From NCBI RefSeq assembly GCF_017875395.1, contig NZ_JAGGMO010000004.1:66478-130477 (forward strand): a stretch of DNA of 64,000 nucleotides, in the 5' to 3' direction. Positions 1-64,000 of the stretch are shown here, in pieces. The notes beneath the pieces are model-generated. The model had not been told where the DNA came from and did not search any database. It saw nothing but the letters and a program-made list of their open reading frames with translations. Both the position numbers and the translations under genes were made by a program. This DNA is from Methanococcus voltae. GTDB taxonomy: Archaea; AGJL01; Methanococci; Methanococcales; Methanococcaceae. Numbering within the stretch: position 1 is the stretch's first letter; each line of letters begins with the position of its first letter.

Positions 1-1188
1 AGCATTGTCTTCATTGTCTTTTAGGTAATCAATAATTTCTTCCAATAAAATTGGGTTTAAGTAAATTTCAGACTTGCAAATATTAATTTCATAATCAATA
101 CCTAATTCTAACTCGTTATACTGTAAAAACTGCACGAAAGGATTATTTTCTATATTAGCTTCTACATTACTTTCATCAGTACCTAATTCTAACTCGTTAT
201 ACTTTACAATTCCCTTAATCAGTAGTCCTTCGTCGGTGATTAGTTCGTACTCTTTTGCTACGTTTTTAGCCCTATTAATTAATCTATTTTTCATCTGCAC
301 GCTATCTTTAAGTGTAGAGGGACAGTAGTGCATTTTAATAGCTAAATTATTATTTTCATCAAGGATATGTTTTTTTGCTCGATTAATAGCATTTAAAGCC
401 GTTTCCTGGCTTCCTTCCATACGTGATGAATAATCGTTCTTTTCGTTAAATCCTTTTTCCAATAAATTATTATAATTTGTTTCAGAATACTCTAATTCAT
501 TTAAATTAATAAAATCTACAGGTATTTCATTAATTTTTTTGATTATAAGTGATATTTCATCATCCATATTTGGAATAGCAGGAATTTCAACGCCTACTTT
601 GTTTATATATTTTTTACATAGTGTTAATTTTTCAATGAGTTTATTTAATTCTAATTCCTTTTTATTTTCGATTTTATTATTTTTATTATTTTTATTTTCG
701 GTTTTATCTTCATTTTTTAAGTTTTCCATCCTTGGATGAAGTCTTATTTCATCTAGTCCCGCTTCTTTTAACTTTTGAAGGTGTTCTTCAGTTATTTCCA
801 AAGTAGTATATAGATGTGCGTGGAAATCCTTTCCAAAATGGTCTTTTAAAGCTTTTAAGTATTTGCATGTCCTATCTATCTTTAAAATTGGATTTCCCCC
901 GGTTATACCAACTCCCTTACTCCCACATATTTCAGCCTCTTCAATTGCTTCATCTATGCTATTAATCTTCCTCTCATTTGCATAGATTACATCCTTATTC
1001 TTACGATTTTCGGAAAGGGGGCAGTAGTAGCACTTTCTATTGCAGGTTCCAGTTATAAAAAGCACCATTTTTTCGCCCAAAATGCAGAATTTGCAACCTT
1101 CGGTTAATTCACTACATTTTAATTCGTAATCTTCAAATTTAATGTTTTCAAGATTATTATTTTCAATTTTACTAATGATATCACCAAA
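1..1188 (-). CDS. Radical SAM protein, 3' end cut by window edge
   Basis: The minus-strand frame is open from about 1284 to the left edge, so the C-terminus lies outside the window. It encodes a radical SAM enzyme. The cluster motif C-N-R-K-C-Y-Y-C (CxxxCxxC) lies just after M-V-L-F-I-T-G-T, followed by a G-x-T-G-G-N-P segment typical of SAM binding. Three more cysteines precede it (C-S-E-L-T-E-G-C-K-F-C), which argues that coding begins upstream of the only ATG, at 1068. No ATG, GTG or TTG occurs in frame between the upstream stop (1285-1287) and 1080, so the start is unresolved and the right boundary given is approximate. An N/K-rich insertion (K-N-N-K-N-N-K) interrupts the middle. The gene is divergent from nifB. 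The substrate is unknown. Confidence 0.75.
99..203. repeat. 24-bp direct repeat inside the radical SAM gene
   Basis: The same 24 bases, beginning tacctaattctaactcg, occur at 99-122 and 180-203. The copies are 81 bases (27 codons) apart and in the same frame, so the protein carries Y-N-E-L-E-L-G twice. The DNA between the copies is not itself repeated. This may be the remnant of an in-frame duplication. Confidence 0.8.
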
Positions 1189-1397
1189 TAAACAATTAAC
1201 AAATAAACAATGAATATATGAGATTAATATATTTTTAATATATTTTAATATATTTTTAACTAAATTAGTATAAATATAACTGTTCTAAATGTCCTATTCA
1301 ATTTAAACCCATATGATATATATAGTTTAAAATTAAAGTAGGAATTAATTGCAATTAAAAATTTCACAAAATAATAAATTGGTATTTAGGTGTTTTA

Positions 1398-2291
1398 ATG
1401 AATCAAAAAATGTCAAAATTTGCTCATATAACGAAAGTACATCCTTGTTATAACGAAAAATTGCACGATAAAATCGGTAGAGTACACTTACCCGTAGCTC
1501 CAAAATGTAATATTGCCTGCAGATACTGTAAAAGATGTTTAGGTGCAGAATCCCTCTGTGAAGAAAGACCCGGGGTGGCTCACCACATCATGAAACCTGC
1601 AGAAGTGGAAGACTACTTAACAGATTTGCTCAAAAAAATGCCTAACATTAAAGTTATTGGTATTGCAGGACCTGGAGACAGTTTATTTAACAAAGAAACC
1701 TTTGAAACTCTTGAAATATTACAGGATAAATTCCCTGAAATGGTAAGATGTTTATCCACAAACGGTTTATTACTTCCAAAATACGCAAAAAAACTTGCAG
1801 ACCTTGGTGTAAAAACAGTTACCGTTACAGCAAATGCTGTAGACCCTAAAATACAGGCGCAAATGTGTGATTGGATATATTACGAAGGTAAAGTTTTAAA
1901 AGGCGAAGAAGGAGCAAAAGTTTTAATCGAAAACCAACTTGAAGGAGTTAAAAAGGCGTACGATTACGATTTAGCAGTTAAAATAAATACCGTTCTGGTA
2001 CCTGAAATAAATATGGACCACATTGTAGAAATTGCAAAAACATACTCTGATTACGCATTTGTTCAGAACATCATTCCACTTATACCAATGTACAAAATGG
2101 AAAACTTAAGAAGACCAGATTGTGGAGAAATTAGCAGCATTAGAGATAGCGCTGAAGAATTTATGACACAATTTAGAGCTTGCCAACAGTGTAGGGCAGA
2201 TGCTGCAGGATTATTGCACGAAAAGAAACATATGGAACAAACAAAAGGAAAAAATTTAGATATATATGATTTAAAGCATTTTTCACATTAA
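1398..2291 (+). CDS. nifB: NifB, FeMo-cofactor precursor synthase (radical SAM)
   Basis: This is a compact archaeal NifB of 297 residues without the C-terminal NifX-like domain found in many bacterial NifBs. NifB builds the 8Fe-9S-carbide precursor (NifB-co) of nitrogenase cofactors. The radical SAM motif C-N-I-A-C-R-Y-C lies near residues 37-44, preceded by the family's H-P-C-Y-N element. The C-terminal C-x-x-C-R-A-D-A-A-G motif that ligates an accessory cluster is present. The ATG at 1398 is about 10 bases after aggtg. No other nif gene is in the window. NifB is widespread in methanogens, including ones not known to fix nitrogen, so diazotrophy cannot be inferred. Confidence 0.93.
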   Translation: MNQKMSKFAHITKVHPCYNEKLHDKIGRVHLPVAPKCNIACRYCKRCLGAESLCEERPGVAHHIMKPAEVEDYLTDLLKKMPNIKVIGIAGPGDSLFNKETFETLEILQDKFPEMVRCLSTNGLLLPKYAKKLADLGVKTVTVTANAVDPKIQAQMCDWIYYEGKVLKGEEGAKVLIENQLEGVKKAYDYDLAVKINTVLVPEINMDHIVEIAKTYSDYAFVQNIIPLIPMYKMENLRRPDCGEISSIRDSAEEFMTQFRACQQCRADAAGLLHEKKHMEQTKGKNLDIYDLKHFSH

Positions 2292-2321
2292 TATGTGATT
2301 TATATAATTTTAAATCTTATT

Positions 2322-2615
2322 TTAAATTTCCCTATAGAAATTTACCTCTGCTTTTTTCGAATAATATTTTGATAATGAATCTGTTATTTCTTTAAAATCA
2401 TTTGAAGCTACATACTTTTCTAATTTATCCATATTTTCCCATTCTGCGGTCATTACTACTATTTTTTCGTCTACGACATCTTGAAAATATCGTACAGATA
2501 TATAACCATCGCCTTTTTTGGCTTTCTTTTTGGCCTCGTTACATCCTTCAATATACTCATCCAAATTTTCTTTTTTAATATAATGTTTTGCCATAATTTT
2601 TATAGGATTTATCAC
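2322..2615 (-). CDS. Antibiotic biosynthesis monooxygenase (ABM) domain protein
   Basis: A small protein of about 97 residues with a ferredoxin-like ABM fold pattern: K-H-Y-I-K-K near the start, G-Y-I-S-V-R-Y-F-Q in the middle and a W-E-N-M-D-K-L-E segment. Members are small monooxygenases or unassigned stress proteins, usually dimeric. I place the start at GTG 2615 because a GGTGA motif sits five bases upstream. A TTG at 2627 would add four residues and the ATG at 2594 would remove seven. It converges on nifB. Substrate unknown. Confidence 0.75.
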   Translation of the reverse strand: MINPIKIMAKHYIKKENLDEYIEGCNEAKKKAKKGDGYISVRYFQDVVDEKIVVMTAEWENMDKLEKYVASNDFKEITDSLSKYYSKKAEVNFYREI

Positions 2616-2960
2616 TTGCTCACCCAAAAACTAGTAAAAATTCTAATAGTTAAAATCCAATAGTTAAAATCTAACAGATAAATTATAATATTTATATATT
2701 TAATATAATCCATATTTCAAATTAATTTATAAAATTCATTCTTTTTATGGGTGCTTGTTGAAATTTATTCCCTGGATTTCAGAACCATACAAAATCGTTA
2801 AATACATATATAAATATTATAATAATTATTATATTATCCATAAATTAATAGATAAATTAATAGATAAATTGACTAAACTATTGATTTACAAAATTATTAT
2901 TAAAATTATTATTAAAATTTACATAATAAACGCTAAAAAGCATTTACGCGAGGGATTAGT
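2616..2960. other. AT-rich intergenic region with lipoprotein gene leader
   Basis: Almost pure A/T. It holds the divergent promoters of the ABM gene and the binding-lipoprotein gene, with a near-repeat (ttaatagataaattaatagat) around 2845. A 69-codon open frame at 2755-2964 encodes only Ile/Lys/Tyr-rich sequence and is not believed to be a gene. Confidence 0.5.
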
Positions 2961-3971
2961 TTGAAATACGGTAAAATTTTACTAATTACCTTACTAAGTT
3001 TATTTGTAGTATTTGCAGGTTGTACGACCAAATCAGATTCCAATACTGCAGGGGATTCAAATACGACATTAAACGATAGTATGGGTTTAAATAATACAGA
3101 TAATTTAAATACCAACTTAAATGAAAGTAAAAACGGTACTGATAGTACCAATGTTGAAAATACCAATGTATTAAAAAATAGAACTATGAATATAGTAACA
3201 ACCAATTTACCTGTTGAAATAGTCAAAAGGGAAGTTGTAAAACAAATATTGGAAAGTAAAGGTTATACTGTAACCATTTCCCAAAAATCAACTGATGAAA
3301 TGTACAAGGCAGTATACTCTGGAAAAGCAGACATTATGCTCTCAGGGTCATTCCCTACAACAGATAGTTCATTTGTAAGTAAATACAGTAGTAATTTAAG
3401 CAAATTAAAAGAAAACGTGGAAGAATCTTGGAGTGGCGTTGCAGTTACCAAATCTGCATACGATGACGGGGTAACATCCATTGAAGCTTTGAAAAATCAC
3501 TCTGAATTATTCAATGGTACCATAATATGTCTTGAAGAAGGTACAGGGTTAGCAAAACTTACCAAATCTGCTGTATCACAATATGGATTGTCAAACTACA
3601 CGATAAAATACGTAACTCCTAAAGAGTTATACAAAATGTTGGATGAAGCTAACGCAGAACATAAAGATTTAGTTTTCGTAGCTTGGGAACCTTCAGCTTT
3701 GTTTGAAAAATACCCTGTTGAAAAATTAGCAGATAGTAAACACGTTTATGCAGGTAAATTCGATAAAATAACAACTGTTTCGAGACCTGAAATGTATGTT
3801 TGGGACTACGAAGCATACAGATTCTTAAAAGAATTCCAAGTTTCAAAAGAAGATGCTAACAGCTGGGCTGTTCAATATGTTTATGAAGGTAAAACCGCTA
3901 AAGAAATAGCATCAAAATGGATTGATTCTAACCAATATAAGGTTGATGAATGGAAAGAACTATTAAAATAA
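2961..3971 (+). CDS. OpuAC/ProX-type substrate-binding lipoprotein
   Basis: The protein has 336 residues. The N-terminus is a lipoprotein signal: K-Y-G-K, a hydrophobic core, then the lipobox-like F-A-G-C at about residue 20. An Asn/Thr/Ser-rich linker of roughly 50 residues follows, then a type II periplasmic-binding fold from about residue 75. G-K-A-D-I-M-L-S-G and W-E-P-S-A-L-F resemble OpuAC proteins that bind glycine betaine or related quaternary amines. The start is TTG 2961 behind a gagggatta ribosome site. No permease or ATPase gene is adjacent, so its transporter partner lies elsewhere. Specificity is inferred, not shown. Confidence 0.8.
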   Translation: MKYGKILLITLLSLFVVFAGCTTKSDSNTAGDSNTTLNDSMGLNNTDNLNTNLNESKNGTDSTNVENTNVLKNRTMNIVTTNLPVEIVKREVVKQILESKGYTVTISQKSTDEMYKAVYSGKADIMLSGSFPTTDSSFVSKYSSNLSKLKENVEESWSGVAVTKSAYDDGVTSIEALKNHSELFNGTIICLEEGTGLAKLTKSAVSQYGLSNYTIKYVTPKELYKMLDEANAEHKDLVFVAWEPSALFEKYPVEKLADSKHVYAGKFDKITTVSRPEMYVWDYEAYRFLKEFQVSKEDANSWAVQYVYEGKTAKEIASKWIDSNQYKVDEWKELLK

Positions 3972-4006
3972 ATGTTTGTAGAAATAATTAATTAAAAATA
4001 CATCAA

Positions 4007-4164
4007 ATTATTTATTTTATTATTTATTTTATTTTTCTTTAGTTTTTTTATATTATTTTTTATATTATTTTATTATTTATTTTATTATTTATTTTATTTT
4101 TCTTTAGTTTTTTTATATTATTTTTTATATTATTTTATTATTTATTTTATTATTTATTTTTATT
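4007..4164. repeat. 65-bp tandem repeat, about 2.4 copies
   Basis: Position 4007-4071 is repeated exactly at 4072-4136, and a third partial copy runs to about 4164 before diverging. The unit is nearly all A and T with one tttctttag segment per copy. It lies between the lipoprotein gene and the MerR-family gene. Its T-runs could also serve as factor-independent terminators for the upstream gene. Confidence 0.9.
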
Positions 4165-4229
4165 TTACTTTTTTTTATTTATTTTTCAGCCATTAAGTTT
4201 TTATCTAAACATTCACATACGTAACTTTC

Positions 4230-4241
4230 AAATTTTATATA
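4230..4241 (+). promoter_or_regulatory. TATA box of the MerR-family gene
   Basis: The sequence attttatatataa is centred about 28 bases before the ATG at 4266. At archaeal spacing this puts the transcription start at or next to the start codon, so the mRNA would be leaderless or nearly so. This agrees with the lack of a ribosome binding site before 4266. Confidence 0.5.
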
Positions 4242-4265
4242 TAAAACAGCAACATATGTATTATT

Positions 4266-5135
4266 ATGAGTCGACTCAAAATATCAATAGGTCAATTTTC
4301 ACACATTACTAATCTTTCCAAGCGCGCACTTCGATATTATGATGAAAAAAAGCTTTTAGTGCCTGAAAAAAATGTTATAACCAATTACAGGTATTATAAA
4401 GTTTCAGATATTGAAAAAGGTATCAAAATAAGTAATTTAACTAGATTATCCTTTGGAATTGATGAAATAAAAGAAATACTCGAAGCTGAATTAACCGGAG
4501 ACATTAACTTTGTGAAAATGAAGTTAAAAAAAAGAGATGTTGAACTTAGAAAAGAGATTAAACTTCTAAGTGAATTTGAAAAAAAATTGATAATTCCCAA
4601 AAAAGAGGTTTCAGAAATGAACATGAGTAAATCTATAAATGGGTCTATATCTAATACAATACCTTTAATAAAAGAAATTCCGGAAATTCTGGTTGTTTCA
4701 AAATCAAAAATGGGGAGTTACTGCCAAACAATCCCCGAATTAGTTGGAGAATTGATGCAGATTATAATTACAAAAGAAAACCTTGAAAAATGCGTTCAAA
4801 TGACGGGTTCACCAATGCTAATATGTAGGGACGATATTGAGCATAAAGAAAGTGAAAACGTGTTAGTTGAAGTACTAATACCAATTTCAAAAAGTATAGA
4901 AATTCCGGAATCTTCTGAAAACGTAGTTTTAAAAAATCTACCGAAAGCTACTGTTTTATCTATGGTGCATACCGGTTCTTACGAAAAATTGGGAGAAAGC
5001 AGTTTAAAAGTATTCGAATATGCAGAAAATCACAACTACGAAGTGGCAGGGAATATGAGGGAGATATTCCACAACGGTTTACTTTACACGCCGGAAGAAG
5101 AGCTTAAAACAGAAATACAACTACCAATTAAGTAA
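4266..5135 (+). CDS. MerR-family regulator with GyrI-like effector domain
   Basis: A 289-residue two-domain transcription factor. Residues about 5-75 form a MerR-type winged helix: I-G-Q-F-S-H-I-T-N-L-S-K-R-A-L-R-Y-Y-D-E is the classical first helix and wing. A short coiled coil follows to about residue 115. The C-terminal ~150 residues match a GyrI-like small-molecule domain (V-L-S-M-V-H-T-G-S-Y-E-K-L-G). The architecture is that of BmrR/BltR-type drug sensors. No efflux pump is adjacent, and the nearest exporter in the window is the MATE gene at 16.3 kb. MerR factors are less usual in archaea, so acquisition from bacteria is plausible. Confidence 0.85.
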   Translation: MSRLKISIGQFSHITNLSKRALRYYDEKKLLVPEKNVITNYRYYKVSDIEKGIKISNLTRLSFGIDEIKEILEAELTGDINFVKMKLKKRDVELRKEIKLLSEFEKKLIIPKKEVSEMNMSKSINGSISNTIPLIKEIPEILVVSKSKMGSYCQTIPELVGELMQIIITKENLEKCVQMTGSPMLICRDDIEHKESENVLVEVLIPISKSIEIPESSENVVLKNLPKATVLSMVHTGSYEKLGESSLKVFEYAENHNYEVAGNMREIFHNGLLYTPEEELKTEIQLPIK

Positions 5136-5214
5136 ATAACTATATATTTTTTCATGCCCTATCTTATTTTTTATTTTATATTTTTAAATAATAATTCTTT
5201 TTCAAGTAATGCAA

Positions 5215-6927
5215 TTATTCGATTTTAACACTTGCATTTAAGAATACTGGACCTCTAACGTCCACTACTTTTGAATTGCTCATTATTTGCTTCATTGCCA
5301 AGTCATCAACTTTTAAATTAATGTCGCTTAAGCTTCTAACGATTGGTATTTTAATGTTAAACTCTTTTGTGTTGCTTATGAGCGCTTCTTCAATTTTTGA
5401 AGCTACTTTTAAGCTAATTGCTTCAATATACGTAATGTTTGTAGCAATTCCCTTATCTTTACCATTTTGTAAAAATTCTTTAAATTCTTCCTTAACTCCT
5501 TCAAAACTTTCAGGAATTCCGATAATATTTCCATCATAAACATAAATTTCATTTAAAATTGAAGGACCCAATAATCTTTTCCCTTCTTCTTTTTCAAACA
5601 CTTTTATGTTTATATTTTTGGATATTTCGCCGAATGTAATTTCCTTTGTAATATTAAATTCGCAAGGTGAAACCGCGTCTTTATTTTCAATACATGTGTT
5701 TGCTAATTCTTTAGATAAGTTATATATTTCGTCAATAACTGGCATTTTATCGATATTTACCATTGTAGCCATATCCCTATCGCTTAACTTGTATTCATAG
5801 AATTGAGGGTAAACCATTTCTCTAACATCTGTAAATTTACCTTTAATCATTGCGAGCCTTTCAACACCTAAACCAAGGTTCATTACTGGAACGTCTATTC
5901 CATACTTACTTAATGCAATAGGTGAATAAATACCGAATGTTGCAACTTCTATCCATTCTCCGAGCTCTTCGTGGTAAGCGTAAACCTCAGTCTGGGTTTC
6001 TGGAGTATAGTATTTTGATTTTTTATCATCAGGTATGAATTTAAAATTGGTAAATCCAAATTGTGATAAAAGACTTTCTGCTATTAACTTACCATCATTA
6101 ATGTCTATATCTTCGCCGACAATTGCACATGAAGCGGAATGGTAGGTCATAAGGTGACTTTTATCTTCTTTTTGCTCTCTTCTGAAACATCTATCGATAG
6201 AAAATAATTTAAACGGTGTACTTCTTTTTTTAACTAAATCGGACACTGTTAAAAACCATCCTGATGTCATGTGACTTCTTAATGTTAAACTTGAAGCTAT
6301 CGCTTTAAGTTCTTTAAACTCTGGGAAAACGTCATCTAAGATTTTTAATCCCATTTCACTTGATATTTCGAGTGCATTTGATATTTCGAGAACTAAATCG
6401 TCACCATCGAGTGTTCCTTTTTTATAACCGTGTAATATGTTTTGTAATGCTTCCTTACCGGTTAATGTTTTATTTTTAGTACTTTTAGTATCTGCGGTTT
6501 TAACCGCTTTATCTAAATCTATACCCAAGTTTTTGATGGCTTTTATTTTTTCATCGCTTAAGCCTACGTCCGGTCGTGGTAAGCCCGCTAGATAAAAGCA
6601 TCTATCTAAAACAGCCATTGCTTCAGGTCCAAACTGTTTGTAAATATCTTTTTCATCAACGATTACCGGGTTCATATACTCTTCAAAACCCATTCTTAAA
6701 TAAGCCTGTCTTAAACTCTCTATAGTATCGTTGATAGGGTGAGTTTTTCCGTAAGTTGGTTTTAACCTAGGGTACCTATTTGAAATCCTTTTAGGTTTTA
6801 TTAAATCTTTTGTTTCTTTCCAAGCTTTTTCAAAGTCTTGTTCCGCCATTTTTAAAACTTCGGCTTTGTCAAATCGTCCATTATTGGCGATATTTTTATT
6901 ATTTTTATTATTTTTCTCATTAGCCAT
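5215..6927 (-). CDS. sepS: O-phosphoseryl-tRNA(Cys) synthetase (SepRS)
   Basis: This class II synthetase charges tRNA(Cys) with phosphoserine, which SepCysS then converts to cysteine in methanogens. It is about 570 residues, somewhat longer than the usual ~535. Family landmarks include Y-G-K-T-H-P-I-N-D-T, G-F-E-E-Y, D-R-C-F-Y-L-A-G-L-P-R-P-D-V-G and F-R-R-E-Q-K-E-D. The motif 3 region is N-L-G-L-G-V-E-R-L-A-M. The extra length is an N-terminal N-E-K-N-N-K-N-N-K insertion and a T-K-S-T-K-N-K insert near residue 150, both of low complexity. The start is placed at ATG 6927 (M-A-N-E-K); the longer in-frame start at 6936 is TTG. Monocistronic. Confidence 0.95.
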   Translation of the reverse strand: MANEKNNKNNKNIANNGRFDKAEVLKMAEQDFEKAWKETKDLIKPKRISNRYPRLKPTYGKTHPINDTIESLRQAYLRMGFEEYMNPVIVDEKDIYKQFGPEAMAVLDRCFYLAGLPRPDVGLSDEKIKAIKNLGIDLDKAVKTADTKSTKNKTLTGKEALQNILHGYKKGTLDGDDLVLEISNALEISSEMGLKILDDVFPEFKELKAIASSLTLRSHMTSGWFLTVSDLVKKRSTPFKLFSIDRCFRREQKEDKSHLMTYHSASCAIVGEDIDINDGKLIAESLLSQFGFTNFKFIPDDKKSKYYTPETQTEVYAYHEELGEWIEVATFGIYSPIALSKYGIDVPVMNLGLGVERLAMIKGKFTDVREMVYPQFYEYKLSDRDMATMVNIDKMPVIDEIYNLSKELANTCIENKDAVSPCEFNITKEITFGEISKNINIKVFEKEEGKRLLGPSILNEIYVYDGNIIGIPESFEGVKEEFKEFLQNGKDKGIATNITYIEAISLKVASKIEEALISNTKEFNIKIPIVRSLSDINLKVDDLAMKQIMSNSKVVDVRGPVFLNASVKIE

Positions 6928-7172
6928 TATAATCAATCCTATTTTCTTTAAATTATAATTGATATTATCGTATAATTGATAGTATAATATTTGGTATAAT
7001 ATTAGTATAATTATTGTAAATTGATAATACTATTATCTTATTATAAATAGTACTGAAAATTAGTATTTAAAGTTAATTAATCAAATAATTTATTATATAA
7101 TAATGTATATTAAAGTTTATAGAGAAAATAGCGTAAATATTAACTAGTATAAATTAATCGGAAGTTAAAATT

Positions 7173-7991
7173 ATGACTGACATTAAAAAATTAAAATATC
7201 AAAAAATAGGGGATATATTAATTGTAAAAAATGATTTAAACGAATCAGAAATAAAAGAATTAGTAAAAAGGACCAATTGTAAAACAATTTTAAAATATGA
7301 AACGCATATAACTGGCGATTTAAGAGTTCCTACGACCAAAATATTGTACGGCACTGAAACAGAAACAATAAACAAAGAACACGGCTGTTTATTTAGTATC
7401 GATGCTTCAAAAATCATGTGGAGTATGGGAAACCTTGAAGAAAGAAAAAGGATTGCAAATAAATCAAATAGCGATGAAATAGTCGTGGACATGTTTGCAG
7501 GGATTGGTTACTTTACAATACCTCTTGCAAAATACTCGAAACCCAAAAAAATTTATGCTTTAGAATTAAACCCTAATTCATATCATCATTTGTGCAAAAA
7601 CGTCAAATTAAACAAAGTTGAAGATATTGTCGTACCTATTAACATCGACAATAGAACTTTCCAATTTGATAATTTAGATACTAACACCAACGATAATGCT
7701 GAAAACAAAGTTAATATGAAAGCAGATAGGATTTTAATGGGCTATGTTGTTAAAACAAATGAATTCCTAGAAAAAGCATTCCAATTATTGGGAAACTATG
7801 GAACTATTCACTACCACGACACAGTACCTGAAAAACTTATAAATAGTCGCCCTATCGAACAGCTAAAGTCTATCGGAGGCATTTACGGGTTTGAACTTGA
7901 AAAATACGAAATAGTGCGCATAAAAAAATATTCGCCAGGAGTTTGGCATATTGTCGTCGATGCAAAATTCAAAAAAATTGATATAGGTTAA
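7173..7991 (+). CDS. taw2: tRNA(Phe) wyosine aminocarboxypropyltransferase Taw2
   Basis: A 272-residue member of the Trm5/TYW2 family that transfers the 3-amino-3-carboxypropyl group of SAM to imG-14 at position 37 of tRNA(Phe), a step in archaeal wyosine synthesis. The Rossmann motif V-V-D-M-F-A-G-I-G-Y-F-T-I-P lies near residues 108-121, preceded by I-M-W-S-M-G-N-L-E-E-R, which is Taw2-like rather than Trm5. G-D-L-R-V-P-T-T-K-I-L-Y-G is also family-typical. A short N/T/D-rich insertion (about residues 168-182) interrupts the methyltransferase-like fold. The ATG is chosen although the ribosome site is weak. Trm5 is the main alternative. Confidence 0.85.
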   Translation: MTDIKKLKYQKIGDILIVKNDLNESEIKELVKRTNCKTILKYETHITGDLRVPTTKILYGTETETINKEHGCLFSIDASKIMWSMGNLEERKRIANKSNSDEIVVDMFAGIGYFTIPLAKYSKPKKIYALELNPNSYHHLCKNVKLNKVEDIVVPINIDNRTFQFDNLDTNTNDNAENKVNMKADRILMGYVVKTNEFLEKAFQLLGNYGTIHYHDTVPEKLINSRPIEQLKSIGGIYGFELEKYEIVRIKKYSPGVWHIVVDAKFKKIDIG

Positions 7992-8110
7992 GTTAAATAA
8001 ATTGATTAAATGACTTGATTACAACCAAAAACAACCAAAAACAACCAACAAAAAATTAAATAAACTAACTAATTAAAATATCAACATATATAGACAATAA
8101 GGGTGAATTT

Positions 8111-9340
8111 GTGGAATACGAAAGAGCTTACCACGAATACGATTCAAAATGTGCTAAAAGAGAAGATTACAAGGAAAATTTTATTTCATTCTTAACAAAG
8201 CAGATATTCGAAATCAGGGATGAAATTGGCCTTGAAATATTAAATTTTAGTATATTAGACTATGAATTTAAAAAAGTGGATAATATAAACAATGACGGGA
8301 AAATTATTTTATATTTATACACATCTACCAGAACCGATAAATCGGGGATTATTGGACCTGGTGGTTGGGTAATCGGCAAGTTACGGGAAAAAATAGTTAA
8401 TGATAACGATTTAATTAATTACATGATGGATACATACAACTATTCGTTAAATGACAATAAAAATATTAACAAATTTAGAAAAAGCTACAATAAAGAAATT
8501 ATTATTAAAAAAATAAACAACTCTAGAAAATTAAGAAAATTAGACGAAATAAAAATTAGAAATATGGAATCTAAAACTAATAACAAATGTAAAAGTAAAA
8601 ATAGAACTAAAAATAGTTTAAATTACGAGTTATTCAAAAATTTAATAATTAGAGTTGAAGATATATCTGATATCGAAAAATTACATAAAAAAACTAAAGA
8701 ATCTATCGAATTTTTGGAAAAAAGAGGTCTAGATTTTTCAAAATTTGAAAGTAAATTTTTAGATAAGTCCTTATATATAATTCAATGTGAATACGATTTA
8801 GCGAGTCTAAATAGTGTTTCAAAGTATTTTAATATCGATTGTGCCACAATAGATACGGGAAATACTGTAATATTACCACATAAAAGTAAAAGTAAAATTA
8901 ATGAGTATATCGAGACCCATAATTTATCAAACAATAAAAATCTAAATCATAACTATATACAAATGGAAAAAATCGAATCTGATGAAATAATTGGTGCTAT
9001 AAATGATAATCCTTGCATAAAATTATGTAATAGATATTTATTTACGCTTTTAGACCATTGTAAAAGAGAAGGATACAAAAATCTAATATTCAATCATTTT
9101 ATGACAGATTTTGATAAGATAAACAATGTAAATATCGTAAATTTCTTGAGTTTGTTCCCAATTAAAAAAAATACACTAATTAATAGTGCAGATTTCTTGG
9201 AATGTCCAATGGTTATTCAAGCTTGTAAAAACAATGAGACCTACAAATTTGAAAAAATCGAAGAAATCGTTGAAAAAGTGTATGGCGGAGTTGTGGAGCC
9301 CACTGAAGGTTCAGAAGAAATATTGAAATATTTGAAATAA
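8111..9340 (+). CDS. Uncharacterised KH-like RNA-binding protein
   Basis: A 409-residue protein I do not recognise by name. Residues about 60-105 contain G-I-I-G-P-G-G-W-V-I-G-K-L, a GxxG loop typical of KH domains that bind single-stranded RNA. A Lys/Asn-rich, poorly ordered segment follows (about 115-180). The C-terminal half has C-I-K-L-C-N-R-Y and N-L-I-F-N-H-F-M-T-D-F-D-K, reminiscent of PP-loop ATPase-type tRNA-modifying folds, but no clear SGGxDS motif is visible. The start is GTG 8111 behind a strong GGGTGA. It lies between a tRNA-modification gene and a transporter. An RNA-related role is inference only. Confidence 0.55.
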   Translation: MEYERAYHEYDSKCAKREDYKENFISFLTKQIFEIRDEIGLEILNFSILDYEFKKVDNINNDGKIILYLYTSTRTDKSGIIGPGGWVIGKLREKIVNDNDLINYMMDTYNYSLNDNKNINKFRKSYNKEIIIKKINNSRKLRKLDEIKIRNMESKTNNKCKSKNRTKNSLNYELFKNLIIRVEDISDIEKLHKKTKESIEFLEKRGLDFSKFESKFLDKSLYIIQCEYDLASLNSVSKYFNIDCATIDTGNTVILPHKSKSKINEYIETHNLSNNKNLNHNYIQMEKIESDEIIGAINDNPCIKLCNRYLFTLLDHCKREGYKNLIFNHFMTDFDKINNVNIVNFLSLFPIKKNTLINSADFLECPMVIQACKNNETYKFEKIEEIVEKVYGGVVEPTEGSEEILKYLK

Positions 9341-9425
9341 CTTAAACTAAATTAAAATAATTTATTTACATTATTTTTAAATAATCTAATTAACTAACTA
9401 GTAATTAAGGTATAATAGGGATTCT

Positions 9426-10313
9426 ATGCGAAATAACAGTACAAATAATGAAAATATGGATGGAAATAAAAATAAAAATAAAAGTAAGCATCATAAGGGA
9501 TATAAAAAATATTTAAATTTTAAAAAATATAAGAATGATGAAAAATATAGTAAATACCATAGCTATTTTGAAGGATTTGAAGATGCAATGCCGATATCTA
9601 TCGGTTACATACCCATAGCCGTTGCTTTTGGGATATTGGCAAAATCAATAGGGATTCCAGATTATATATGTATATTAATGTCCGTTATTGTATTTGCAGG
9701 GGCTAGTCAGTTTATAGGCGTAAATCTAATTGCATTGGGTTCTTCATCTTTTGAAATAGTAATTACAACGTTTATATTGAATTTAAGGCATTTATTACTA
9801 TCCTCTTCATTATCTCAACAGATGGACTATCAACACAAATCTAGAAAGTTTTTAAGTGCACTATCTTTTGGCATAACAGACGAGTCTTTCGTAGTAGCTT
9901 CGTTAAAAAACACTAAAAATAACAAGAATAATAACCATACGGACGATTCAGGCAATACGGTTCCTAAAAAGTTGTGTCCGGAATACGTATTGTCTTTAAA
10001 TCTAATTGGGTTTATGGCATGGGTTTTCGGAACATTTTTAGGTGTTTTTGTAGCAGAAGGATTGCCTTCGTCAATTCAATCTTGTTTGGGTATCGCACTA
10101 TACGCAATGTTTATTGGTTTATTAATTCCTGCAATTAAAGACTCCAGAAAAGTCCTAAAAATAGTTATAATTGCTTTACTAGTTGGTTCTTTAATCAATA
10201 TGATAAATTCAATGGTTTTATTAAATTATCTATCCGTTGGTTGGATAATTATATTTTCTACATTGATATCTGCGCTAATTAGTGCGTATGCCTTTCCAAA
10301 AAAAGATAAATAG
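9426..10313 (+). CDS. azlC: AzlC-family branched-chain amino acid exporter, large subunit
   Basis: A 295-residue membrane protein. After about 45 hydrophilic Asn/Lys-rich residues unusual for the family comes the AzlC start F-E-G-F-E-D-A-M-P-I-S-I-G-Y-I-P-I-A-V-A-F-G. Hydrophobic helices with F-A-G-A-S-Q-F-I-G and L-N-L-R-H-L-L-L-S-S follow. AzlC works with the small AzlD subunit to export branched-chain amino acids or analogues. Here azlD is not adjacent but lies about 12 kb away at 22.2 kb on the other strand. Another N/K/D insertion sits in a loop near residue 160. Confidence 0.88.
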   Translation: MRNNSTNNENMDGNKNKNKSKHHKGYKKYLNFKKYKNDEKYSKYHSYFEGFEDAMPISIGYIPIAVAFGILAKSIGIPDYICILMSVIVFAGASQFIGVNLIALGSSSFEIVITTFILNLRHLLLSSSLSQQMDYQHKSRKFLSALSFGITDESFVVASLKNTKNNKNNNHTDDSGNTVPKKLCPEYVLSLNLIGFMAWVFGTFLGVFVAEGLPSSIQSCLGIALYAMFIGLLIPAIKDSRKVLKIVIIALLVGSLINMINSMVLLNYLSVGWIIIFSTLISALISAYAFPKKDK

Positions 10314-10406
10314 TCTTTTATAAAATGGAGTAGTATTATTGATAGTATTATGATTATATGTAAAGGTTATATACTCCAAATGACAATATATTAGTGAGGT
10401 GAGTAT

Positions 10407-10814
10407 GTGAATTTTAAAAAACTTGTTACTATCCCCATAATATTATTTTATCTTTGTGTTACATTATCATTTTCGGGATGTATCGGCGGTGACGATGAAG
10501 TCAACATGCCTCAAAATAGCGGTAAACAGTTAAATTTAAAATATTTGGAAGCAAGGATAAATTCAGACGTTCAGGTATCTATTGTAAGCTATAATAACGA
10601 TAAAGAAGAGTTATATATTGCATACAATACAGATAAAACTACAAATGAATCAGTAACTGATGAATTAAATGTGGTTATTGAAGATGTAAGAAATCACATT
10701 GAAAGTAACGGAATTGCATACCCCAAAACGCTTAAATTTGAAATTAATCTTAAAAATAAAAACAATGAAAAAATTATTGTCTCAAAAAATTATAGTGATT
10801 TCTTTAAAAAATAG
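10407..10814 (+). CDS. Putative lipoprotein, unknown function
   Basis: A 135-residue protein whose N-terminus (K-K-L-V-T-I-P-I-I-L-F-Y, hydrophobic core, F-S-G-C-I-G-G) is a lipoprotein signal with the acylated Cys near residue 25. The remainder is an acidic extracytoplasmic domain with no motif I recognise. The start is GTG 10407 with an excellent GAGGTGAG ribosome site. It follows azlC by 93 bases and could be co-transcribed. Confidence 0.7.
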   Translation: MNFKKLVTIPIILFYLCVTLSFSGCIGGDDEVNMPQNSGKQLNLKYLEARINSDVQVSIVSYNNDKEELYIAYNTDKTTNESVTDELNVVIEDVRNHIESNGIAYPKTLKFEINLKNKNNEKIIVSKNYSDFFKK

Positions 10815-10950
10815 ATAATAACCTATAAATAATAAGATACGGACAATAAATCCCCTAATATCAAATTAGTCATTACTTAGAATAGTTGTACTTTCCCCAA
10901 AATATTATTTTTTTACTAATTTTTAATTAATCTTAATTAGTATTCGCTAA

Positions 10951-10990
10951 CATTAATTAGACTTAATTAGACTTAATTAGACTTAATTAG
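10951..10990. repeat. 10-bp tandem repeat, 4 copies
   Basis: Unit acttaattag is repeated three times exactly after one variant copy (cattaattag). The 10-base period equals about one helical turn, so the A/T tracts are in phase. It lies downstream of selD. Confidence 0.85.
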
Positions 10991-11071
10991 TTTTTAATTG
11001 ATTTTTAAATTATCATATAATATATTTCAAAAAAGTTAGATCTCTAAAAATATTACTTAAAATCAGTTGTA

Positions 11072-11116
11072 CAACCAATTAAAAATCCTCCAAAAGGTTA
11101 GGATAAATAATGGTTG
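11072..11116 (-). ncRNA. Hairpin in selD 3' UTR (possible SECIS region)
   Basis: On the selD mRNA strand, CAACCA starts and TGGTTG ends a nested hairpin whose inner arm is ATCCT/AGGAT closed by CC-TTTT-GG. It begins about 10 bases after the selD stop codon. Archaeal SECIS elements lie in the 3' UTR, which fits the position. The conserved GAA/A internal loop is not evident here, so identity is uncertain. Confidence 0.3.
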
Positions 11117-11125
11117 CATGTGCAA

Positions 11126-12220
11126 TTAAACGTTGATTATTTTAAAATCATCAGATAGTTGAGCTTTTCCTTGTTTTATATTATTTAATTGATTATGTTC
11201 ATTATCGGCATTATTATTTTCGTCACTAACGCCTACTTCAACAACTTTGCCCACTTTAAAAGCATAGCAATCGTTGTCTTGGAGTTTTTTAACTAAATCT
11301 TCTGCATATTTTGAATCTACTGAAATTAACAGTCCACCAGCTGTTTCAGCACCCCTGCCAGTCATTAAAGCATGTCCAAACATAGATGCTAATTCATCCG
11401 TACCTTTAATGATTGGTAATGCGTCGATTATAATATCTACACCACTTTGCTCCGCCATTTCTTGAGAGTGTCCCAATATACCAAAACCGGTTACATCAGT
11501 CATTGAATTAGCTATTTTTATACCTAATTCAGCCTCAAGCTCCCTTAATACTAAAAGTGCCTTTCTGTTGGATAAAGTCATTAATTCAACCGCAAAATCA
11601 ACAATTCTGCTAATTTCAGCTTTGTCTAAATCTAGCATATCCAAATATTCGTCAGTGACACGAGATAATGCCATAGCAGTTTGATTCCCCAGAGGTTTTG
11701 TTAAAATAAGGGCACTATTAGGTTTTGCACCAGATTTCATCAAAACGTCTTCTTCTTTGCCTATACCCGTTACAGAACCGCCGATTATAGGCACTGGATT
11801 CAATATGGTGTGACCGCCGATTATAGATGTTTCATTGTCTCTGCAAAAGTCCTGGAAGCCTCTTAGCATTTCCCTTGCGGCTTCGATGGGGAGATTCATA
11901 GGTATTCCCATTATTACTAGTACGCCAATTACATCCGTTAGCCCCATTGCGTAAATGTCGCTCGTAGAGTTACAAGCTGCTATTTTTCCCTGCGTATAAG
12001 GGTCATCTACAATGGGCGTAAATACGTCAACTGTTTTGGCAATTGCCATTCCGTTACGGATTATAACTGAGGAATCATCGCCTAAACCTACTTTAACATT
12101 TTTAATATCTTTTTCATCAACTATACCTTTAACAAGTACTTCAAGCTCAGTATTTGGTAATTTACAAGCTCAACCGTGTAATTCTACCATTTCTGTTAAC
12201 TTAACGTCTTTAAAGCTCAT
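11126..12220 (-). CDS. selD: Selenophosphate synthetase SelD, a selenoprotein (Sec at residue 17)
   Basis: SelD makes selenophosphate from selenide and ATP. Read from ATG 12220, the frame is continuous apart from a TGA at 12170-12172, in the context H-G-(TGA)-A-C-K-L-P. This is residue 17, the catalytic position held by Cys or Sec in SelD proteins. The essential Lys follows at residue 20. After it come V-G-L-G-D-D-S-S-V-I, D-P-Y-T-Q-G-K-I-A-A-C-N and G-G-H-T-I, all typical of SelD. Total length is 364 residues with Sec inserted. An N/D-rich insert near the C-terminus is unusual. Without recoding, a caller would truncate the gene to begin at 12049. It supplies selenium for selenoproteins and for the SelU pair at 52.4-54.0 kb. 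Confidence 0.95.
12170..12172 (-). other. selD: Selenocysteine UGA codon in selD
   Basis: This is the in-frame TGA (read as tca on the plus strand) at codon 17 of selD, the position of the catalytic Cys/Sec in the family. It has conserved coding sequence on both sides and no frame change. Confidence 0.93.
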
Positions 12221-12454
12221 TGTATCATACCCTCGATAATTAATAAATATAATTTTGATGTAATCTAAAATACAAATTAGGTATAATCCTAAATATTTTA
12301 GATATAATTAGATATAATCTAATACAATTATAAAAGATTCTAAATAATATATTGTAAAATTTACTATATAATCGTATTTATCCAAAATATTAGTAATTAA
12401 AGAAATATTTATAATACTAATACCCATTAGGTATTTTAATATATTATAAATTAG

Positions 12455-13039
12455 TTATATAGTTTTCTTTTTATTTTTAGGCTTACAAAGTATTTCTTTT
12501 AATGCAATTTCAAAAAAGTTATTCATATTAGCGGGTTTTATAATCACTGCACAGTCTGAACCCTTACTTGAGCCACCCAATGCAATTATATCCTTTTTAG
12601 TTGATATGTAGCCAGAATCAGCAGCCATAACCGTTACTTCGTATGCTACTTTCAAGCCTTGTCCAAAAGTCCTTAAAGTTTCTGCGATTATTTCCACAGG
12701 ACCGTATCCTCCAAATTTTTTGGAAATACCCCTTTCAACACCGCTCAAAGCGTGCGTAGCTCTTACTACCTTTGCACCCTTACTTTTTAACTCATTTTCT
12801 GTTTCTTCCGTCATTGGGTTAATATCTTCACCAGAAAATCCCTGATGATAAGTTACTGCAACTAAATTTATTTTTCTAGTAATTCCAGAGTTATTTATCA
12901 TATCTATTAACTTTAAAGCTGTTTTACCCGTTGTAGATGCCAATACAATGTCATTAAGGGACTCATCTTCTTTTAACCTATCTATTGCACATTTTAAAGT
13001 TTCTTCCGTATTTTCCACACCTGGTTGTTCAAAATACAT
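12455..13039 (-). CDS. Pyruvate kinase alpha/beta (C-terminal) domain-like protein
   Basis: A stand-alone 194-residue protein resembling the C-terminal regulatory domain of pyruvate kinase. It opens with Y-F-E-Q-P-G-V-E-N-T and has V-L-A-S-T-T-G-K-T-A, V-T-Y-H-Q-G-F and A-L-G-G-S-S-K-G-S-D motifs. No catalytic barrel is present, so it is not a kinase itself. Such free-standing domains are common in methanogens, and their role is not established. A GAGGTG ribosome site precedes the ATG. It is followed by selD on the same strand, but about 230 bases separate the two genes. Confidence 0.75.
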   Translation of the reverse strand: MYFEQPGVENTEETLKCAIDRLKEDESLNDIVLASTTGKTALKLIDMINNSGITRKINLVAVTYHQGFSGEDINPMTEETENELKSKGAKVVRATHALSGVERGISKKFGGYGPVEIIAETLRTFGQGLKVAYEVTVMAADSGYISTKKDIIALGGSSKGSDCAVIIKPANMNNFFEIALKEILCKPKNKKKTI

Positions 13040-13158
13040 TTGATAAACACCTCTATTTTTTAATAGTTTATAGTAAGCTAAATAAGCTAAATAAATTATA
13101 ATACGTTAAATTATCCAAATAAATTATAATATGTATAATAACGTATAATATTTTATAA

Positions 13159-14157
13159 TTATTTGTTAGAATTTAAAACTTTCAATTTTTTTAAGTCATA
13201 TTCCATAAAATCTCTTGCAATTTCTATTTTAATATTTTTGCCATGTACTGTGGACTTTTCCAAATATGTATCAATTTCTGTTTCATATGCTTTAACGGAC
13301 CTATAACGAGCTGATATGTGTGTTATAATCAACTGCTTAACACCGGAAATTTCTGAAATCTTCAAAGCTTCCTCAAAAGTGGAGTGCATAGTTTCTAAGG
13401 CATTTTCTAAAAGTGAACTATCAAAGGTGGCCTCGTGAACTAAAACTTTACAATTTAAATCATTTAAAAATTTTGCAAAATTATAAACTGGTCTAGTATC
13501 TCCTGAATAGGCAAATGACGCACCGTCGGTATTTGATACAAGCACATCCTCAGGCATTATGGTTTTTTTAATGGCTTTTCCATCCTCAAAAACTTCTATT
13601 TCAACACTATTTCCATCTTTTAAATCTTTTAATTTAGAACCTATTTCAATTCCAAATTCTCTAACCTTATTCATATCCATTTTAGGAGCTTTTAATTCCT
13701 TAAATACATATGCAAGTGAAGGCACTGAATGATTAGTCGGATAACAGTATATTTCATAGCCATTACCTGACTTATTGGTTGAAAGTATTTTATTAGGCTT
13801 TAATTCTAACTCTAAAACTTCTATGTCATAACTAATTGAATGATAACCTATTTTTAAAATATATTCAATCATTTCTGCCGTTTTTGGAGGCCCATATATT
13901 TTTAATGGTCTTTTTCTGTTTGATAATGCCATGGATTGTAATAAACCGCCCAATCCTAAAACATGGTCCCCATGCAAATGAGATATGAATATATTATTTA
14001 TTTTCATAGGCGATACATTCGTATTCATCATTTGACGTTGAACATTTTCTCCGCAATCAAATAAAAAATATTCTCCATTATATCTTAAAGCTAATCCTGT
14101 ATGTGCTCTTTCTTTTGTGGGTACTGAAGCACTTGTTCCTAAAAAGGTCAATATCAT
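13159..14157 (-). CDS. rnz: Ribonuclease Z, tRNA 3' processing endonuclease
   Basis: RNase Z removes the 3' trailer of precursor tRNAs. The 332-residue protein starts with F-L-G-T-S-A-S-V-P-T-K-E-R. The metal-binding S-H-L-H-G-D-H motif lies at about residues 59-65 (H60, H62, D64, H65), with Y-S-G-D-T-R-P, H-E-A-T-F and I-T-H-I-S-A-R-Y as the later metal motifs. The length is slightly above the ~305-320 usual for short RNase Z. The insert at residues 185-215 corresponds to the exosite arm region. The ATG is at the far 5' end and the mRNA leader looks short. Confidence 0.95.
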   Translation of the reverse strand: MILTFLGTSASVPTKERAHTGLALRYNGEYFLFDCGENVQRQMMNTNVSPMKINNIFISHLHGDHVLGLGGLLQSMALSNRKRPLKIYGPPKTAEMIEYILKIGYHSISYDIEVLELELKPNKILSTNKSGNGYEIYCYPTNHSVPSLAYVFKELKAPKMDMNKVREFGIEIGSKLKDLKDGNSVEIEVFEDGKAIKKTIMPEDVLVSNTDGASFAYSGDTRPVYNFAKFLNDLNCKVLVHEATFDSSLLENALETMHSTFEEALKISEISGVKQLIITHISARYRSVKAYETEIDTYLEKSTVHGKNIKIEIARDFMEYDLKKLKVLNSNK

Positions 14158-14337
14158 TATATCCCATCAATTACTACAATTATATCGTAGCATATTGTTT
14201 CTTTTTATTTATTATTCTATTTTTTATTATTCTATTTTTCTTTTTATTTTAGTATTGGTTTACATTTATTTAGTATTTTACTTTATTTATTATTATTTAT
14301 TTAGTTATTCATTAAATAATGGTTAATTCTTAATTAT

Positions 14338-14898
14338 TTAATAATCAGCGTAATCTTCAATATTCAATAAACCATCATGTCCAGTTATTATATTCTTACG
14401 TAAATTTTTAATTTTATTTAGGGATTCTGTTGCTAATTCCTTATCTTCATGTACTTTAGGCGGTAAATTTTTAAAAATATTGTTTTTTACAGGTATGGCG
14501 TCACCAGAAACTATATAATCCCCATATATTATCGCAATACTATCCATAGTATGCCCTAGAACTTCCATAATCTTTATTCCATATTTTGAGAGCCCTTCTT
14601 CAAAATCTTTGTAATTATTGTAGGTTATAATTCTCGCATTTTTAAATAACTCGTTATTTTCAATATGGTCGTAATGATGATGAGTATTGATTACATAATC
14701 AATATTTTCAAGTTTTACGCCCAAACTGTTAAATTTATTTATTAAAAACTCCTTTTTATCTTTTGTAGATGTATCAATAACTATTCTAATGGTTTTTCCA
14801 TTTGCCATTCCTTCTATGTATGTTACCGAGGAAGACGCAGAAAGTGGTTTTAAACTAGAAGAATATGTTATATCACCCGTATAAATTAATTTAATCAT
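14338..14898 (-). CDS. Metallo-beta-lactamase fold hydrolase
   Basis: A 186-residue MBL-fold protein. The metal motif T-H-H-H-Y-D-H lies near residue 92, with later ligands in L-G-H-T-M-D-S, S-G-D-A-I and T-G-H-D-G. It is short for the family and has no fused domain. A thioesterase or other hydrolase role is possible, but the substrate cannot be told. GGTGA ribosome site. It is not related closely to the RNase Z next door beyond the fold. Confidence 0.8.
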   Translation of the reverse strand: MIKLIYTGDITYSSSLKPLSASSSVTYIEGMANGKTIRIVIDTSTKDKKEFLINKFNSLGVKLENIDYVINTHHHYDHIENNELFKNARIITYNNYKDFEEGLSKYGIKIMEVLGHTMDSIAIIYGDYIVSGDAIPVKNNIFKNLPPKVHEDKELATESLNKIKNLRKNIITGHDGLLNIEDYADY

Positions 14899-15303
14899 GT
14901 TTCACCAAATAATTATGAAATTTAATAAATAGTATACTTAAAATATTTATCATACTTTAGTACAATTACTAGAATTTACCATAATTTAGTATAATTTAGT
15001 ATACTTTATTATATATTTTTTATTTATATTTATATATAATAACAGCTAATGGTTAATGTACGATTAAAGCATACAATTTTGTTGATTTAATATTTATTTA
15101 TAATTTAATATACGTTACTGTTTTAATTAACATACTTTAAATTATATTTTAAAAGATAGTGAAGAGTATATTCGTATGAGATATTCGGATATACCCAACT
15201 TTATACAAATTAATAATAAAATTAAAGATAAAACTTAAAGATAAAACTTAAAGATAAAACTTAAAGAAAATTAACGATAAGATTTAAAGATAAAGGTGTA
15301 ATC
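14899..15303. other. Divergent promoter region with 13-bp tandem repeat
   Basis: This separates the MBL gene from rlmE. It is AT-rich, with repeated ataatttagtat segments near 14980-15005. Three exact copies of aaagataaaactt (13 bp) run from 15224 to 15262 just before the rlmE ribosome site (aaaggtgtaatc). No RNA gene was seen. Confidence 0.55.
15224..15262. repeat. 13-bp tandem repeat, 3 copies, in the rlmE leader
   Basis: Three contiguous copies of aaagataaaactt, with degenerate copies continuing to about 15295. They lie within the probable 5' untranslated region of rlmE, 40 bases before the start codon. Confidence 0.9.
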
Positions 15304-16179
15304 ATGGGAAAAAAGGATAAAAGATGGGTACTTCAAAGAAAAAGAGATTTCTACTACAATTTGGCTAAAAAAAATCAATATAGGTCAAGAGCCACCTACA
15401 AACTATTTCAATTGAATGAAAAATTCAATTTTATTAAAGAAGACAACGTAGTAATCGACCTAGGTTGCGCACCTGGCGGTTGGCTACAGTCAGCTCGTGA
15501 AATAGTCGGTGAAGAGGGCTTTGTCGTAGGTATCGATCTTCAAAAAGTTAAACCTCTTAATTATGACAACGTCATAGCTATTAAGGGTGATATGACCAAA
15601 GAAGAGATACTTAAGGAAGCAGTATCTCACTTACCAAGAAACCCTGACGTAATAATTTGCGATGCTTCGCCAAACGTTAGTGGAGTTTGGGACGTTGACC
15701 ACACCTGCTCATTGATATTAACTACAATGGCACTTATGACATCTACCAGAGTACTAAAAAAAGGTGGTAACTTCGTAGTTAAAGTATTCCAGGGCGATTT
15801 ATTTAATAAATATACAGATTTAGTCAGTACATACTTTGATAAAGTTATTACTACAAAACCAAAAGCTTCAAGGGGCGAAAGCGCTGAAGTTTATGTTATC
15901 GGTAGAAGATTTAACGGAAAATTATTTGATTTAGAATCAGAACATCCACTTGCTAAGTTATTGAAAAATAGCCTTCAAGAATCAGGCGAAAAGATTACTG
16001 AAATCAAAAAAGAAAGAAAAATTAAAATAAATAGTTCAAAAGGAACTAATACTGTAGAAACAGCTGTAACTGCCGAAGATATTCAAAATGATGAAAAAGA
16101 AAATTTAATAATTAAAAAGGATGAAAAAAATCCTGAATTATTAATAAAACACATCCGAGAGATGAGGAAAAACAAATAA
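15304..16179 (+). CDS. rlmE: RlmE/FtsJ-family rRNA 2'-O-methyltransferase
   Basis: An RrmJ-type enzyme that 2'-O-methylates a uridine in the large-subunit rRNA. The SAM motif [13 protein letters not shown] lies near residues 50-62. The catalytic K-D-K-E tetrad is recognisable: Lys in R-A-T-Y-K-L, Asp in C-D-A-S-P-N-V-S-G, Lys in V-V-K-V-F-Q-G and Glu in S-R-G-E-S-A-E-V-Y. The core ends near residue 215. A Lys/Glu-rich C-terminal tail of about 75 residues follows, longer than in bacterial RlmE (~209 residues), and may bind RNA. Start ATG with aaaggtg. Confidence 0.93.
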
Positions 16180-16231
16180 TAAATAAATAATAAATAATAA
16201 ATAATAAAAAATATTTCTATTTTTAATTTTA

Positions 16232-16259
16232 TTTAACGTATTTAACGTATTTAACGTAT
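16232..16259. repeat. 9-bp tandem repeat, 3 copies
   Basis: Unit tttaacgta is repeated three times between the convergent rlmE and MATE genes, following a run of aataaataata units. Confidence 0.85.
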
Positions 16260-16315
16260 TCTTTGATTTTTAGATATCCCTGTAATTGCCTATACGATAT
16301 AGCTTTTTTTATATA

Positions 16316-17896
16316 TTATTCGTCTACGTGTTTAATTTCCGACTTATTAAAGGTCTTAGAGTCAAAGAGATGGCGTTTAACAAGTATCAACGAAACAACC
16401 AAAGCAATATACTCTGCGATAGGCATGGCATACCAAATTCCGGTTACTCCATAATATTGAGGCAATATTAGAATTAAAGGTATTAAAAATATTGTAGAAC
16501 GAGACAACATTAAAAATACGGATGTTTTGTACTTGTAAACGGATTGGAAATAAGTTATAGATATCAACGTAACTCCTACGATTATAAAATATATCGAATG
16601 TATTTTTAATCCAAACATGGATGTATTTATGAATAATAAGTCCGAACTATTGAATAAACGTACCAAAAGCTCCGCAAAGATATTTACAATAGCATATATG
16701 ACTAAACCCAGTGCTAAATTTATTAAGGATGCTTTTTTGAAGATTTCTCTTACCCTCTCAATCTTGTCGGCACCGTAATTGTAACTTATAAGTGGTTGAA
16801 CACCTAAAGAAACACCATATATTACGAAAAATGCCAAACCTGATACGTAAGAAACAGTACCGAATGCAGAGACATCTAATGAAGTACCATATGCTAAAAA
16901 TTGTATATTATGAATAAATACCAATAAAGCAAATGCGAACTCCCCTAAAAATCCTGGAAAACCTGCAAATGCTATTTTTTTAACAGTATGGACATTTTTT
17001 AGAGAATCCATTATCTCTTCTTTTTTATTTTTATAATTATTTAATGGTTTATATTTTAAATTATCTTTAATGTTATCTTTAATGTTATCTTTAATGTTAT
17101 CTTTAAAATTATCTGTTATATCTTGTTTATCGTTATTTTTATTATTCTTATCATTATTCTTAGTATTTATATCGTCCTTTACAGAATTAATTGTATTATT
17201 TTTCGTTTTATCAAATTTTTCGAATAATTTTAGCCTTAAATTTGATTTGCCACAAAGAAAATGCTCAAGATATATTATAAAAACTACAGATTGAGACAAT
17301 AACGTGGCAATTGCTGCACCCATAATTCCATAACCTAAGATTGCTATGAATAAGCCATCTAGTATAATATTTAATATGGCGCCCGTAGTCATTGCATACA
17401 TTGCTTTAGTAGGGAATCCATCATTCCTAACCAAGCTGTCGAATGCTACAGTACTCAAGGTTATTATGGCACCATATATGAATATACTAGAGTAATTTAA
17501 AGCCTCTGTAAAGTAAATACCCTTAGCTCCGATAATTTTCAACAAAATTTCAGTTATGGGCATTCCGGTTAACATTATGATTGCTGAAACAATTATCATG
17601 TATAAAAAGGTAGTTGATAGGATTTTTTCGGCTTCGTCTTTATTTTTCATACCTAAATTGATTGAAATTAACGTTGCGCCCCCTAAACCGAACATAATAC
17701 CTATACCATAAATAGATATCAAAAATGGCCAAGCAAAAGCTATACTTGCCAGCCCGTAAGAACCCACGTAATTTCCTACGAAAATACCATCCACTACAGT
17801 GTAAATTCCACTAACCAACATTCCTACGGTAGCAGGAATTGCGTATCTTACGATTAATCGGTTTATACTTTCATTTTCTAGTTTATTATAGTCCAT
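16316..17896 (-). CDS. MATE-family multidrug/sodium antiporter
   Basis: A membrane exporter of about 526 residues with the MATE N-terminal pattern R-Y-A-I-P-A-T-V-G-M-L-V-S-G-I-Y-T-V-V-D-G-I-F-V-G and two bundles of six helices. The cytoplasmic loop between the halves is expanded by about 75 residues of Asn/Lys/Asp repeats (D-N-I-K repeated). This explains a length above the ~450 usual for the family. The start is ATG 17896, four bases after GTGAT; a GTG at 17905 would add three residues. The substrate is unknown. The MerR-family sensor at 4.3 kb could be a regulator, but that is speculation. Confidence 0.9.
   Translation of the reverse strand: MDYNKLENESINRLIVRYAIPATVGMLVSGIYTVVDGIFVGNYVGSYGLASIAFAWPFLISIYGIGIMFGLGGATLISINLGMKNKDEAEKILSTTFLYMIIVSAIIMLTGMPITEILLKIIGAKGIYFTEALNYSSIFIYGAIITLSTVAFDSLVRNDGFPTKAMYAMTTGAILNIILDGLFIAILGYGIMGAAIATLLSQSVVFIIYLEHFLCGKSNLRLKLFEKFDKTKNNTINSVKDDINTKNNDKNNKNNDKQDITDNFKDNIKDNIKDNIKDNLKYKPLNNYKNKKEEIMDSLKNVHTVKKIAFAGFPGFLGEFAFALLVFIHNIQFLAYGTSLDVSAFGTVSYVSGLAFFVIYGVSLGVQPLISYNYGADKIERVREIFKKASLINLALGLVIYAIVNIFAELLVRLFNSSDLLFINTSMFGLKIHSIYFIIVGVTLISITYFQSVYKYKTSVFLMLSRSTIFLIPLILILPQYYGVTGIWYAMPIAEYIALVVSLILVKRHLFDSKTFNKSEIKHVDE
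17061..17115. repeat. 12-bp in-frame repeat in the MATE loop
   Basis: Unit ttatctttaatg is repeated 3 times exactly, then one variant and a partial copy. It encodes D-N-I-K tetrapeptides in the central cytoplasmic loop. Length change by slippage would keep the frame. Confidence 0.92.
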
Positions 17897-18143
17897 ATGA
17901 ATCACTATTTATAAATCATAATTTTATAGTCTATTTTTATAGTCTATTTTTATAGTCTAATTTTGTATAATTGTATAATTGAATATAACGTAAATTAAAT
18001 TTTTTTAATTTATTATCAAATATACATAAATTATGATATATATAATTAAAGAAATATCGAAAAATTGAAATTGATTAGTTTGAAGTTTGAAAAATGATTA
18101 ATTTAAAAAGAAGAATAAAAATTTAAATAAACGAAAATGGATG

Positions 18144-18749
18144 TTAGTAAACTTCCCTGTTGCATACAACTACCAATACATTATCTTGGAAATACTTAAA
18201 TTTAGTTTCAAGTTCTCTTTTGATTTCTTCGGAAATTTCTTCGTATATTGTATAACTAAAATTATCATTATCTGAATCAATGACGTTATTCAAGATTTTG
18301 GAGTTATTTTTGAGATTTTCGGTTTCATTTGAATTCTCGAGATTAATGCTAAGAATACATTTTCCCTGGGTTTCACGGATTCCTTTTTTAATTTTAAAAT
18401 TTAAAGTTCCTCCATATTCTTTAATCGATTCATTCTGTTGGATATAATCGATAACATCTTCCAAAATTGCACTTAAACTTGCGTTACTAAATTTTTTAGG
18501 CGTTAATTTAAATATATAATTGTTTAAATGTAATCGATATAACCCCCACGATAAAACATAATAAAAATCATATATTTTATACTCCAAATACTTATAAAAA
18601 AAAGCAAGTAATACATAATGCAACCCGTGTGCATCTAATTTTTTACAAACTTGTTTAGCTTGATAGTATATATAACGTCGATGTGTTTCTCTTATCATGT
18701 CTAAAAATATTAGGTACAAGACAATTATTTCAATAGCCAATATGTCCAT
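18144..18749 (-). CDS. Hypothetical protein with N-terminal membrane helix
   Basis: 201 residues that I do not recognise. The first ~18 residues (D-I-L-A-I-E-I-I-V-L-Y-L-I-F-L) form one hydrophobic helix. An aromatic-rich region (Y-Y-V-L-L-A-F-F-Y-K-Y-L-E-Y) around 65-95 could hold another. The C-terminal half is soluble, acidic and predicted alpha/beta. The ribosome site is gaggggtaat. It stands alone upstream of nothing obvious, opposite in direction to nothing nearby, with AT-rich spacers on both sides. Confidence 0.6.
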   Translation of the reverse strand: MDILAIEIIVLYLIFLDMIRETHRRYIYYQAKQVCKKLDAHGLHYVLLAFFYKYLEYKIYDFYYVLSWGLYRLHLNNYIFKLTPKKFSNASLSAILEDVIDYIQQNESIKEYGGTLNFKIKKGIRETQGKCILSINLENSNETENLKNNSKILNNVIDSDNDNFSYTIYEEISEEIKRELETKFKYFQDNVLVVVCNREVY

Positions 18750-18993
18750 TTATTACCCCTCACAATCTTAGCGAGTAATGTATACGTTAGATGTATATAA
18801 TTCTTTTAATTATTTAAATATACCATATGAGTCACGGGTTCAAATAAGATTAAAACTAAATTAAAATCAAAATATAAACTTAAACTTAAAGAATCGTAAT
18901 TCAAAGTTATAAAACTTATAAATTTATAAAAATATTAATGTTGGGTATTAATATTAATAATTTAATATTTAATAATTAATATTTAATAAAATA

Positions 18994-19857
18994 TTAAATT
19001 ACTTCATTTATTAAAGTAGGAATTTCTGAAATTTTCTTAGCAACTAATGCGCCAGCTTCTTCGAGTGCTTTCATTTTACTTTGCGCAGTTCCTGCTCCTT
19101 TTTCAATTATTGCACCAGCGTGACCCATTCTTTTTCCTTCAGGTGCAGATTGTCCGGCAATGTATGAAATTACAGGTTTTTTCATCTTATGGATTAATTT
19201 TTCCGCTGTTTCTTCTTCAGCAGAGCCTCCAATTTCTCCTATCATAACAATTGCGTCTGTTTCATTGTCTTTTTCAAATCTTTCCAATATCTCCATGTAT
19301 CTTAAACCAATGATTGGGTCGCCACCTATTCCAACACAGGTTGACTGTCCATGTCCATTTTGAGTTAATTGGTTTGCAACCTCGTAGGTTAAAGTTCCAC
19401 TTCTTGAAACCATTCCGATGTTACCTTCTTTTAAAACACTCATTGGTATGATACCCATTTTTCCAACTTTTGGAGATGCTAAACCTGGAGTATTAGGTCC
19501 TATGATATCAACACCGCATTTTTTGCCATAATTTACAATATCGATGGCATCTTGAACAGGTATGTGCTCTGTTATGATTGTAACCAGCTTTAAACCTGCG
19601 TCAATAGCTTCAAAAGCTGCATCTTTTGCAAAAGGTGCTGGAATAAATATTACTGAAGCATTAGCGTCATATTCTTCAACAGTTTCTAAAACTGAATCAA
19701 AAACTGGTACGCCTTGAACATTTTGACCCTTTTTACCTGGCGTTACACCTGCAACAACATTTGTATTTGCTTCTAACATGTTTTTTGTATGGAATCTACC
19801 CTGATTTCCAGTAATCCCCTGAACAATAACTCTGGTATCTTCGTTTAAAAGTATCAT
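18994..19857 (-). CDS. sucD: Succinyl-CoA ligase (ADP-forming) alpha subunit
   Basis: This is the catalytic, CoA-binding alpha subunit. Methanococci use it in the incomplete reductive TCA pathway. The protein has about 287 residues and starts [28 protein letters not shown] binds CoA, I-G-P-N-T-P-G is the second half of the site, and G-H-A-G-A-I carries the phosphorylated His. ATG 19857 is preferred because GGGTG lies five bases upstream; the GTG at 19863 is the alternative. The beta subunit (sucC) is not in the window, as is usual in methanococci. Confidence 0.95.
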
Positions 19858-20038
19858 AGACACACCCTTATTATTTTGATTATTATTTTAAACTATTATC
19901 TTTTTAATATTGGATATATTATTTTTTATTTTAATTTTCATTATTTTATTAATTTATTAATTTATTTTTTTATTTTATTATCTTTTATCATATCTTTTTG
20001 GTATGAATTATATTATTTTTTTATAGTATTATTTTATC

Positions 20039-20971
20039 TTATTGAATTTTTGAAACGCCCATAATTCTAACTTTTGCACTTCCGTCTAAAAGTACTAAAT
20101 TATCGCCTTTTTCATAAACTACTGGTTTTAACAATTTTAATTTCAAATCATCGCCGTTTTTCTCTTCTACAGTACAGCTTACAGATTGTAAACCAACTAC
20201 GATTTGGTAGCCTTCGCCTGCGTTTATTTCCTTGTTCATGTATGGGTTCCACTTCATTGTAACGCTTAATTCATCTGAAACGCTTAATTCATCTTTTGAT
20301 AAGATCATACCACGATCTAAATCTTCTACAGAAACGCCTTTCAATGCAAGTCCTACTCTTGAACCTTTTGGAGCTTCTTTAACATCTTTATCGTGAACCT
20401 GCATACTTTTAACCATTGCTTTCTTTGTTGTTGGGTACATGGTTAAATTATCGTGAACAGCGACTTCTCCCTTATCCACTTTGCCTAATATCACAGTACC
20501 GACACTTTTAACGGAGAAGAAATGGTCTATTGGTATTTTTTGAATTTCTTCGCCTTCAGGTTTTACTTCAGGCAATGCTGCCATTTTTTCACGGATAACT
20601 ATGTAATCTTTTTCGATTATTTCAAAGTCTTTCATTGAAGTAGCACTTAATATTGCTTTTAACTGCTCTAAATCAATATATTCACCAGCTACGATAAATC
20701 CTCTTTTAACTCCACACATGTCAAGTGCCAATAAGGTTTCCGCAATATCCTGGGTTAATTCATCGATAAACAGAAGCGCATATTCTGTCATATTTATTGC
20801 ATAAATTAAAGGATGAATTCTTTCAGGATACCTTGTAGGCTCAATATATACTACAGAATCATCGTCTTTTTTATAGTTATAAAGAGTTATATCGGTTGAA
20901 GTTCCTTTTTTTCCAATTTCCTTTCCTGCGTCTTTGAAATTGCCGTATAAACCAATTGAAACGTTTTTCAT
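20039..20971 (-). CDS. EF-Tu/SelB-like protein without a functional GTPase site
   Basis: A 310-residue paralogue of the EF-Tu/EF-1A family. Domains 2 and 3 are clear: I-D-H-F-F-S-V-K-S-V-G-T-V-I-L-G-K-V-D-K-G near residues 145-165, then G-S-R-V-G-L-A-L-K-G-V. The N-terminal G domain is shortened and its P-loop (usually GHVDHGK) reads G-N-F-K-D-A-G-K. No DxxG or NKxD element is visible. Related proteins occur in other methanogens and I know of no assigned function. It is not the SelB needed for selD, which should be much longer with intact GTP motifs. GAGGTAA ribosome site. Confidence 0.8.
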   Translation of the reverse strand: MKNVSIGLYGNFKDAGKEIGKKGTSTDITLYNYKKDDDSVVYIEPTRYPERIHPLIYAINMTEYALLFIDELTQDIAETLLALDMCGVKRGFIVAGEYIDLEQLKAILSATSMKDFEIIEKDYIVIREKMAALPEVKPEGEEIQKIPIDHFFSVKSVGTVILGKVDKGEVAVHDNLTMYPTTKKAMVKSMQVHDKDVKEAPKGSRVGLALKGVSVEDLDRGMILSKDELSVSDELSVTMKWNPYMNKEINAGEGYQIVVGLQSVSCTVEEKNGDDLKLKLLKPVVYEKGDNLVLLDGSAKVRIMGVSKIQ

Positions 20972-21617
20972 AATTTACCTCTTATTAAAGTATTATAACG
21001 TATTATAACGTATTAAAATGAATTTTAATAATATTGAATTTAATAATATTGTATCATAGTACTCGTATTAATATTTGAAAAATGAATATTTATATTTAAT
21101 GTATCATTCAAATAATATTGAAATAATATTGAAATAATTATTAATTGATAATTCTCGATTAAATAATCAGATAATCAAATCGTAATAAGTATAAATAACG
21201 AATTTAAGTATAATAAAGTTTTCATCATATATTTAACTTACATACTAAATTATAACAAACAATTATAATAACAAACAATTATAAATTCAAAAATATAGTT
21301 TATAATATAATTTAATTAATTAATATAATTTAATATAATTTAATATAACTAATATACTTCAAAAATGCAAAAGTATAAAAATAATAGTACAATATATTAT
21401 CAAGACGGGTTATCAAGAGAAAATCGGAAACACATAAATGTAGAATAACGGCCAAGGTAAATTAGTTACAATATTGCGGAAAAGGAGTAACTAATTAAAA
21501 TTTAAAATTATATGGATATATTATATAATAAAATATCATATAATAAAAAACGTAAAAATAAAAAATAATACAAGATATATATCTAAATAATCAAAAAAAA
21601 CTAAAGAGAGTGAAAAC
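20972..21617. other. Long AT-rich spacer before rps6e with a GC-richer island
   Basis: Mostly AT repeats (taataattgaa, ttaattaatataatttaatataa) to about 21390. A stretch at 21398-21500 is clearly less AT-rich and contains a 10-bp perfect inverted repeat. The rps6e promoter TATA (ggatatattatataata) is near 21512-21530, giving a leader of about 80 bases. Confidence 0.45.
21460..21496 (+). ncRNA. Hairpin in GC-richer island upstream of rps6e; candidate small RNA
   Basis: AATTAGTTAC at 21460-21469 pairs perfectly with GTAACTAATT at 21487-21496 across a 17-base loop (aatattgcggaaaagga). The preceding 60 bases hold a duplicated ttatcaaga and are richer in G and C than the flanks. Such islands often mark RNA genes in AT-rich methanogens. 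Not matched to any known family. Confidence 0.25.
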
Positions 21618-21992
21618 ATGGCATTTAAAATTGTTATCGCAGACCCTAAAGAAGGTAAATCATTCCAAAAAGAAATAGAAAGCAGAGCTTTAATCGGTAA
21701 AAAAATCGGTGATGAAATCGACGGTTCAATCGTAGAATTAGAAGGATTCAAATTAAAAATTACCGGCGGTAGTGACAAATGTGGTTTCGCAATGAGACAC
21801 GATGTACACGGTAACGCAAAACAAAAAGTATTATTAAGACAAGGACCTGCTTACCACCCAAAAGACGATGGAATCAGAAGAAGAAAAAGCATCAGAGGAA
21901 ACACAATCTCATTAGATGTTGTTCAAATCAACATGAAAGTTATTGAAGGTCCTAAACCATTATCAGAAGTATTCGGTGCAGATGCTGAATAA
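21618..21992 (+). CDS. rps6e: Small-subunit ribosomal protein S6e
   Basis: A 124-residue archaeal S6e, lacking the long C-terminal tail of eukaryotic S6. The family pattern is clear: F-K-I-V-I-A-D-P-K-E-G-K-S-F-Q, I-G-K-K-I-G-D-E-I-D-G, the glycine-rich I-T-G-G-S-D-K-C-G-F-A-M-R-H-D-V, and G-I-R-R-R-K-S-I-R-G-N-T-I. The start is ATG 21618 after gagagtgaaaac. Codon use is that of a highly expressed gene. Monocistronic with its own promoter. Confidence 0.97.
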   Translation: MAFKIVIADPKEGKSFQKEIESRALIGKKIGDEIDGSIVELEGFKLKITGGSDKCGFAMRHDVHGNAKQKVLLRQGPAYHPKDDGIRRRKSIRGNTISLDVVQINMKVIEGPKPLSEVFGADAE

Positions 21993-22159
21993 TTAAATTC
22001 TATAGATTATAGAATTATATAATTTTAAATTTTATTTTTTTAAACTATTTTAAGCTATTTTAAACCATATTAAAAAGTAAAAAGTATTTTTTTATTTTTA
22101 AAATTTTAAAAAAGTATTTAAGTATTGAAATATTTAAGTATTGAAATATTTGATTTAGT

Positions 22160-22498
22160 TCATAACGCCAATATAGAAGATAGGAAATTTTGGAAAATAT
22201 AAACTCCCAATATTGCTCCAAATATAACAATTATAACATTTACACGCTTATATGCCAATATTATAGCAATACTAGTTCCAAATATCGCTGAAGCCATACT
22301 ATCTGTGGAGTATAATACATTAGGGAATATTAATGCACTTAATGCACAGTAAGGCATATACTGAAAAAATGAATTCCAAAAAGGACTCAATTTAACCTCT
22401 TTTAATAAAACAATTGGCAAAACTCGGGGAATGTAAGTTACTAAGCCCATAAATATTATTATCAGTATTAAAGTCGGTTCATCAAATGTATTTATCAT
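22160..22498 (-). CDS. azlD: AzlD-family branched-chain amino acid exporter, small subunit
   Basis: A 112-residue membrane protein with about four helices and the AzlD signature Y-I-P-R-V-L-P near residues 22-28. It partners AzlC in the exporter. azlC is 12 kb away and on the opposite strand, whereas the two are normally adjacent. GAGGAT ribosome site eight bases from the ATG. No other azl gene is near. Confidence 0.9.
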   Translation of the reverse strand: MINTFDEPTLILIIIFMGLVTYIPRVLPIVLLKEVKLSPFWNSFFQYMPYCALSALIFPNVLYSTDSMASAIFGTSIAIILAYKRVNVIIVIFGAILGVYIFQNFLSSILAL

Positions 22499-22656
22499 AA
22501 ATATCCTCTAATTAAAATTTATCTTCTATATTTGTTATTTTGTTATCCTAATTGTTATTTTAGTATTTTAGTATTTTATAGAGTTATAATTCTATAACAT
22601 ATATTTTTAGTTATGTTAATTATTTGACGTTTAAATCATTTGTTATTATATTGGGA

Positions 22657-23037
22657 TTATTCTTCCCCGTAAAATTGATTTATCTTTTGCATGGAACGTG
22701 TAGCTTTTGATAAAACTGCAGAATTTGCAAGTGAACCTGCGACCATAACTGCGGTCATGATTTGTTCATCAGTTATTCCCATTTTTTTACCTGCGTCGAT
22801 GTGGAAATCTATACAGTGTTCGCAACCTAAAGCAGCCACTACAGCTATTGAAATTAATTCAACGGTTTTTGCGTCAAGATGTTTGTAATCATCGACTACA
22901 GCTTCGTCGTAATTAACTTTTGAAACCAAAAGTTTTGGATTTTCCGCCATTCTTTCTATTATGTAAGGGACTTTACCATATCTCTTTTTAACAACTTCTT
23001 CTATTTTATCCATATCTTTTTCAGTTAATAATTCCAT
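22657..23037 (-). CDS. AhpD/carboxymuconolactone decarboxylase-family protein
   Basis: A 126-residue all-helical CMD domain with the AhpD-type redox motif C-E-H-C-I-D-F-H around residues 75-82. The paired cysteines and downstream His suggest a peroxide- or thiol-linked reductase rather than a true decarboxylase. The start ATG has AAGGTGATG just before it. It lies 558 bases from a divergent aldo/keto reductase, another redox gene. Confidence 0.85.
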   Translation of the reverse strand: MELLTEKDMDKIEEVVKKRYGKVPYIIERMAENPKLLVSKVNYDEAVVDDYKHLDAKTVELISIAVVAALGCEHCIDFHIDAGKKMGITDEQIMTAVMVAGSLANSAVLSKATRSMQKINQFYGEE

Positions 23038-23595
23038 TACATCACCTTTGGTTTATATTATAAATTTAATTTATTTTATAATTATATTCTATAATATATT
23101 CTACACAATATTCTATAATATATTCTATAGTATCGTCTATAGTATATTCCCTATTTTACTGCATATTTAAATTTATATTTTAAGCCTATATCTTAAAGTT
23201 ATATTTTACAATTTACATTTTAGATTTATTAAACATGAATGGGGTAAATATGTTAGTAGTTTAACAAATTATATAATCATATCGCTTTAAATTATTTTTA
23301 ATACAAAATATAGTCTAAATATATGGTAACATGGCTAAAAATATAATTTATATTGTTAATCACATGTGGTTAATTAGATATCTTAAATAATAATGTATAT
23401 AAGTATATTAAATTTATAATAATTTATGTATGCTATTGTTAGATTCATTATTATTTTTTTCTTAATTTATGGGGATGTATACAATAAAAAATATAACTAT
23501 AATACTAATCATAATACACAATTATAGTATAATACACAATTATAATATTAAATTATCTTATAGTACATTATTTTATATATATAACGGGTGGAATA
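23038..23595. other. Divergent intergenic region with an imperfect palindrome
   Basis: 558 bases without a credible gene. It contains runs of ctataatatattctata (23085-23145), an 18-bp imperfect palindrome at 23356-23373, and two copies of taatacacaattata at about 23510-23545 just ahead of the aldo/keto reductase gene. It holds both divergent promoters. Confidence 0.5.
23356..23373. promoter_or_regulatory. Candidate operator palindrome TTAATCACATGTGGTTAA
   Basis: An 18-bp inverted repeat with a single mismatched pair (positions 5 and 14), centred on CACATGTG. It lies between two divergent redox genes, about 240 bases from the aldo/keto reductase start. Confidence 0.3.
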
Positions 23596-24840
23596 TTGAA
23601 TTTTAGAACATTAAACAAAACAGGCGAAGAATTATCAATTTTAGGCTTCGGAGCTATGAGATTTCCATTAAAAAACGGTAGAATTGACAAAGCAAAATCT
23701 GAAGAAATGTTAACCTACGCAATCGATAATGGGGTTAATCTCATTGACACAGCTTTTCCTTACCATTTTGGAGAAAGTGAGATATTTTTAGGAAATTTCT
23801 TATCAAAATATCCCGAATATCGAGATAAAGTGAGTATATCTAACAAATTACCCCCTTGGGATGTAAAAAAATCAGAAGACATGTATAGAATATTGAATAC
23901 TCAATTAAACAAGTTGCAAACAGATTGTATTGATTATTACTTCATACATAGTTTAACGAAAGATGTTTGGGATAGGCTTTTAGACCTGGGAATATTAAAA
24001 TTTTTAGATGATATAAAAGAATCAAAGAAAGTAAAATACGTTGGATTCTCATTTCACGATAATTTAGAGGGATTCAAAAAAATAGCGGATTCTTACAACT
24101 GGGATATGTGCATGGTACAATATAACTACCTTGACGATGAATTACAAGCAGGGACTGAAGGAATATTATATGCAGCTCGCAAAGGTATGGGTATATTTAT
24201 AATGGAGCCCCTAAGAGGCGGAAATTTAGCAAATAATGTCCCAAAAGAAATAACGGAAATTTTTGACGAATATACCAAGAAACACAAATATTTCCAAAAA
24301 CCTTCAGATTGGGCATTTAAATGGGTATGGAATAATCCAAATGTTACATGCGTTTTATCAGGCATGGGTTCGTTAGAACAGCTTAAAGACAATATAGGAT
24401 TAGCCAATAGCATTTCAAACCCTAATTTTTTAAATATAGATGAATTAGAAATTATTTCAAAAGCAAAAGAGATATTCAACAAAAGAATGAAAATAAAATG
24501 CACAAGTTGTAATTATTGCATGCCTTGTCCTGTAGGCGTCGATATACCCAGATGTTTTGAAATATACAATTCAAAATACTTATTTGACAGTAAAAGCTCC
24601 AAAATGGAAGCAGATTTTAAATACACTGCTCAGCTAGGGGGCGTCCTTTCAGAACCTAGGGTTGCATCAAAATGTATTCATTGCGGAAAGTGTTTAAAAG
24701 AATGTCCTCAATCGTTGCCGATACCGGATTTACTCGATGAAGTTTCCAAAGAATTCGAAAAAACAGGTTTTAAGTACAAAGTAAAATTATTTAAGACAGT
24801 TGCAGGCTTGCAAAAATTCGTTGAAAAACTTTTTAGATGA
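23596..24840 (+). CDS. Aldo/keto reductase with C-terminal ferredoxin clusters
   Basis: A 414-residue fusion. Residues 1-~290 form an aldo/keto reductase barrel: L-G-F-G-A-M-R-F-P, the catalytic D-T-A-F-P-Y-H region, Y-Y-F-I-H-S-L and a P-L-R-G-G-N-L-A cofactor segment. The C-terminus holds C-T-S-C-N-Y-C-M-P-C-P (about 298-308) and C-I-H-C-G-K-C-L-K-E-C-P (about 358-369), sites for iron-sulfur clusters. The architecture suggests ferredoxin-coupled reduction of an unknown carbonyl. The start is TTG 23596 after GGGTGG. It abuts the virus cassette, whose first gene ends 42 bases downstream on the other strand. Confidence 0.9.
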   Translation: MNFRTLNKTGEELSILGFGAMRFPLKNGRIDKAKSEEMLTYAIDNGVNLIDTAFPYHFGESEIFLGNFLSKYPEYRDKVSISNKLPPWDVKKSEDMYRILNTQLNKLQTDCIDYYFIHSLTKDVWDRLLDLGILKFLDDIKESKKVKYVGFSFHDNLEGFKKIADSYNWDMCMVQYNYLDDELQAGTEGILYAARKGMGIFIMEPLRGGNLANNVPKEITEIFDEYTKKHKYFQKPSDWAFKWVWNNPNVTCVLSGMGSLEQLKDNIGLANSISNPNFLNIDELEIISKAKEIFNKRMKIKCTSCNYCMPCPVGVDIPRCFEIYNSKYLFDSKSSKMEADFKYTAQLGGVLSEPRVASKCIHCGKCLKECPQSLPIPDLLDEVSKEFEKTGFKYKVKLFKTVAGLQKFVEKLFR

Positions 24841-24882
24841 AAATAGGGAATTTAGATAAATTTGGGTAATTTTAGATAAATT

Positions 24883-25263
24883 TTATAAAAATAAATCTTC
24901 TAAATCATTATTTTCATCATTTTTAGATTTGTAATTTATTATTTCATACTTTATTTTTAATAATTTAGATACTGAATTCGATATTAAATTATAATCTTTT
25001 GAATTAACCTTATTTTCCAATAATAGAATTCCTTTATCAACCATATAATTTAATTTTACAATATCAGTATTGTATTCAGATTCTAAATCAGTTTCATTCG
25101 ATAAATCTTGTTTAACAAGGTTATCTTGGTCATTTTGTGTAATCTCATTATCGACATTGTTGTCAGTATTGCGCTTATTAAAAGTATGATTAAAAGTATT
25201 TTTAGATGAAAATGAAAAACAATCAAGCTTTAATTGTTTATATCTTTTATTTTCATCAATCAT
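24883..25263 (-). CDS. Unknown protein following the portal gene
   Basis: 126 residues, acidic and Asn/Asp-rich (T-D-N-N-V-D-N-E, D-L-E-S-E-Y-N-T), with a helical C-terminal half (M-V-D-K-G-I-L-L-L-E-N-K). The start is ATG 25263, three bases after the portal stop, with GGAG overlapping the end of the portal gene, so the two are translationally coupled. An upstream in-frame start at 25293 would overlap the portal gene. No family recognised; a head-assembly accessory role is suggested by position only. Confidence 0.6.
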   Translation of the reverse strand: MIDENKRYKQLKLDCFSFSSKNTFNHTFNKRNTDNNVDNEITQNDQDNLVKQDLSNETDLESEYNTDIVKLNYMVDKGILLLENKVNSKDYNLISNSVSKLLKIKYEIINYKSKNDENNDLEDLFL

Positions 25264-25265
25264 AT

Positions 25266-27227
25266 TTAATCTCCAAAGTATGTTATACCGCATTCACAAT
25301 TTAAGTCATATGGCGGTAATAATTCAGGATATTCGAAAGGTAAAAAGGTTAAACCATTTAGTTTAAAGTGTTCATCCTTTGAAACTATCATTATTCGTTT
25401 TTTCCAGTACTTTTTTATCATTGCTATGTTATAAGCCCTTAAAATATTTCTAAATACGATATTTTGCAATATAGTTATTTCAGTATCTTTGCTTAATTCT
25501 TGGATATTTTTAATTTTTTTACCATTTACAGCTTTTAAATAAATTTCCATTTCTTTTTTGAACGTTTTGTTAATTTTTTCCAACGTATCATAGTCTAAAG
25601 TTTCAAATAAATTCAAAGAATTTAATTTGGGAATCAAATATTCTAGAAGTAAATTATCACAAATTTGGCTAAAATTATCTTGACCATATGAATCACACAT
25701 ATTTCGTGAAATAAGTTTAAATTCATCCACTAAATTAAAATATTTATCTCTTTTGGCAGCAGCGTCATTTAAATTTTGCTCTAAATCTATTTTTTTACAA
25801 TTAGGGAAATTAATATCATTTGATTTTTCACCAACTCCATTTTCAATTTTTTCAATTTTTTCTTCCCCAATTAGCTCTAAATCATTTACTATGGAATCTA
25901 TTTCTTCACTAGTGTAATAATTGGAATTTGATTTCTCGTAGGACGCCATCATCTCTCCGTATTCATTACTTGGGAATATACGCTCTACGAGGGTAGAGTA
26001 ATCGTGACCAGTTTCTGATTCCGATTTTTTAAGTTCTGCAACTTCTTTAGCTTTTTCGATTATCTCTGACTCGAATTCAGGGTCGGGATTTGCAAATTTA
26101 ATCCAAATGTCAGGATAACCCATTTTGGTCAATTGGTCATTGACCCACCTTTCAACATCATCTTGATATCCTCGAATAATACCCATTAAATTCCGATATA
26201 TAGTCCTTGAAGTAGTTAATTCCTGACCTGAAGCTTTTATTATGCTTATACTTGTTCCTAAACCCATAAAAATCCCTGATTCGTAGTGATCCAACATTAA
26301 ACTTAATAAATCAACTGGTATGTCTTTTCCAATTGAAATTGTTTCAGAGTGGAATTTTTCAGGACTGCATGGTATAATAATCCTTGTTCCATTCTGATAA
26401 TTAGATAAACCAAGTTTAGCAGTCTTTAAAGCATTCACATCGTCAGAAACTGCTATAATTGTAGGCACTACTGATTTTTCAGCCATTTTTGGCATAATAC
26501 TACAGCCTAACGAATACTTATGATTGGACAACTCCTGTATAGTATCGTGAATTGGGATTGGGTTATTAAAAACAGACAAATAGATATCGGAATAATATTC
26601 GTCAGCTTCTACTTGATTCCAAACGTATTTTGGTGCAATAACCACATTCACGTCACCCAAATCCCCGTCCCACCAATTACCCTGTGCTTTTGTCGCAGAA
26701 TATTTTATAAAATATTCTTCTTGCTTATTCAAATATTTAAATTGATTAATAAGTTTAATTTTATCATTTTTATCATAATTAGAGGGATTTATATCGTTAT
26801 TTATCCTTAACTCAATTCCTTGAGGATCAATACGATTAAGTCGGTATAAAATACATTTCCCCCTAAGTAAATAATCAGATAAGGCTTTTTTTAACTCATC
26901 TTTTTTTGAATCGATTATATTAGATATATGGGATATCTCTTTATCCGATAATTTAAAGCTGGATGTAACAGTATACGTTGTAAAAACTTGAGAATAAAGT
27001 TGTTTTAGAGCCATATTTACTGCTACATCTTTTGATATATCTATGGTATGATTTCCATTTAATATTATCGAATCTTTATCATATTTTTCATTATTTTTGG
27101 ATTTAGCAATAGTTTTAATGCTTTTATTACTATTACTATTACTATTACTATTACTATTACTATTATTGGTAATACTAGTGTTACTAGTGCCTTTAATTTG
27201 AATGCCGTTTAATCTCATAACCACCAT
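25266..27227 (-). CDS. Portal protein fused to a MuF-type minor head domain
   Basis: 653 residues. Residues ~60-450 are portal-like: F-T-T-Y-T-V-T-S-S-F-K-L near the start, L-L-R-G-K-C-I-L-Y-R-L, E-S-G-I-F-M-G-L-G-T-S and S-R-T-I-Y-R-N-L-M-G-I-I-R-G-Y-Q-D-D. These make the ring through which DNA enters the capsid. The last ~130 residues resemble the Mu gpF domain, ending in Y-D-L-N-C-E-C-G-I. The N-terminus carries a run of Ser-Asn repeats coded by six-base units. The start is ambiguous between ATG 27227 and ATG 27218; GGTGG lies between them. It ends directly at the next gene and is 33 bases from terminase upstream. Confidence 0.82.
   Translation of the reverse strand: MVVMRLNGIQIKGTSNTSITNNSNSNSNSNSNSNKSIKTIAKSKNNEKYDKDSIILNGNHTIDISKDVAVNMALKQLYSQVFTTYTVTSSFKLSDKEISHISNIIDSKKDELKKALSDYLLRGKCILYRLNRIDPQGIELRINNDINPSNYDKNDKIKLINQFKYLNKQEEYFIKYSATKAQGNWWDGDLGDVNVVIAPKYVWNQVEADEYYSDIYLSVFNNPIPIHDTIQELSNHKYSLGCSIMPKMAEKSVVPTIIAVSDDVNALKTAKLGLSNYQNGTRIIIPCSPEKFHSETISIGKDIPVDLLSLMLDHYESGIFMGLGTSISIIKASGQELTTSRTIYRNLMGIIRGYQDDVERWVNDQLTKMGYPDIWIKFANPDPEFESEIIEKAKEVAELKKSESETGHDYSTLVERIFPSNEYGEMMASYEKSNSNYYTSEEIDSIVNDLELIGEEKIEKIENGVGEKSNDINFPNCKKIDLEQNLNDAAAKRDKYFNLVDEFKLISRNMCDSYGQDNFSQICDNLLLEYLIPKLNSLNLFETLDYDTLEKINKTFKKEMEIYLKAVNGKKIKNIQELSKDTEITILQNIVFRNILRAYNIAMIKKYWKKRIMIVSKDEHFKLNGLTFLPFEYPELLPPYDLNCECGITYFGD
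27126..27163. repeat. 6-bp microsatellite in the portal gene
   Basis: (ttacta) is repeated about six times. It codes for alternating Ser-Asn near the N-terminus of the portal protein. Changes in copy number would stay in frame. Confidence 0.92.
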
Positions 27228-27260
27228 CTCGTTATTTTAATGATAAACTTTCTCATTTCT

Positions 27261-28973
27261 CTATAGTATTGTGATATCATAATTATTAGAATGCTTAACA
27301 TCCTCGAATATCTCATTTAACACATCTGCAGGTATAATTTTTGAATTATTCAAATAACAATTATATACTGCAGGGACAACGCAATCTGCTAGATCCGGGC
27401 TATTTTTACCATAATAAATTACCTTATTTTCATTAATCTGATGTTGAAGTATCTGTAAATACAATTTTTCCCATATTTCGGGCTTACAATTTATTAAAAG
27501 TTCATTATTTTCCACCAATTGCTGAAAAATTTTCCAATTATCTATACTTTTTGATATTCTTTCTCCACCAAATTTTTGAATAAAAGCTTGGCTATTAAAT
27601 TGGTCAAAACTTAATTTTAGGGAGAAATTATTTTTTAAATAGCGTATAAATTCTTCTAAAGAATTATAATCTACGATGTGATTATTTGTGGGCTTTAATT
27701 CAATCAAATTTGCCAAATTCACGGTATTATTGGTCTTATCATAATACGCTATTGCAATCCCTGTGCTATCATGTTTAATCGATAAATCAAAATGAACGTA
27801 TAAATCGATACTTTTTTGTAAATTATTATTTAAAAATTCATTATTTTTTGTATTAGACAGTAATTTAAAGTTTAATTTAACTTTGCCATCTTTATCATCG
27901 TAATTTGGAGACCAACTAAATAGGGGTTCGCACTTGAACGTTTTAGTTGTTGTTGTAGCCATGGTTGTAGCTGTAGTCATAGTTGCAGAATCTTTGTGTA
28001 TGCGATTGGTATAGCAATTTTTTAACTTCTCTGCGTTAATAAAGTAATTACTTAATTCAGGAGGTTCACATTCGTACATTTTCTTTGCAAGGCTGTTATT
28101 ACGTTTATAATCATCATCAAAATCCGATTTATTACGATAAGTATTTACTTCCCAAGTAGCACCTTTAAAGCTGTATACATCACCCATACCCAAATTTTCG
28201 GAGTAAATTTTATAGCCAACGTCGTCTAATGGATTAGGGGTGGGAAAACGAGTCCAACTAATCATTACAACCTTTCCTTCTTTTCCCCATCGCGTTTGAA
28301 CAGAGGATTTAGCTTGATAAAATATTTTCTCTGCATTTAGGAAATTTTCATCAGAAATCTCATCAATTACAATACATTTTGGATTTGTACCTTCAAAACT
28401 AGCAGAACGGCTGTGTCCACTCGTAATTTTTACGATTTCACCTAGTTTAATAGATGTGTTATTGACTTTTATGGGGGATTTATCACTCTTTTTAAATATT
28501 TTCCAAAGCTTACAACGGTTAAACCACTGTTTAAACTCTCTAAAAAATACATTATGTGCTAAATCTGCATTAGGAGCAATATTTATAAAATCTACTCTTG
28601 TATAATTCACTTTTGATAATACTAAGTCAATAAGTTCGTCATTAAACAATAATGAAGTCATGAAATCCTTACCTCCACCCTTACCCACTAAAACGGTGCT
28701 TAAATAATTTTTTTTCATGTTTTTTAGAATTTCAGCTTGTTTAGGAGTTATACTGTCCAAATCTAACAAGTATTTACATCGTGCTATAATATCCATATTT
28801 TTAATTGTTTCTAGAAATTCGTCAAAAATATTCTTAAAATTTTTTTTAAGGTCTTTTTTTGTTTTAAAAAGTGTTTTAAAGTTAATATCTAAGTCCAAAC
28901 ATAATTTAAAAAATTCTGATGCGTTGAAAGTTTTAGTAGCAATTGCATGATTTACTAAATTTTTTAAATACAT
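27261..28973 (-). CDS. terL: Terminase large subunit (packaging ATPase/nuclease)
   Basis: 570 residues. Walker A is V-G-K-G-G-G-K at about 96-102 and Walker B is I-V-I-D-E at about 201-205, followed by the coupling-type S-W-T segment. The C-terminal RNase H-like nuclease shows D-L-Y-V-H-F-D-L-S-I-K-H-D-S-T-G (first acid), L-S-F-D-Q-F (second) and S-P-D-L-A-D (third). A Thr/Ala/Met-rich insertion (about residues 328-347) is low complexity. The start is ATG 28973 with GGTGA upstream. No clear small terminase is adjacent. All catalytic motifs are intact, so packaging is probably functional. Confidence 0.92.
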   Translation of the reverse strand: MYLKNLVNHAIATKTFNASEFFKLCLDLDINFKTLFKTKKDLKKNFKNIFDEFLETIKNMDIIARCKYLLDLDSITPKQAEILKNMKKNYLSTVLVGKGGGKDFMTSLLFNDELIDLVLSKVNYTRVDFINIAPNADLAHNVFFREFKQWFNRCKLWKIFKKSDKSPIKVNNTSIKLGEIVKITSGHSRSASFEGTNPKCIVIDEISDENFLNAEKIFYQAKSSVQTRWGKEGKVVMISWTRFPTPNPLDDVGYKIYSENLGMGDVYSFKGATWEVNTYRNKSDFDDDYKRNNSLAKKMYECEPPELSNYFINAEKLKNCYTNRIHKDSATMTTATTMATTTTKTFKCEPLFSWSPNYDDKDGKVKLNFKLLSNTKNNEFLNNNLQKSIDLYVHFDLSIKHDSTGIAIAYYDKTNNTVNLANLIELKPTNNHIVDYNSLEEFIRYLKNNFSLKLSFDQFNSQAFIQKFGGERISKSIDNWKIFQQLVENNELLINCKPEIWEKLYLQILQHQINENKVIYYGKNSPDLADCVVPAVYNCYLNNSKIIPADVLNEIFEDVKHSNNYDITIL

Positions 28974-29050
28974 CTATTCACCACATTTGAAAATTTGAAA
29001 ATTTGAAAAGTTTATTTAAGGTATTTATTTAATGTATTGCTGTAAATTAC

Positions 29051-29479
29051 CTACAATTCTTTAATAATACGACATATTATCCGCAAATCAATGTTTTTAC
29101 CGAATAATACTACATTATAAGTACAAAAACTTAAAATCTGGATCATATATGTGTATTCTACCTCATCTATTTGATTATTACATAATAAATCGTGGATAGA
29201 GTCCAGTATCCTCAAATAATCTAACTCGCCATCACTAGTGTGAGTACCAAATAAATCATCTAAAATCTTTACTAGCTCAATTTTACGGTTTTTTTGCATA
29301 ATATCGTTGGGATAATCCAAATAAGGTAGTAATCTTTCTTTAAAAAGATTCACTGTAGCTTCAGGTGAATTTTCAGAAGATAAATTATGTAAAACCTGTA
29401 AAATTGTAGAATTTTGCTGGTTTTCGATATTTTCCATATTTTGTTCGTTTAATTCATTTTTAGGTTTGAATAATGCCAT
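29051..29479 (-). CDS. Unknown cassette protein upstream of terminase
   Basis: 142 residues, helical, starting M-A-L-F-K-P-K-N. The first five residues resemble those of the 79-residue protein at 30629 (M-A-L-F-S-R-K). It is in the position where small terminases often lie, but no DNA-binding helix-turn-helix is evident. An aacacctct (GAGGTG on the coding strand) ribosome site precedes it. Confidence 0.5.
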   Translation of the reverse strand: MALFKPKNELNEQNMENIENQQNSTILQVLHNLSSENSPEATVNLFKERLLPYLDYPNDIMQKNRKIELVKILDDLFGTHTSDGELDYLRILDSIHDLLCNNQIDEVEYTYMIQILSFCTYNVVLFGKNIDLRIICRIIKEL

Positions 29480-29640
29480 AAAACACCTCTATTCGTATTA
29501 TTATTGTATTATAGTATTATCGTATTATCATATTATCATATTCATTTAGTGTACTAAGTTATTGTATTATCAACAGTTTCAAGATACTGATATCGGATAT
29601 TCTATAGCGATATTCGTTATTTAGTATTCATTATGTAGTT

Positions 29641-29925
29641 TTAACGCAATAGTATATCGATAAGTAAATCTATGAAAAACTTTAATAATGGGGTTAAAAG
29701 TATGCTAATACCATAATATCGCATAACCTGAATTAAAAGGGCTTCAAAACTTTTTTTAACTATATTTTTGAATATAATTCCTAGTAAGAACCCGCTAGAG
29801 ACTTCTAATATTGCCATTACCTTAGCCCTGTTGAAACGATTCAACATCCGAAGTACACTTTTTAACGGCGTTACTGGGTCTAATGGGCTTAACTCCCGTA
29901 ATTTTAGAAGAATTTGGAAATTCAA
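29641..29925 (-). CDS. Small membrane protein, downstream partner of overlapping pair
   Basis: 94 residues with two hydrophobic stretches: A-I-L-E-V-S-S-G-F-L-L-G-I-I-F near 38-52, and I-S-I-L-L-T-P-L-L-K-F-F-I-D-L-L-I-D near 72-90. It overlaps the preceding ORF by 104 bases in another frame. Either it is a separate holin-like or membrane protein with its own start, or the two are a single membrane protein joined by a frameshift. No family recognised. Confidence 0.45.
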   Translation of the reverse strand: MNFQILLKLRELSPLDPVTPLKSVLRMLNRFNRAKVMAILEVSSGFLLGIIFKNIVKKSFEALLIQVMRYYGISILLTPLLKFFIDLLIDILLR

Positions 29926-30256
29926 TTTTATTAAAGTTATTTAAACCCTTAAAAATTTTGTAAGAACTGTTTGCATGAATATTATAAACATTTAAGATTT
30001 TTGAACCTGCTATTACTATAAAATTGAATATAACGTCTGCATAAATGAAATTAAGTACTAATATGTTGACTATAAAAAAATTTAGAAATGATTTAAAGTC
30101 TTTTGAATAAACTGCATAAGAAATCATTGTTAAATTTATCAAAATTTGATAGATTACTCCCTTAGAGCTCTTAATATTTTTATAATTCGTATGCTCATTA
30201 TGGGTTGTATATTCGTTAGCACCTATTTTGCAATTATTTTTTGATTTAACTTTCAT
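29822..30256 (-). CDS. Small membrane protein, upstream partner of overlapping pair
   Basis: 144 residues beginning with a charged segment and followed by two hydrophobic stretches near 45-95 (F-F-I-V-N-I-L-V-L-N-F-I-Y and F-N-F-I-V-I-A-G). A strong GGTGG site lies before the ATG at 30256, so translation of this leftmost-arm first gene is credible. The last ~35 residues, which overlap the next ORF, are hydrophilic and look like off-frame sequence. The end may therefore be the product of a frameshift mutation or mark a programmed site. Confidence 0.45.
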   Translation of the reverse strand: MKVKSKNNCKIGANEYTTHNEHTNYKNIKSSKGVIYQILINLTMISYAVYSKDFKSFLNFFIVNILVLNFIYADVIFNFIVIAGSKILNVYNIHANSSYKIFKGLNNFNKIEFPNSSKITGVKPIRPSNAVKKCTSDVESFQQG

Positions 30257-30628
30257 AAATCCACCACTTTGAATTAAATAGTAATAACCTACGATTTAGT
30301 TTAATTTAATATTGTAATCACAGATATACCATAAAAATAAATACTATTTAATCTTTTTTTTTAATTTTAGTGTAATTATTTAATCTATATATTAATTAAA
30401 TTAGTATATATGCTTTATTTCTTAATTAAGAAATATATAGGGCAGTATTCAAAGATAAAATAGTAAACTATAAAGAGTCTTAAGGTATCTCTTGGATGTG
30501 TTACATTGGCTAAGTCGGTGTTACTGGAGGCATCAATGTAACGGATGAAAAATAAAAATAAAAAAAATAAATATAAAAAATAAGGAAATAAAGAATATAA
30601 CGCATAAAAACAAAATCAAAGGGATAAT
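30257..30628. promoter_or_regulatory. Divergent control region of the virus cassette
   Basis: 372 bases separating the leftward and rightward arms. TATA-like tracts flank it (tatatattaatt near 30386 and tataaagag near 30470). It contains a GC-richer segment at 30485-30550 with a perfect 9-bp inverted repeat. It should hold the promoters of both arms. Confidence 0.5.
30500..30542. repeat. 9-bp perfect inverted repeat around a GC-richer core
   Basis: GTTACATTG at 30500-30508 pairs with CAATGTAAC at 30534-30542 across 25 bases. The core holds a third, unpaired gttac copy. ggatg flanks both sides (30494-30498 and 30543-30547). It may be a regulator-binding site or a small structured RNA. Confidence 0.5.
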
Positions 30629-30868
30629 ATGGCTTTATTTAGCAGAAAAGATGACGGAAGCGAAATAAAATCAAATGCGAGAGATGTTGTAAGGTCAATA
30701 GCCAGAGACGAGGCTGAAAATATGAAAAAAGATCTTAGATTTGAAGCAGTTCAGAAAGAAGTTTTAGAACTTAAAATGAACAAAATTGCGACTGAAGTCG
30801 TTGAAAAGGATAATGTTTACGAAGAATTAAAAGACTTAAAAAGCAAAAATTCAAATGTTAGAGTCTAA
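30629..30868 (+). CDS. Small coiled-coil protein, first gene of the rightward arm
   Basis: 79 residues, almost wholly helical and charged (R-D-V-V-R-S-I-A-R-D-E-A-E-N-M-K-K). Its last residues run out of the coiled coil into N-S-N-V-R-V. A second frame continues the heptad pattern from 30855 (M-L-E-S-K-I-S-K-L-E-G-K). A scaffold or tail-chaperone role would fit the position before the protease, but no family is recognised. Confidence 0.55.
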   Translation: MALFSRKDDGSEIKSNARDVVRSIARDEAENMKKDLRFEAVQKEVLELKMNKIATEVVEKDNVYEELKDLKSKNSNVRV

Positions 30869-30917
30869 AATATCAAAATTAGAGGGTAAAATTGATGTAA
30901 TCGTAAAAATCCTATGA
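30855..30917 (+). CDS. 20-codon overlapping coiled-coil ORF in +1 frame
   Basis: This begins with ATG at 30855 inside the end of the previous gene and codes for M-L-E-S-K-I-S-K-L-E-G-K-I-D-V-I-V-K-I-L. The heptad spacing of Leu/Ile continues that of the 79-residue protein. Either a frameshift extends the upstream protein or this is a decayed end. Too short to be judged as a gene by itself. Confidence 0.35.
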   Translation: MLESKISKLEGKIDVIVKIL

Positions 30918-31031
30918 ATATAGGATAATACAGTATATAAAGAATTTAGAAACCCTCTTAATAACTTTTCTTAAAGAAATTTTAATAAAGATACTTATCA
31001 CTAAATTAATAAAATGAGTTAAGGTTATAAA

Positions 31032-31799
31032 ATGCAAAAATTATTCTTGCCCGTTCTAAATATAACCAACATAGATGGCTTTGAAATAACTGAAGAATGG
31101 CTATCTAAAAACTATGAAACATTACGGGGTAAACCGGTTAATATAGACCATAATTACGATAAAAAAAGTAATTATGCAGTAGGGCATGTTTCTGAGATAA
31201 TACTTTCAAAAACGAACGAACTTTATGCAATTGTTGAAGTTTTTGAAGAAATATATGATTTAAAAAGTAATTTGAAAGGCTGTTCAATAGAATACAATGA
31301 AAATACATCTGGAAAAGAAGGCATTATTCGAGCTTTGGCACTTTGTTTTGAAACGATACCTAAAGTTGAATTTGCCAAATCTTCTGGAAATATTGATGTT
31401 GCAGAAATATTGGCGTCATTGAATGATAAAAGCAAAAAATCTGACGGTAATAAAGAAAATAATAAAGAAAATAATAGTGAAAGTAAAGAAAATAAAAATA
31501 AAGATAAAAATAAAGATTTGGACAATTTTCAGGAACTTTCATCTAAAATAAACAATATATTGTCAGAATTAGAAGTTTTAAGAGATTTTTGTAATAAAAA
31601 CAATTCGTTATTAAAAACAATTATAAAAAAATCTGACGAAAAAACAGAAATTATGGCATCAATGTATTTTGATAAATTCAACAGTTCGGCAGATGATTTA
31701 AATAATTACAAATTAAAATCATTTAAAAACAAAATTAAAGAAGATAATTTGCCAAATCCAAATTCTAAAAACATAAAATCTCTCAATATGGATTTTTAA
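31032..31799 (+). CDS. Prohead protease with C-terminal scaffold
   Basis: 255 residues. The N-terminal ~115 resemble phage prohead proteases of the Mu-I/U35-like type: G-K-P-V-N-I-D-H-N-Y with a candidate catalytic His, A-V-G-H-V-S-E-I, L-Y-A-I-V-E-V, and G-C-S-I-E-Y-N as the probable nucleophile strand. A Lys/Asn/Glu-rich linker (about 140-165) leads to a coiled coil (L-S-S-K-I-N-N-I-L-S-E-L-E-V-L-R) expected of a scaffold cleaved during maturation. It precedes the capsid genes as usual. Assignment is by pattern and order. Confidence 0.75.
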   Translation: MQKLFLPVLNITNIDGFEITEEWLSKNYETLRGKPVNIDHNYDKKSNYAVGHVSEIILSKTNELYAIVEVFEEIYDLKSNLKGCSIEYNENTSGKEGIIRALALCFETIPKVEFAKSSGNIDVAEILASLNDKSKKSDGNKENNKENNSESKENKNKDKNKDLDNFQELSSKINNILSELEVLRDFCNKNNSLLKTIIKKSDEKTEIMASMYFDKFNSSADDLNNYKLKSFKNKIKEDNLPNPNSKNIKSLNMDF

Positions 31800-31839
31800 A
31801 ATAAAAAAATTCCAGATATTGAATTTACAAGTATTTTAT

Positions 31840-31950
31840 ATGGATATTAATTATTTAGCACTACTTAGGGCGTTACTAGTATTATTGGCATTATTAGTCT
31901 TATTCGTATTATTACCCAATATTTTGGTGCTATTCATAAATATTCAATAA
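31840..31950 (+). CDS. 36-residue single-helix membrane peptide ORF
   Basis: An ATG-to-TAA frame coding for M-D-I-N-Y-L-A-L-L-R-A-L-L-V, then continuing with Leu/Val/Ala/Ile to L-F-I-N-I-Q. It is one unbroken hydrophobic helix of about 25 residues with a single Arg. It lies between the protease and decoration-protein genes. No ribosome site is obvious. Possible roles are a membrane-active peptide for particle release or a chance frame in T-rich DNA. Confidence 0.4.
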   Translation: MDINYLALLRALLVLLALLVLFVLLPNILVLFINIQ

Positions 31951-31991
31951 ATATTACAAAAAACCCAAAATTACACTTTTAAGGTGATTAT

Positions 31992-32330
31992 ATGGATGTA
32001 ATCTCTGTAAAATTAGCCGAAAGCATTGAACCAAACACTTTTGTTACTATTGGTCAAAATGGCGTGTTAAAAGCTAGCGGTGCCAATATAATCGGTATAT
32101 TATCTAATGAAGGTAGCTATGACACAAAAACCAATAAAATAGAAGCTGAATCCATTGGAAACGTTTACGTATTGGGTATTCAGCGCGTTAAAACTAATGA
32201 GTCTTCGTCATTACATATGGGGGATTATGTAGTCTCCAATGTGGATGGTTATGCCATAAAATCAGAAACCGGGTCAGGATTTAAAGTCACCCGTGTTTCA
32301 GGCAGTTATGTAGACGTTTTATTGAGATAA
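31992..32330 (+). CDS. Capsid decoration/stabilisation protein
   Basis: 112 residues, all-beta in appearance: I-E-P-N-T-F-V-T-I-G-Q-N-G-V-L-K, I-I-G-I-L-S-N-E-G, L-H-M-G-D-Y-V-V-S-N-V-D-G-Y-A. This is the pattern of DUF2190-like or lambda gpD-like trimers that clip HK97-type capsids. Position immediately before the capsid gene supports this. Perfect AAGGTGA ribosome site. Confidence 0.7.
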   Translation: MDVISVKLAESIEPNTFVTIGQNGVLKASGANIIGILSNEGSYDTKTNKIEAESIGNVYVLGIQRVKTNESSSLHMGDYVVSNVDGYAIKSETGSGFKVTRVSGSYVDVLLR

Positions 32331-32444
32331 TTGAATTAATTAATCAATTAATAGCTATTTGATAATTGAGATAAAATAAGTTATAAAATAAATTACAGTA
32401 AAAATTACGGTAAAATAAACGATGAAAATAACTTGGGTGATGGT

Positions 32445-33218
32445 ATGACCAATGGTTTAACACCTGAACAACAAAAAATAGTCAAACAAAGGTTTCAAAA
32501 CATTAAAGATTCACAAGACATAGTTAAAAAAGTAATGCCTGAATCAATAATCGATTCTGCAAGTAGGAAGTATATTACTGAAACCATTAACATAGATGAT
32601 ACCACCATATTAGATAAATCAGATATGGAGGTTATAAATATACCTTATGGTCTTTCTGACGATGTAAAACGTATATTTGACTTAAATGCTAAAATAGTAA
32701 GGCCTACCAGGATGATGACAAACGAAGGAATATCCAAATTTTCGATAATTTTGGCTAAAATAATAACTAAATCGATAAATTATCACGGAATAAATGAATT
32801 AGTAGCTAATGGTACTGAAAAAGTTACTACGAATACTTGGGACGCTTGTACAATCAATAAAATGGTTGAAGATGTAGAAGATGGAGTATTTGAGATAATG
32901 GAATACAGTTCTGCGCCCATTAATATGATAGTACCCACAAGTAAGAGGAAATACCTTAACAAGCTAAATGACTATGGTTTAAAAGCAATTAGGGAATTGG
33001 ATGGTACAATAGCTAATATATACACATCTAACTTTTTAAATCCGGATACGGCTGTTTTAGTACCTTATGATGCAAGTATTGTAACATTTAACAAAGCTAC
33101 GCCATTATCTGTAGATTTAGAGGTTTTTGAAAAAACTCAAACCAAACTGATTGCTACGCAGGCTATTTGCCCATCTGTCGATGATAAAAACGGAGTCATA
33201 GTTTTAAAAGGTATCTAA
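32445..33218 (+). CDS. HK97-type major capsid protein
   Basis: About 257 residues, close to the small capsid/encapsulin class. P-E-Q-Q-K-I-V-K-Q-R-F near the start, R-P-T-R-M-M-T-N-E-G, and a C-terminal part with N-M-I-V-P-T-S-K-R-K-Y and I-A-N-I-Y-T-S-N-F-L resemble P-domain segments of HK97-like shells. The order protease, decoration, capsid, connectors supports the call. ATG 32445 is preferred: GGTGAT ends just before it; the TTG at 32433 would add four residues. No long N-terminal delta domain, because scaffold is carried by the protease. Confidence 0.78.
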   Translation: MTNGLTPEQQKIVKQRFQNIKDSQDIVKKVMPESIIDSASRKYITETINIDDTTILDKSDMEVINIPYGLSDDVKRIFDLNAKIVRPTRMMTNEGISKFSIILAKIITKSINYHGINELVANGTEKVTTNTWDACTINKMVEDVEDGVFEIMEYSSAPINMIVPTSKRKYLNKLNDYGLKAIRELDGTIANIYTSNFLNPDTAVLVPYDASIVTFNKATPLSVDLEVFEKTQTKLIATQAICPSVDDKNGVIVLKGI

Positions 33219-33337
33219 AAGTTAACGGCTTACTTTAGCATACTATTGATTTAATATTAGTTTAAGATTAGGTTAATGGTAGTTTAAAATTAGTTTAAAA
33301 TTAGTTTAAGTTTATAAAAAGGTAATCATGGGATAAA

Positions 33338-33634
33338 ATGACAGAAATCCTATTAAGTGACGTAATTTCCAAAATGAAGATATATTTAAATTTGGAACAG
33401 TTTTCCAATATGGAATTCGCTGAAGAATGTGCAAAAACCGCCATAAATGTATGCTCTGTTGAAAATTTAAACATAGTAACATTTTATGCTTGTTATTTAT
33501 ATATGCGACCATACGATGAAAATTCCAGTGCTTATTTGGAAATATACAAGAATTCTGTGGAAGAAATAAAAAATGGAACTATAGATATTGACCGTGGATT
33601 TAAAGAACTTACGGGAGATTGTTATAATGATTAA
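33338..33634 (+). CDS. Probable head-tail connector protein
   Basis: 98 residues, mainly helical, in the place of the head-completion adaptor (gp6/gp15-like) after the capsid gene. S-D-V-I-S-K-M-K-I-Y-L-N-L and Y-L-Y-M-R-P-Y-D-E-N-S-S-A-Y fit the general pattern but no motif is decisive. Its stop overlaps the next start by eight bases. Confidence 0.5.
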   Translation: MTEILLSDVISKMKIYLNLEQFSNMEFAEECAKTAINVCSVENLNIVTFYACYLYMRPYDENSSAYLEIYKNSVEEIKNGTIDIDRGFKELTGDCYND

Positions 33635-33965
33635 ATATTCTGAATATTACGATTTAATGGATAAAATAAATAAAGAACTTGTTAATAGCAATATTGAAGT
33701 TAAATCACAATTTAATCCCAAAATTTCAGATTATTTATTTGAAATGTATGTATGTGCAAAACCAAATTTTCATAAAAACATATGGAATATTGAATTGAAA
33801 TTAAAAATTAAACAGTTTAACAGTTTAAAATTAAATGGTTCTAAACTAGACGATATAAATTCTAAAATAGGTATTATAGAAAATATTTTGCAAAAATATG
33901 ATTTAATACTGGAAAATATCGAATATGAAAATTCGGAATTAAATTTGATATTTAAGACAAAGTAA
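33627..33965 (+). CDS. Probable tail-completion/head-closure protein
   Basis: About 112 residues from ATG 33627, which overlaps the end of the upstream gene and is preceded by GGGAG. A longer frame from 33588 would overlap far more. The protein is mixed alpha/beta, Lys/Asn-rich, with no recognised motif. The position between connector and tail tube suggests a tail-terminator or stopper role. Confidence 0.45.
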   Translation: MIKYSEYYDLMDKINKELVNSNIEVKSQFNPKISDYLFEMYVCAKPNFHKNIWNIELKLKIKQFNSLKLNGSKLDDINSKIGIIENILQKYDLILENIEYENSELNLIFKTK

Positions 33966-33988
33966 TATACTTAAAAAAAGGTGAATGA

Positions 33989-34693
33989 ATGGTAATTGCA
34001 ATTCAAAAACCTGACCAAAAGACCATATCCGCAAGTGGAAAACTTGCTATCCTATTAGCAGACTCTAAAGAGGAGATACTTACTACAGACGGTATAAAAA
34101 CAGAGTTTTCACTTTCAAATAATGAAGTTCTTTCGGGTTCCGAAATAGTAACTAAAAATGGTTTAAAGCTAAAAATAGGTACGGATTATAATATAAACGA
34201 TGCTTTAGGCATTTTTAATAAAATAACATTTAATATTGCTCCGAGCAGTAACGATGTGATATCTATAGAATATAGTTACGCAATCAAAGGTTTGGGCGGT
34301 GCAAGCGAATTGGAAGTTAAAGAAGAGATAGAAACTGAAGAAAAAACAATAGATTTTAGTTATGCAAAAATACAGATTGAAAAAGGTAGCTCACTAAGTG
34401 CAAGCTTTAAAGACCTTATAACACTTGGAGATATTGATACAATGGTTGAATTTGGGGGCAATATTGAAGTTACGCCCAAATATCGTAAGTATATAAACGG
34501 TAGCTCCAAAACTGCCACCATTGCCATTCAAGTTTATGGGGAACAGGCTGACGTAGTATACGGTGCGGCAGGTCCAAAACGACTAATTATATTAAAAAAC
34601 GTTAAAAAGAAGAGTTCAGGTTTAAAGTTCTCATCTGCAGAGCGTAGCTTTGATTTATCAGTCCAAAAACTTGAAATAATTGAGTACCTTTAA
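33989..34693 (+). CDS. Probable major tail tube protein
   Basis: 234 residues, beta-rich. The N-terminal S-A-S-G-K-L-A-I-L-L-A and T-K-N-G-L-K-L-K-I-G-T-D-Y segments, a mid-protein F-G-G-N-I-E-V-T-P-K-Y and repeated short strands fit a tail-tube fold. GGTGA lies four bases before ATG 33989. Gene order (connectors, then this, then distal-tail protein) supports it. No chaperone or tape-measure gene follows, which is unusual. Confidence 0.55.
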   Translation: MVIAIQKPDQKTISASGKLAILLADSKEEILTTDGIKTEFSLSNNEVLSGSEIVTKNGLKLKIGTDYNINDALGIFNKITFNIAPSSNDVISIEYSYAIKGLGGASELEVKEEIETEEKTIDFSYAKIQIEKGSSLSASFKDLITLGDIDTMVEFGGNIEVTPKYRKYINGSSKTATIAIQVYGEQADVVYGAAGPKRLIILKNVKKKSSGLKFSSAERSFDLSVQKLEIIEYL

Positions 34694-34872
34694 ATCTAAA
34701 GATTATATGCGCACTATTATATTCGTATTAATTATATTCGTATTAATTAATTATACTAGAATTTATTTTAAAATTCTTTAAAATTTCTTAAAATTCTTTA
34801 AAAATCTTCTTTTTCTTAAATTTAATCATATGTGCAGAGTAATTTATATTATTAAATTTTAAATGTGGTAAA

Positions 34873-37716
34873 ATGGCATTATATTATCATAAAGAAACAA
34901 ACAGTAATAATATAGCAGTTAAAATTCCCGTTATTCCTGCAAATAGTACCAAATATCTGACATTAGAAGAAAATTCTGAGTATACTATGTTTAACGACCC
35001 AAAAAATGTTTATACATATTTTTGGAAGTTTTCAGACATTAATTCACTTGCCGATTGGAGTGTGGAAAGCGGTTCGAAAAACAATGCTATATTTGAAAAT
35101 GGAATCATGAGACTTAACGCGACAAACGTATATAGTAGCTACGTTGAATTGCCTGAATCTTACAAGTTTATATCAAGATTTAGACCCGATCATATTTATT
35201 GTGGAATTATGTTGGGAAAAAATTACGGGAGTTATGCAGATATTATCCACTACGGGGATGGTACAAATAATTCTTCGACCAACCAGGAGCAATATGTCAG
35301 ATTAAATAATGTAGATATAGCCAATACACATAATTTGTTAAATTCTAACTGGTACGTTCAGGAATATAGGGTTACGGACTCAAAAGTAGGTTTTTATGCA
35401 GATAACGAACCAATATTCGAAAAAAACATTAGTTATAATGTTAGCGTTCTTGATAAGATAACTATCTCAAGTAATTCTTCAGGCGGTGGAGATGGTATAA
35501 TATACGTTGATTACATCGCAATTGCTGAATATTATGATAATATTCAGGTAACCTCTACCAATTTGGATAATACGTTGAAAATTACTGTAACGAATAATAA
35601 CAACTTCGATTTGGTGAACTACCCTATTAACATCAATATATCAGAGCTGAATTTAACAACTGAAAGTTTAAAAATTTCAGATGTTGATAATACTGAAGTA
35701 TATATTGTATTCAACAATCAACAGCTGTATACTAGTCAGGATAATTTACAAGTTTACGCTGAAGTATCCTGCGGAATGGGTTTAAAAAGCGTAAAAATTC
35801 AAAATAATCAGCATATGGCTCAAGATATGATAAAACTGGATAATTCAAAAAATACATATGGTTCAACCATACCGCTTTCAGATTCTATCAATAATTTGAA
35901 AGTCATTGCCACGAGTAAAGAGGATATAGTTTCAAATTCGGATGTTAAAATTGTAAATAAAATAGCTCCTGTTACTGAGGACAAACCCATTGTAACGATA
36001 ATTAAAACGCCCCCAATTCCCGAAACTACGAGTGAAAATTACATTACACTGCAATGCGATGTTTCAGATTCCGATGAAATACTCTATGTTAGGTGCTATA
36101 GCAATAAATTAAATGGTTATATCGAATTAAATAAAGTTGAAGGCACTATAAATCGGTACAGTTGTAATATGCCACTATTTTATGGTGATAATCATATTCA
36201 TATCATTATTTCAGACGTTAAAAATTATTTGGGTACATCTGAAACTCTTGTTATCACCAAAAACGATACAACAGCTCCAAAAATTATTTTTGATACACTT
36301 GATGTCAGATGTATAGATGAAGCCTATAGGGTTCTTGCTAAAGTTTACGACGATGAAAGTGGCTTAAAAGATGTAAAAGTGGTTCATTACGGCAATGAAA
36401 CGAAAATACAATACATGGATTATATGGGGAACGGAATCTATGAAAAGTTAATAAATTTGATAGACGGGGAAAATAAAATAAGGGTAATTTCACTGGATAA
36501 TAACGGTAATGAGTTAATTTCAAACACTAAAACCATTATTAAAGAAAATAAGGAAACAATTAATGTAATTAAACAAGAATTAATTCCCCAATTAGATATA
36601 GTATTTGAAAAACCGATTAATAAAGTAACAAATTCAATATATGGCGTAGAATGTTTTATAAACACGAATTTACAGCTTGACGGAGCTTATGTTATTTTAA
36701 ATGGAAATTCTATTAGATTAGATTGTATTGGCGACAAAAAATATGGTAAAAAAGTTAAATTAGATGAAGGACTCAATAATTTATATTTGCAAGTCAAAGG
36801 GCAGGGTTTAACAAAATATACTGAGAAATATTCAATATATTATTCTTTAAAAAATACTTTGAAATACATCAATAATGATAACGAAGTCATTGTTTTTGAA
36901 AAAAATATTGATTATGAAAAATTGAATAATAACGTTGATACATTGATATTTAGAAATATTGATGGATTAAATTATTCAAAAATGAATTATGAGACTAAGC
37001 AATCAAATAATGGAATAATTATTAATAATGGTACGTTAAATCCGTATAATTTAAAAATAAATGGATTGATTATTTCTAAAAATCCCGAAATTCTTGAAAA
37101 AAAGATTACAAACATATTTTCGCCGACTAAATCAGGTGTTTTGTATTTGCAATACGATGAAACTTATGAATGTCCGTGTAAAGTATGCAATATAAATATA
37201 AACTCTAGTCCCGACTCTAAAACCGATACGGTACGTGAATTCTCCATAGAATTAATAGCAGAAAAACCTTATTGGTTATCCAGTGAAAAATCTGTTGAAT
37301 TTTCAAAAGGTTCCTTGGGCTTTAAATATCCATTGAAGTTACCTTTAAACTTTGGACGTGTTAACAACCATAAAATAATTATAAATTCTGGTTATGTCGA
37401 AACTCCATTAAAATTAGAAATTAATGGACCCATGAATACAGCCGATGATTGTTTAATTGTTAATAACAGCACTAATGAACATATTAGGTTGTGCAAAAAG
37501 CTTGATACTTATGAATCGCTTTTTATAACCACTGAACCTATTAACGTTGTATATATGAATAAAAATACTGGGGAAACCAAAAAAGCTTTTGATTACGTTA
37601 CAATGGATAGCAAATTCTTTAATTTAAAAACAGGTACTAATGATATTGAATTAACAACTTCAAATCCTGATTTAAATGTAAAAATGATATACAGGTTTAG
37701 AAATTTGACATTATAA
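34873..37716 (+). CDS. Giant distal-tail (Dit-like) protein with adhesion modules
   Basis: 947 residues, the largest protein in the cassette. Residues ~1-230 look like a DUF2341/concanavalin-like module (I-P-A-N-S-T-K-Y-L-T-L, F-E-N-G-I-M-R-L-N, Y-V-D-Y-I-A-I-A). Immunoglobulin-like repeats follow to about 590 (T-I-I-K-T-P-P-I-P-E-T, D-T-T-A-P-K-I-I-F, D-D-E-S-G-L-K-D-V). The last ~330 resemble a siphovirus distal tail protein: F-R-N-I-D-G, R-E-F-S-I-E-L-I-A-E-K-P-Y-W, then the galectin-like domain with N-F-G. The fusion would put adhesion domains at the tail tip. Two C-rich motifs near residue 775 (C-P-C-K-V-C) are odd. Confidence 0.65.
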   Translation: MALYYHKETNSNNIAVKIPVIPANSTKYLTLEENSEYTMFNDPKNVYTYFWKFSDINSLADWSVESGSKNNAIFENGIMRLNATNVYSSYVELPESYKFISRFRPDHIYCGIMLGKNYGSYADIIHYGDGTNNSSTNQEQYVRLNNVDIANTHNLLNSNWYVQEYRVTDSKVGFYADNEPIFEKNISYNVSVLDKITISSNSSGGGDGIIYVDYIAIAEYYDNIQVTSTNLDNTLKITVTNNNNFDLVNYPININISELNLTTESLKISDVDNTEVYIVFNNQQLYTSQDNLQVYAEVSCGMGLKSVKIQNNQHMAQDMIKLDNSKNTYGSTIPLSDSINNLKVIATSKEDIVSNSDVKIVNKIAPVTEDKPIVTIIKTPPIPETTSENYITLQCDVSDSDEILYVRCYSNKLNGYIELNKVEGTINRYSCNMPLFYGDNHIHIIISDVKNYLGTSETLVITKNDTTAPKIIFDTLDVRCIDEAYRVLAKVYDDESGLKDVKVVHYGNETKIQYMDYMGNGIYEKLINLIDGENKIRVISLDNNGNELISNTKTIIKENKETINVIKQELIPQLDIVFEKPINKVTNSIYGVECFINTNLQLDGAYVILNGNSIRLDCIGDKKYGKKVKLDEGLNNLYLQVKGQGLTKYTEKYSIYYSLKNTLKYINNDNEVIVFEKNIDYEKLNNNVDTLIFRNIDGLNYSKMNYETKQSNNGIIINNGTLNPYNLKINGLIISKNPEILEKKITNIFSPTKSGVLYLQYDETYECPCKVCNININSSPDSKTDTVREFSIELIAEKPYWLSSEKSVEFSKGSLGFKYPLKLPLNFGRVNNHKIIINSGYVETPLKLEINGPMNTADDCLIVNNSTNEHIRLCKKLDTYESLFITTEPINVVYMNKNTGETKKAFDYVTMDSKFFNLKTGTNDIELTTSNPDLNVKMIYRFRNLTL

Positions 37717-37862
37717 TTATTAAAATTATATTTTATAATTATTAAAATAGCAATATTCTAAATCCCATCAATTTTTACTAAACTATTACTAAATTTATTT
37801 TATGATTCTTTAAATTAAATTATACAAATATGATAACTAAATAAGCTAATATAGGTGAATTT

Positions 37863-38726
37863 ATGGAATGGAGTGGATTTTTTAACGATAATAACGGCGA
37901 TAGACAGTACGATGCAGTAGACTGGGCCAAATTTATTACTAAATTGGTTAGTTCAGGTTTATTGTATTTGGGAGATAATTTGAAGGTTGGGCATATTGCT
38001 AATTCGGATATTGTCGTAAAAAAAGGTTCTGCACTTATTGAAGGTTATGGTTACGAGCTTACCGAAGATAAGGTTATTACATTAGACGTGGGAGGAGGCT
38101 CGACACGTGTTGACAAAATAGTTTTAAGACTTGACCGTAGTGAAAATGTACGAAATGTAAGCTTGAAGGTTATCAATGGCGATATTGTACGAAATGAAAC
38201 CATTTATGATTTACTACTTGCAGAAATAACCGTAAATGCAGGTCAAACGTTTGTAATTCCTGAAAATATTATAGATATGAGGGAAGATTATTCCGTTTGT
38301 GGTGTAGCCCACTCTACAAACCAAGAAGCACAAATTGACAGTTGGTTTAACCACGTGAAAGAGAAGTATCGTTTACCCCTCGTTGGTGAAATAACAATTT
38401 ATGAATCCACGGATACGGTGCAAACATACAATGATAATATATTTTCAATCCCGAATTGGCAATTGTACGATAATATCCGCTTTGAATTTATTTGGGAGGG
38501 TAAAAACGACTACTACACGGAGTTAGACCTTAGATTAAATGGTGAAATGTATGGGGTATATATTGAGCGTTCAAATTGTAAATTATTCTCTAAAAAATTC
38601 CCGGCTTCTGAGTCGATTAGTTGGAAAATAAAGCCACTATTTCCAACAGATAGCTATAGACCAGGGAGCCTCGTTTATTTAAAGATAATCGGGGAGTATG
38701 GGACAAGTTTTTTAACTCAAAATTAA
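37863..38726 (+). CDS. BppU-like baseplate / receptor-binding protein
   Basis: 287 residues. It begins with S-G-F-F-N-D-N-N-G-D-R-Q-Y-D-A-V-D-W-A-K-F-I, the N-terminal signature of siphovirus upper-baseplate or tail-tip proteins, with V-K-K-G-S-A-L-I-E-G-Y-G-Y and V-D-K-I-V-L-R-L-D typical of that domain. The C-terminal ~120 residues are beta-rich and probably bind the host. GGTGA ribosome site. It lies between the Dit-like and hub genes. Confidence 0.75.
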   Translation: MEWSGFFNDNNGDRQYDAVDWAKFITKLVSSGLLYLGDNLKVGHIANSDIVVKKGSALIEGYGYELTEDKVITLDVGGGSTRVDKIVLRLDRSENVRNVSLKVINGDIVRNETIYDLLLAEITVNAGQTFVIPENIIDMREDYSVCGVAHSTNQEAQIDSWFNHVKEKYRLPLVGEITIYESTDTVQTYNDNIFSIPNWQLYDNIRFEFIWEGKNDYYTELDLRLNGEMYGVYIERSNCKLFSKKFPASESISWKIKPLFPTDSYRPGSLVYLKIIGEYGTSFLTQN

Positions 38727-38736
38727 ATGTGATAAC

Positions 38737-39687
38737 ATGCTAAAAATACTAAATAAAAATTTTGAATATGTCAATGCAATAAAAATAAACGAATTATTAA
38801 ATTTAAGATGGGATAGAAAATTTTATTCTTCCGATATTTTTTCATTTAATTGTAAATATGATGGAGATATTAATGTTGGGCAATATGTCCTTTATAATGG
38901 TTACTTTGGTATCATTGAGTACATAAAAACGACTCTTGACGGGTATATGCAAGTAAATGGCAAAAGCCCTTTATCGATACTAAACAGAAGAGTGGCAATT
39001 AATGAAAACTATATAGGTAATATGGCAAAACCATTTAAAGCAATTATCTTGGAATTAATTAACGCAAATGTTACAAATCCCGTGGATACGACCCGTAAAA
39101 TAGATGTTATTGATATTTCAAACATTGTCGCAGACGGCAATATTTACGAATGCAGATGTAAGGGCAAAAATTTAGGAAGTATTTTAAATTCGATTTGTAA
39201 AGATAATAATGTCGGTCAACGAATGATTTTTGATTATACGAACAAAAAATTTCTATACGAACTTTATACTGGTAAAAATAGGGGTATAAACCAATCTGAA
39301 AACGAATGGATTATATTTTCCCCAGAAATTGGCAATATATATAATCAGGAATATATTAAAGATACAAAAATACTAAAAAACGTAGAATACGATATAAATT
39401 ATAATAAATTTAGTAAATCGCCTTATTCTGCAGAAATTACTTCGGGAATAGACAGATTTGAATTTACAGACGATAAATTTGTTGAAACAATAATAACCCT
39501 AAATACGGAAGTTAGTGATGACTGCGGATATAAAGATTTATGGGATTTAGGCGATATCGTAACCTGTCAAAGTAATAAATTTAATTTTAGTATCGATTTA
39601 CCGGTTATCGAAGTTTCTGAATTGATTAAAAATAATAATTTTAATTTAAGCGTTAAATTTGGAGATATTGAAGGTTTTAAAAAATAA
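38737..39687 (+). CDS. Tail hub protein, siphovirus Gp37-like
   Basis: 316 residues resembling the Gp37/Gp68-like family of phage tail hubs. It starts K-I-L-N-K-N-F-E-Y-V-N-A-I, has V-G-Q-Y-V-L-Y-N-G-Y-F-G-I-I-E-Y and V-N-G-K-S-P-L-S-I-L-N-R-R, and a second half with C-K-G-K-N-L-G-S-I-L. The start ATG overlaps a GTGATAAC ribosome site, and the gene is 10 bases after the previous stop. It is the last gene of the cassette and converges on a host gene. No peptidase or lysozyme domain is visible. Confidence 0.75.
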   Translation: MLKILNKNFEYVNAIKINELLNLRWDRKFYSSDIFSFNCKYDGDINVGQYVLYNGYFGIIEYIKTTLDGYMQVNGKSPLSILNRRVAINENYIGNMAKPFKAIILELINANVTNPVDTTRKIDVIDISNIVADGNIYECRCKGKNLGSILNSICKDNNVGQRMIFDYTNKKFLYELYTGKNRGINQSENEWIIFSPEIGNIYNQEYIKDTKILKNVEYDINYNKFSKSPYSAEITSGIDRFEFTDDKFVETIITLNTEVSDDCGYKDLWDLGDIVTCQSNKFNFSIDLPVIEVSELIKNNNFNLSVKFGDIEGFKK

Positions 39688-39855
39688 TAAACCGTATAAA
39701 AATAAAATACTAATCCAATGAAATATAATTAAATAAAATATGCTAAAAAAATAAAATAAAATAAGATAATAAAAAAAGAATAAACAAATAAATAAAATAA
39801 TATATGAGATAATATAAAATAATAAAAAAAATTATTTATGTTATTTTTTTATTTA

Positions 39856-42222
39856 TTATTTAACTTCAAATTCATAAATAACTTTTTTAGTTGTACTACC
39901 TTCTTCCCAGCTTCTAGCGTATTCAAATTCAACTGTGGCAGTACCTGCTTTTAAAGCGTTTAATTTCCATTTGTGAGTACCTGACGCCCCCACTAAGTCT
40001 GTTTCTGGTGCGAAGTAGTTATCCGTGATTATTTTTACCACATCGTCGTTTTTGGTGTAATTGTAGTCCCAAGTGTAACCGGTTGAAGGGTTTTCTTCAA
40101 GTTCTATTTCATAGGTTTCGTTTACACTTAATTCTACGTTTTTAACGATTGTTTCGATGTCTTTGTTTTCATCTGGTGCAATATCTACTATTTCAGTGTT
40201 ATTTTCAATTTTTATGTCGTCTTTATTGTAGATTTTTACAATTGTTACATCGTTTTCATCGTCATAAATTTTTATGTCATCGTGTACGATTTTAATTTTT
40301 TTAACGACGTCCCATGTTTTTTGATTTATAATGTGAATTTCTTCGTATGAGAATGTAAACAAGTAATCATTTATGTACAATGACCTTGAAACATAGTTTT
40401 CGTGCTTATCTTGCTTTTTCATTGTTATTTTGTAATCTTCTGTTGCTTCTGCAATTTTTAAAACATACGCACTGTCGCCTGCTGGAAGTACAACAACCCT
40501 ATTTTTATTATCCCAAAGGAATGCGTGAGGTTCGTAAAGTGCTGTAGACCATTTTTGACCAGCTATTGCGTAACTATTTAATTCTTTTGGATTTTCAACG
40601 TCACTTACGTCGAATATTGATACTTTTACGTCATTGTATTCGTCTTTACCTACTCCTAGAACTATGTTTTCTTCGAGTGGGTGTAAGTATGTTGAATATC
40701 CTGGTATTTTCAAATCGCCTAATAAAGTTGGTTTCTCTGGATTACTTAAATCAATTACCATGAATGGGTCAATATCTTTGTAAGTTACGAGATATAGTCG
40801 TTCTTTGTCAAATCTTGCGCTGTAAATTCTTTCATCTAAACCAAGGTCTTTTAATTCTCCAATTACGTTTATTTTATCGTTTTCAATGTTTGTTACATCG
40901 AGCACATAAACTGAATTGGTTGATTTAGTTTCAGAAGCCCAATATCCGATTTTAGTTGTAGCAATTCTTAAATTACCATCGTATTCATCCATTGAGTATT
41001 TATTTAATAATTTACCTGGCACACTACCAGATGAAACGCTTAAATTGTCGAGTTTAACTTTAATTATTCCCGTACTTTCTATTTCATCCCATTGTTTAGT
41101 CATGTATTTGTCGAAATCTTTGTTAAATTCTTCTCTTAAATTGTAGCTTTCCTCACTTGGAAGGCCATTGTAGTATTCTTCAATTGTAGTTGTTATCTCG
41201 AGATATTTTGCAGGTTCTCCAAAATCCTCGTTAGCGTAAACTCTTTTGATTTTATCCATTACATCTTTTGGGAAGTAATTGTTTCCATTTTCAAGTATGT
41301 ATTCCATCATTACTTTGTTGTATTCTGGAGTTACATGGTATGTAAAGTATAGATTATCTTCGGAGAAATAAGCTGTTGAATCGTAGGTACCAACTACACT
41401 GATAGAATCTTCGATTTCTCCGCTGTTTACATCCATTTTAGTTATAATGTAGGTTACTTCGTCATTATAATCTACAATTGGAGGTAATATTGGGTAGTAC
41501 ATTTTTGCATATGGTAAATTATAGTTTTCATAGAATATTGGACCATATCCTTCTGAAAGTATCATGTACAATTTTCCATCGATTATTCTTGAATCAACGT
41601 ATCTTGTATCGTTAATATTTTTGTACCAGCTTAAATATGGTTCTTTAATATCTTTAACGTTATAGCATGAAATTTTATTGTATTCGATTATTAATAAATT
41701 ATCGCCTTGAAGGTATAATTCTCCGCTTTTACCGATTTCGCCAATTAATTTTGCAGTTTCAGGAGGTAAAGCGTCAATCATATAGGTTTTACCATTGTAT
41801 CTATTTGGAGAGTAGAATATTTTTTCCCCATCGGTTTTAACAATGTCCGCTTCATCTACGCCTTTTACTTGAACGTTAGTTTCAGAATATCTTGACGCAC
41901 TGCCATAGGAAGTAGCGGTAGTAGCTGATGTATCGACATCCATACTTTTGGCATTCTCATTTGTTGCGTAACTAATACCAATACCATCCTTTAAACCGGA
42001 CATAGCACCAGATATGCTAGATTGGGAATTTTTTAATTCCTGTCTTTGTTCTAGAACCTCTTTGGAACCTATTGGAACCATTTTGAAGTCTAAACCATTC
42101 CAATTTTGTAATTTAGTATCCCCTTGACTATCAGTCACATAATTTTGACTGCTAAATCCTATAATTATTGCCCCCACGGCTACAATTATAAATGCAAGGA
42201 TGCTAAATCTTTTTAAATCCAT
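39856..42222 (-). CDS. Membrane-anchored beta-propeller protein with chagasin-type C-terminus
   Basis: 788 residues. Residues 5-25 form an N-terminal signal/anchor helix. Residues ~110-670 resemble secreted archaeal beta-propeller proteins: V-K-G-V-D-E-A-D-I-V-K-T-D-G-E-K-I-F, the repeated Y-V-L-D-V-T-N-I and D-L-S-N-P-E-K-P-T blades, and F-L-W-D-N-K-N-R. The last ~95 residues carry the I42/chagasin inhibitor pattern: N-P-S-T-G-Y-T-W, G-A-S-G-T-H-K-W and A-R-S-W-E-E-G. Chagasins block papain-like cysteine proteases. The joined architecture suggests a surface protein that senses or inhibits proteases. It converges on the virus cassette. Confidence 0.85.
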   Translation of the reverse strand: MDLKRFSILAFIIVAVGAIIIGFSSQNYVTDSQGDTKLQNWNGLDFKMVPIGSKEVLEQRQELKNSQSSISGAMSGLKDGIGISYATNENAKSMDVDTSATTATSYGSASRYSETNVQVKGVDEADIVKTDGEKIFYSPNRYNGKTYMIDALPPETAKLIGEIGKSGELYLQGDNLLIIEYNKISCYNVKDIKEPYLSWYKNINDTRYVDSRIIDGKLYMILSEGYGPIFYENYNLPYAKMYYPILPPIVDYNDEVTYIITKMDVNSGEIEDSISVVGTYDSTAYFSEDNLYFTYHVTPEYNKVMMEYILENGNNYFPKDVMDKIKRVYANEDFGEPAKYLEITTTIEEYYNGLPSEESYNLREEFNKDFDKYMTKQWDEIESTGIIKVKLDNLSVSSGSVPGKLLNKYSMDEYDGNLRIATTKIGYWASETKSTNSVYVLDVTNIENDKINVIGELKDLGLDERIYSARFDKERLYLVTYKDIDPFMVIDLSNPEKPTLLGDLKIPGYSTYLHPLEENIVLGVGKDEYNDVKVSIFDVSDVENPKELNSYAIAGQKWSTALYEPHAFLWDNKNRVVVLPAGDSAYVLKIAEATEDYKITMKKQDKHENYVSRSLYINDYLFTFSYEEIHIINQKTWDVVKKIKIVHDDIKIYDDENDVTIVKIYNKDDIKIENNTEIVDIAPDENKDIETIVKNVELSVNETYEIELEENPSTGYTWDYNYTKNDDVVKIITDNYFAPETDLVGASGTHKWKLNALKAGTATVEFEYARSWEEGSTTKKVIYEFEVK

Positions 42223-42260
42223 TTTAACACCTTTTAGTATCTTTTTGTAAATTTAATGAG

Positions 42261-42351
42261 TAAATAATAAATATAAATAATAAATATAAATAATAAATAT
42301 AAATAATAAATATAAATAATAAATATGGGTAATAAATATGAGTAATAAACA
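42261..42351. repeat. 13-bp tandem repeat, 7 copies
   Basis: Unit taaataataaata occurs five times without change from 42261, then twice in altered form (tgggtaataaata, tgagtaataaac). It starts 39 bases upstream of the propeller gene start, within its promoter or leader. Confidence 0.95.
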
Positions 42352-42705
42352 ATATATATGATATTAAATTATAAAATATTAAGGATATGAAATAAAGTAA
42401 TATATTAAGTATATTAAATATGTTAGGCATATTTGTATATTTAATAGAATATATAGGGCATAATATTAAATTATTAAATTATAAAATATTTTTTTGTAAA
42501 TTTAGGTTATTTTTACTTATTTTTGACATTAACTATTGAAATATATTATAAATCTAGTTTAAATTTGTACCAAAGTACTGGCCTTTAAATTCGGAGGTTT
42601 GTATAACTATATTTATCGAGTTAATGGATTTTTTAACTCTTAATATAATATATTAGTGTACTTTATTAAAACAATGCGTATTATGTAAGGTACTCACCGA
42701 ACATT

Positions 42706-42723
42706 ATTTAAGCATGCTTAAAT
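42706..42723. promoter_or_regulatory. Perfect 18-bp palindrome ATTTAAGCATGCTTAAAT upstream of argF
   Basis: Two exact half-sites centred on GCATGC. It lies about 160 bases before the argF start. The context fits a homodimeric repressor, such as a nitrogen or arginine regulator, but no known consensus is claimed. Confidence 0.4.
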
Positions 42724-42880
42724 TAAAAATATGTACATTTGTATCCTTAAATAATCAAATTTATATATTATGTGTAATAAATAGTATAACTTGCCAAAAT
42801 TATCGAAATAATGGAATTATATCAAAAAATTAAAAAAATTGAACAAAATAAATTCTTTATTCAAAATATGGGTGAGTAAC

Positions 42881-43807
42881 ATGGATTTACTAACACTTTG
42901 GGATTTGGAACGTGAAGATATTTCAAAACTTATGGATTATGCAGAATTTTTCAAAAAAAATAGGTATGGTCACGACATACTAAAAAACAAGAATGTTGCA
43001 TTAATTTTTGAAAGTCCATCGACAAGAACTAGAATAAGCTTTGACCTTGCAGTAAACGAATTAGGTGGACATAGTCTAACATTGAACCATAATGAGATAC
43101 ACCTTGGTAAAAAGGAAAGTATCGAAGATACAGCAAGAGTAATGGAAAGATTTGTTGATGCAATTGTTGCCAGAGTTAAAAAACATAGTACCCTTGAAGA
43201 ATTATCTAAAAATAGTAATATACCGATTGTAAATGCTTTAAGCGACTTAGCACATCCATGTCAAATATTAGCAGATATATTGACAATCAAAGAAACAAAA
43301 GGGTTTAAATCAATTGAGGAATTTAAAGGTTTAAAACTTTCTTACTTTGGAGATGGAAATAACATTGCAAACTCTTTGATGATAGCTGGTGCAATTCTTG
43401 GAATGGATGTATTTATTGCTACTCCTAGAAGTTACGAACCTAATGGGATTTTCGTAAAAAAAGCACTTGAAATAATAGAAAAGTACGGCGAAGGTAGTCT
43501 TACATTGACTGATGATGCGGAACTAGCTGCAAAAGACGCAGATGTTTTATATACTGACGTTTGGATTAGTATGAGCGATGTAAATAAAGACTTGGACACC
43601 ATTAAAAAAATATTCCCACCATACCAAATAAATAGTGCATTGATGAAACTTGCAAAAGATGATTCGATAGTTTTACACTGTTTGCCTGCAAATAAAGGCA
43701 TGGAAATTACTGAAGAAGTATTCGAAAGTAAAAACTCGTATGTATTTGATGAAGCAGAAAATAGATTGCATGCTCAAAAAGCAGTTTTAAAATATTTATT
43801 CGAATAA
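42881..43807 (+). CDS. argF: Ornithine carbamoyltransferase
   Basis: 308 residues. It makes citrulline from ornithine and carbamoyl phosphate in arginine synthesis. Carbamoyl-phosphate site S-P-S-T-R-T-R (about 45-51), H-P-C-Q in the middle, and the ornithine motif H-C-L-P near the C-terminus identify OTC rather than aspartate carbamoyltransferase. ATG 42881 is selected because GGTGA lies five bases before it; a frame from 42839 would add 14 poorly coding residues. Monocistronic. Confidence 0.96.
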
Positions 43808-44027
43808 ATAAAAAATGAATAAAAAATGAATAAATAATTAAAAAAATAGAAAATAAATGCTAAATACTAAATAATAAATAAATCTTAGAGACATTTTTAT
43901 TCAATTTTCTTTTTTACTTTTATTTTTACTTTTAATGTTTTATTCTTTTTAATTTTTTATTTTATTTTATTTTATTTTATCATATGCCCTATTTAAAATT
44001 TAAAAAAGTAGAAGTCAATATTTAAAA

Positions 44028-44480
44028 TTATTCAGATGTATTTTCCAAATCTATAACTTCATTAGCTTGTATTATTTTAACTCCCTTTTTAGAAGAATAA
44101 GTACACATTTGACTATTATCTAAATAATAATTAACATTTAATTCGTCATTATTCTCTAAAAGGTGTTTAGTTTTTAAAGCACTATTTAATTCCACACCTA
44201 TATCATTAGCAAGGATTTGTTGTTCTAGGGATGATTTTCGAAGCCATTCACTAGATAAAAATACGTGTAAGGTATTTGAATTTTTACCAAATTTAATCTG
44301 TGACACTGTACCATTGTGATTATCTTGTATAATTCCAAAATCATACTCGATAGTATATTTGGGGGTGTATGTTGGTACAACATCGTATGCAGATTGGGAA
44401 AAGACCATAAATAGCCCGATAATCAATATTACTAAAAAGTAGGATAGGTATAACTTAAAACGCTTTCTGGAGACGTTCAA
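44028..44480 (-). CDS. Hypothetical membrane-anchored protein
   Basis: 150 residues: a basic N-terminus (V-S-R-K-R-F-K-L), one transmembrane helix (Y-F-L-V-I-L-I-I-G-L-F-M-V-F), then a soluble extracytoplasmic domain. The start is TTG 44480, for which a strong GGAGGG site seven bases upstream is decisive. No family recognised. It is convergent with argF. Confidence 0.65.
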   Translation of the reverse strand: MNVSRKRFKLYLSYFLVILIIGLFMVFSQSAYDVVPTYTPKYTIEYDFGIIQDNHNGTVSQIKFGKNSNTLHVFLSSEWLRKSSLEQQILANDIGVELNSALKTKHLLENNDELNVNYYLDNSQMCTYSSKKGVKIIQANEVIDLENTSE

Positions 44481-44808
44481 ACAAATCCCTCCGAATACCT
44501 CATTTAGTTAAAATATATTTCATAGTTATGCTAGGGTTGTATTTTTCGCCATGTACATTGTCATCATATGCCATAATGTCAATATATTACTTTAATACTG
44601 TTATTATTAAGTTTAGTAATTACGTAATAGTCATAAATATTTTTGAGTATTATAGTATATAGTATTTTCGATATGTGTTATCGTCCTTATCATATAGCCA
44701 ATATAATAATATAATTTATTAAAAAAGTAATATTAAATAATATAATTAATATAATATTTATTAAAATATAATATAAATTTAAAATATTTATTAAAAAAGT
44801 ATGATAAA
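44481..44808. other. Intergenic region, nothing identified
   Basis: Contains the promoter of the TTG-start membrane protein, and AT-rich DNA with repeated taatataatt and attaaaatata near 44700-44790. No ORF, hairpin or repeat stands out. Confidence 0.4.
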
Positions 44809-45444
44809 TTAATTAGTGTCCTCATCATCTGCAGTATCTTGAGTATTTGAGTTATTTACACTGCACAAAACCCTATATCCAGATTTTATTTTAACAATTT
44901 CCACATTGCCGTATGTTTTTTCCATGAAATCAGTTAAAGATTTTGCCCCGTGTTTGGTCTTAATAACCACATAAATTTTACCATTTGGCTTTAAATAATC
45001 TAATCCTTCAGATATTATTTGATGAATAATTGCCTTACCTGCTTTTATAGGGGGGTTACAAATTATTACATCAAATTTAGAGTCTTTTGGGACTTCCTCA
45101 TATAAATTACCTTGTAAAACTGTTATGTTTTTGTTTTGGACGTGGTTCAATTTTATGTTTTGTTTTGCTAAACTAACGGACCTTTTATTAATATCTGTCA
45201 TTACAACGGAATTAACGTCGTCTGCTAAAGATATTCCAATAGCTCCGTAACCACAGCCCATATCTAAAATATCATCATCTTTTTTGAATTCTGAATAATT
45301 AACAAGGATTTGAGAACCTTTATCTACGTAATTAGGGGAAAAAATACCTGCATCTGTATTAAATGACAATACTTTGTTATTTATGGTACCTTTTATTGTT
45401 GTTTCATTGTGTTTAGAATTCGGGTTCTCTGAAAAATAGTGCAT
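44809..45444 (-). CDS. RsmC-like class I SAM methyltransferase
   Basis: 211 residues of the small methyltransferase family. Motif I is I-L-D-M-G-C-G-Y-G-A-I-G (about 60-71), and the N-P-P-I motif typical of amino- or guanine-N2 methyltransferases is present, with V-M-T-D-I-N between. It begins M-H-Y-F-S-E-N-P, a family-typical start. It resembles the archaeal protein MJ0882. The target (rRNA or other) is not known. The C-terminus ends in an acidic N/D/T tail. Confidence 0.85.
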   Translation of the reverse strand: MHYFSENPNSKHNETTIKGTINNKVLSFNTDAGIFSPNYVDKGSQILVNYSEFKKDDDILDMGCGYGAIGISLADDVNSVVMTDINKRSVSLAKQNIKLNHVQNKNITVLQGNLYEEVPKDSKFDVIICNPPIKAGKAIIHQIISEGLDYLKPNGKIYVVIKTKHGAKSLTDFMEKTYGNVEIVKIKSGYRVLCSVNNSNTQDTADDEDTN

Positions 45445-45458
45445 ATTCTGACCTTTTA

Positions 45459-45510
45459 AATTTTTAAACTTTAATTTTAACTTTAATTTTAACTTTAATT
45501 TTAACTTTAA
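45459..45510. repeat. 12-bp tandem repeat, about 4 copies
   Basis: Unit tttaattttaac is repeated about four times directly upstream of the methyltransferase gene start. Confidence 0.85.
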
Positions 45511-45596
45511 TTTTTAATTTCTGTTAATATATTGTAAGAAATTATAATATAAAAATATAGTATAAAATATAGTATAAAATATATTTTATAGTTATA

Positions 45597-46499
45597 CTAT
45601 AATGAAGTAGCTAATTCTACTTTTTTTCGTTTTTCTGTGAGTGTTAATAAACCTACGGACATGAGTACTAATAAGGTACCTGAAGCCATTGAGAAATTTA
45701 AGGATTCGCCCAATAGTAAAATTCCGATGACTACACTTACAATAGGTTCCATAGTACTTAATATAGCAGCATTAGACGCTCCAATTTCACCAACTCCTTT
45801 TAAGAATAAAATTAAGGAGATTGCCGTTGAAAATATGGCTACAAAAGCCATAGCTCCCCAAGCCATAGGTGTTAAATTCAACACAATTCCATTTGTGAGG
45901 AATCCATATATTAAAAGGATTGCAGAAGCTGAAACTGTTAAGTAATAGGAAGATACAATAGCATCGGAACATGTTAATTTGCCTTGTCCTGCTGCTACGA
46001 TGTAAACTGCATAGAGTACACCAGAAATTAAGCCGAGGAATATTCCATAAGGGTCTAATATTCCACCTTCACTATTTGCTAACAATATTACGCCAGCTAT
46101 AGAAAGTAAAAGACAAAATACCTTTTCCTTGAGTACTTTTTCTTTAAAGAGTGTAACCATTATTATAACCACTGAAGCTGGGTATACGAAATGTAAAACC
46201 GTAGCGGTACCCGTTGGTATATAGTAATACGATACGACTAGAGATAAAGCGGCTGCTACGTAAAATAAAGCCCCGTACAATGCTATATCAAATATTTTGG
46301 TTGTGGTTACTTTTTTATCTACTTTTTTGATATTCAAATATGCGCCTAAAAAAATGGCTGCAATTAAAAATCTAAACAATATAACAGTTGTGGCATTAGA
46401 ACCGCCGTCAAAAGCAATTAATGCAAAAAATGGCACCATACCATAAGAGCCAGAAGCCAATAAAACATAAAATATCCCTTTTAAATTAGATGCAGACAT
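45597..46499 (-). CDS. EamA/DMT-family transporter
   Basis: 300 residues, ten predicted transmembrane helices in two EamA repeats. It starts S-N-L-K-G-I-F-Y-V-L-L-A-S-G-S-Y-G and has the typical second-repeat E-P-I-V-S-V-V-I-G-I-L-L-L-G-E near residue 255. A metabolite exporter; the substrate cannot be told. AGGTAA ribosome site. It lies downstream of the L24e gene, where ndk sits in some archaeal genomes. Confidence 0.88.
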   Translation of the reverse strand: MSASNLKGIFYVLLASGSYGMVPFFALIAFDGGSNATTVILFRFLIAAIFLGAYLNIKKVDKKVTTTKIFDIALYGALFYVAAALSLVVSYYYIPTGTATVLHFVYPASVVIIMVTLFKEKVLKEKVFCLLLSIAGVILLANSEGGILDPYGIFLGLISGVLYAVYIVAAGQGKLTCSDAIVSSYYLTVSASAILLIYGFLTNGIVLNLTPMAWGAMAFVAIFSTAISLILFLKGVGEIGASNAAILSTMEPIVSVVIGILLLGESLNFSMASGTLLVLMSVGLLTLTEKRKKVELATSL

Positions 46500-46842
46500 T
46501 ACATTACCTTTTTAATTTTTATCGTTTATGTATTTGTATATTTTTTATATACTTTTTGCATATTTTATTTTTAATATTTTTTAATATTTTTTAATAGTTG
46601 TATTTTTTAGCGAAATATGTTTTAAGTTTAAACTAAACTAAACTAAACTAAATATGGTATAGCATAAGCTGTAAATTATAAAAACAATTCAAAAATTCTT
46701 AATTACTTAAGATTAATCAATAAAAAACAATATTTAGTTAATTCAATCAACGTATCGTCAAATTAAATAAAAGGAAAAAAACTAATAATTTAAATTTAAA
46801 ATTAAGTTAATTAATTTAATTATTCAACTTAAATTATTATAT
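46500..46842. other. Intergenic region after the L24e gene
   Basis: Very AT-rich, with a run of aacta repeats at 46628-46648 and tttttaatat repeats at 46570-46595. It holds the EamA gene promoter. No other feature is seen. Confidence 0.4.
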
Positions 46843-47034
46843 TTATTGTTGTCCTTTTGTTATTCTTCTGAAGATGTTTGTCCATCTTAATCTTCTTCCT
46901 ACTCTACCGAGTTTGAAGTTTTTTTCACATTTTGATGAGCAAAAGTGCATAACTGAACCATCTTTTTTAACGTATTTTTTTCCGCATCCTGGTTCAATTT
47001 CACCTTCGCAAAAGCTACATGTTTTCCATTCCAT
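46843..47034 (-). CDS. rpl24e: Large-subunit ribosomal protein L24e
   Basis: 63 residues. M-E-W-K-T-C-S-F-C-E-G-E-I-E-P-G-C-G begins a Cys4 zinc site, completed by H-F-C-S-S-K-C. The remainder is basic. The start is ATG 47034 after GGTGATGAAA; upstream in-frame ATG, GTG and TTG codons fall in the ribosome site itself. It is third in a cluster with L7Ae and S28e on the same strand. Confidence 0.96.
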   Translation of the reverse strand: MEWKTCSFCEGEIEPGCGKKYVKKDGSVMHFCSSKCEKNFKLGRVGRRLRWTNIFRRITKGQQ

Positions 47035-47167
47035 TTTCATCACCAAGTCGGAATTGTAGGTAATTTTAATTATATCATATATTATAGTATATTATGCCAT
47101 AGTATACAATAAATTACAATTACCGTATGATATCCGATTATAAGAATATGTTAGGATTGTCATCCAC

Positions 47168-47398
47168 TTATCTTCTTCTTTTTCCTAAAGGTTTTGCTTC
47201 TCTCTCGGTTTCTCTTAACATAATGATGTCGCCGAGTTTAACTGGACCTTTAACGTTTCTTGTTAAAATTCTACCATTGTCTTTTCCGCCTAAGATTTTG
47301 CATCTTACCTGGAAAATTTCGCCAGTAACTCCTGTTTTACCATTTACTTGAATGATTTCAGCAGCTACTGCCTCTTTGTATACCATTTCATCAGCCAT
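47168..47398 (-). CDS. rps28e: Small-subunit ribosomal protein S28e
   Basis: 76 residues with the OB-fold pattern [21 protein letters not shown] and the conserved R-N-V-K-G-P-V and E-T-E-R-E-A end, closing in R-R-R. It is directly downstream of rpl7ae, in the arrangement common among archaea, and is followed by rpl24e. Confidence 0.97.
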
Positions 47399-47483
47399 TG
47401 CTAATCACCTAATTTGTGCTTATGCTTCGTGTTTCTAATAATATAAATAAATTTTCGAAAGCAAATCAAATTTTTAAATCAAA

Positions 47484-47837
47484 TTATGCTTTTAAAGCGT
47501 TAACTTTTTCAACTAACTCGTTTAATCCTTCAGCATCTTCGGTTTCAATAATAGCAATTGCTGATGTAGGAACTTCTAAGTTTGCAGCTTTTCCTAAATC
47601 TTCTTTTGTAGCGCAGTATGTGTATGCGATACCTTTTTCTTCACAGATAGCAGGTATGTGTGCTACGATTTCTTCAGGTTGAACGTCCTTAGCAACAACT
47701 ACTAATTTAGCTCTACTTCTTTCTACTGCTTTGGTTACTTCATTAGCTCCCTTTTTAATCATAGTAGCTTTTGAAACTACTTCAGCAGTTTTCTCTTCTA
47801 ATTCTTGTGGTACTTCAAATTTTACATAAACAGCCAT
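47484..47837 (-). CDS. rpl7ae: Large-subunit ribosomal protein L7Ae (K-turn-binding protein)
   Basis: 117 residues. L7Ae binds kink-turns in rRNA and box C/D and H/ACA guide RNAs. [13 protein letters not shown] contacts RNA, and [10 protein letters not shown] and A-I-A-I-I-E are family elements. ATG 47837 is chosen because GAAGGAGGTCATA directly precedes it. An open frame extends 19 codons further (to 47894) but that part covers the leader. Transcribed with rps28e and rpl24e. Its leader contains a K-loop candidate. Confidence 0.97.
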
Positions 47838-48226
47838 ATTATGACCTCCTTCACTATTTAAAAAAATTTTTTTATCCGGATGGCACCCACTCATATCATC
47901 ATGGTATTAAAAGAGTGGTACTCTACTATACTATACAATAGTATATAATAGTTACGGTCAATGTACTTAAAAAATAGAAATAATTTTAGAATAATTTAAA
48001 ATAATCGGCATATTTCAGACAATTAAATTAAATAAGTTAAATTAATAGATGGATAACCATATTAAGATTAATAGGTATCTTAAATTATTTTTATTTATTT
48101 TATAGGTACAATATATCAGATGTTAGTTATCCTATATTATTTTATTTTATTTTATTTTATTATTTTATTTACTATTTTAGTAATTAGTTTATTATTTTTT
48201 TTTATTTTTTATTTTATTTTTTATAC
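47838..48226. other. Leader and promoter of L7Ae; spacer to glmM
   Basis: The L7Ae leader of about 80 bases with its K-loop candidate and TATA box (tattatata, minus strand, about 47942-47950). Beyond it is AT-rich spacer with T-rich repeats of ttttatttta at 48135-48225 that could end glmM transcription. Confidence 0.5.
47887..47904 (-). promoter_or_regulatory. Candidate L7Ae-binding K-loop in the rpl7ae leader
   Basis: On the mRNA strand the 18 bases read CCAT-GAT-GA-TAT-GA-GTGG. CCAT pairs with GTGG (one U.G), GAT is the three-base bulge, and the two GA steps are set for tandem sheared pairs under a short loop. The stretch ATGATGA equals the box C consensus. L7Ae is the protein that binds such motifs. 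The site is about 50 bases before the start and close to the predicted transcription start (~47920). Autoregulation is inferred. Confidence 0.5.
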
Positions 48227-49612
48227 TTATTTTATTATTTTATCCAACAATTCTTTTGATTTATTAAATAATTCTTCTGCAATTTTCTTATCCTTTGCTT
48301 CTACCCTAATTCTAATGTATGGTTCAGTACCTGACGGTCTAATTAATACCCAGGCGTCCTTATCTGCAATATCGAACCTTGCACCGTCAAGCGTATTTGG
48401 AACGCAGTTGAATATTGCCTCACCTTCTTTTACAACAAGTTTCATTGCTTCACTTTTACAGCCGTCATCGCAAGGTATTTTCTCACGCATATTGTCATAA
48501 GCAGGTATTTCATCCATTATATCACATAATTTTTTATTAAAATGCTCCATCATTTCTAAAAGTCTTAAACCGGAGAGTATACCATCAGGAGTCATATGTA
48601 TTCCGCTATGAATCCAAGTTCCTGAAGGTTCACCACCAAATTGGATATTTTCTCCGTTTTTAGTTAATTCCTTAATTTTATTGGATACTGCAACGTCCCC
48701 AACTTTTGTACGTACTATTTCTACCTTTTTACCTTTTGAATTAGCATTTACATACTCATCTAATGCAATTGAAGCGTCTATTGTGGTTATAATAGTTTTT
48801 GTGCCCGTAGTTTCTACTATAAACCTAGAATATGCAGTCAGTAGTTTATCAAAATCTGTTATCCTACCTTTTTCGTCGATTGCGATCATTCTATCTGCAT
48901 CACCGTCGTGTGCAATTGCAATGTAATCCTTATTAGGTATGCTATTTAATCCTTTTACCATATCCATTGTTTCTGTTAGGTTTTTTTCATTTGGTTCAGG
49001 CATTCTACCCACAAAACGACCATCAAAGTGAGAATTTACGGAAATTACCTTACAACCTACTTCGGTGAATAAATAAGGGGATAATTCGCAAGCTGCAGCG
49101 TTACTGCAATCTACTAAAACGTTATGTTTTTTGTGTCCTTTTGTAATTTGGGTCAAGTTATCAATTATAAATTTACAGTATTCTATTATCGAATATTTGT
49201 CATCTGCCACTTTACCGATGTTACTCCAATTAGTTCGCTCATATTCCTTATTTACAATTATGGATTCAATAAGGTGCTCCTGTTCCTCTAAAAATGCCGT
49301 ACCATCGCTATTGAATAGTTTTATACCATTATATTCTGGCGGATTATGTGATGCAGTAATCATAATTCCTGCGTCGTAGTTTTTTGAAGCAAAACCAAGA
49401 ACTGGGGTCGGTACAATACCCAATTTACTTACTGTAGCACCGCCATTTAAAAGACCGGTTATGATGGCACTTTCGATTAACTCTCCAGTCGTTCTTGAGT
49501 CTCTACCGATCACTACATTTTTATAATTCTTTGCGATTGCGAAACCCACATTGTATGCTATTTCGGGGCTTAAATTTTTCATTCTAATTCCTGATGTTCC
49601 AAATAATTTCAT
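48227..49612 (-). CDS. glmM: Phosphoglucosamine mutase / phosphohexomutase
   Basis: 461 residues of the alpha-D-phosphohexomutase family, converting glucosamine-6-P to glucosamine-1-P for UDP-GlcNAc (surface glycans). The phosphoserine loop is T-A-S-H-N-P-P-E-Y-N-G with Ser near residue 88; the metal loop is D-G-D-A-D-R; sugar binding is G-G-E-P-S-G; phosphate binding is R-P-S-G-T-E-P. Start M-K-L-F-G-T-S-G-I-R. Phosphomannomutase activity cannot be excluded. Confidence 0.9.
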   Translation of the reverse strand: MKLFGTSGIRMKNLSPEIAYNVGFAIAKNYKNVVIGRDSRTTGELIESAIITGLLNGGATVSKLGIVPTPVLGFASKNYDAGIMITASHNPPEYNGIKLFNSDGTAFLEEQEHLIESIIVNKEYERTNWSNIGKVADDKYSIIEYCKFIIDNLTQITKGHKKHNVLVDCSNAAACELSPYLFTEVGCKVISVNSHFDGRFVGRMPEPNEKNLTETMDMVKGLNSIPNKDYIAIAHDGDADRMIAIDEKGRITDFDKLLTAYSRFIVETTGTKTIITTIDASIALDEYVNANSKGKKVEIVRTKVGDVAVSNKIKELTKNGENIQFGGEPSGTWIHSGIHMTPDGILSGLRLLEMMEHFNKKLCDIMDEIPAYDNMREKIPCDDGCKSEAMKLVVKEGEAIFNCVPNTLDGARFDIADKDAWVLIRPSGTEPYIRIRVEAKDKKIAEELFNKSKELLDKIIK

Positions 49613-49884
49613 AATATCCCGTTTTGTATAACTTTATTATATCTTTATTATATCTTTATTATAAATTATTTTTAAGTTAATTTATAATTCTTAATCATTT
49701 TAAATATTACATTATTTTATATATTTGTATTTATTTAAATTATAATATGAGATAATAAAATAATAAAATAAGTATAAAAAATAAAATAAAATAAATAATA
49801 ATGTAATAAATATTGTTAGGATGTGAAATTTAGTTTGTTAGATTATAATGTAGTTTGAATAATTCAACGAAAAAGGGTAAAACC

Positions 49885-50874
49885 ATGCGTAAAATTCTAA
49901 AAATGGTTGAAAATGATGGGGAATTAAAAGATTTTGTAGATATACTGTTTCAATATTACAAAAATAAAGAAATTAATTTATCAGATAATAAATTAAAAAA
50001 ATACGGCATTATTCGAGAAATAGACGAACTTTTGATATATGATAAAAAAGGACCTTTATACATTAGTTTACATGATTTTAATGAAATACCACTATTTAGA
50101 ACCGAATTAGAAGCCATAAGTTATTTAAAATCAATGAATATAACTCCTGAAACTTCATATGATGAATTAAACGATTTTGAAAAGGGAGTTCTTATAGAAA
50201 ACCTTTTGCAGAAAGCTAAAAATTGGGTACCCTTAGGGTACAAAAAAATTGTAGAAGACGTTTTATTAGGTAGTGATTATTGGTTAACCAATAAAAGAGG
50301 CGAAAAAATACATTTGTGCAAATATGTGGCATACTTAAATTCATTGGCGAAAATGGGAAAATTAAAAGAAGTCGAATATGCTTTAGTAAATAAAACTATG
50401 GAAAATCATATGGAAAATTTAATGGAATATAGGCTATTATTAGCCAAATCAATATCGATTTTTGACACCATGTTGGACAATAATATCAAATATGCCAATA
50501 TAGACTATAAATTTCTTGGTAAAAGACGTAAGCATGAAGAATATAGTATGCTTTGTCAATATATTCATCTAAATAAAAGTCTTTCAGAAAATTTAATGTC
50601 AAAACTCGGACTGAATAATAATTCGCTCTTAAGGAAATACTATCCTGTATTAGTACATACTGCATATACCAATCCTAATATAAGTTATTTAATGCCGTTC
50701 TTTATATTTGATGGCATCGAAGAGATTTCTGTTTATGCCAAAATACCTAAATTATTGAAAATAAAGTATAATCTTGATTTCAAAGGAATGGATTTAACTG
50801 GGAATAATACTTATTTCGGTAATTGGTCTAAAAGACAGTTAAAATCATACTTAAGACCTGGAGAACGAGTATAA
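49885..50874 (+). CDS. Hypothetical protein
   Basis: 329 residues from ATG 49885 (upstream GGGTAA); a TTG at 49855 would add 10. No known domain recognised. Soluble, mainly helical, with W-V-P-L-G-Y-K-K-I-V-E-D-V-L-L near residue 110 and Y-L-M-P-F-F-I-F-D-G near 275. Asn/Lys/Tyr-rich. It lies alone between glmM and the M42 peptidase. Confidence 0.6.
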   Translation: MRKILKMVENDGELKDFVDILFQYYKNKEINLSDNKLKKYGIIREIDELLIYDKKGPLYISLHDFNEIPLFRTELEAISYLKSMNITPETSYDELNDFEKGVLIENLLQKAKNWVPLGYKKIVEDVLLGSDYWLTNKRGEKIHLCKYVAYLNSLAKMGKLKEVEYALVNKTMENHMENLMEYRLLLAKSISIFDTMLDNNIKYANIDYKFLGKRRKHEEYSMLCQYIHLNKSLSENLMSKLGLNNNSLLRKYYPVLVHTAYTNPNISYLMPFFIFDGIEEISVYAKIPKLLKIKYNLDFKGMDLTGNNTYFGNWSKRQLKSYLRPGERV

Positions 50875-50985
50875 TCGATTAAATATTATAAAAATAGGAA
50901 AAAATTAATTAGAATAAAATATTTAATTAATAATTAATTATTTTATTATTTGAAGAAATATCAATTGAAATTCTATTTTAGAATC

Positions 50986-52071
50986 TTAAAAGTATTTATG
51001 TACATTTTCTAAACATTTTAATATTAATTTGGTGGTATTTTCTAAATCTTCAATTTCTATAACTTCCACTGGTGTGTGTATGTATCTTGAAGGCACTGAA
51101 ACAACCCCTGTTGGTATACCGTCTCTTGTTAAGTGAATAGCTGTTGCATCAGTCGTTCCGCCATCTCCTACTTCATATTGAACAGGTATTTCAGTTTCTA
51201 TTTTTCCTTCAACTTCTTTTTTATTGATTTCTCTTAACATTTTTAAGACTTTTCCACTTACGAGGATGCCTCTTCCTGAAGCATCTGCGATTGTAACAAC
51301 AGGCCCTTTGCCCATTTCTACAGGTGCGTCCTCTAATTTAATTCCTGGGTGATCTCCACAGATTGTAACGTCTAAAGCAAATGCTATGTCAGGGTTTATC
51401 CCAAATGCTGATGTTTTAGCACCTTTTAAACCAACTTCTTCTTGAACAGTACCTACTGCGTAAAATTGGCAATCTAGTCCTTCTTTTTCGCTTGATTCAG
51501 AAATCTGCTTCATAGCTTCTAAAAGCACGGCACAACCTGCTCTGTTATCAAATGATTTGCAAGTTACCCTTTTATCTCCGAGCATATCGAAGTCTGTTCT
51601 AAATGAGATAGCAGTTCCTATTTCGATACCCATAGCTTCTGCTTCTTCTCTGTTTGAAGCACCTACATCGATAAACATTAAATCGGATTTTATTAATTTG
51701 TTTCTTTCGCTTTCATCCATTTTGTGAGGTGGTTTTGAACCTAAAACACCGATTATGTCACCTTTTGTAGTGTGAACAACTACTTTTTGGTTTAATAACA
51801 TTTGATCGTTTATTCCGCCTATTTTAACGAATTTTAAGAAACCTTTATCGTCAATGTATTTTACCATTAAACCTATTTCATCCATGTGTGTTGCAATCAT
51901 TACTTTAGGTCCTTTTGAACCTTTTTTTGCGATTAAATTACCAAAATTATCCTCGTATATTTCGTCAGCATATTTTTCTAATTCTTTTCTCATGTAATTT
52001 CTTACATTATCTTCATTTCCTGAAATACCTTTTTCAGTTGCTAAATCTTTTAAATAGTCCAATGTAGACAC
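50986..52071 (-). CDS. M42-family TET aminopeptidase
   Basis: 361 residues, a dinuclear metal peptidase of the M42/TET type that degrades peptides in the cytosol. Metal and catalytic motifs: [24 protein letters not shown] (Glu-Glu), [10 protein letters not shown] and, near the end, R-Y-I-H-T-P-V-E-V. The start is GTG 52071 with GGTGAAAAA. Older annotations call such proteins endoglucanases, which is wrong for this motif set. Confidence 0.92.
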
Positions 52072-52390
52072 TTTTTCACCTTATTTTGGCGTATTTGATA
52101 TATTATTTATTTGATTCATTGTATGTATATTAACTAATAAATAATAAATAATAATTAATACGTAATTGTGTAATTTATTGTCATAACTATTATTTTATTG
52201 ATAATTTATAAAGATATCTTTTTTAATTTAATTTTCATTATAAATAATGATATAAAATAGCCGAATAAAAAGAATAAGGGTCTAGATAAAAGTAAGATAA
52301 AATAAAAAAAATAATATAAAATAATATAAAATAATATAAAATAAAAAAATAAAAAAAATAAAAAAAATAATATGAAAATTTATTTAAGTT
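52072..52390. other. Intergenic region, AT repeats only
   Basis: Contains aataatataaaa repeats (52310-52345) next to runs of aataaaaaa. It holds the GTG-start M42 promoter and the end of the rhodanese gene. No other feature. Confidence 0.4.
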
Positions 52391-53122
52391 TTATTTAAGT
52401 TTATAAGCTTTAAAGCCCCCTACTAATCGCCTTGTTTTAAAACCCATTAATTTCAAGAGTGTAGTTATTGTTTGGCTTCTCATACCGCCCCTTGCACAAT
52501 ATACGATTATTTCTTTGCTTTTATCCAATTGTAAGAATTCATCAACTAATCTTGGAATTCCTGCCTTCATATATTGCCCTGCAAGCTCGATAGCTTTTTC
52601 ATTACCTTCTTTTTTGAAAACAATGCCCATATTTTTATGTTCATCATCCATAAAGAGAGGTATGTTTATTGAATGAGGTATTCTTTTTTCATGATACTCA
52701 TGAGGCGACCTTGCATCAACTAGTATATAATTCTCGTCAAAATCATTAATAGTTGCATCTTCATCACCTATTAGGTACATTCCATCATATTCTAGGTCAT
52801 TATCGGGTAAAAGATAGTTTAATTCCTCATTTGTTATTAAAGATTCATCTAATTCCTTACCTATTGAATTCAAGAAAGATTTAATGTTTATAGGCTCAAA
52901 ATAAATTAATTTATTTTCGCTTTCAATCTTTTCAAATGTAAAAACTTCTGGTTTTTTGATTCCTTTTGAAGTTTTTAATATGAAAGATGCCAATTCTCCA
53001 CTTAATTTACCTGCAAGTATTTTTTTCCCATCGGTTATTACTTTTGAACCGTTATGTAGCATAATTACTAATACCACATCTTTTTTAAAAGTTAGTAACC
53101 TTGAAAGTATTTCTTCGTCCAT
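52391..53122 (-). CDS. selU: SelU rhodanese subunit (tRNA 2-selenouridine synthase, part 1)
   Basis: 243 residues. The first ~115 residues are not recognised. The rest is a rhodanese domain matching the N-terminal half of bacterial SelU/MnmH: V-D-A-R-S-P-H-E-Y, I-P-H-S-I-N-I-P-L-F-M-D-D-E-H, then the active-site Y-C-A-R-G-G-M-R-S and R-L-V-G-G-F-K-A-Y. SelU exchanges sulfur for selenium on wobble 2-thiouridine. In methanococci a two-protein (bipartite) enzyme is known, and the P-loop half is the neighbouring upstream gene 213 bases away. Selenophosphate would come from selD at 11-12 kb. Confidence 0.85.
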   Translation of the reverse strand: MDEEILSRLLTFKKDVVLVIMLHNGSKVITDGKKILAGKLSGELASFILKTSKGIKKPEVFTFEKIESENKLIYFEPINIKSFLNSIGKELDESLITNEELNYLLPDNDLEYDGMYLIGDEDATINDFDENYILVDARSPHEYHEKRIPHSINIPLFMDDEHKNMGIVFKKEGNEKAIELAGQYMKAGIPRLVDEFLQLDKSKEIIVYCARGGMRSQTITTLLKLMGFKTRRLVGGFKAYKLK

Positions 53123-53335
53123 AAAATCACATTAGTTCAATAATCCTTTTTTTCTGATAAATAAATATCGACATACTAAAAATATTAAAATATTAAAATA
53201 TTAAAATATTAAAATTATATTTGTATATTAAAATATTAGTATATCAATATATTAAAATAAATTGTACAGTAGTGTTGTTAAATCCTAAATTAAAGTAGTA
53301 AATTAAAGTAATAATTAATAAAGACTTAAAAAGAC

Positions 53336-53995
53336 TTAAATTTCTAAATTGTTTTCTTTTAAAACTAAATTTATAAACTTCTCCACATCTCCGAAGGATT
53401 CTTTCGAATTTATATTGTTTATTTCCAAAGCACAGTCGACTTTTTGAATATGTCTTAAATAATGATCTGCATAAAGGTTTTCTTCAATCATTTCGGAAGC
53501 TTTATAATACTCATCATTTTTAATTAGCCCTTCAATCTCTTTAAGGACGTCAACCATTTTATGTTTAAAAAAACTTTGTAATAAGTTAATTTTACCTATT
53601 AAAACCTCTTTTTCTTCTTCATTTTGAGGTTCATACCATTTTAAAAGCCTTTTCATTTGACAATCGTATGGGCAATCGATTAAAATATTATTGCTATAGT
53701 TTTTCAAATCAGAATACGGTTCGGGGATTTTAACTTTATCTTGTCCGCCTATGTACCTACCTTCAAATTCTACGATACAATAACCTTTTTCTAATGCTTT
53801 TTCGTGTTGCTCTTTTATTAATCTGTCAAAAGTTTCCTGATCATTCTGTTTTAAATGATACAAGTCCCCTAAAACGCTCCCTTTGGTGTTTGCACAGCCT
53901 TCTATATCTACTACGGAATAGTTATTTTCTTTTAATAATTCTAATATTTCGGTCTTTCCACAACCCGTTTTTCCAAATAATCCGATAATTATCAT
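53336..53995 (-). CDS. selU: SelU P-loop subunit (tRNA 2-selenouridine synthase, part 2)
   Basis: 219 residues, equal to the C-terminal ATP-binding half of bacterial SelU/MnmH. Walker A is G-K-T-G-C-G-K-T-E near residues 8-16, followed by the SelU-typical D-I-E-G-C-A-N-T-K-G-S and I-V-E-F-E-G-R-Y-I-G. It is transcribed before the rhodanese gene, so the two halves are in the order opposite to the fused bacterial protein. GGGTG ribosome site. Confidence 0.85.
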   Translation of the reverse strand: MIIIGLFGKTGCGKTEILELLKENNYSVVDIEGCANTKGSVLGDLYHLKQNDQETFDRLIKEQHEKALEKGYCIVEFEGRYIGGQDKVKIPEPYSDLKNYSNNILIDCPYDCQMKRLLKWYEPQNEEEKEVLIGKINLLQSFFKHKMVDVLKEIEGLIKNDEYYKASEMIEENLYADHYLRHIQKVDCALEINNINSKESFGDVEKFINLVLKENNLEI

Positions 53996-54249
53996 TTATG
54001 CACCCATGTATTTCAGTTTTAGTACTGTAAGTACATATGACGTCGTAGTATAAAAACCCTATTAAAAATCCGATACCTATTAAAAAAACTAATTGTTTAA
54101 ATACATCTAAATATAGAATTGTATAAATATATAAATTTATTAAAAAATAATAAACTAATTACTAAAATAATAAAATACTATTAAAATACTATTAAAATAA
54201 GTATAAAATAAGTATAAAATAAGTATAAAAATAAAATAATATTAAAATA

Positions 54250-54987
54250 TTAGTTAGTACCATTGCAACTACAATTTGGATTTTTCTTAATTTTAAATGT
54301 CAAAAACTCATTATTTTTTAAATTTACAGATAATAGTTTGTTTTTTAAAGTTTCCCCATATCCTGTGATATATTTTATAGCTTCTCCCACTTGTATGGAT
54401 CCAATGACACCCGCAGTAAATCCTAAAACTGGTACTTTATCCTTATTTTCTTTTGTTTTAAAGGTACATCGTAAACAAGGAGTTTCCCCCGGTATCATTG
54501 TTGTAACTTGTCCGTGCATACCCTCAATTGCGCCATGTACCAATGGTTTATTGTATTTTAAAGCCAAATCATTTAAAATATACCTTGCTTCAAAGTTATC
54601 AAGACAATCAATTATTAAATCACTTTCGTTTATAAATTTTAGATTTGAATCTAAATCTTTTTTTTCTAACTTCTGATTAAATGTATTTATTTTTACATTG
54701 GCATTTAGCTTTTCTAATTTTTCCTTTGCTGAATCTACTTTTAATTGACCCAAATTAGTTTCATTATGAATTATTTGACGATTAAGGTTTGATAATTCTA
54801 TATCTTGGTAATCCAATATGTTAATTTCGCCAATACCTGCAGAGGTCAAATATTGCAAAACTATCGAGCCTAAACCACCCGCTCCAATCACTGTAACCTT
54901 AGAATTCAGTAATTTGTCTTGTGACTCGCGACCAAATCCATCTAAATTAATTTGTCGAGCATATCTTTCGTAATCCATATTATCCAT
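54250..54987 (-). CDS. ThiF/MoeB-type E1-like adenylyltransferase
   Basis: 245 residues. The nucleotide motif G-A-G-G-L-G-S lies near 36-42, then D-I-E-L-S-N-L-N-R-Q, conserved D-C-L-D-N-F-E-A-R and the R-C-T-F zinc pair, with a C-S-C end. It adenylates the C-terminal glycine of a ubiquitin-like sulfur carrier for thiolation, molybdopterin or thiamine. The carrier is not adjacent. The neighbouring selU genes suggest, but do not prove, a link to tRNA thiolation. Confidence 0.85.
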   Translation of the reverse strand: MDNMDYERYARQINLDGFGRESQDKLLNSKVTVIGAGGLGSIVLQYLTSAGIGEINILDYQDIELSNLNRQIIHNETNLGQLKVDSAKEKLEKLNANVKINTFNQKLEKKDLDSNLKFINESDLIIDCLDNFEARYILNDLALKYNKPLVHGAIEGMHGQVTTMIPGETPCLRCTFKTKENKDKVPVLGFTAGVIGSIQVGEAIKYITGYGETLKNKLLSVNLKNNEFLTFKIKKNPNCSCNGTN

Positions 54988-55127
54988 AATTTCACCGAAT
55001 TTGAGAATATCAATAATTTATCAAATTTATCAAATGTAAAACGTATCATATATATGTCCTTACACTATATATTATGACTATTAAAGTTATTATACAAGGT
55101 TATTACAGTAGTGACTATCGTGATAAA

Positions 55128-55721
55128 ATGAGATGTTTTTTAGCAATCGAATTGGATGAAGAAATCAATTTAAAGATTAATGAATTTAAAAAAGATTTGA
55201 TAAATGAATTAAATAGTAAAAATGAAAATAATGGTAACAATACGAATAATACGAATAATAAAATAAAATTTGTAGAAGATGAAAATATACATATTACCGT
55301 AAAATTTTTAGGAGATATATCAGAAAAACAACTTGAAGATTTAAAAAAGGTTAAACTGAATATTAATAAAAATATAGAAGTAAAAGGTTTGGGAATATTT
55401 CCTAATAAATACGAACCAAGGGTTTTATGGATTGGAATTTCTGATTTAGAGGAGGAATTTAAAGAAGTGGACAAAAAATTGTCTAAAATTGGATTTAAAA
55501 GGGAATATGGTGTTAATTATACTAAAAAAATAATTGCGCACCTAACTATTGGACGAATTAAAAATATTAACTACGATACTAAGAAATGGATATTGCAACT
55601 TGTTAAAAATAATAAATCTCTCGAATTTGGAAGCTGTAATATTAATAAAATTTCTTTGAAGAAAAGTACCTTAACGCCAAATGGGCCAATATATGAAACC
55701 ATACATGAATACAAAAAATAA
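55128..55721 (+). CDS. thpR: RNA 2',3'-cyclic phosphodiesterase ThpR
   Basis: About 197 residues of the 2H phosphoesterase family that opens 2',3'-cyclic phosphates. Both catalytic motifs are present: H-I-T-V-K-F-L-G and H-L-T-I-G-R-I-K. The usual start is M-R-C-F-L-A-I-E-L at ATG 55128. An ATG at 55074 would add 18 residues and could be leaderless, since a TATA-like catatatatatg lies before it. The Asn-rich insert N-G-N-N-T-N-N-T-N-N-K near residue 30 is low complexity. Confidence 0.88.
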   Translation: MRCFLAIELDEEINLKINEFKKDLINELNSKNENNGNNTNNTNNKIKFVEDENIHITVKFLGDISEKQLEDLKKVKLNINKNIEVKGLGIFPNKYEPRVLWIGISDLEEEFKEVDKKLSKIGFKREYGVNYTKKIIAHLTIGRIKNINYDTKKWILQLVKNNKSLEFGSCNINKISLKKSTLTPNGPIYETIHEYKK

Positions 55722-55887
55722 GTAATAATTAACTAGTATTTGTTAACTATTGTTATTAATTACTAGTTATTGGTTGTTAATTATTTATTAATTATTATTA
55801 ATATTATAATTATTAATTATTACGATTAATTATTACTATTATCATTGTATATCATGTATATTCAATTTTATTTAGTATTTGTGCGTA

Positions 55888-56334
55888 TTATTTTAATTGC
55901 TCGAGGATAATTGCAGGGCATATTTTTTTAATACCCTTAATAGTGCCCAATTTATTAAATAAGATGTCTGATAGTTCTTTACCATCTTTTGCCCATATTT
56001 CTGTCATAATCATGTGATCGCCAGTTGAGGTATACACTTTTTTAATCTCCTCAAACTCGCATAAACTTTGTGCAACAGATAAAAAATCTTCAGGGTTTGT
56101 GTCAAAACCAGTTAAAGCAACTACGCCGTATCCAAGTTTTGAGGTATTTATGTTGGTTGTATACCCCTTAATAACCCCTTCATCTTCCATCTTTTTTACT
56201 CGCTTTCTAACAGAACTTTCGCTTGTTTTAAGCTTTTTTGCAATTTCGGTAAATGCCATTCTGCCATCATCCATAAGCATATTTAAAATATCCATATCTT
56301 TATTATCCAAATTATCACCCAAACCCTGTGGCAT
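55888..56334 (-). CDS. Lrp/AsnC-family transcription regulator
   Basis: 148 residues from ATG 56334; a TTG at 56361 adds nine. The winged helix lies near residues 10-65 ([32 protein letters not shown]), followed by the RAM ligand domain ([21 protein letters not shown]). Regulators of this type often sense amino acids. Its target is not known. Confidence 0.9.
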
Positions 56335-56787
56335 ATAATTTTCTTGGTAAGATTGAAACAATTATGCCTATATAGACATGTGTTGAACAATTTCTATAAA
56401 ATAAGTAATAGTAGTATTTAATACATCTCTATTAAACCCATAATTTTTACATAACTATATTACCAAATGTAGTATAAAATATTATGATTATTAGCCATCG
56501 ACTATTAATCATTTTATAGATTATTAAAATATACCAAATAGTTATTACGATATTGTTTATAATTATCTATTCGCAATTACAAATATGGCATACTTTAAAA
56601 AAATATAATTATTAATGTTTAATATAATTATAAAAATTTAACTATTATTTATTACCCTTTATTATTTAAGTATTTAACGGGTCATTTATTTTTTTAGAAT
56701 AAGTAATAAATTTTACAGAATATTTAATAATTATTGATAGTTGTAAATTAAATATTTAATAATATTTAGTAAATTTAAATATTTTAA
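56335..56787. other. Lrp promoter and ABC-cassette terminator region
   Basis: About 450 bases of AT-rich DNA holding the promoter of the Lrp gene and the 3' end of the ABC ATPase transcript. T-rich tracts such as ttatttatttttt lie near 56690. No gene or clear repeat is seen. Confidence 0.4.
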
Positions 56788-57546
56788 TTATTTGTAGGAT
56801 TTTAAAACTTCTTCTTTTAAACTATCGTATATTCTTTTCTTATAATCTAAAAATTCAGAACTAATCCTACTCCTTGGTCTTTCAATATTTATATCGACAA
56901 TCTCTTTAATTTTACCGGGTCTTGCACTCATAATGACAACTTTGTCCGATAAGTAAATTGCTTCGTCTACGCTGTGAGTTATAAAAAGTATTGTTTTCTT
57001 ATCTGTTTCCCATATTTTTAAGAGATGATTTTGTAACATGGATCTAGTTTGAGCATCTAATGCACCAAAAGGCTCATCCATAAGTACAATTTGGGGATCA
57101 TTTGCAAGAGTTCTAGCTATTGCAACTCTTTGTTGCATTCCGCCACTCAATTCGTAAGGGTATGAATTCTCAAAATCTTCTAAACCAATCATTTGTATGT
57201 ACTTTCTTGCAATAGTTAATCTTTCTTCTTTTGGAATGTTTTTAACTTCAAGACCAAAAGTGATATTTTGTAGCACAGTTCGCCAAGGCATAAGTGTATA
57301 TTGTTGAAATACCATACCTCGTTCTGCATTTGTGCCTTCTACTTTGTTTCCATTGAATATTATTTCCCCGTCGGATATTGTTTCGAGTCCTGCAACCATT
57401 CTTAAAAGTGTTGATTTTCCGCAACCACTAGGGCCTACAATTGATATAAATTCACTTTCACCGATTTCCAAGGAAACGTTATCTACTGCAAGTACTTCAT
57501 TTTTACCCGTATATCTCTTTGTAACGTTTTTAATTTGCAAAGTCAT
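56788..57546 (-). CDS. SsuB/TauB-type ABC transporter ATPase
   Basis: 252 residues from ATG 57546, with GGGTG seven bases upstream (a GTG at 57555 is the alternative). Walker A G-P-S-G-C-G-K-S-T lies near 38-46, the Q-loop is F-Q-Q-Y-T-L-M-P-W-R, the signature is L-S-G-G-M-Q-Q-R, Walker B is I-V-L-M-D-E-P-F and the H-loop is I-T-H-S-V. It is the ATPase for the permease at 57.7 kb. Family members import nitrate, sulfonates, taurine or similar. No binding protein is adjacent, so specificity is open. Confidence 0.92.
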   Translation of the reverse strand: MTLQIKNVTKRYTGKNEVLAVDNVSLEIGESEFISIVGPSGCGKSTLLRMVAGLETISDGEIIFNGNKVEGTNAERGMVFQQYTLMPWRTVLQNITFGLEVKNIPKEERLTIARKYIQMIGLEDFENSYPYELSGGMQQRVAIARTLANDPQIVLMDEPFGALDAQTRSMLQNHLLKIWETDKKTILFITHSVDEAIYLSDKVVIMSARPGKIKEIVDINIERPRSRISSEFLDYKKRIYDSLKEEVLKSYK

Positions 57547-57711
57547 GAAGTACACCCATTTATTAATTTTCGGTTAATTTGTATATTATTTGTTTTAATT
57601 ATCTATTTTATAATTGCATTAGTTAGATTAATTATCTTAATTATTTTAATTATCTTATCTATTGTAATTATCTTATTTTTTTATTTTTCTATTATTTTTC
57701 TATTAGTTATC

Positions 57712-58473
57712 TTATTTAACCATGGATTTCCATTTAAATTTCTTATCTTCTATATATCTTAATCCACGGTCTAAAACTATACCTATAATACCAATAACTA
57801 TCATAGCGGCCACAATAATATCCATTCTACTTAATGAGTATGCGTACATGATTAAATAGCCCAATCCGGAATCGCTCCCGGGCAACATCTCTGCTGCAAC
57901 CACACACATCCATGCAATACCTGCTCCGACTCTTAAACCTGTTAATATGCTCGGAGAAGCTGCTGGTATGATTACCTTTTTCAAAACGTTAGCTCCTGTA
58001 CAACCTAACGTTTTTGAAGCCTCTATCAAAATTTTTGGGACTTCTTTTACACCTGCGACGGTATTTATCAATATAGGGAAAAATGCACCTATGAATATGA
58101 TAAAAATTATTGAAACACCGCCTACACCAAACCAAGCTAAGGTTAAAGGAACCCACGCTAATGGTGGTATTGGTCTTAAAAGTTCTATAAACGTATCAAA
58201 AATGTCATTTATGGGCTTGTAATATCCCATCATAATACCCATAGGGACTGCAACTGCAAAAGCTACCAAAAATCCGGTTAAAACTCTTGTAATGCTTATA
58301 ATTGAGTTATCGATAATTGTACCAGTACCTAACAGAGTCATTGTAGGGTTTAACAATACTGCAATTATTGCTTCCAATCTGGGAATTACAGTTGGTCTTC
58401 CCACATAAATTGCAAAAACCTCCCAAGCAACGACTATTAATGCAGGCAATAGTATACCTTTTAAATTCTTCAC
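57712..58473 (-). CDS. SsuC/TauC-type ABC transporter permease
   Basis: 253 residues with about six membrane helices and the BPD permease EAA-like loop (E-A-S-K-T-L-G-C-T-G-A-N-V-L-K-K-V-I-I-P-A-A). GTG 58473 is chosen because GGTG lies six bases upstream; a GTG at 58482 would add three residues. It forms an operon with the ATPase 165 bases downstream. No substrate-binding gene is found nearby. Confidence 0.9.
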   Translation of the reverse strand: MKNLKGILLPALIVVAWEVFAIYVGRPTVIPRLEAIIAVLLNPTMTLLGTGTIIDNSIISITRVLTGFLVAFAVAVPMGIMMGYYKPINDIFDTFIELLRPIPPLAWVPLTLAWFGVGGVSIIFIIFIGAFFPILINTVAGVKEVPKILIEASKTLGCTGANVLKKVIIPAASPSILTGLRVGAGIAWMCVVAAEMLPGSDSGLGYLIMYAYSLSRMDIIVAAMIVIGIIGIVLDRGLRYIEDKKFKWKSMVK

Positions 58474-58951
58474 GAATGACACCTATTTATTATTAAAATT
58501 AAATTAAACTAAATTAAATACGATATTAGAATATAATATATGTTTAATTGAATTAAAACTAAATTTAAATGTATTTTAAATAATATAATATGGAATATAG
58601 TATATAAAGATTAGACATTAATGGAAAATTTTTGAGATAATTAGTGCGTATACGAAAAATAATAATATAATAATAGACTATAAGAAACATACTAAAAAGA
58701 GTAATAAAAAACTTCTTAAGATATATAAATTAGTAATATTTGCCAATATTCAATAATATTTAGTATACGACAGAATATTTTAAAAATAAATCCTGTTCCC
58801 CTGTAAATTACAAATTAGCTTGTAAATTAGTTGAATGAATGTAATCATATATTCGAATATCTAATACAATGAATATATACTTAAAGAATTAATTTTAAAA
58901 TAATATCTATGGTTAGAAAACCATGAACTCAAAAATAATAAAGGGGAGAAA
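58474..58951. other. Divergent promoter region before the PLAT genes
   Basis: About 480 bases of AT-rich sequence. A mixed-composition portion near 58790-58830 (cctgttcccctgtaaattac) is richer in C. No RNA gene is recognised. It holds the divergent promoters. Confidence 0.4.
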
Positions 58952-59800
58952 ATGGGTGTAAAATATAAAATAAACATAAAAACAGAAGATAGAAGATATG
59001 CTGGCACTGATTCAAATGTGTTCTTAAAATTATATGGGGAAAGAGGAATTAGTGAAACCTACAGGTTAAATAAATATATTAAAGGAAACGCTTTTAAAAG
59101 AAACGCGACAGACCACGTTGAATTAGATGTTGGACAAGATATTGGGGATATATATAAAATAAAATTATCTACCGACGGTAGATTTGCAGGTTCTGGCTGG
59201 TTACCTGACTTTATAACAGTTATAAACGATGGTTCCGATAGGCAAGAAACTAAATTCTTCGTTAATCAATGGCTTGATGGTAACGAAGTTGAGAGAAATG
59301 CGGTAAATTACAATAGTGCTTCAGTTGACCCTATTGAACAAAATTCGATATCCGTGGCGGGAGAAACTAAAATATTTGACAATAGGCAAGGTAACGAACC
59401 TATAGACTATAGCTTTAGATTTTTAAGTAAGTTTACGACTGAAATAGATTTTTTAGAAAAAACAGCTTCGACTATTTCGACAGGTACTGAAATAAAGGGT
59501 TCATTTTTAGATTACTTTGAAATGTGCGTAAAATTAGAAGCTACTGGGGCGGTTGAAAATCAGATTGCGAAAAAAATAGGCACTGAAGAGTTGATTGAAG
59601 AAAGCGTAGCTATGACAATCCCTGCAAAGGAAATGATTGAATTAACGCCTTATTGGGTAACAAACTATTATAGGGACATGGTTAGTATGGGCGATAGCTC
59701 TATAGAACTACTTGTACCTTATCAAAAGGAATTTGGCGGTTATAAGATAATTAGGATAGATGCTCAAAACAACCAAAATGTTATGGTAAATAAAAGGTAA
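58952..59800 (+). CDS. PLAT/LH2-domain protein, copy 1
   Basis: 282 residues. Residues ~3-110 form a PLAT (lipoxygenase homology) beta sandwich: Y-K-I-N-I-K-T-E-D-R, A-G-T-D-S-N-V-F-L-K-L-Y-G, D-I-G-D-I-Y-K-I-K-L-S-T-D and G-S-G-W-L-P-D-F-I-T-V. PLAT domains usually bind membranes or proteins and are better known in eukaryotes and bacteria. The remaining ~170 residues are unrecognised; they share I-D-F-L-E-K-T and E-L-T-P-Y-W with the neighbouring paralogue. No signal peptide. A GGGGAG site precedes the ATG. Confidence 0.8.
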   Translation: MGVKYKINIKTEDRRYAGTDSNVFLKLYGERGISETYRLNKYIKGNAFKRNATDHVELDVGQDIGDIYKIKLSTDGRFAGSGWLPDFITVINDGSDRQETKFFVNQWLDGNEVERNAVNYNSASVDPIEQNSISVAGETKIFDNRQGNEPIDYSFRFLSKFTTEIDFLEKTASTISTGTEIKGSFLDYFEMCVKLEATGAVENQIAKKIGTEELIEESVAMTIPAKEMIELTPYWVTNYYRDMVSMGDSSIELLVPYQKEFGGYKIIRIDAQNNQNVMVNKR

Positions 59801-60037
59801 AAAATAAAAATAAAAAAATAATTTAAAAATAATTTAAAAATATTTTTAAATCTATATTTTTCATACACCTCTATTATATGTTAATTATTTTAATAGATCA
59901 TACAAAATTATCGGCAAATACACAAATTACTCGTTAATGTACCATATTTATCAATTTAAATCCAATTTAACAAAATAAAAATAAAAATAAAAAAATAATT
60001 GAAAATTGAAAAAGTTAAATTGAAAAATGGTGAAAAT

Positions 60038-60907
60038 ATGCCGGAAGATGAACATAAAAGATATATTGTCCAAATAAAGACTCAAGACCGTAAATATGCA
60101 GGTACTGATTCGAATGTTTTTTTAAAACTATATGGTGACGTTGGAGTAAGTAAAAAATACATATTAAATGAATATTTAGCGGGTAATCCTTTTAAAGAAG
60201 GTTCCCTAGTTCAATTGGAATTGAATAACGGTAAGGATATTGGAGATATTTACAAAATAAAATTATCCACAGATGCGACAGTTGGAAATTCAGGATGGTT
60301 GCCAGAGTACGTCACTGTTAAGAATAAACATGGAAACAGTGCGGAAAATAAATTTTATATCAATGAGTGGTTAAATGGAAAAGAAATAGAAAGAAACTCG
60401 ATAAATTACAAAACACTACAAATTCAAATTACGGATGAGCAGTCTTTTTTAATTCCTGGTCAATCTAAAACTATAGACAATAGGGATGGTAGCCAGTATA
60501 ACCATCAAGAAATTGTTTTTACAAACAAATTCGTATACAATATTGACTATATAGGCAATGAGGTGTCCGGGATAGTCGATACTGAAGAGGATAGATTCAA
60601 AAATTTTGAATGGTTCAAACATAGGTTAGAAACTGAAGGTAAGGGTGCTTTGGAAAATCAAATGGGGAAAAAACTGGGATTTGAAGAAACTTTGTACAAA
60701 GAAGCGGATTTTTCACATCGTGAATATCAATATGAATTGTATGAATTAACCCCCTATTGGGAAACTAAGTACCATAGACAGCTTATTGAGATGGGTAGTT
60801 GTTCATTGAAAGCATTTGTACCATACTCTTGCGAATATTGGGGTTATAAGTTAACAATAACCGATAAAGAAAATAATCAAAAAGTTGAATGGCATAAAAA
60901 ACCATAA
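60038..60907 (+). CDS. PLAT/LH2-domain protein, copy 2
   Basis: About 289 residues from ATG 60038, chosen because GGTGA lies just upstream (the TTG start at 59999 would add 13 residues). Same architecture as copy 1: a PLAT domain (A-G-T-D-S-N-V-F-L-K-L-Y-G is identical) and a shared C-terminal domain with E-N-Q-M-G-K-K and E-L-T-P-Y-W-E-T. The copies diverge strongly in the C-terminal half. The pair probably arose by tandem duplication; each has its own spacer of about 200 bases. Confidence 0.78.
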   Translation: MPEDEHKRYIVQIKTQDRKYAGTDSNVFLKLYGDVGVSKKYILNEYLAGNPFKEGSLVQLELNNGKDIGDIYKIKLSTDATVGNSGWLPEYVTVKNKHGNSAENKFYINEWLNGKEIERNSINYKTLQIQITDEQSFLIPGQSKTIDNRDGSQYNHQEIVFTNKFVYNIDYIGNEVSGIVDTEEDRFKNFEWFKHRLETEGKGALENQMGKKLGFEETLYKEADFSHREYQYELYELTPYWETKYHRQLIEMGSCSLKAFVPYSCEYWGYKLTITDKENNQKVEWHKKP

Positions 60908-61077
60908 TCTCGGGATTAAAATAAAAAATAAGAATAATAAGAATAATAATATTAAAAGTAAAAAATAAAAAAGTAAGAATATAAAAAAGTAAGATATAAA
61001 ATAATTTAAAAATACTTTTAAATCACATATCTTCTTTTAATTTTCTTTTTTAAATTAATAATTTTAAAATTAATCTT

Positions 61078-61998
61078 TTAAAAGTTATAAAAGATTGTAC
61101 CTTTTAATAATACATTTGCACCGACGTGTACGTTGTTATATTCTGCAATAGGCTCACATTTTGCTTTGAATATATAGTATATTGGTTTTGAACTACTATT
61201 TTCATTTTTTAATAGCTCATATTCGGTTAAACTCTCGTAGTTACCCATACCTTTTGAAATAACAATGTCAGCGGTTTTAAATTCATTTCTAAACTCTTCG
61301 GAAGATTCTTCAAACCTTGTACCAATTACGTCTGTACCGCTGGTTATAACTTTTGTTATGTCAGTAATACCTGCTTCTATGGCATCTTCCATTGTAGCAT
61401 CGTTTAAAATTGGTTTACCTTTTACTGCAACTGTCACATCTGCATAATTCATCAATTCTTCAACTAATGGTCTATCAAATACTATTTCGCCGGCATTGTC
61501 ACAGATATATATTATTTTTGACTTTTCATTGCTTTTTTTGTTTTTTAAATCCTCTAAAAGTTCCTTTGAATAGTCAATATCTAAAATTCCTTCTATTGTT
61601 TGCTCAACCTTATGTTCGATATTATCTTTAGTCCCATAAGGTCCGAAATCAATTACATTTCCCGCAATTGCTAATTTTGCCTTATTTTGTAACCGTTTTA
61701 ATTCGTCCCCTTCGTTTACTTCATCGAGAATGGTTTTTGTGAGGTATTGCTTTGCATATACGTTTGCATTTCTCTTTAATTTCTCGTAAGGGTCTTTGGA
61801 ATTGCTGATGTCTTTTATATGTCTGTGTACATGGGTACCCATCCACGCAGGGACAGCTTCAGCACCATAAACATCGGTTATTTTCTGCATGGTGGATTTT
61901 ATTAACTCGAATTTCTTGGCGTCGTCGTCCGTTATTTCGTTTATTGCGTCAACTATTTGTCTACTTATACATATTGAGCATGATGGTTTTATTTTCAA
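61078..61998 (-). CDS. DUF89 damage-control phosphatase
   Basis: 306 residues of the DUF89/ARMT1-like family of metal-dependent phosphatases that clear damaged sugar phosphates. C-S-I-C-I-S-R-Q near the start is the archaeal subfamily's cysteine pair. The active-site D-N-A-G-E-I-V-F-D (about residues 168-176) and S-K-G-M-G-N-Y-E-S-L later are present. The start is TTG 61998, fixed by GGTGAT upstream. The specific substrate is unknown. Confidence 0.88.
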   Translation of the reverse strand: MKIKPSCSICISRQIVDAINEITDDDAKKFELIKSTMQKITDVYGAEAVPAWMGTHVHRHIKDISNSKDPYEKLKRNANVYAKQYLTKTILDEVNEGDELKRLQNKAKLAIAGNVIDFGPYGTKDNIEHKVEQTIEGILDIDYSKELLEDLKNKKSNEKSKIIYICDNAGEIVFDRPLVEELMNYADVTVAVKGKPILNDATMEDAIEAGITDITKVITSGTDVIGTRFEESSEEFRNEFKTADIVISKGMGNYESLTEYELLKNENSSSKPIYYIFKAKCEPIAEYNNVHVGANVLLKGTIFYNF

Positions 61999-62285
61999 AA
62001 TATCACCTTTATTAATATCAATTTATATTAAATTATATTAAATTATATTAAATTTTAAATAATTCGCTAATTTGGATAAACCCCATTTGTGGTAATATAT
62101 TATTAGCTAAAAAGATATAATCAATATAATAGTATAAGTGATTTATTATAAAAAAATAAGTTGGAAATTAAAATTTAAAAATAAAATAAAGTAAAAATAA
62201 AGTAAAATATAATATAATATAATATTAATATAAAAAATAAAAAAAATTATTCATATTTTATTTAATTAATTAGGTAATTAGTTAA

Positions 62286-62993
62286 TTATTTCTTTAAAAC
62301 TTTTACTTTTTTAGTGCTGTTACCTACGAGTACTTTGTCACATTTTGAGAAAATACCGTTTTCCACAACTCCCACGATGTTGTTTAACTCTTTTTCCTTT
62401 ACAGCTGCTTCATCTATTTTTGTAAATACATCGATAATCATGTTTCCATTGTCTGTGATAACTGGACCCATTTTACCGCCTGAAACTCTAATTGAAGGAG
62501 CGGTGTTCATTTCTAATAATGTGTTTAAAACTGTTGAGTATGCGAAAGGTAATACTTCTAAAGGTACCGGTGTATTTTCACCTAATGAAGGCACTACTTT
62601 ACTTTCGTCAACTAAAACTACAAATTCTTTAGCGGAATAATCGATAACTTTTTCCATTGTATGGCAACCGCCACCGCCTTTTATGAGTGCTAAGGTTCCT
62701 TCTTCTACTTCATCTGCACCATCTACTGCAAGATCGATTTGACCTGCTTGGTCGAGTGAAACTAATGGTATTCCACATTGACTTGCTAACATTTTAGCGT
62801 CAAAGGATGTAGGTACCCCGTAAATGTATAACTCTTCTTCCACTATTCTTTTTCCTAATTCTTTAATAAACATGTTTGCGGTTGAACCGGAACCTAAACC
62901 GATAACCATTTCATCTTTAACTAATTTAGACGCTTCTTGTGCTACTTTTAATTTTAAATCATCCTGTGTTTCTGCGGATTTTTTCTTAGCCAT
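62286..62993 (-). CDS. rpiA: Ribose-5-phosphate isomerase A
   Basis: About 235 residues. It interconverts ribose-5-phosphate and ribulose-5-phosphate. G-L-G-S-G-S-T-A near residue 36, D-G-A-D-E-V (about 98-103), and K-G-G-G-G-C-H near 112 are the RpiA signature. The C-terminal S-G-G-K-M-G-P-V-I-T-D-N-G-N element is present. ATG 62993 has GGTGAAAA before it; a GTG at 63002 is less likely. The N-terminal M-A-K-K-K-S-A-E-T tail is an extra. Confidence 0.96.
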   Translation of the reverse strand: MAKKKSAETQDDLKLKVAQEASKLVKDEMVIGLGSGSTANMFIKELGKRIVEEELYIYGVPTSFDAKMLASQCGIPLVSLDQAGQIDLAVDGADEVEEGTLALIKGGGGCHTMEKVIDYSAKEFVVLVDESKVVPSLGENTPVPLEVLPFAYSTVLNTLLEMNTAPSIRVSGGKMGPVITDNGNMIIDVFTKIDEAAVKEKELNNIVGVVENGIFSKCDKVLVGNSTKKVKVLKK

Positions 62994-63256
62994 TTTTTTC
63001 ACCGTATTGGAACCAAATAATAAGTTTTAATAAATTTAATAATTTAATAAGTTTAATAAACATAAATATTAATTAAATAATTTTAATAGGTTTGATAATT
63101 TTTAATAAATATTTAAAAACAAGATAATCAACTAAACAATAAAAATTAAATTAAATAGTAATTGGTATATTGCTAATTAATTCATAATTGGAAAATTATT
63201 AGAAAGTTATATTGTTTAATTGTTTATTCATTTACGTATTTATTCTAATTATTTAC

Positions 63257-63718
63257 TTATTCTACTTCTTCTAATAATTTTATTGTAAATACTAATGTTT
63301 CTCCTGCTAATTCAGGGTTGAAATCAATAACAACTTCTTCTTCTGTAACTTCCGCGATAATTGCTGGCGGGTACATTTCTCCCAACATGATGCACATACC
63401 TTCTTCAGGTTCAAATTCTGCATTTTCAAACAAATTTCTTGGGATTTTTTCAACTAATTCGTCATTTCTTTGACCGTAAGCTTTTTCAGGTGGTAATGTA
63501 ACTGTGATTTCTTCACCAACACTGAGGTCTAATACTGCTTCTTCAAAGCCTTGTATCATTTGTCCTTCGCCTACTACAAATTCTAAAGGTTCGTAAGGTC
63601 TGTTTTCGTCGTATAAACCTTCTTCTTTTGCTACTGCTTCAATAGAGGTGTCAAATATCCCTCCATCTTCAAATCTACCGATGTAGTCTACTTTTATTCT
63701 ACTTCCTTTTGAAACCAT
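63257..63718 (-). CDS. FKBP-type peptidyl-prolyl isomerase (SlyD-like)
   Basis: About 153 residues. An FKBP domain ([33 protein letters not shown]) is interrupted by the insert-in-flap domain of SlyD-like chaperone isomerases, with E-P-E-E-G-M-C-I-M, and ends [13 protein letters not shown]. This is a short archaeal cytosolic folding catalyst. ATG 63718 (M-V-S-K-G) is preferred by comparison with relatives; an ATG at 63730 would add four residues and has a better-placed gagag. No metal-binding His tail. Confidence 0.92.
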
Positions 63719-63840
63719 TTTATCACACATCTCTCGTGTTATGTTTAAATTATGTATTTGTACATATCTTAAATATTCGTATGATAGTAACTAGTGATTA
63801 TTATAAAATTATGAAATAATAAGTCTAAATTTTTAGAAAT

Positions 63841-63890
63841 ATTTTTGAATATTTTTGAATATTTTTGAATACTTTCGAATATTTTTAAAA
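63841..63890. repeat. 10-bp phased A/T tract repeat
   Basis: Unit atttttgaat is repeated three times exactly with one variant (actttcgaat) and a partial copy. The 10-base period puts T-runs on one face of the helix, as in intrinsically curved DNA. It lies upstream of the FKBP gene. Confidence 0.85.
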
Positions 63891-64000
63891 TATTTTAGTA
63901 CATTATTGTACTTTTTTTAGTACATTTCCATTTTATTTTAAAACATTATTTTAACATTATTTTAAAATAAGTTCACCATAATAAATTCATACACGCTAAT

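Follow-up and report, generated by a model that had tools for sequence, protein, structure and literature searches.

Gene content and layout of the cassette

Within the 64-kb window, the whole stretch of Methanococcus voltae DNA that was analysed, positions 24883-39687 encode a tailed particle in 15 open genes, arranged in two arms that diverge from a single control region. An earlier note, made from the letters alone, had listed packaging, capsid, connector, tube, distal tail and hub genes here, and we found all of them present and open. We compared the cassette with 28 of the 43 proteins of MFTV1 (Methanocaldococcus fervens tailed virus 1, Fervensviridae). Ten of the 15 genes were collinear with MFTV1 virion genes at E 0.03 or better, eight of them below 1e-3, and we regard three of these matches as weak. 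The portal, protease, cement, capsid, connector and tube genes were named through these collinear homologues together with gene order. In the same comparison the capsid-gp07 pair also reached E 0.004, and therefore the matches to gp15 and gp10 lean on gene order.

The minus-strand arm carries the portal gene (25266..27227), a homologue of gp04 (phmmer E 1e-118; dN/dS 0.08-0.11), followed by a small gene, g1 (24883..25293), which takes the position of gp03 without detectable similarity to it. The g1 product varies from 124 to 180 aa, with dN/dS of 0.14-0.48, across the three Methanococcus genomes that have the cassette (G000, which is this genome, G005 and G006). The gene for the terminase large subunit (TerL, 27261..28973), a gp05 homologue, matched the corresponding PHROG family (E 3e-7); the Pfam model PF03354 gave no TerL match in the one genome searched with it. 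The Walker A and B and acidic nuclease residues of TerL are invariant relative to MFTV1, so the terminase motifs are intact, as had been claimed. Next to TerL, g4 (29051..29479) stands in the position of the small terminase (TerS) and matches gp07 at E 3e-4. The arm also holds g5 (29822..30256), which encodes a single hydrophobic stretch, evolves fast (dN/dS 0.33-0.51) and sits where MFTV1 has its membrane protein gp08. It is possible that g5 is a release or holin-like protein, and this leaves the earlier statement that there is no lysis gene uncertain.

The divergent control region (30257..30628) contains an 18-nt palindrome at 30417-30434 and, on the plus strand at 30465..30479, the 15-mer AAACTATAAAGAGTC. 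The plus-strand arm opens with g6 (30629..30868), a very conserved 79-aa protein weakly similar to gp10 (E 0.022; dN/dS 0-0.06). There follow a putative prohead protease or scaffold-type protein (31032..31799; gp11, E 3e-36), a cement or decoration-like protein (31992..32330; gp12, E 2e-15; weakly PF09956, below cut-off), the major capsid protein (32445..33218; gp13, E 2e-71; weakly the major head protein family phrog_264, E 0.036), head-tail connector 1 (33338..33634; gp14, E 2e-10), connector 2 (33627..33965; weakly gp15-like, E 0.0035) and the tail tube protein (33989..34693; gp16, E 2e-55), whose role is taken from gene order. The true starts of the capsid and connector 2 genes are likely the internal ATG codons at 32445, which matches G006, and 33627, and not the TTG codons at 32433 and 33588 of the open reading frame list. 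A gap of 179 bases (34694..34872) then occupies the place where viral relatives carry a chaperone and a tape measure. Beyond it, also on the plus strand, lie the distal tail protein (Dit, 34873..37716), with a long N-terminal extension and a PF22768 match (E 2.5e-7), and a gene (37863..38726) that matched phrog_1220 (E 4e-38; 'head protein' there) and Lactococcus phage receptor-binding proteins, matches that suggest a receptor-binding or baseplate-like product. The tail hub of the Sipho_Gp37 family (38737..39687; PF14594, E 2.5e-32) ends the arm. Structure predictions for the tube and capsid were poor (pLDDT 46 and 48) and unfit for fold search, and profile searches of solved structures returned no useful match for tube, capsid, TerL, hub or Dit; the best such match of the capsid was a T4-type tail sheath (E 0.055).

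We found no integrase, replication or tape-measure gene within the cassette, and PHROG, Pfam and MFTV1 searches of its 15 proteins returned no tape measure, chaperone or integrase, in agreement with the earlier note. The neck-1/tail-completion gene (MFTV1 gp06), on which that note had not remarked, is also missing. Attachment repeats had been reported absent, and we too saw no convincing ones around the cassette; among the at least 60 repeat families listed, the 20 largest were A+T-rich low-complexity sequence or weak pairs. There was no tRNA in the window, and none of 66 CRISPR spacers matched the cassette over more than 15 nt. The GC content of the cassette (0.25-0.31) is similar to that of its flanks. 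This host-like composition had been offered as a sign of domestication; however, the hosts of MFTV1-like viruses are A+T-rich too, and thus it says little on that point.

Conservation and viral relatives

We found the cassette between the same flanks (8/8 tested genes) in G000, G005 and G006, with all 15 genes open in each. Cassette dN/dS was mostly 0.03-0.19, compared with 0.03-0.15 in seven flanking host genes, and cassette dS, which reaches about 1-2, overlapped that of the flanks. The proposal of long domestication is therefore upheld by a shared locus, open genes and flank-like selection. As in a gene transfer agent (GTA), purifying selection maintains virion genes of vertical descent at a single chromosomal locus, with neither integrase nor genome-replication module alongside. 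The cassette TerL was absent from four other Methanococcus genomes. No clean empty site was obtained: the beta-propeller neighbour was present in all four cassette-less genomes, but the surrounding gene order differs.

The portal, TerL, protease, cement, capsid, connector and tube genes are homologous to those of MFTV1 and follow the same order, and MFTV1 also has divergent arms and a gp17 chaperone with a +1-frame extension. Because they are inherited from MFTV1-like viruses, the divergent arms, although present as described, are not a sign of domestication. Unlike the cassette, MFTV1 encodes an integrase, neck-1 and, in its expected position, a tape measure of 846 aa; it also has about 20 further genes and a different tail tip, the Dit, baseplate and hub genes of the cassette being of another phage type. 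Nor is the locus that of a full virus of the Fervensviridae, which would include both an integrase and a tape measure. Three IMG/VR contigs, near-identical to one another, share the head genes of the cassette and have a Dit homologue; between tube and Dit they carry a gp17-type chaperone and a tape measure. One of them, L050, carries homologues of both Dit and hub. A hub scan of viral contigs gave no match. Contig scans for TerL also found nothing, and carry little weight because they missed the Methanocaldococcus relatives as well. A TerL search of 36 genomes of the phylum was positive in five. Two of these five lie outside the genus and carry MFTV1-like proviruses, with tape measures 100% and 93% identical to gp19.

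The neck-1 gene was sought elsewhere. MFTV1 gp06 found it in none of the three cassette genomes and in 2/2 others, and phrog_26 in 1/7, at E 0.125 in a genome without the cassette. A four-virus profile gave a single match in this genome, on contig C2 (E 1.4e-12). We rejected it as part of the system, since it sits in a wrecked second provirus (C2 25.3-31.4 kb); the 331,000 bases of G005 searched contained none.

A probable ectopic tail-length module and a shared 15-base element

The earlier note had suggested that a tape-measure gene may lie elsewhere and had proposed a genome-wide profile search. The search for the tape measure itself found no profile match, but a chaperone profile uncovered a second locus, which supports the suggestion. 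In all three cassette genomes, a homologue of the MFTV1 gp17-type tail-assembly chaperone (E 3e-19 to 3e-23), with a conserved +1-frame extension, lies between a ribD-like gene and a histone gene, together with a 242-245-residue open reading frame in tape-measure position. This ectopic locus is about 240 kb from the cassette in G005 and on another contig in this genome. In the four cassette-less genomes, the chaperone profile scored no better than E 0.001 to 0.017 in three, within a 430-residue open reading frame, and found nothing in the fourth. The +1 extension shares 46% identity with that of MFTV1 over 50 positions, a score reached by none of 2000 shuffles, and its dN/dS is 0.03-0.13; the ectopic chaperone itself is also under purifying selection.

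Position and size make the 245-residue product a candidate tape measure. It is Asn-rich (37/245 residues), and its length stays at 242-245 residues, given the starts chosen, despite 12-15 gap positions per side in G006 pairs. It had no tape-measure PHROG or Pfam match, hhalign probabilities against viral tape-measure profiles were below 0.1%, and among 18 end-to-end comparisons only two scores were reached by fewer than 5% of shuffles (0 and 14 out of 500). Other routes to a tape measure were also tried and rejected. Neither phrog_58, positive in 11 of 14 control genomes, nor MFTV1 gp19, positive in 2/2 genomes of a related family, found one in the three cassette genomes. PF10145 was negative in 7/7 genomes, and a three-virus profile had one match in seven (E 0.47), in a cassette-less genome.

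The control regions of the cassette and the ectopic locus share AAACTATAAAGAGTC exactly in all three genomes, its ectopic copy lying upstream of the chaperone and candidate tape-measure genes. We found no further exact copy in 588,740 bases of this genome (31% of it) or in 331,000 bases of G005. A simple composition model predicts about 0.002 such sharings, for an element that was picked after being seen and is known from two loci. We infer from these sequences that it is a promoter element, through which the two loci are presumably switched on together, and it may mark further members of the GTA regulon.

Probable origin and function of the two loci

Particles and gene transfer by the voltae transfer agent (VTA) have been known since 1999. 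The particle reportedly packages host DNA non-specifically. The published small terminase of VTA, Mvol_0412, is listed with 125 aa and 14.6 kDa. TerS of G006, read from its MALF start, has 125 aa and 14.61 kDa and is encoded directly upstream of TerL (the orthologues have 142 aa in this genome and 154 aa in G005). Because the two agree in length and mass, the cassette is very probably the VTA locus and as such already assigned in print; the earlier note's link to VTA is thereby strengthened. VTA likewise has TerS adjoining TerL. In the excerpts of the VTA literature available to us, the gene set is little described: TerS alone is named, and we found no mention of an ectopic chaperone/tape-measure locus, a frameshift or a shared element.

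With good confidence, though from sequence comparison, we read the cassette as the structural locus of an archaeal GTA, VTA or its orthologue, derived from an MFTV1-like temperate tailed virus and served by a tail-length module in trans. The cassette would make head, packaging motor, neck, tail tube and tail tip. The module would supply a short tape-measure protein and two forms of the chaperone, G and the +1-frameshift product GT; the conserved reading frame suggests that ribosomes shift +1 within the chaperone gene, at a putative TCCTTTC site. Both loci would be activated jointly through the common promoter-region element, and the particle would package host DNA without specificity. On balance we also favour, less firmly, a two-part VTA genome: the cassette plus a detached module of G, GT and an approximately 245-residue tape measure next to the histone gene, under one dedicated 15-base promoter element.

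The failure of the candidate to match any tape-measure profile tried would suit a cassette that works without a tape measure, with tails ill-defined or minimal in length and the ectopic genes an unrelated remnant. We consider this unlikely, since G/GT-type chaperones act on a tape measure (PMC5009743, in excerpt), while all three cassette genomes retain the chaperone, the GT frame and the candidate, with a control element in common with the cassette, and the start-dependent length of the candidate is held despite the gaps. A decaying defective provirus, its structural genes merely not lost yet, is less probable again. It would account for a cassette without integrase, replication or neck-1 genes, and the wreck on C2 is such an element in the same genome. 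However, it fits poorly with open genes at the same locus in all three genomes, with low dN/dS at this dS, and with purifying selection on the ectopic chaperone and its +1 extension.

There is very little to recommend a satellite or live virus with its remaining genes elsewhere. An MFTV1-type integrase (E 1.8e-111 to gp02) and a gp01 homologue do lie on the contig of the cassette, 35 kb away, and G005 has an integrase of this type about 34 kb off. But the 25 kb of intervening DNA within the window holds host-type genes by eye (the other 10 kb was partly inspected), and convincing attachment repeats are lacking around the cassette. Moreover, the G000 integrase is closer to that of MFTV1 (370 bits) than to that of G005 (281 bits), so that common inheritance of a single gene is unlikely. 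The integrase seems to be part of another element.

Under the GTA reading, with a viral ancestor named and a second locus and shared control element in hand, the VTA gene set and its switch become testable by deletion. Moving the tape measure off the cassette may be a host means against the virus re-forming. To our knowledge, the genes of RcGTA, the Rhodobacter capsulatus GTA, are unrelated to those described here. According to the excerpts available to us, RcGTA too combines a domesticated tailed-phage cassette with ectopic loci, but these encode tail fibres, head spikes and maturation proteins, not a tape measure (PMC6854486). Its tape measure is described as short, with a 113-residue helix, 83 residues of strands and loops and a 20-residue helix, in a tail of five tube rings (PMC7296036, in excerpt).

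Gene content and viral ancestry of the cassette

The cassette (window 24883-39687) contains 15 genes, all of them open, divided between two arms that diverge. The left arm carries g1, portal, terminase large subunit (TerL), g4 (in the small-terminase position) and g5; the right arm carries g6, a protease-type protein, a cement-like protein, the capsid protein, two connectors, the tube, a 947-residue distal tail protein (Dit), a baseplate/receptor-binding protein and the hub. Direct profile matches were obtained for the terminase, Dit, hub and baseplate protein, and gene order together with homologues in Methanocaldococcus fervens tailed virus 1 (MFTV1) served to name the remaining genes. For the tube and capsid we infer the names, as the AlphaFold predictions for these two proteins were unusable. 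The packaging, capsid, connector, tube, distal tail and hub genes described in the earlier note are thus all present. Its intact terminase motifs were also borne out: the cassette terminase and that of MFTV1 have the same motif residues at Walker A, at Walker B and in the nuclease site.

MFTV1 was the closest virus by TerL (46% identical), followed by phages at about 25%. Ten cassette proteins are collinear with MFTV1: portal, TerL, g4, g6, protease, cement, capsid, connector 1, connector 2 and tube matched gp04, gp05, gp07, gp10, gp11, gp12, gp13, gp14, gp15 and gp16, respectively, with E-values from 7e-151 to 0.022 (28 of the 43 MFTV1 proteins searched). The matches to gp07, gp10 and gp15 are weak, and a chance pairing of capsid with gp07 reaches an E-value of 0.004. 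The arms do diverge from one control region, as noted earlier, but MFTV1 has the same layout, and the divergence is therefore no sign of domestication.

We found no cassette match to MFTV1 gp06 (neck-1), gp17, gp18 or gp19 (the tape measure; phrog_58, E 8.5e-16). The tail tip of the cassette is also without a match to that of MFTV1; it is instead common to the cassette and three IMG/VR viral contigs (L044, L045 and L050). All three have a Dit homologue (E 2e-21 to 9e-23), with near-identical matches, and they probably represent one virus type; a hub homologue (E 1e-18) was found in one of the three, L050, although the records may be fragments. The gene order in L050 is tube, chaperone, 680-residue tape measure, Dit. 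Two bacterial phages that carry relatives of the hub also have a long gene a short way before it; the annotation of this gene is tape measure in one phage and Smc-like in the second. Because of these arrangements, the cassette most likely lost its tail-length genes from exactly that place, between tube and Dit.

An ectopic chaperone gene and a candidate tape measure

Our first homology searches and a tape-measure profile revealed no tape measure or neck-1 in the cassette genomes. However, a gp17-type chaperone profile matched at G000:C2:255127-255474 in the own genome (E 3e-23) and in the two other Methanococcus genomes with the cassette, G005 (E 7e-22) and G006 (E 3e-19), each match extending slightly beyond the stop codon of the chaperone. 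G006 gave a further match (E 0.1), within a 47-residue frame. Among the genomes lacking the cassette, three gave top matches of E 0.001, 0.002 and 0.017, each within a 430-residue ORF, and one, G003, had no match to this profile. In all three cassette genomes the chaperone gene lies between ribD-like and histone genes, with two tRNA-Gly genes near, and the next ORF has 245, 242 or 244 residues. In G005 this locus and the cassette are about 240 kb apart on one contig; in the own genome they are on different contigs. The suggestion that a tape-measure gene may be elsewhere is supported by the ectopic chaperone and the candidate ORF in every cassette genome.

The chaperone frame stops at UAG right after TCC TTT CTG GAT. 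From AAT CCT TTC TGG, the +1 frame is open for 54-56 codons, giving NPFWIRWA..., and the sequence of this extension suggests that the frame is entered by a shift at TTT C. The extension is identical at 23 of 50 positions to that behind MFTV1 gp17 and at 26 of 50 to that of L050. AAATCCTTTC is present in five of six sequences, and L034, a further sequence compared, has AATTTTC instead. The codon that comes next at the shift site, CTG, accounts for 18 of the 752 leucine codons counted across 21 window genes. Beyond the chaperone stop, dN/dS is 0.03-0.13. A review (PMC5009743) covers frameshifting of the G/GT type in tail chaperones, and a likely +1 case, in the haloarchaeal virus HSTV-2, is among its examples. 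The ectopic chaperone would be a new instance of this known device, for which we infer a ribosomal shift. The MFTV1 record (L016:11406-11940) annotates gp17 without the conserved +1 frame extension.

The 242-245-residue ORF occupies the tape-measure position of lambda-like phages. With the starts chosen, its length is near-constant, even though alignments with the G006 ORF require 12-15 gap positions per side; its dN/dS is 0.23-0.33. The tape measure of RcGTA is of similar size (PMC7296036). Against this reading, the candidate showed no profile similarity to viral tape measures and no tape-measure family match. Of 18 tests of similarity at its ends, only two came out below 5% of shuffles, namely own versus L050 N-terminus (0/500 shuffles) and own versus L034 N-terminus (14/500). 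We consider it likely that this ORF is the tape measure.

The particle of the M. voltae transfer agent (VTA) has a head of about 40 nm, a tail of about 61 nm and 4.4 kb of DNA, and its packaging of host DNA is published. In the most likely scheme, a host signal would lead to transcription of both loci. Cassette products would assemble the head and motor, and the short tape measure would be held by G and GT, which would load it with tube protein. Dit, hub and receptor-binding protein would form the tip, the terminase would fill heads with host DNA, and g5 is a candidate for the release step. These roles are assigned from protein families; the genes themselves are seen in the sequence.

Selection, candidate control elements and the probable link to VTA

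The three genomes share the eight neighbours of the cassette that were tested, and the cassette TerL is absent from the four other Methanococcus genomes examined. Every cassette gene is open in all three, and lengths agree except in g1 (124-180), g4 (129-154) and small differences. Between the own genome and G005, dN/dS was 0.03-0.18 in 12 of 15 genes, 0 in g6, 0.24 in connector 2 and 0.33 in g5; against G006 it was 0.05-0.19 in 12 of 15, 0.33 in g1, 0.27 in connector 2 and 0.51 in g5. The sequences compared for connector 2 and g1 included stretches shared with overlapping genes, which may depress their dS. Seven flanking host genes gave dN/dS values of 0.03-0.15. Therefore, selection on the cassette is near that on its neighbours and on the whole somewhat weaker. 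Values of dS were 0.15-0.73 in the cassette and 0.31-0.47 in the flanks against G005, and 0.59-2.04 and 0.78-1.42, respectively, against G006.

The two loci share AAACTATAAAGAGTC. One copy, at window 30465-30479, precedes g6 by 149 bases, the other precedes the ectopic chaperone by 34 bases, and G005 and G006 also have exact copies at both sites. There is no further exact copy in 588,740 bases of the own genome (contigs C2 and C4) and one copy with one mismatch (L084); 331,000 bases of G005 hold no further copy, exact or with one mismatch. About 0.002 exact 15-mers would be expected in common between two such regions under a simple composition model, the element having been noticed first. AAACTATAAAGAGTC probably represents a promoter element of TATA type that carries a specific extension. 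The control region also contains a perfect 18-nt palindrome, ATTTCTTAATTAAGAAAT (window 30417-30434), which is a candidate operator; it is intact in G005 and differs by a single change in G006.

Mvol_0412, the predicted M. voltae small terminase directly upstream of the terminase, is listed with 125 aa and 14.6 kDa (Sherlock et al. 2019, PMC6854486). From its MALF start, the G006 orthologue of g4 has 125 aa and 14.61 kDa, a match in length and mass, not sequence. A 2024 review also mentions a putative small terminase of the Methanococcus VTA (PMC11841831). Thus, the locus was assigned to VTA before, and what the earlier note had offered as inference is already in print and agrees here by the length and mass of the G006 g4 orthologue. 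The literature searched made no mention of a VTA ectopic locus or tape measure; further papers, among them the one on MFTV1, lay outside this search and may say more.

Other proviral, integrase and CRISPR features

A wrecked second tailed provirus lies beside a CRISPR array at L078:5298-11436 (G000:C2:25298-31436). It contains two overlapping ORFs that by eye resemble terminase-large-subunit pieces and a portal-like ORF, neither with a Pfam match. It also has a neck gene of the HK97-gp10 family (PF04883, E 9e-6), a Dit (PF05709, PF22768) and a g6 homologue (E 6e-24 to cassette g6); the ORFs listed include neither a capsid nor a tube gene. Because the own neck-1 gene on C2 sits inside this provirus and none was seen in the G005 stretches examined, it may or may not serve the cassette system.

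An island 35 kb away from the cassette, at L098:3454-16410 (G000:C4:43454-56410), carries an integrase very like MFTV1 gp02 and a gp01 homologue. By eye, it also has ORFs of the PHP/AAA and HNH types and a toxin-antitoxin-like pair. At about equal distance from its cassette, G005 has an MFTV1-type integrase that is a different one, which suggests an integration hotspot.

CRISPR repeats in four own-genome stretches (L077, L078, L079 and L098, on contigs C2 and C4) gave 66 spacers, with no clear target in the cassette, MFTV1-like viruses or wrecked provirus; matches were short (14-15 nt, one of 19 nt and one of 26 nt at 88%; E 0.005 or worse). At window 58952-60907, each of two adjoining paralogous ORFs encodes a PLAT/LH2 domain at its N-terminus (PF01477, E 3e-20 and 5e-17), here in an archaeon.

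What the first reader, a model, noticed from the sequence alone, without database searches (positions are those of the whole stretch)
58952..60907. Tandem PLAT/LH2-domain proteins in a methanogen
PLAT domains are classical membrane- or lipid-associated modules, best known in lipoxygenases and lipases. Two adjacent paralogues carry the domain with a shared, unrecognised C-terminal domain (E-L-T-P-Y-W motif). Strong divergence of the C-terminal halves suggests different partners. The pattern of the C-domain (alternating strands after a basic helix) could be tested against beta-pore toxins, but no such claim is made.
Basis: partly seen in the sequence, partly recalled or inferred. Interest (0 to 1): 0.65.

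Follow-up and report, generated by a model that had tools for sequence, protein, structure and literature searches.

The report
Archaeal PLAT proteins with probable pore-former
Two neighbouring genes in a methane-producing archaeon encode proteins with a lipid-docking (PLAT) front half and a back half that, in one of the two, looks like an aerolysin-type membrane-pore-forming domain, a combination for which we found no match in the searched collections or papers.

Summary
Two adjacent genes, P1 (282 aa) and P2 (289 aa from ATG 60038), carry a genuine PLAT/LH2 domain (Pfam E 3e-20 and 4e-17; the PLAT half of the P1 model matches lipoxygenase and lipase PLAT domains) and share a 165-aa C-terminal domain unknown to Pfam, NCBIfam and PDB sequence search. 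An AlphaFold2 model of the P1 C-domain is poor (pLDDT 54), yet its 28 best PDB fold matches are all aerolysin-superfamily proteins. P1 residues 175-201 form two alternating amphipathic strands with an uncharged lipid face (shuffle p about 4e-4), the hallmark of the membrane-inserting hairpin. In P2 that face carries four charged residues, so P2 is probably a non-inserting partner. Both proteins lack a signal peptide. Among 394 related genomes only three species of this genus hold the protein or any PLAT domain, which points to acquisition, followed by strong purifying selection (dN/dS 0.045). A 2011 survey already listed an aerolysin-like protein in Methanococcus, so the domain in the genus is not wholly new; the PLAT fusion and the inserting/non-inserting pair appear to be. 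Pore formation and biological role are inferred, not shown.

The parts
58872..58880 (+). TATA-like box AATATATAC of the probable P1 promoter
   Evidence: identical in three species within a conserved upstream block; promoter role inferred
58909..58924 (+). palindrome ATGGTT-N4-AACCAT, probable operator or 5' UTR hairpin of P1
   Evidence: arms conserved, centre varied, in all three species; the only perfect match in the window; one other perfect match in the genome, inside frhB; none in the four congeners that lack P1
58952..59800 (+). P1: PLAT plus aerolysin-like C-domain protein, 282 aa, no signal peptide
   Evidence: dN/dS about 0.045
58961..59299 (+). P1 PLAT/LH2 domain (about residues 4-116)
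   Evidence: Pfam PF01477 E 2.7e-20; Foldseek to lipoxygenase PLAT E 1e-8
59303..59797 (+). P1 C-domain (residues 118-282), probable aerolysin-like pore-forming domain
   Evidence: strand order beta1, beta2, insert, beta3, beta4, beta5 in the model; 28 of 28 best PDB fold hits are aerolysin-superfamily proteins
59474..59554 (+). P1 putative membrane-inserting hairpin (residues 175-201: ISTGTEIKGSF / LDY / FEMCVKLEATGAV)
   Evidence: alternating hydrophobic and polar residues, outward face without charge, shuffle p 0.0002-0.0006; identical in all three species
60029..60033 (+). Shine-Dalgarno GGTGA of P2
   Evidence: sequence; GGTGG at the same place in G019
60038..60907 (+). P2: paralogue with PLAT and C-domain whose insertion segment is charged, 289 aa; probable non-inserting partner
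   Evidence: 43% identical to P1; outward face of the insertion segment has four charged residues; dN/dS 0.12; absent from G020

Best explanation
P1 is a leaderless, soluble two-domain membrane-attack protein. Shown: a PLAT domain at the N-terminus. Well supported but not shown: the C-terminal domain has the aerolysin-like beta-pore-former fold. Inferred: PLAT docks the protein to a lipid surface, the C-domains oligomerise, and the hairpin made by residues 175-201 (partly modelled as a helix in the soluble form, as in the helical insertion segment of the enterotoxin-type members) unfolds into a transmembrane beta-barrel whose lipid face is I/T/T/I/G/F and F/M/V/L/A/G/V and whose channel face is rich in Ser, Glu and Lys. 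P2 is a diverged tandem copy whose outward face carries Asp, Glu, Asp and His, so it should not insert; it most likely modulates P1 (mixed oligomers that stay inactive, or a decoy or immunity-like partner) or has kept only binding. With no export signal, the pore would act on the cell's own membrane from inside or reach others when the cell lyses; P1 is probably under its own regulated promoter.
For: PLAT. C-domain: the 28 best PDB fold matches are all aerolysin-superfamily proteins (Cry23Aa, C. perfringens enterotoxin, a Bacteroides pore-forming protein, Bombina aerolysin-like protein, lamprey immune protein, Dln1, Mpp75Aa, Cry51Aa, HA70/HA3, aerolysin), best probability 0.93; the same model against the viral library finds nothing coherent, probability 0.25 at most. 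Strand order matches the published core beta1-beta2-insertion-beta3-beta4-beta5 (PMC3110756). Alternation of the insert in P1, p 0.0002-0.0006, seen in 0.04% of comparable two-strand placements in window reading frames, and published as the best-preserved feature of the superfamily. The insert is invariant in P1 across species at dS about 1 and is, with beta2, the most diverged part between P1 and P2. A soluble-state amphipathic helix in the insertion segment is known for C. perfringens enterotoxin (PMC11774686). An aerolysin-like protein was reported in Methanococcus maripaludis C7 (PMC3110756).
Against: The C-domain model is of low confidence (pLDDT 54, pTM 0.45; the insert itself below 50), fold E-values are only 0.006 and above, and TM-scores are 0.22-0.34 among the best 28. 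No sequence or profile match to ETX_MTX2 or any other pore-former in Pfam, NCBIfam or PDB, though these tools are weak for this superfamily. No signal peptide. P1 evolves as slowly as its housekeeping neighbours, which is unusual for a weapon. The register of the alternation was chosen after looking.
Confidence: 0.6

Rival explanations
1. The C-domain has the aerolysin-like fold but P1 and P2 are no longer pore-formers; they are cytosolic membrane- or lipid-binding proteins with a housekeeping role (for example envelope stress or lipid handling).
For: No export signal, purifying selection as strong as in neighbouring housekeeping genes, P2 unable to insert by sequence.
Against: P1 keeps a strictly alternating, uncharged outward face in its insertion segment, invariant at dS about 1, which a mere scaffold would not need.
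Confidence: 0.22
2. The C-domain is a new all-beta fold, or an adhesin or lectin-like fold, unrelated to pore-formers; the fold matches reflect an elongated beta-rich poor model.
For: Low pLDDT and weak E-values; no sequence-level link.
Against: Weak chance fold hits would be mixed, but the first 28 are one superfamily while the viral library gives an incoherent list; the insert alternation is independent evidence.
Confidence: 0.15
3. A lipoxygenase- or lipase-type enzyme with a PLAT regulatory domain.
For: PLAT is commonest in such enzymes, and the best PDB sequence hits of P1 are lipoxygenases.
Against: Only the PLAT part aligns; the remaining 165 residues are far too short for a lipoxygenase and match no lipase or lipoxygenase family.
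Confidence: 0.02

Closest known systems
Aerolysin-like / ETX_MTX2 superfamily of beta-pore-forming proteins (aerolysin, lysenin, Dln1, Cry51Aa)
   Same: Predicted strand order with an insertion between beta2 and beta3; alternating amphipathic insertion segment in P1; an N-terminal binding module followed by the pore domain
   Different: PLAT instead of a lectin or other receptor module; no profile match; archaeal; no signal peptide; paired with a paralogue whose insert is charged
Clostridium perfringens enterotoxin / HA70 branch of the superfamily
   Same: Best probability in the fold search (0.93); an amphipathic helix in the insertion segment of the soluble form (PMC11774686)
   Different: The binding domain is C-terminal in the enterotoxin and N-terminal PLAT here; no detectable sequence similarity
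MmarC7_0032 of Methanococcus maripaludis C7 (Szczesny et al. 2011, PMC3110756)
   Same: Listed as an aerolysin-like domain protein in Methanococcus, the genus inferred for this window
   Different: Its sequence could not be fetched, so orthology is untested; the text of that paper mentions no PLAT domain
PLAT/LH2 domain proteins (PF01477: lipoxygenases, pancreatic lipases, clostridial alpha-toxin, polycystin-1)
   Same: The N-terminal domain by sequence and fold
   Different: No catalytic domain; in the family alignment the residues HNDFE of coral lipoxygenase read GNAFK here, so calcium-dependent docking is doubtful

Membership tests
PLAT/LH2 domain (PF01477) | Profile score above the curated cut-off | tested here: met
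   73.7 and 63.3 bits against 23
PLAT/LH2 domain (PF01477) | PLAT beta-sandwich fold | tested here: met
   Foldseek to lipoxygenase and lipase PLAT domains, E down to 1e-8, about 118 aligned columns
PLAT/LH2 domain (PF01477) | Binds membranes or a membrane protein | not testable with these tools
   needs a lipid-binding assay
Aerolysin-like pore-forming superfamily | Fold: twisted sheet with strands beta1-beta5 and an insertion between beta2 and beta3 | tested here: inconclusive
   The order is right in two models and the best 28 PDB fold hits are members, but pLDDT is 54 and TM-scores are at most 0.34
Aerolysin-like pore-forming superfamily | Insertion segment with alternating polar and non-polar residues (P1) | tested here: met
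   p 0.0002-0.0006, no charge on the outward face
Aerolysin-like pore-forming superfamily | Insertion segment with alternating polar and non-polar residues (P2) | tested here: not met
   outward face IDEDFNFHLTGGL with four charged residues; P2 is therefore not filed as a pore-former
Aerolysin-like pore-forming superfamily | Match to the Pfam ETX_MTX2 profile (PF03318) or another family profile (a convenience, not a defining feature: accepted members were found by more sensitive methods) | tested here: inconclusive
   no hit; the profile rang in no control genome, so its reach is unproven here
Aerolysin-like pore-forming superfamily | Oligomerises into a membrane pore | not testable with these tools
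   needs electron microscopy, leakage or channel recording
Lipoxygenase or lipase with PLAT | Catalytic domain | tested here: not met
   no such family; the C-domain is 165 aa
Known anti-phage defence systems (PADLOC) | Match to a PADLOC model | tested here: not met
   no match at E 1 or better

The most novel reading that the evidence does not exclude
An archaeal, cytosolic, inducible membrane-attack pair: P1 pierces a membrane by an aerolysin-type barrel guided by a PLAT domain, and P2, a duplicate that has lost the insertable hairpin, restrains or guides it. It would be a gasdermin-like self-lysis device or a lysis-released weapon of methanogens built from unrelated parts.
Probability: 0.25. 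Interest if true: 0.78.

Novelty: new variant of a known kind. Interest (0 to 1): 0.52.

Why it matters
Pore-forming proteins of archaea are almost unstudied. A methanococcal protein that joins a lipid-docking PLAT domain to a probable aerolysin-type domain, next to a copy whose insertion hairpin is charged, would be a clean natural experiment on what the hairpin does. Methanococcus is genetically tractable, so a role in self-lysis or competition is directly testable. At the least it warns that such genes, if annotated by their PLAT domain alone, would be taken for lipoxygenase-like proteins.

Tried and rejected
Lipoxygenase or lipase: rejected, only PLAT aligns. Known defence protein: no PADLOC match. 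Phage or plasmid origin: no relative of the C-domain in phage or plasmid records or viral contigs; no full-length relative in viral contigs or phages and only short or insignificant matches in plasmids; PHROGs only a chance hit. Wider relatives: two scans of genome contigs found none; the seeds were short peptides from five sequences, so distant relatives could be missed. ETX_MTX2 profile over 394 relatives: silent, but its control was silent too, so this says nothing. Using a Streptomyces locus as a search centre was not possible. DUF637 match (E 0.07-0.15) judged chance. The palindrome as a genome-wide regulon: the other perfect sites lie inside frhB and a trpD-like gene, so it looks P1-specific. 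Recent transfer by codon usage: P1 and P2 are ordinary for the window (ranks 19 and 36 of 54).

Full report
What is there. Two genes stand alone on the + strand between genes on the - strand: a binding-protein-dependent ABC permease (57712-58482) upstream and an ARMT1-like damage-control phosphatase gene (61078-61998) downstream. P1 is 58952-59800, 282 aa. P2 ends at 60907; its likely start is ATG 60038 (289 aa) behind a GGTGA ribosome-binding site, not TTG 59999. Neither has a signal peptide or a membrane helix by inspection: PLAT begins at about residue 4 of P1.

PLAT. Pfam PF01477 matches residues 5-111 of P1 (E 2.7e-20) and 9-116 of P2 (E 4.5e-17). The PDB sequence search finds lipoxygenases, polycystin-1 and a clostridial alpha-toxin over the same part. 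The fold search with the full-length P1 model is headed by lipoxygenase and lipase PLAT domains (E down to 1e-8). In the alignment to coral lipoxygenase the stretch HNDFE reads GNAFK in P1; as acidic residues of this region bind calcium in lipoxygenases (own knowledge, not tested here), calcium-dependent docking is doubtful.

C-domain. No sequence match in Pfam, NCBIfam or PDB. Two AlphaFold2 models built from the five sequences available are poor (pLDDT 59 for the full protein, 54 for the C-domain) but agree on the elements: short beta1 (132-144), beta2 (151-164), an insert with a helix (about 185-208), then long strands 213-223, 227-245 and 252-270. That is the published core order of the aerolysin superfamily: beta1, beta2, insertion, beta3, beta4, beta5 (PMC3110756). 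Foldseek of the C-domain model against the PDB gives no E below 0.006, but the best 28 matches are all proteins of that superfamily, enterotoxin and its homologues HA70/HA3 included, before the first unrelated one at rank 29. The same model against viral predicted structures gives an incoherent list with probabilities up to 0.25, a useful contrast.

The hairpin. The same survey names alternation of polar and non-polar residues in the insertion loop as the best-preserved pattern of the superfamily. In P1, ISTGTEIKGSF and FEMCVKLEATGAV alternate strictly: outward ITTIGF/FMVLAGV, no charge, mean hydropathy 2.18; inward SGEKS/ECKETA. Within-strand shuffles reach this in 2-6 of 10,000, and only 25 of 58,241 two-strand placements in the open frames of the window do as well (P1 itself is among those frames). 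The register was picked by eye, so the p-value is somewhat optimistic. In P2 the outward face is IDEDFN/FHLTGGL: four charged residues and an unfavourable interface energy. P2 should not insert. In C. perfringens enterotoxin the insertion segment is an amphipathic helix in the soluble form (PMC11774686), which would reconcile a helix in the model with a hairpin in the pore.

Evolution. A profile of the five proteins finds only three of 394 relatives (248 genera), all in this genus, and the PLAT profile finds the same three only. G019 has both genes, G020 only P1, with 58 bases left between the ends of P1 and the phosphatase gene. P1-P2 identity (43%) is far below orthologue identity (90-96%), so P2 was probably lost in G020. 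In the four other species of the genus the two flanking genes lie about 50 kb apart, so the locus is not shared. P1 is under strong purifying selection (dN/dS 0.043-0.047 for the three pairs), P2 weaker (0.12). P1's hairpin is identical in the three species, and within the segment 165-202 only one residue differs in each comparison, while that segment is among the most diverged between P1 and P2 (26% identity, against 57.5% in PLAT). Codon usage is native. The picture is an old acquisition (donor unknown), duplication, and a split of function.

Regulation. Upstream of P1 a block with TATA-like AATATATAC (58872-58880) and the palindrome ATGGTT-N4-AACCAT (58909-58924) is conserved in all three species although much of the rest of the spacer has drifted. 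The palindrome is absent from the four congeners without P1, and the other perfect copies in G000 and G020 lie inside unrelated genes. Its place just downstream of the expected transcription start fits a repressor site; a 5' UTR hairpin is possible. Role inferred.

How it works. Shown: PLAT, paralogy, distribution, selection. Supported: aerolysin-like C-domain (about 0.8 on all evidence), insertable hairpin in P1 and not in P2. Inferred: docking by PLAT, oligomerisation, barrel insertion, modulation by P2, and action on the cell's own membrane or on neighbours after lysis. Absence of an export signal and slow evolution leave room for a non-lytic role, hence 0.6 for the whole mechanism.

Relation to the known. 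Szczesny et al. 2011 list MmarC7_0032 of Methanococcus maripaludis C7 among newly found aerolysin-like proteins, one of three euryarchaeal ones they count. No paper in the library holds both 'PLAT domain' and 'aerolysin', which is weak evidence, since subscription papers are missing. That the window is Methanococcus is itself an inference (methanogen genes; 28% G+C; genome size and number of relatives). I therefore rate this a new variant of a known kind: known domains, in a combination and a pair not found described.

Noticed in passing
58909-58924: Palindrome ATGGTT-N4-AACCAT conserved upstream of P1 in three species, absent from the four congeners without P1; probable P1-specific operator or 5' UTR hairpin.
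   Followed up: partly
L004:1421-1480: In G020 the second paralogue is missing without trace: 58 bases separate the ends of P1 and of the ARMT1-like gene, and P1 has a slightly different C-terminus.
   Followed up: partly
57712-61998: The genes on either side of the pair are neighbours of it in three species but about 50 kb from each other in the other four species of the genus, so the region has been rearranged.
   Followed up: partly
58540-58612: A second block of the P1-permease spacer is almost unchanged between the three species (ATGTTTAATTGAATTAAAACTAA...GGAATATAGTATATAAAGATTA), probably the promoter and regulatory site of the divergent ABC transporter genes.
   Followed up: no
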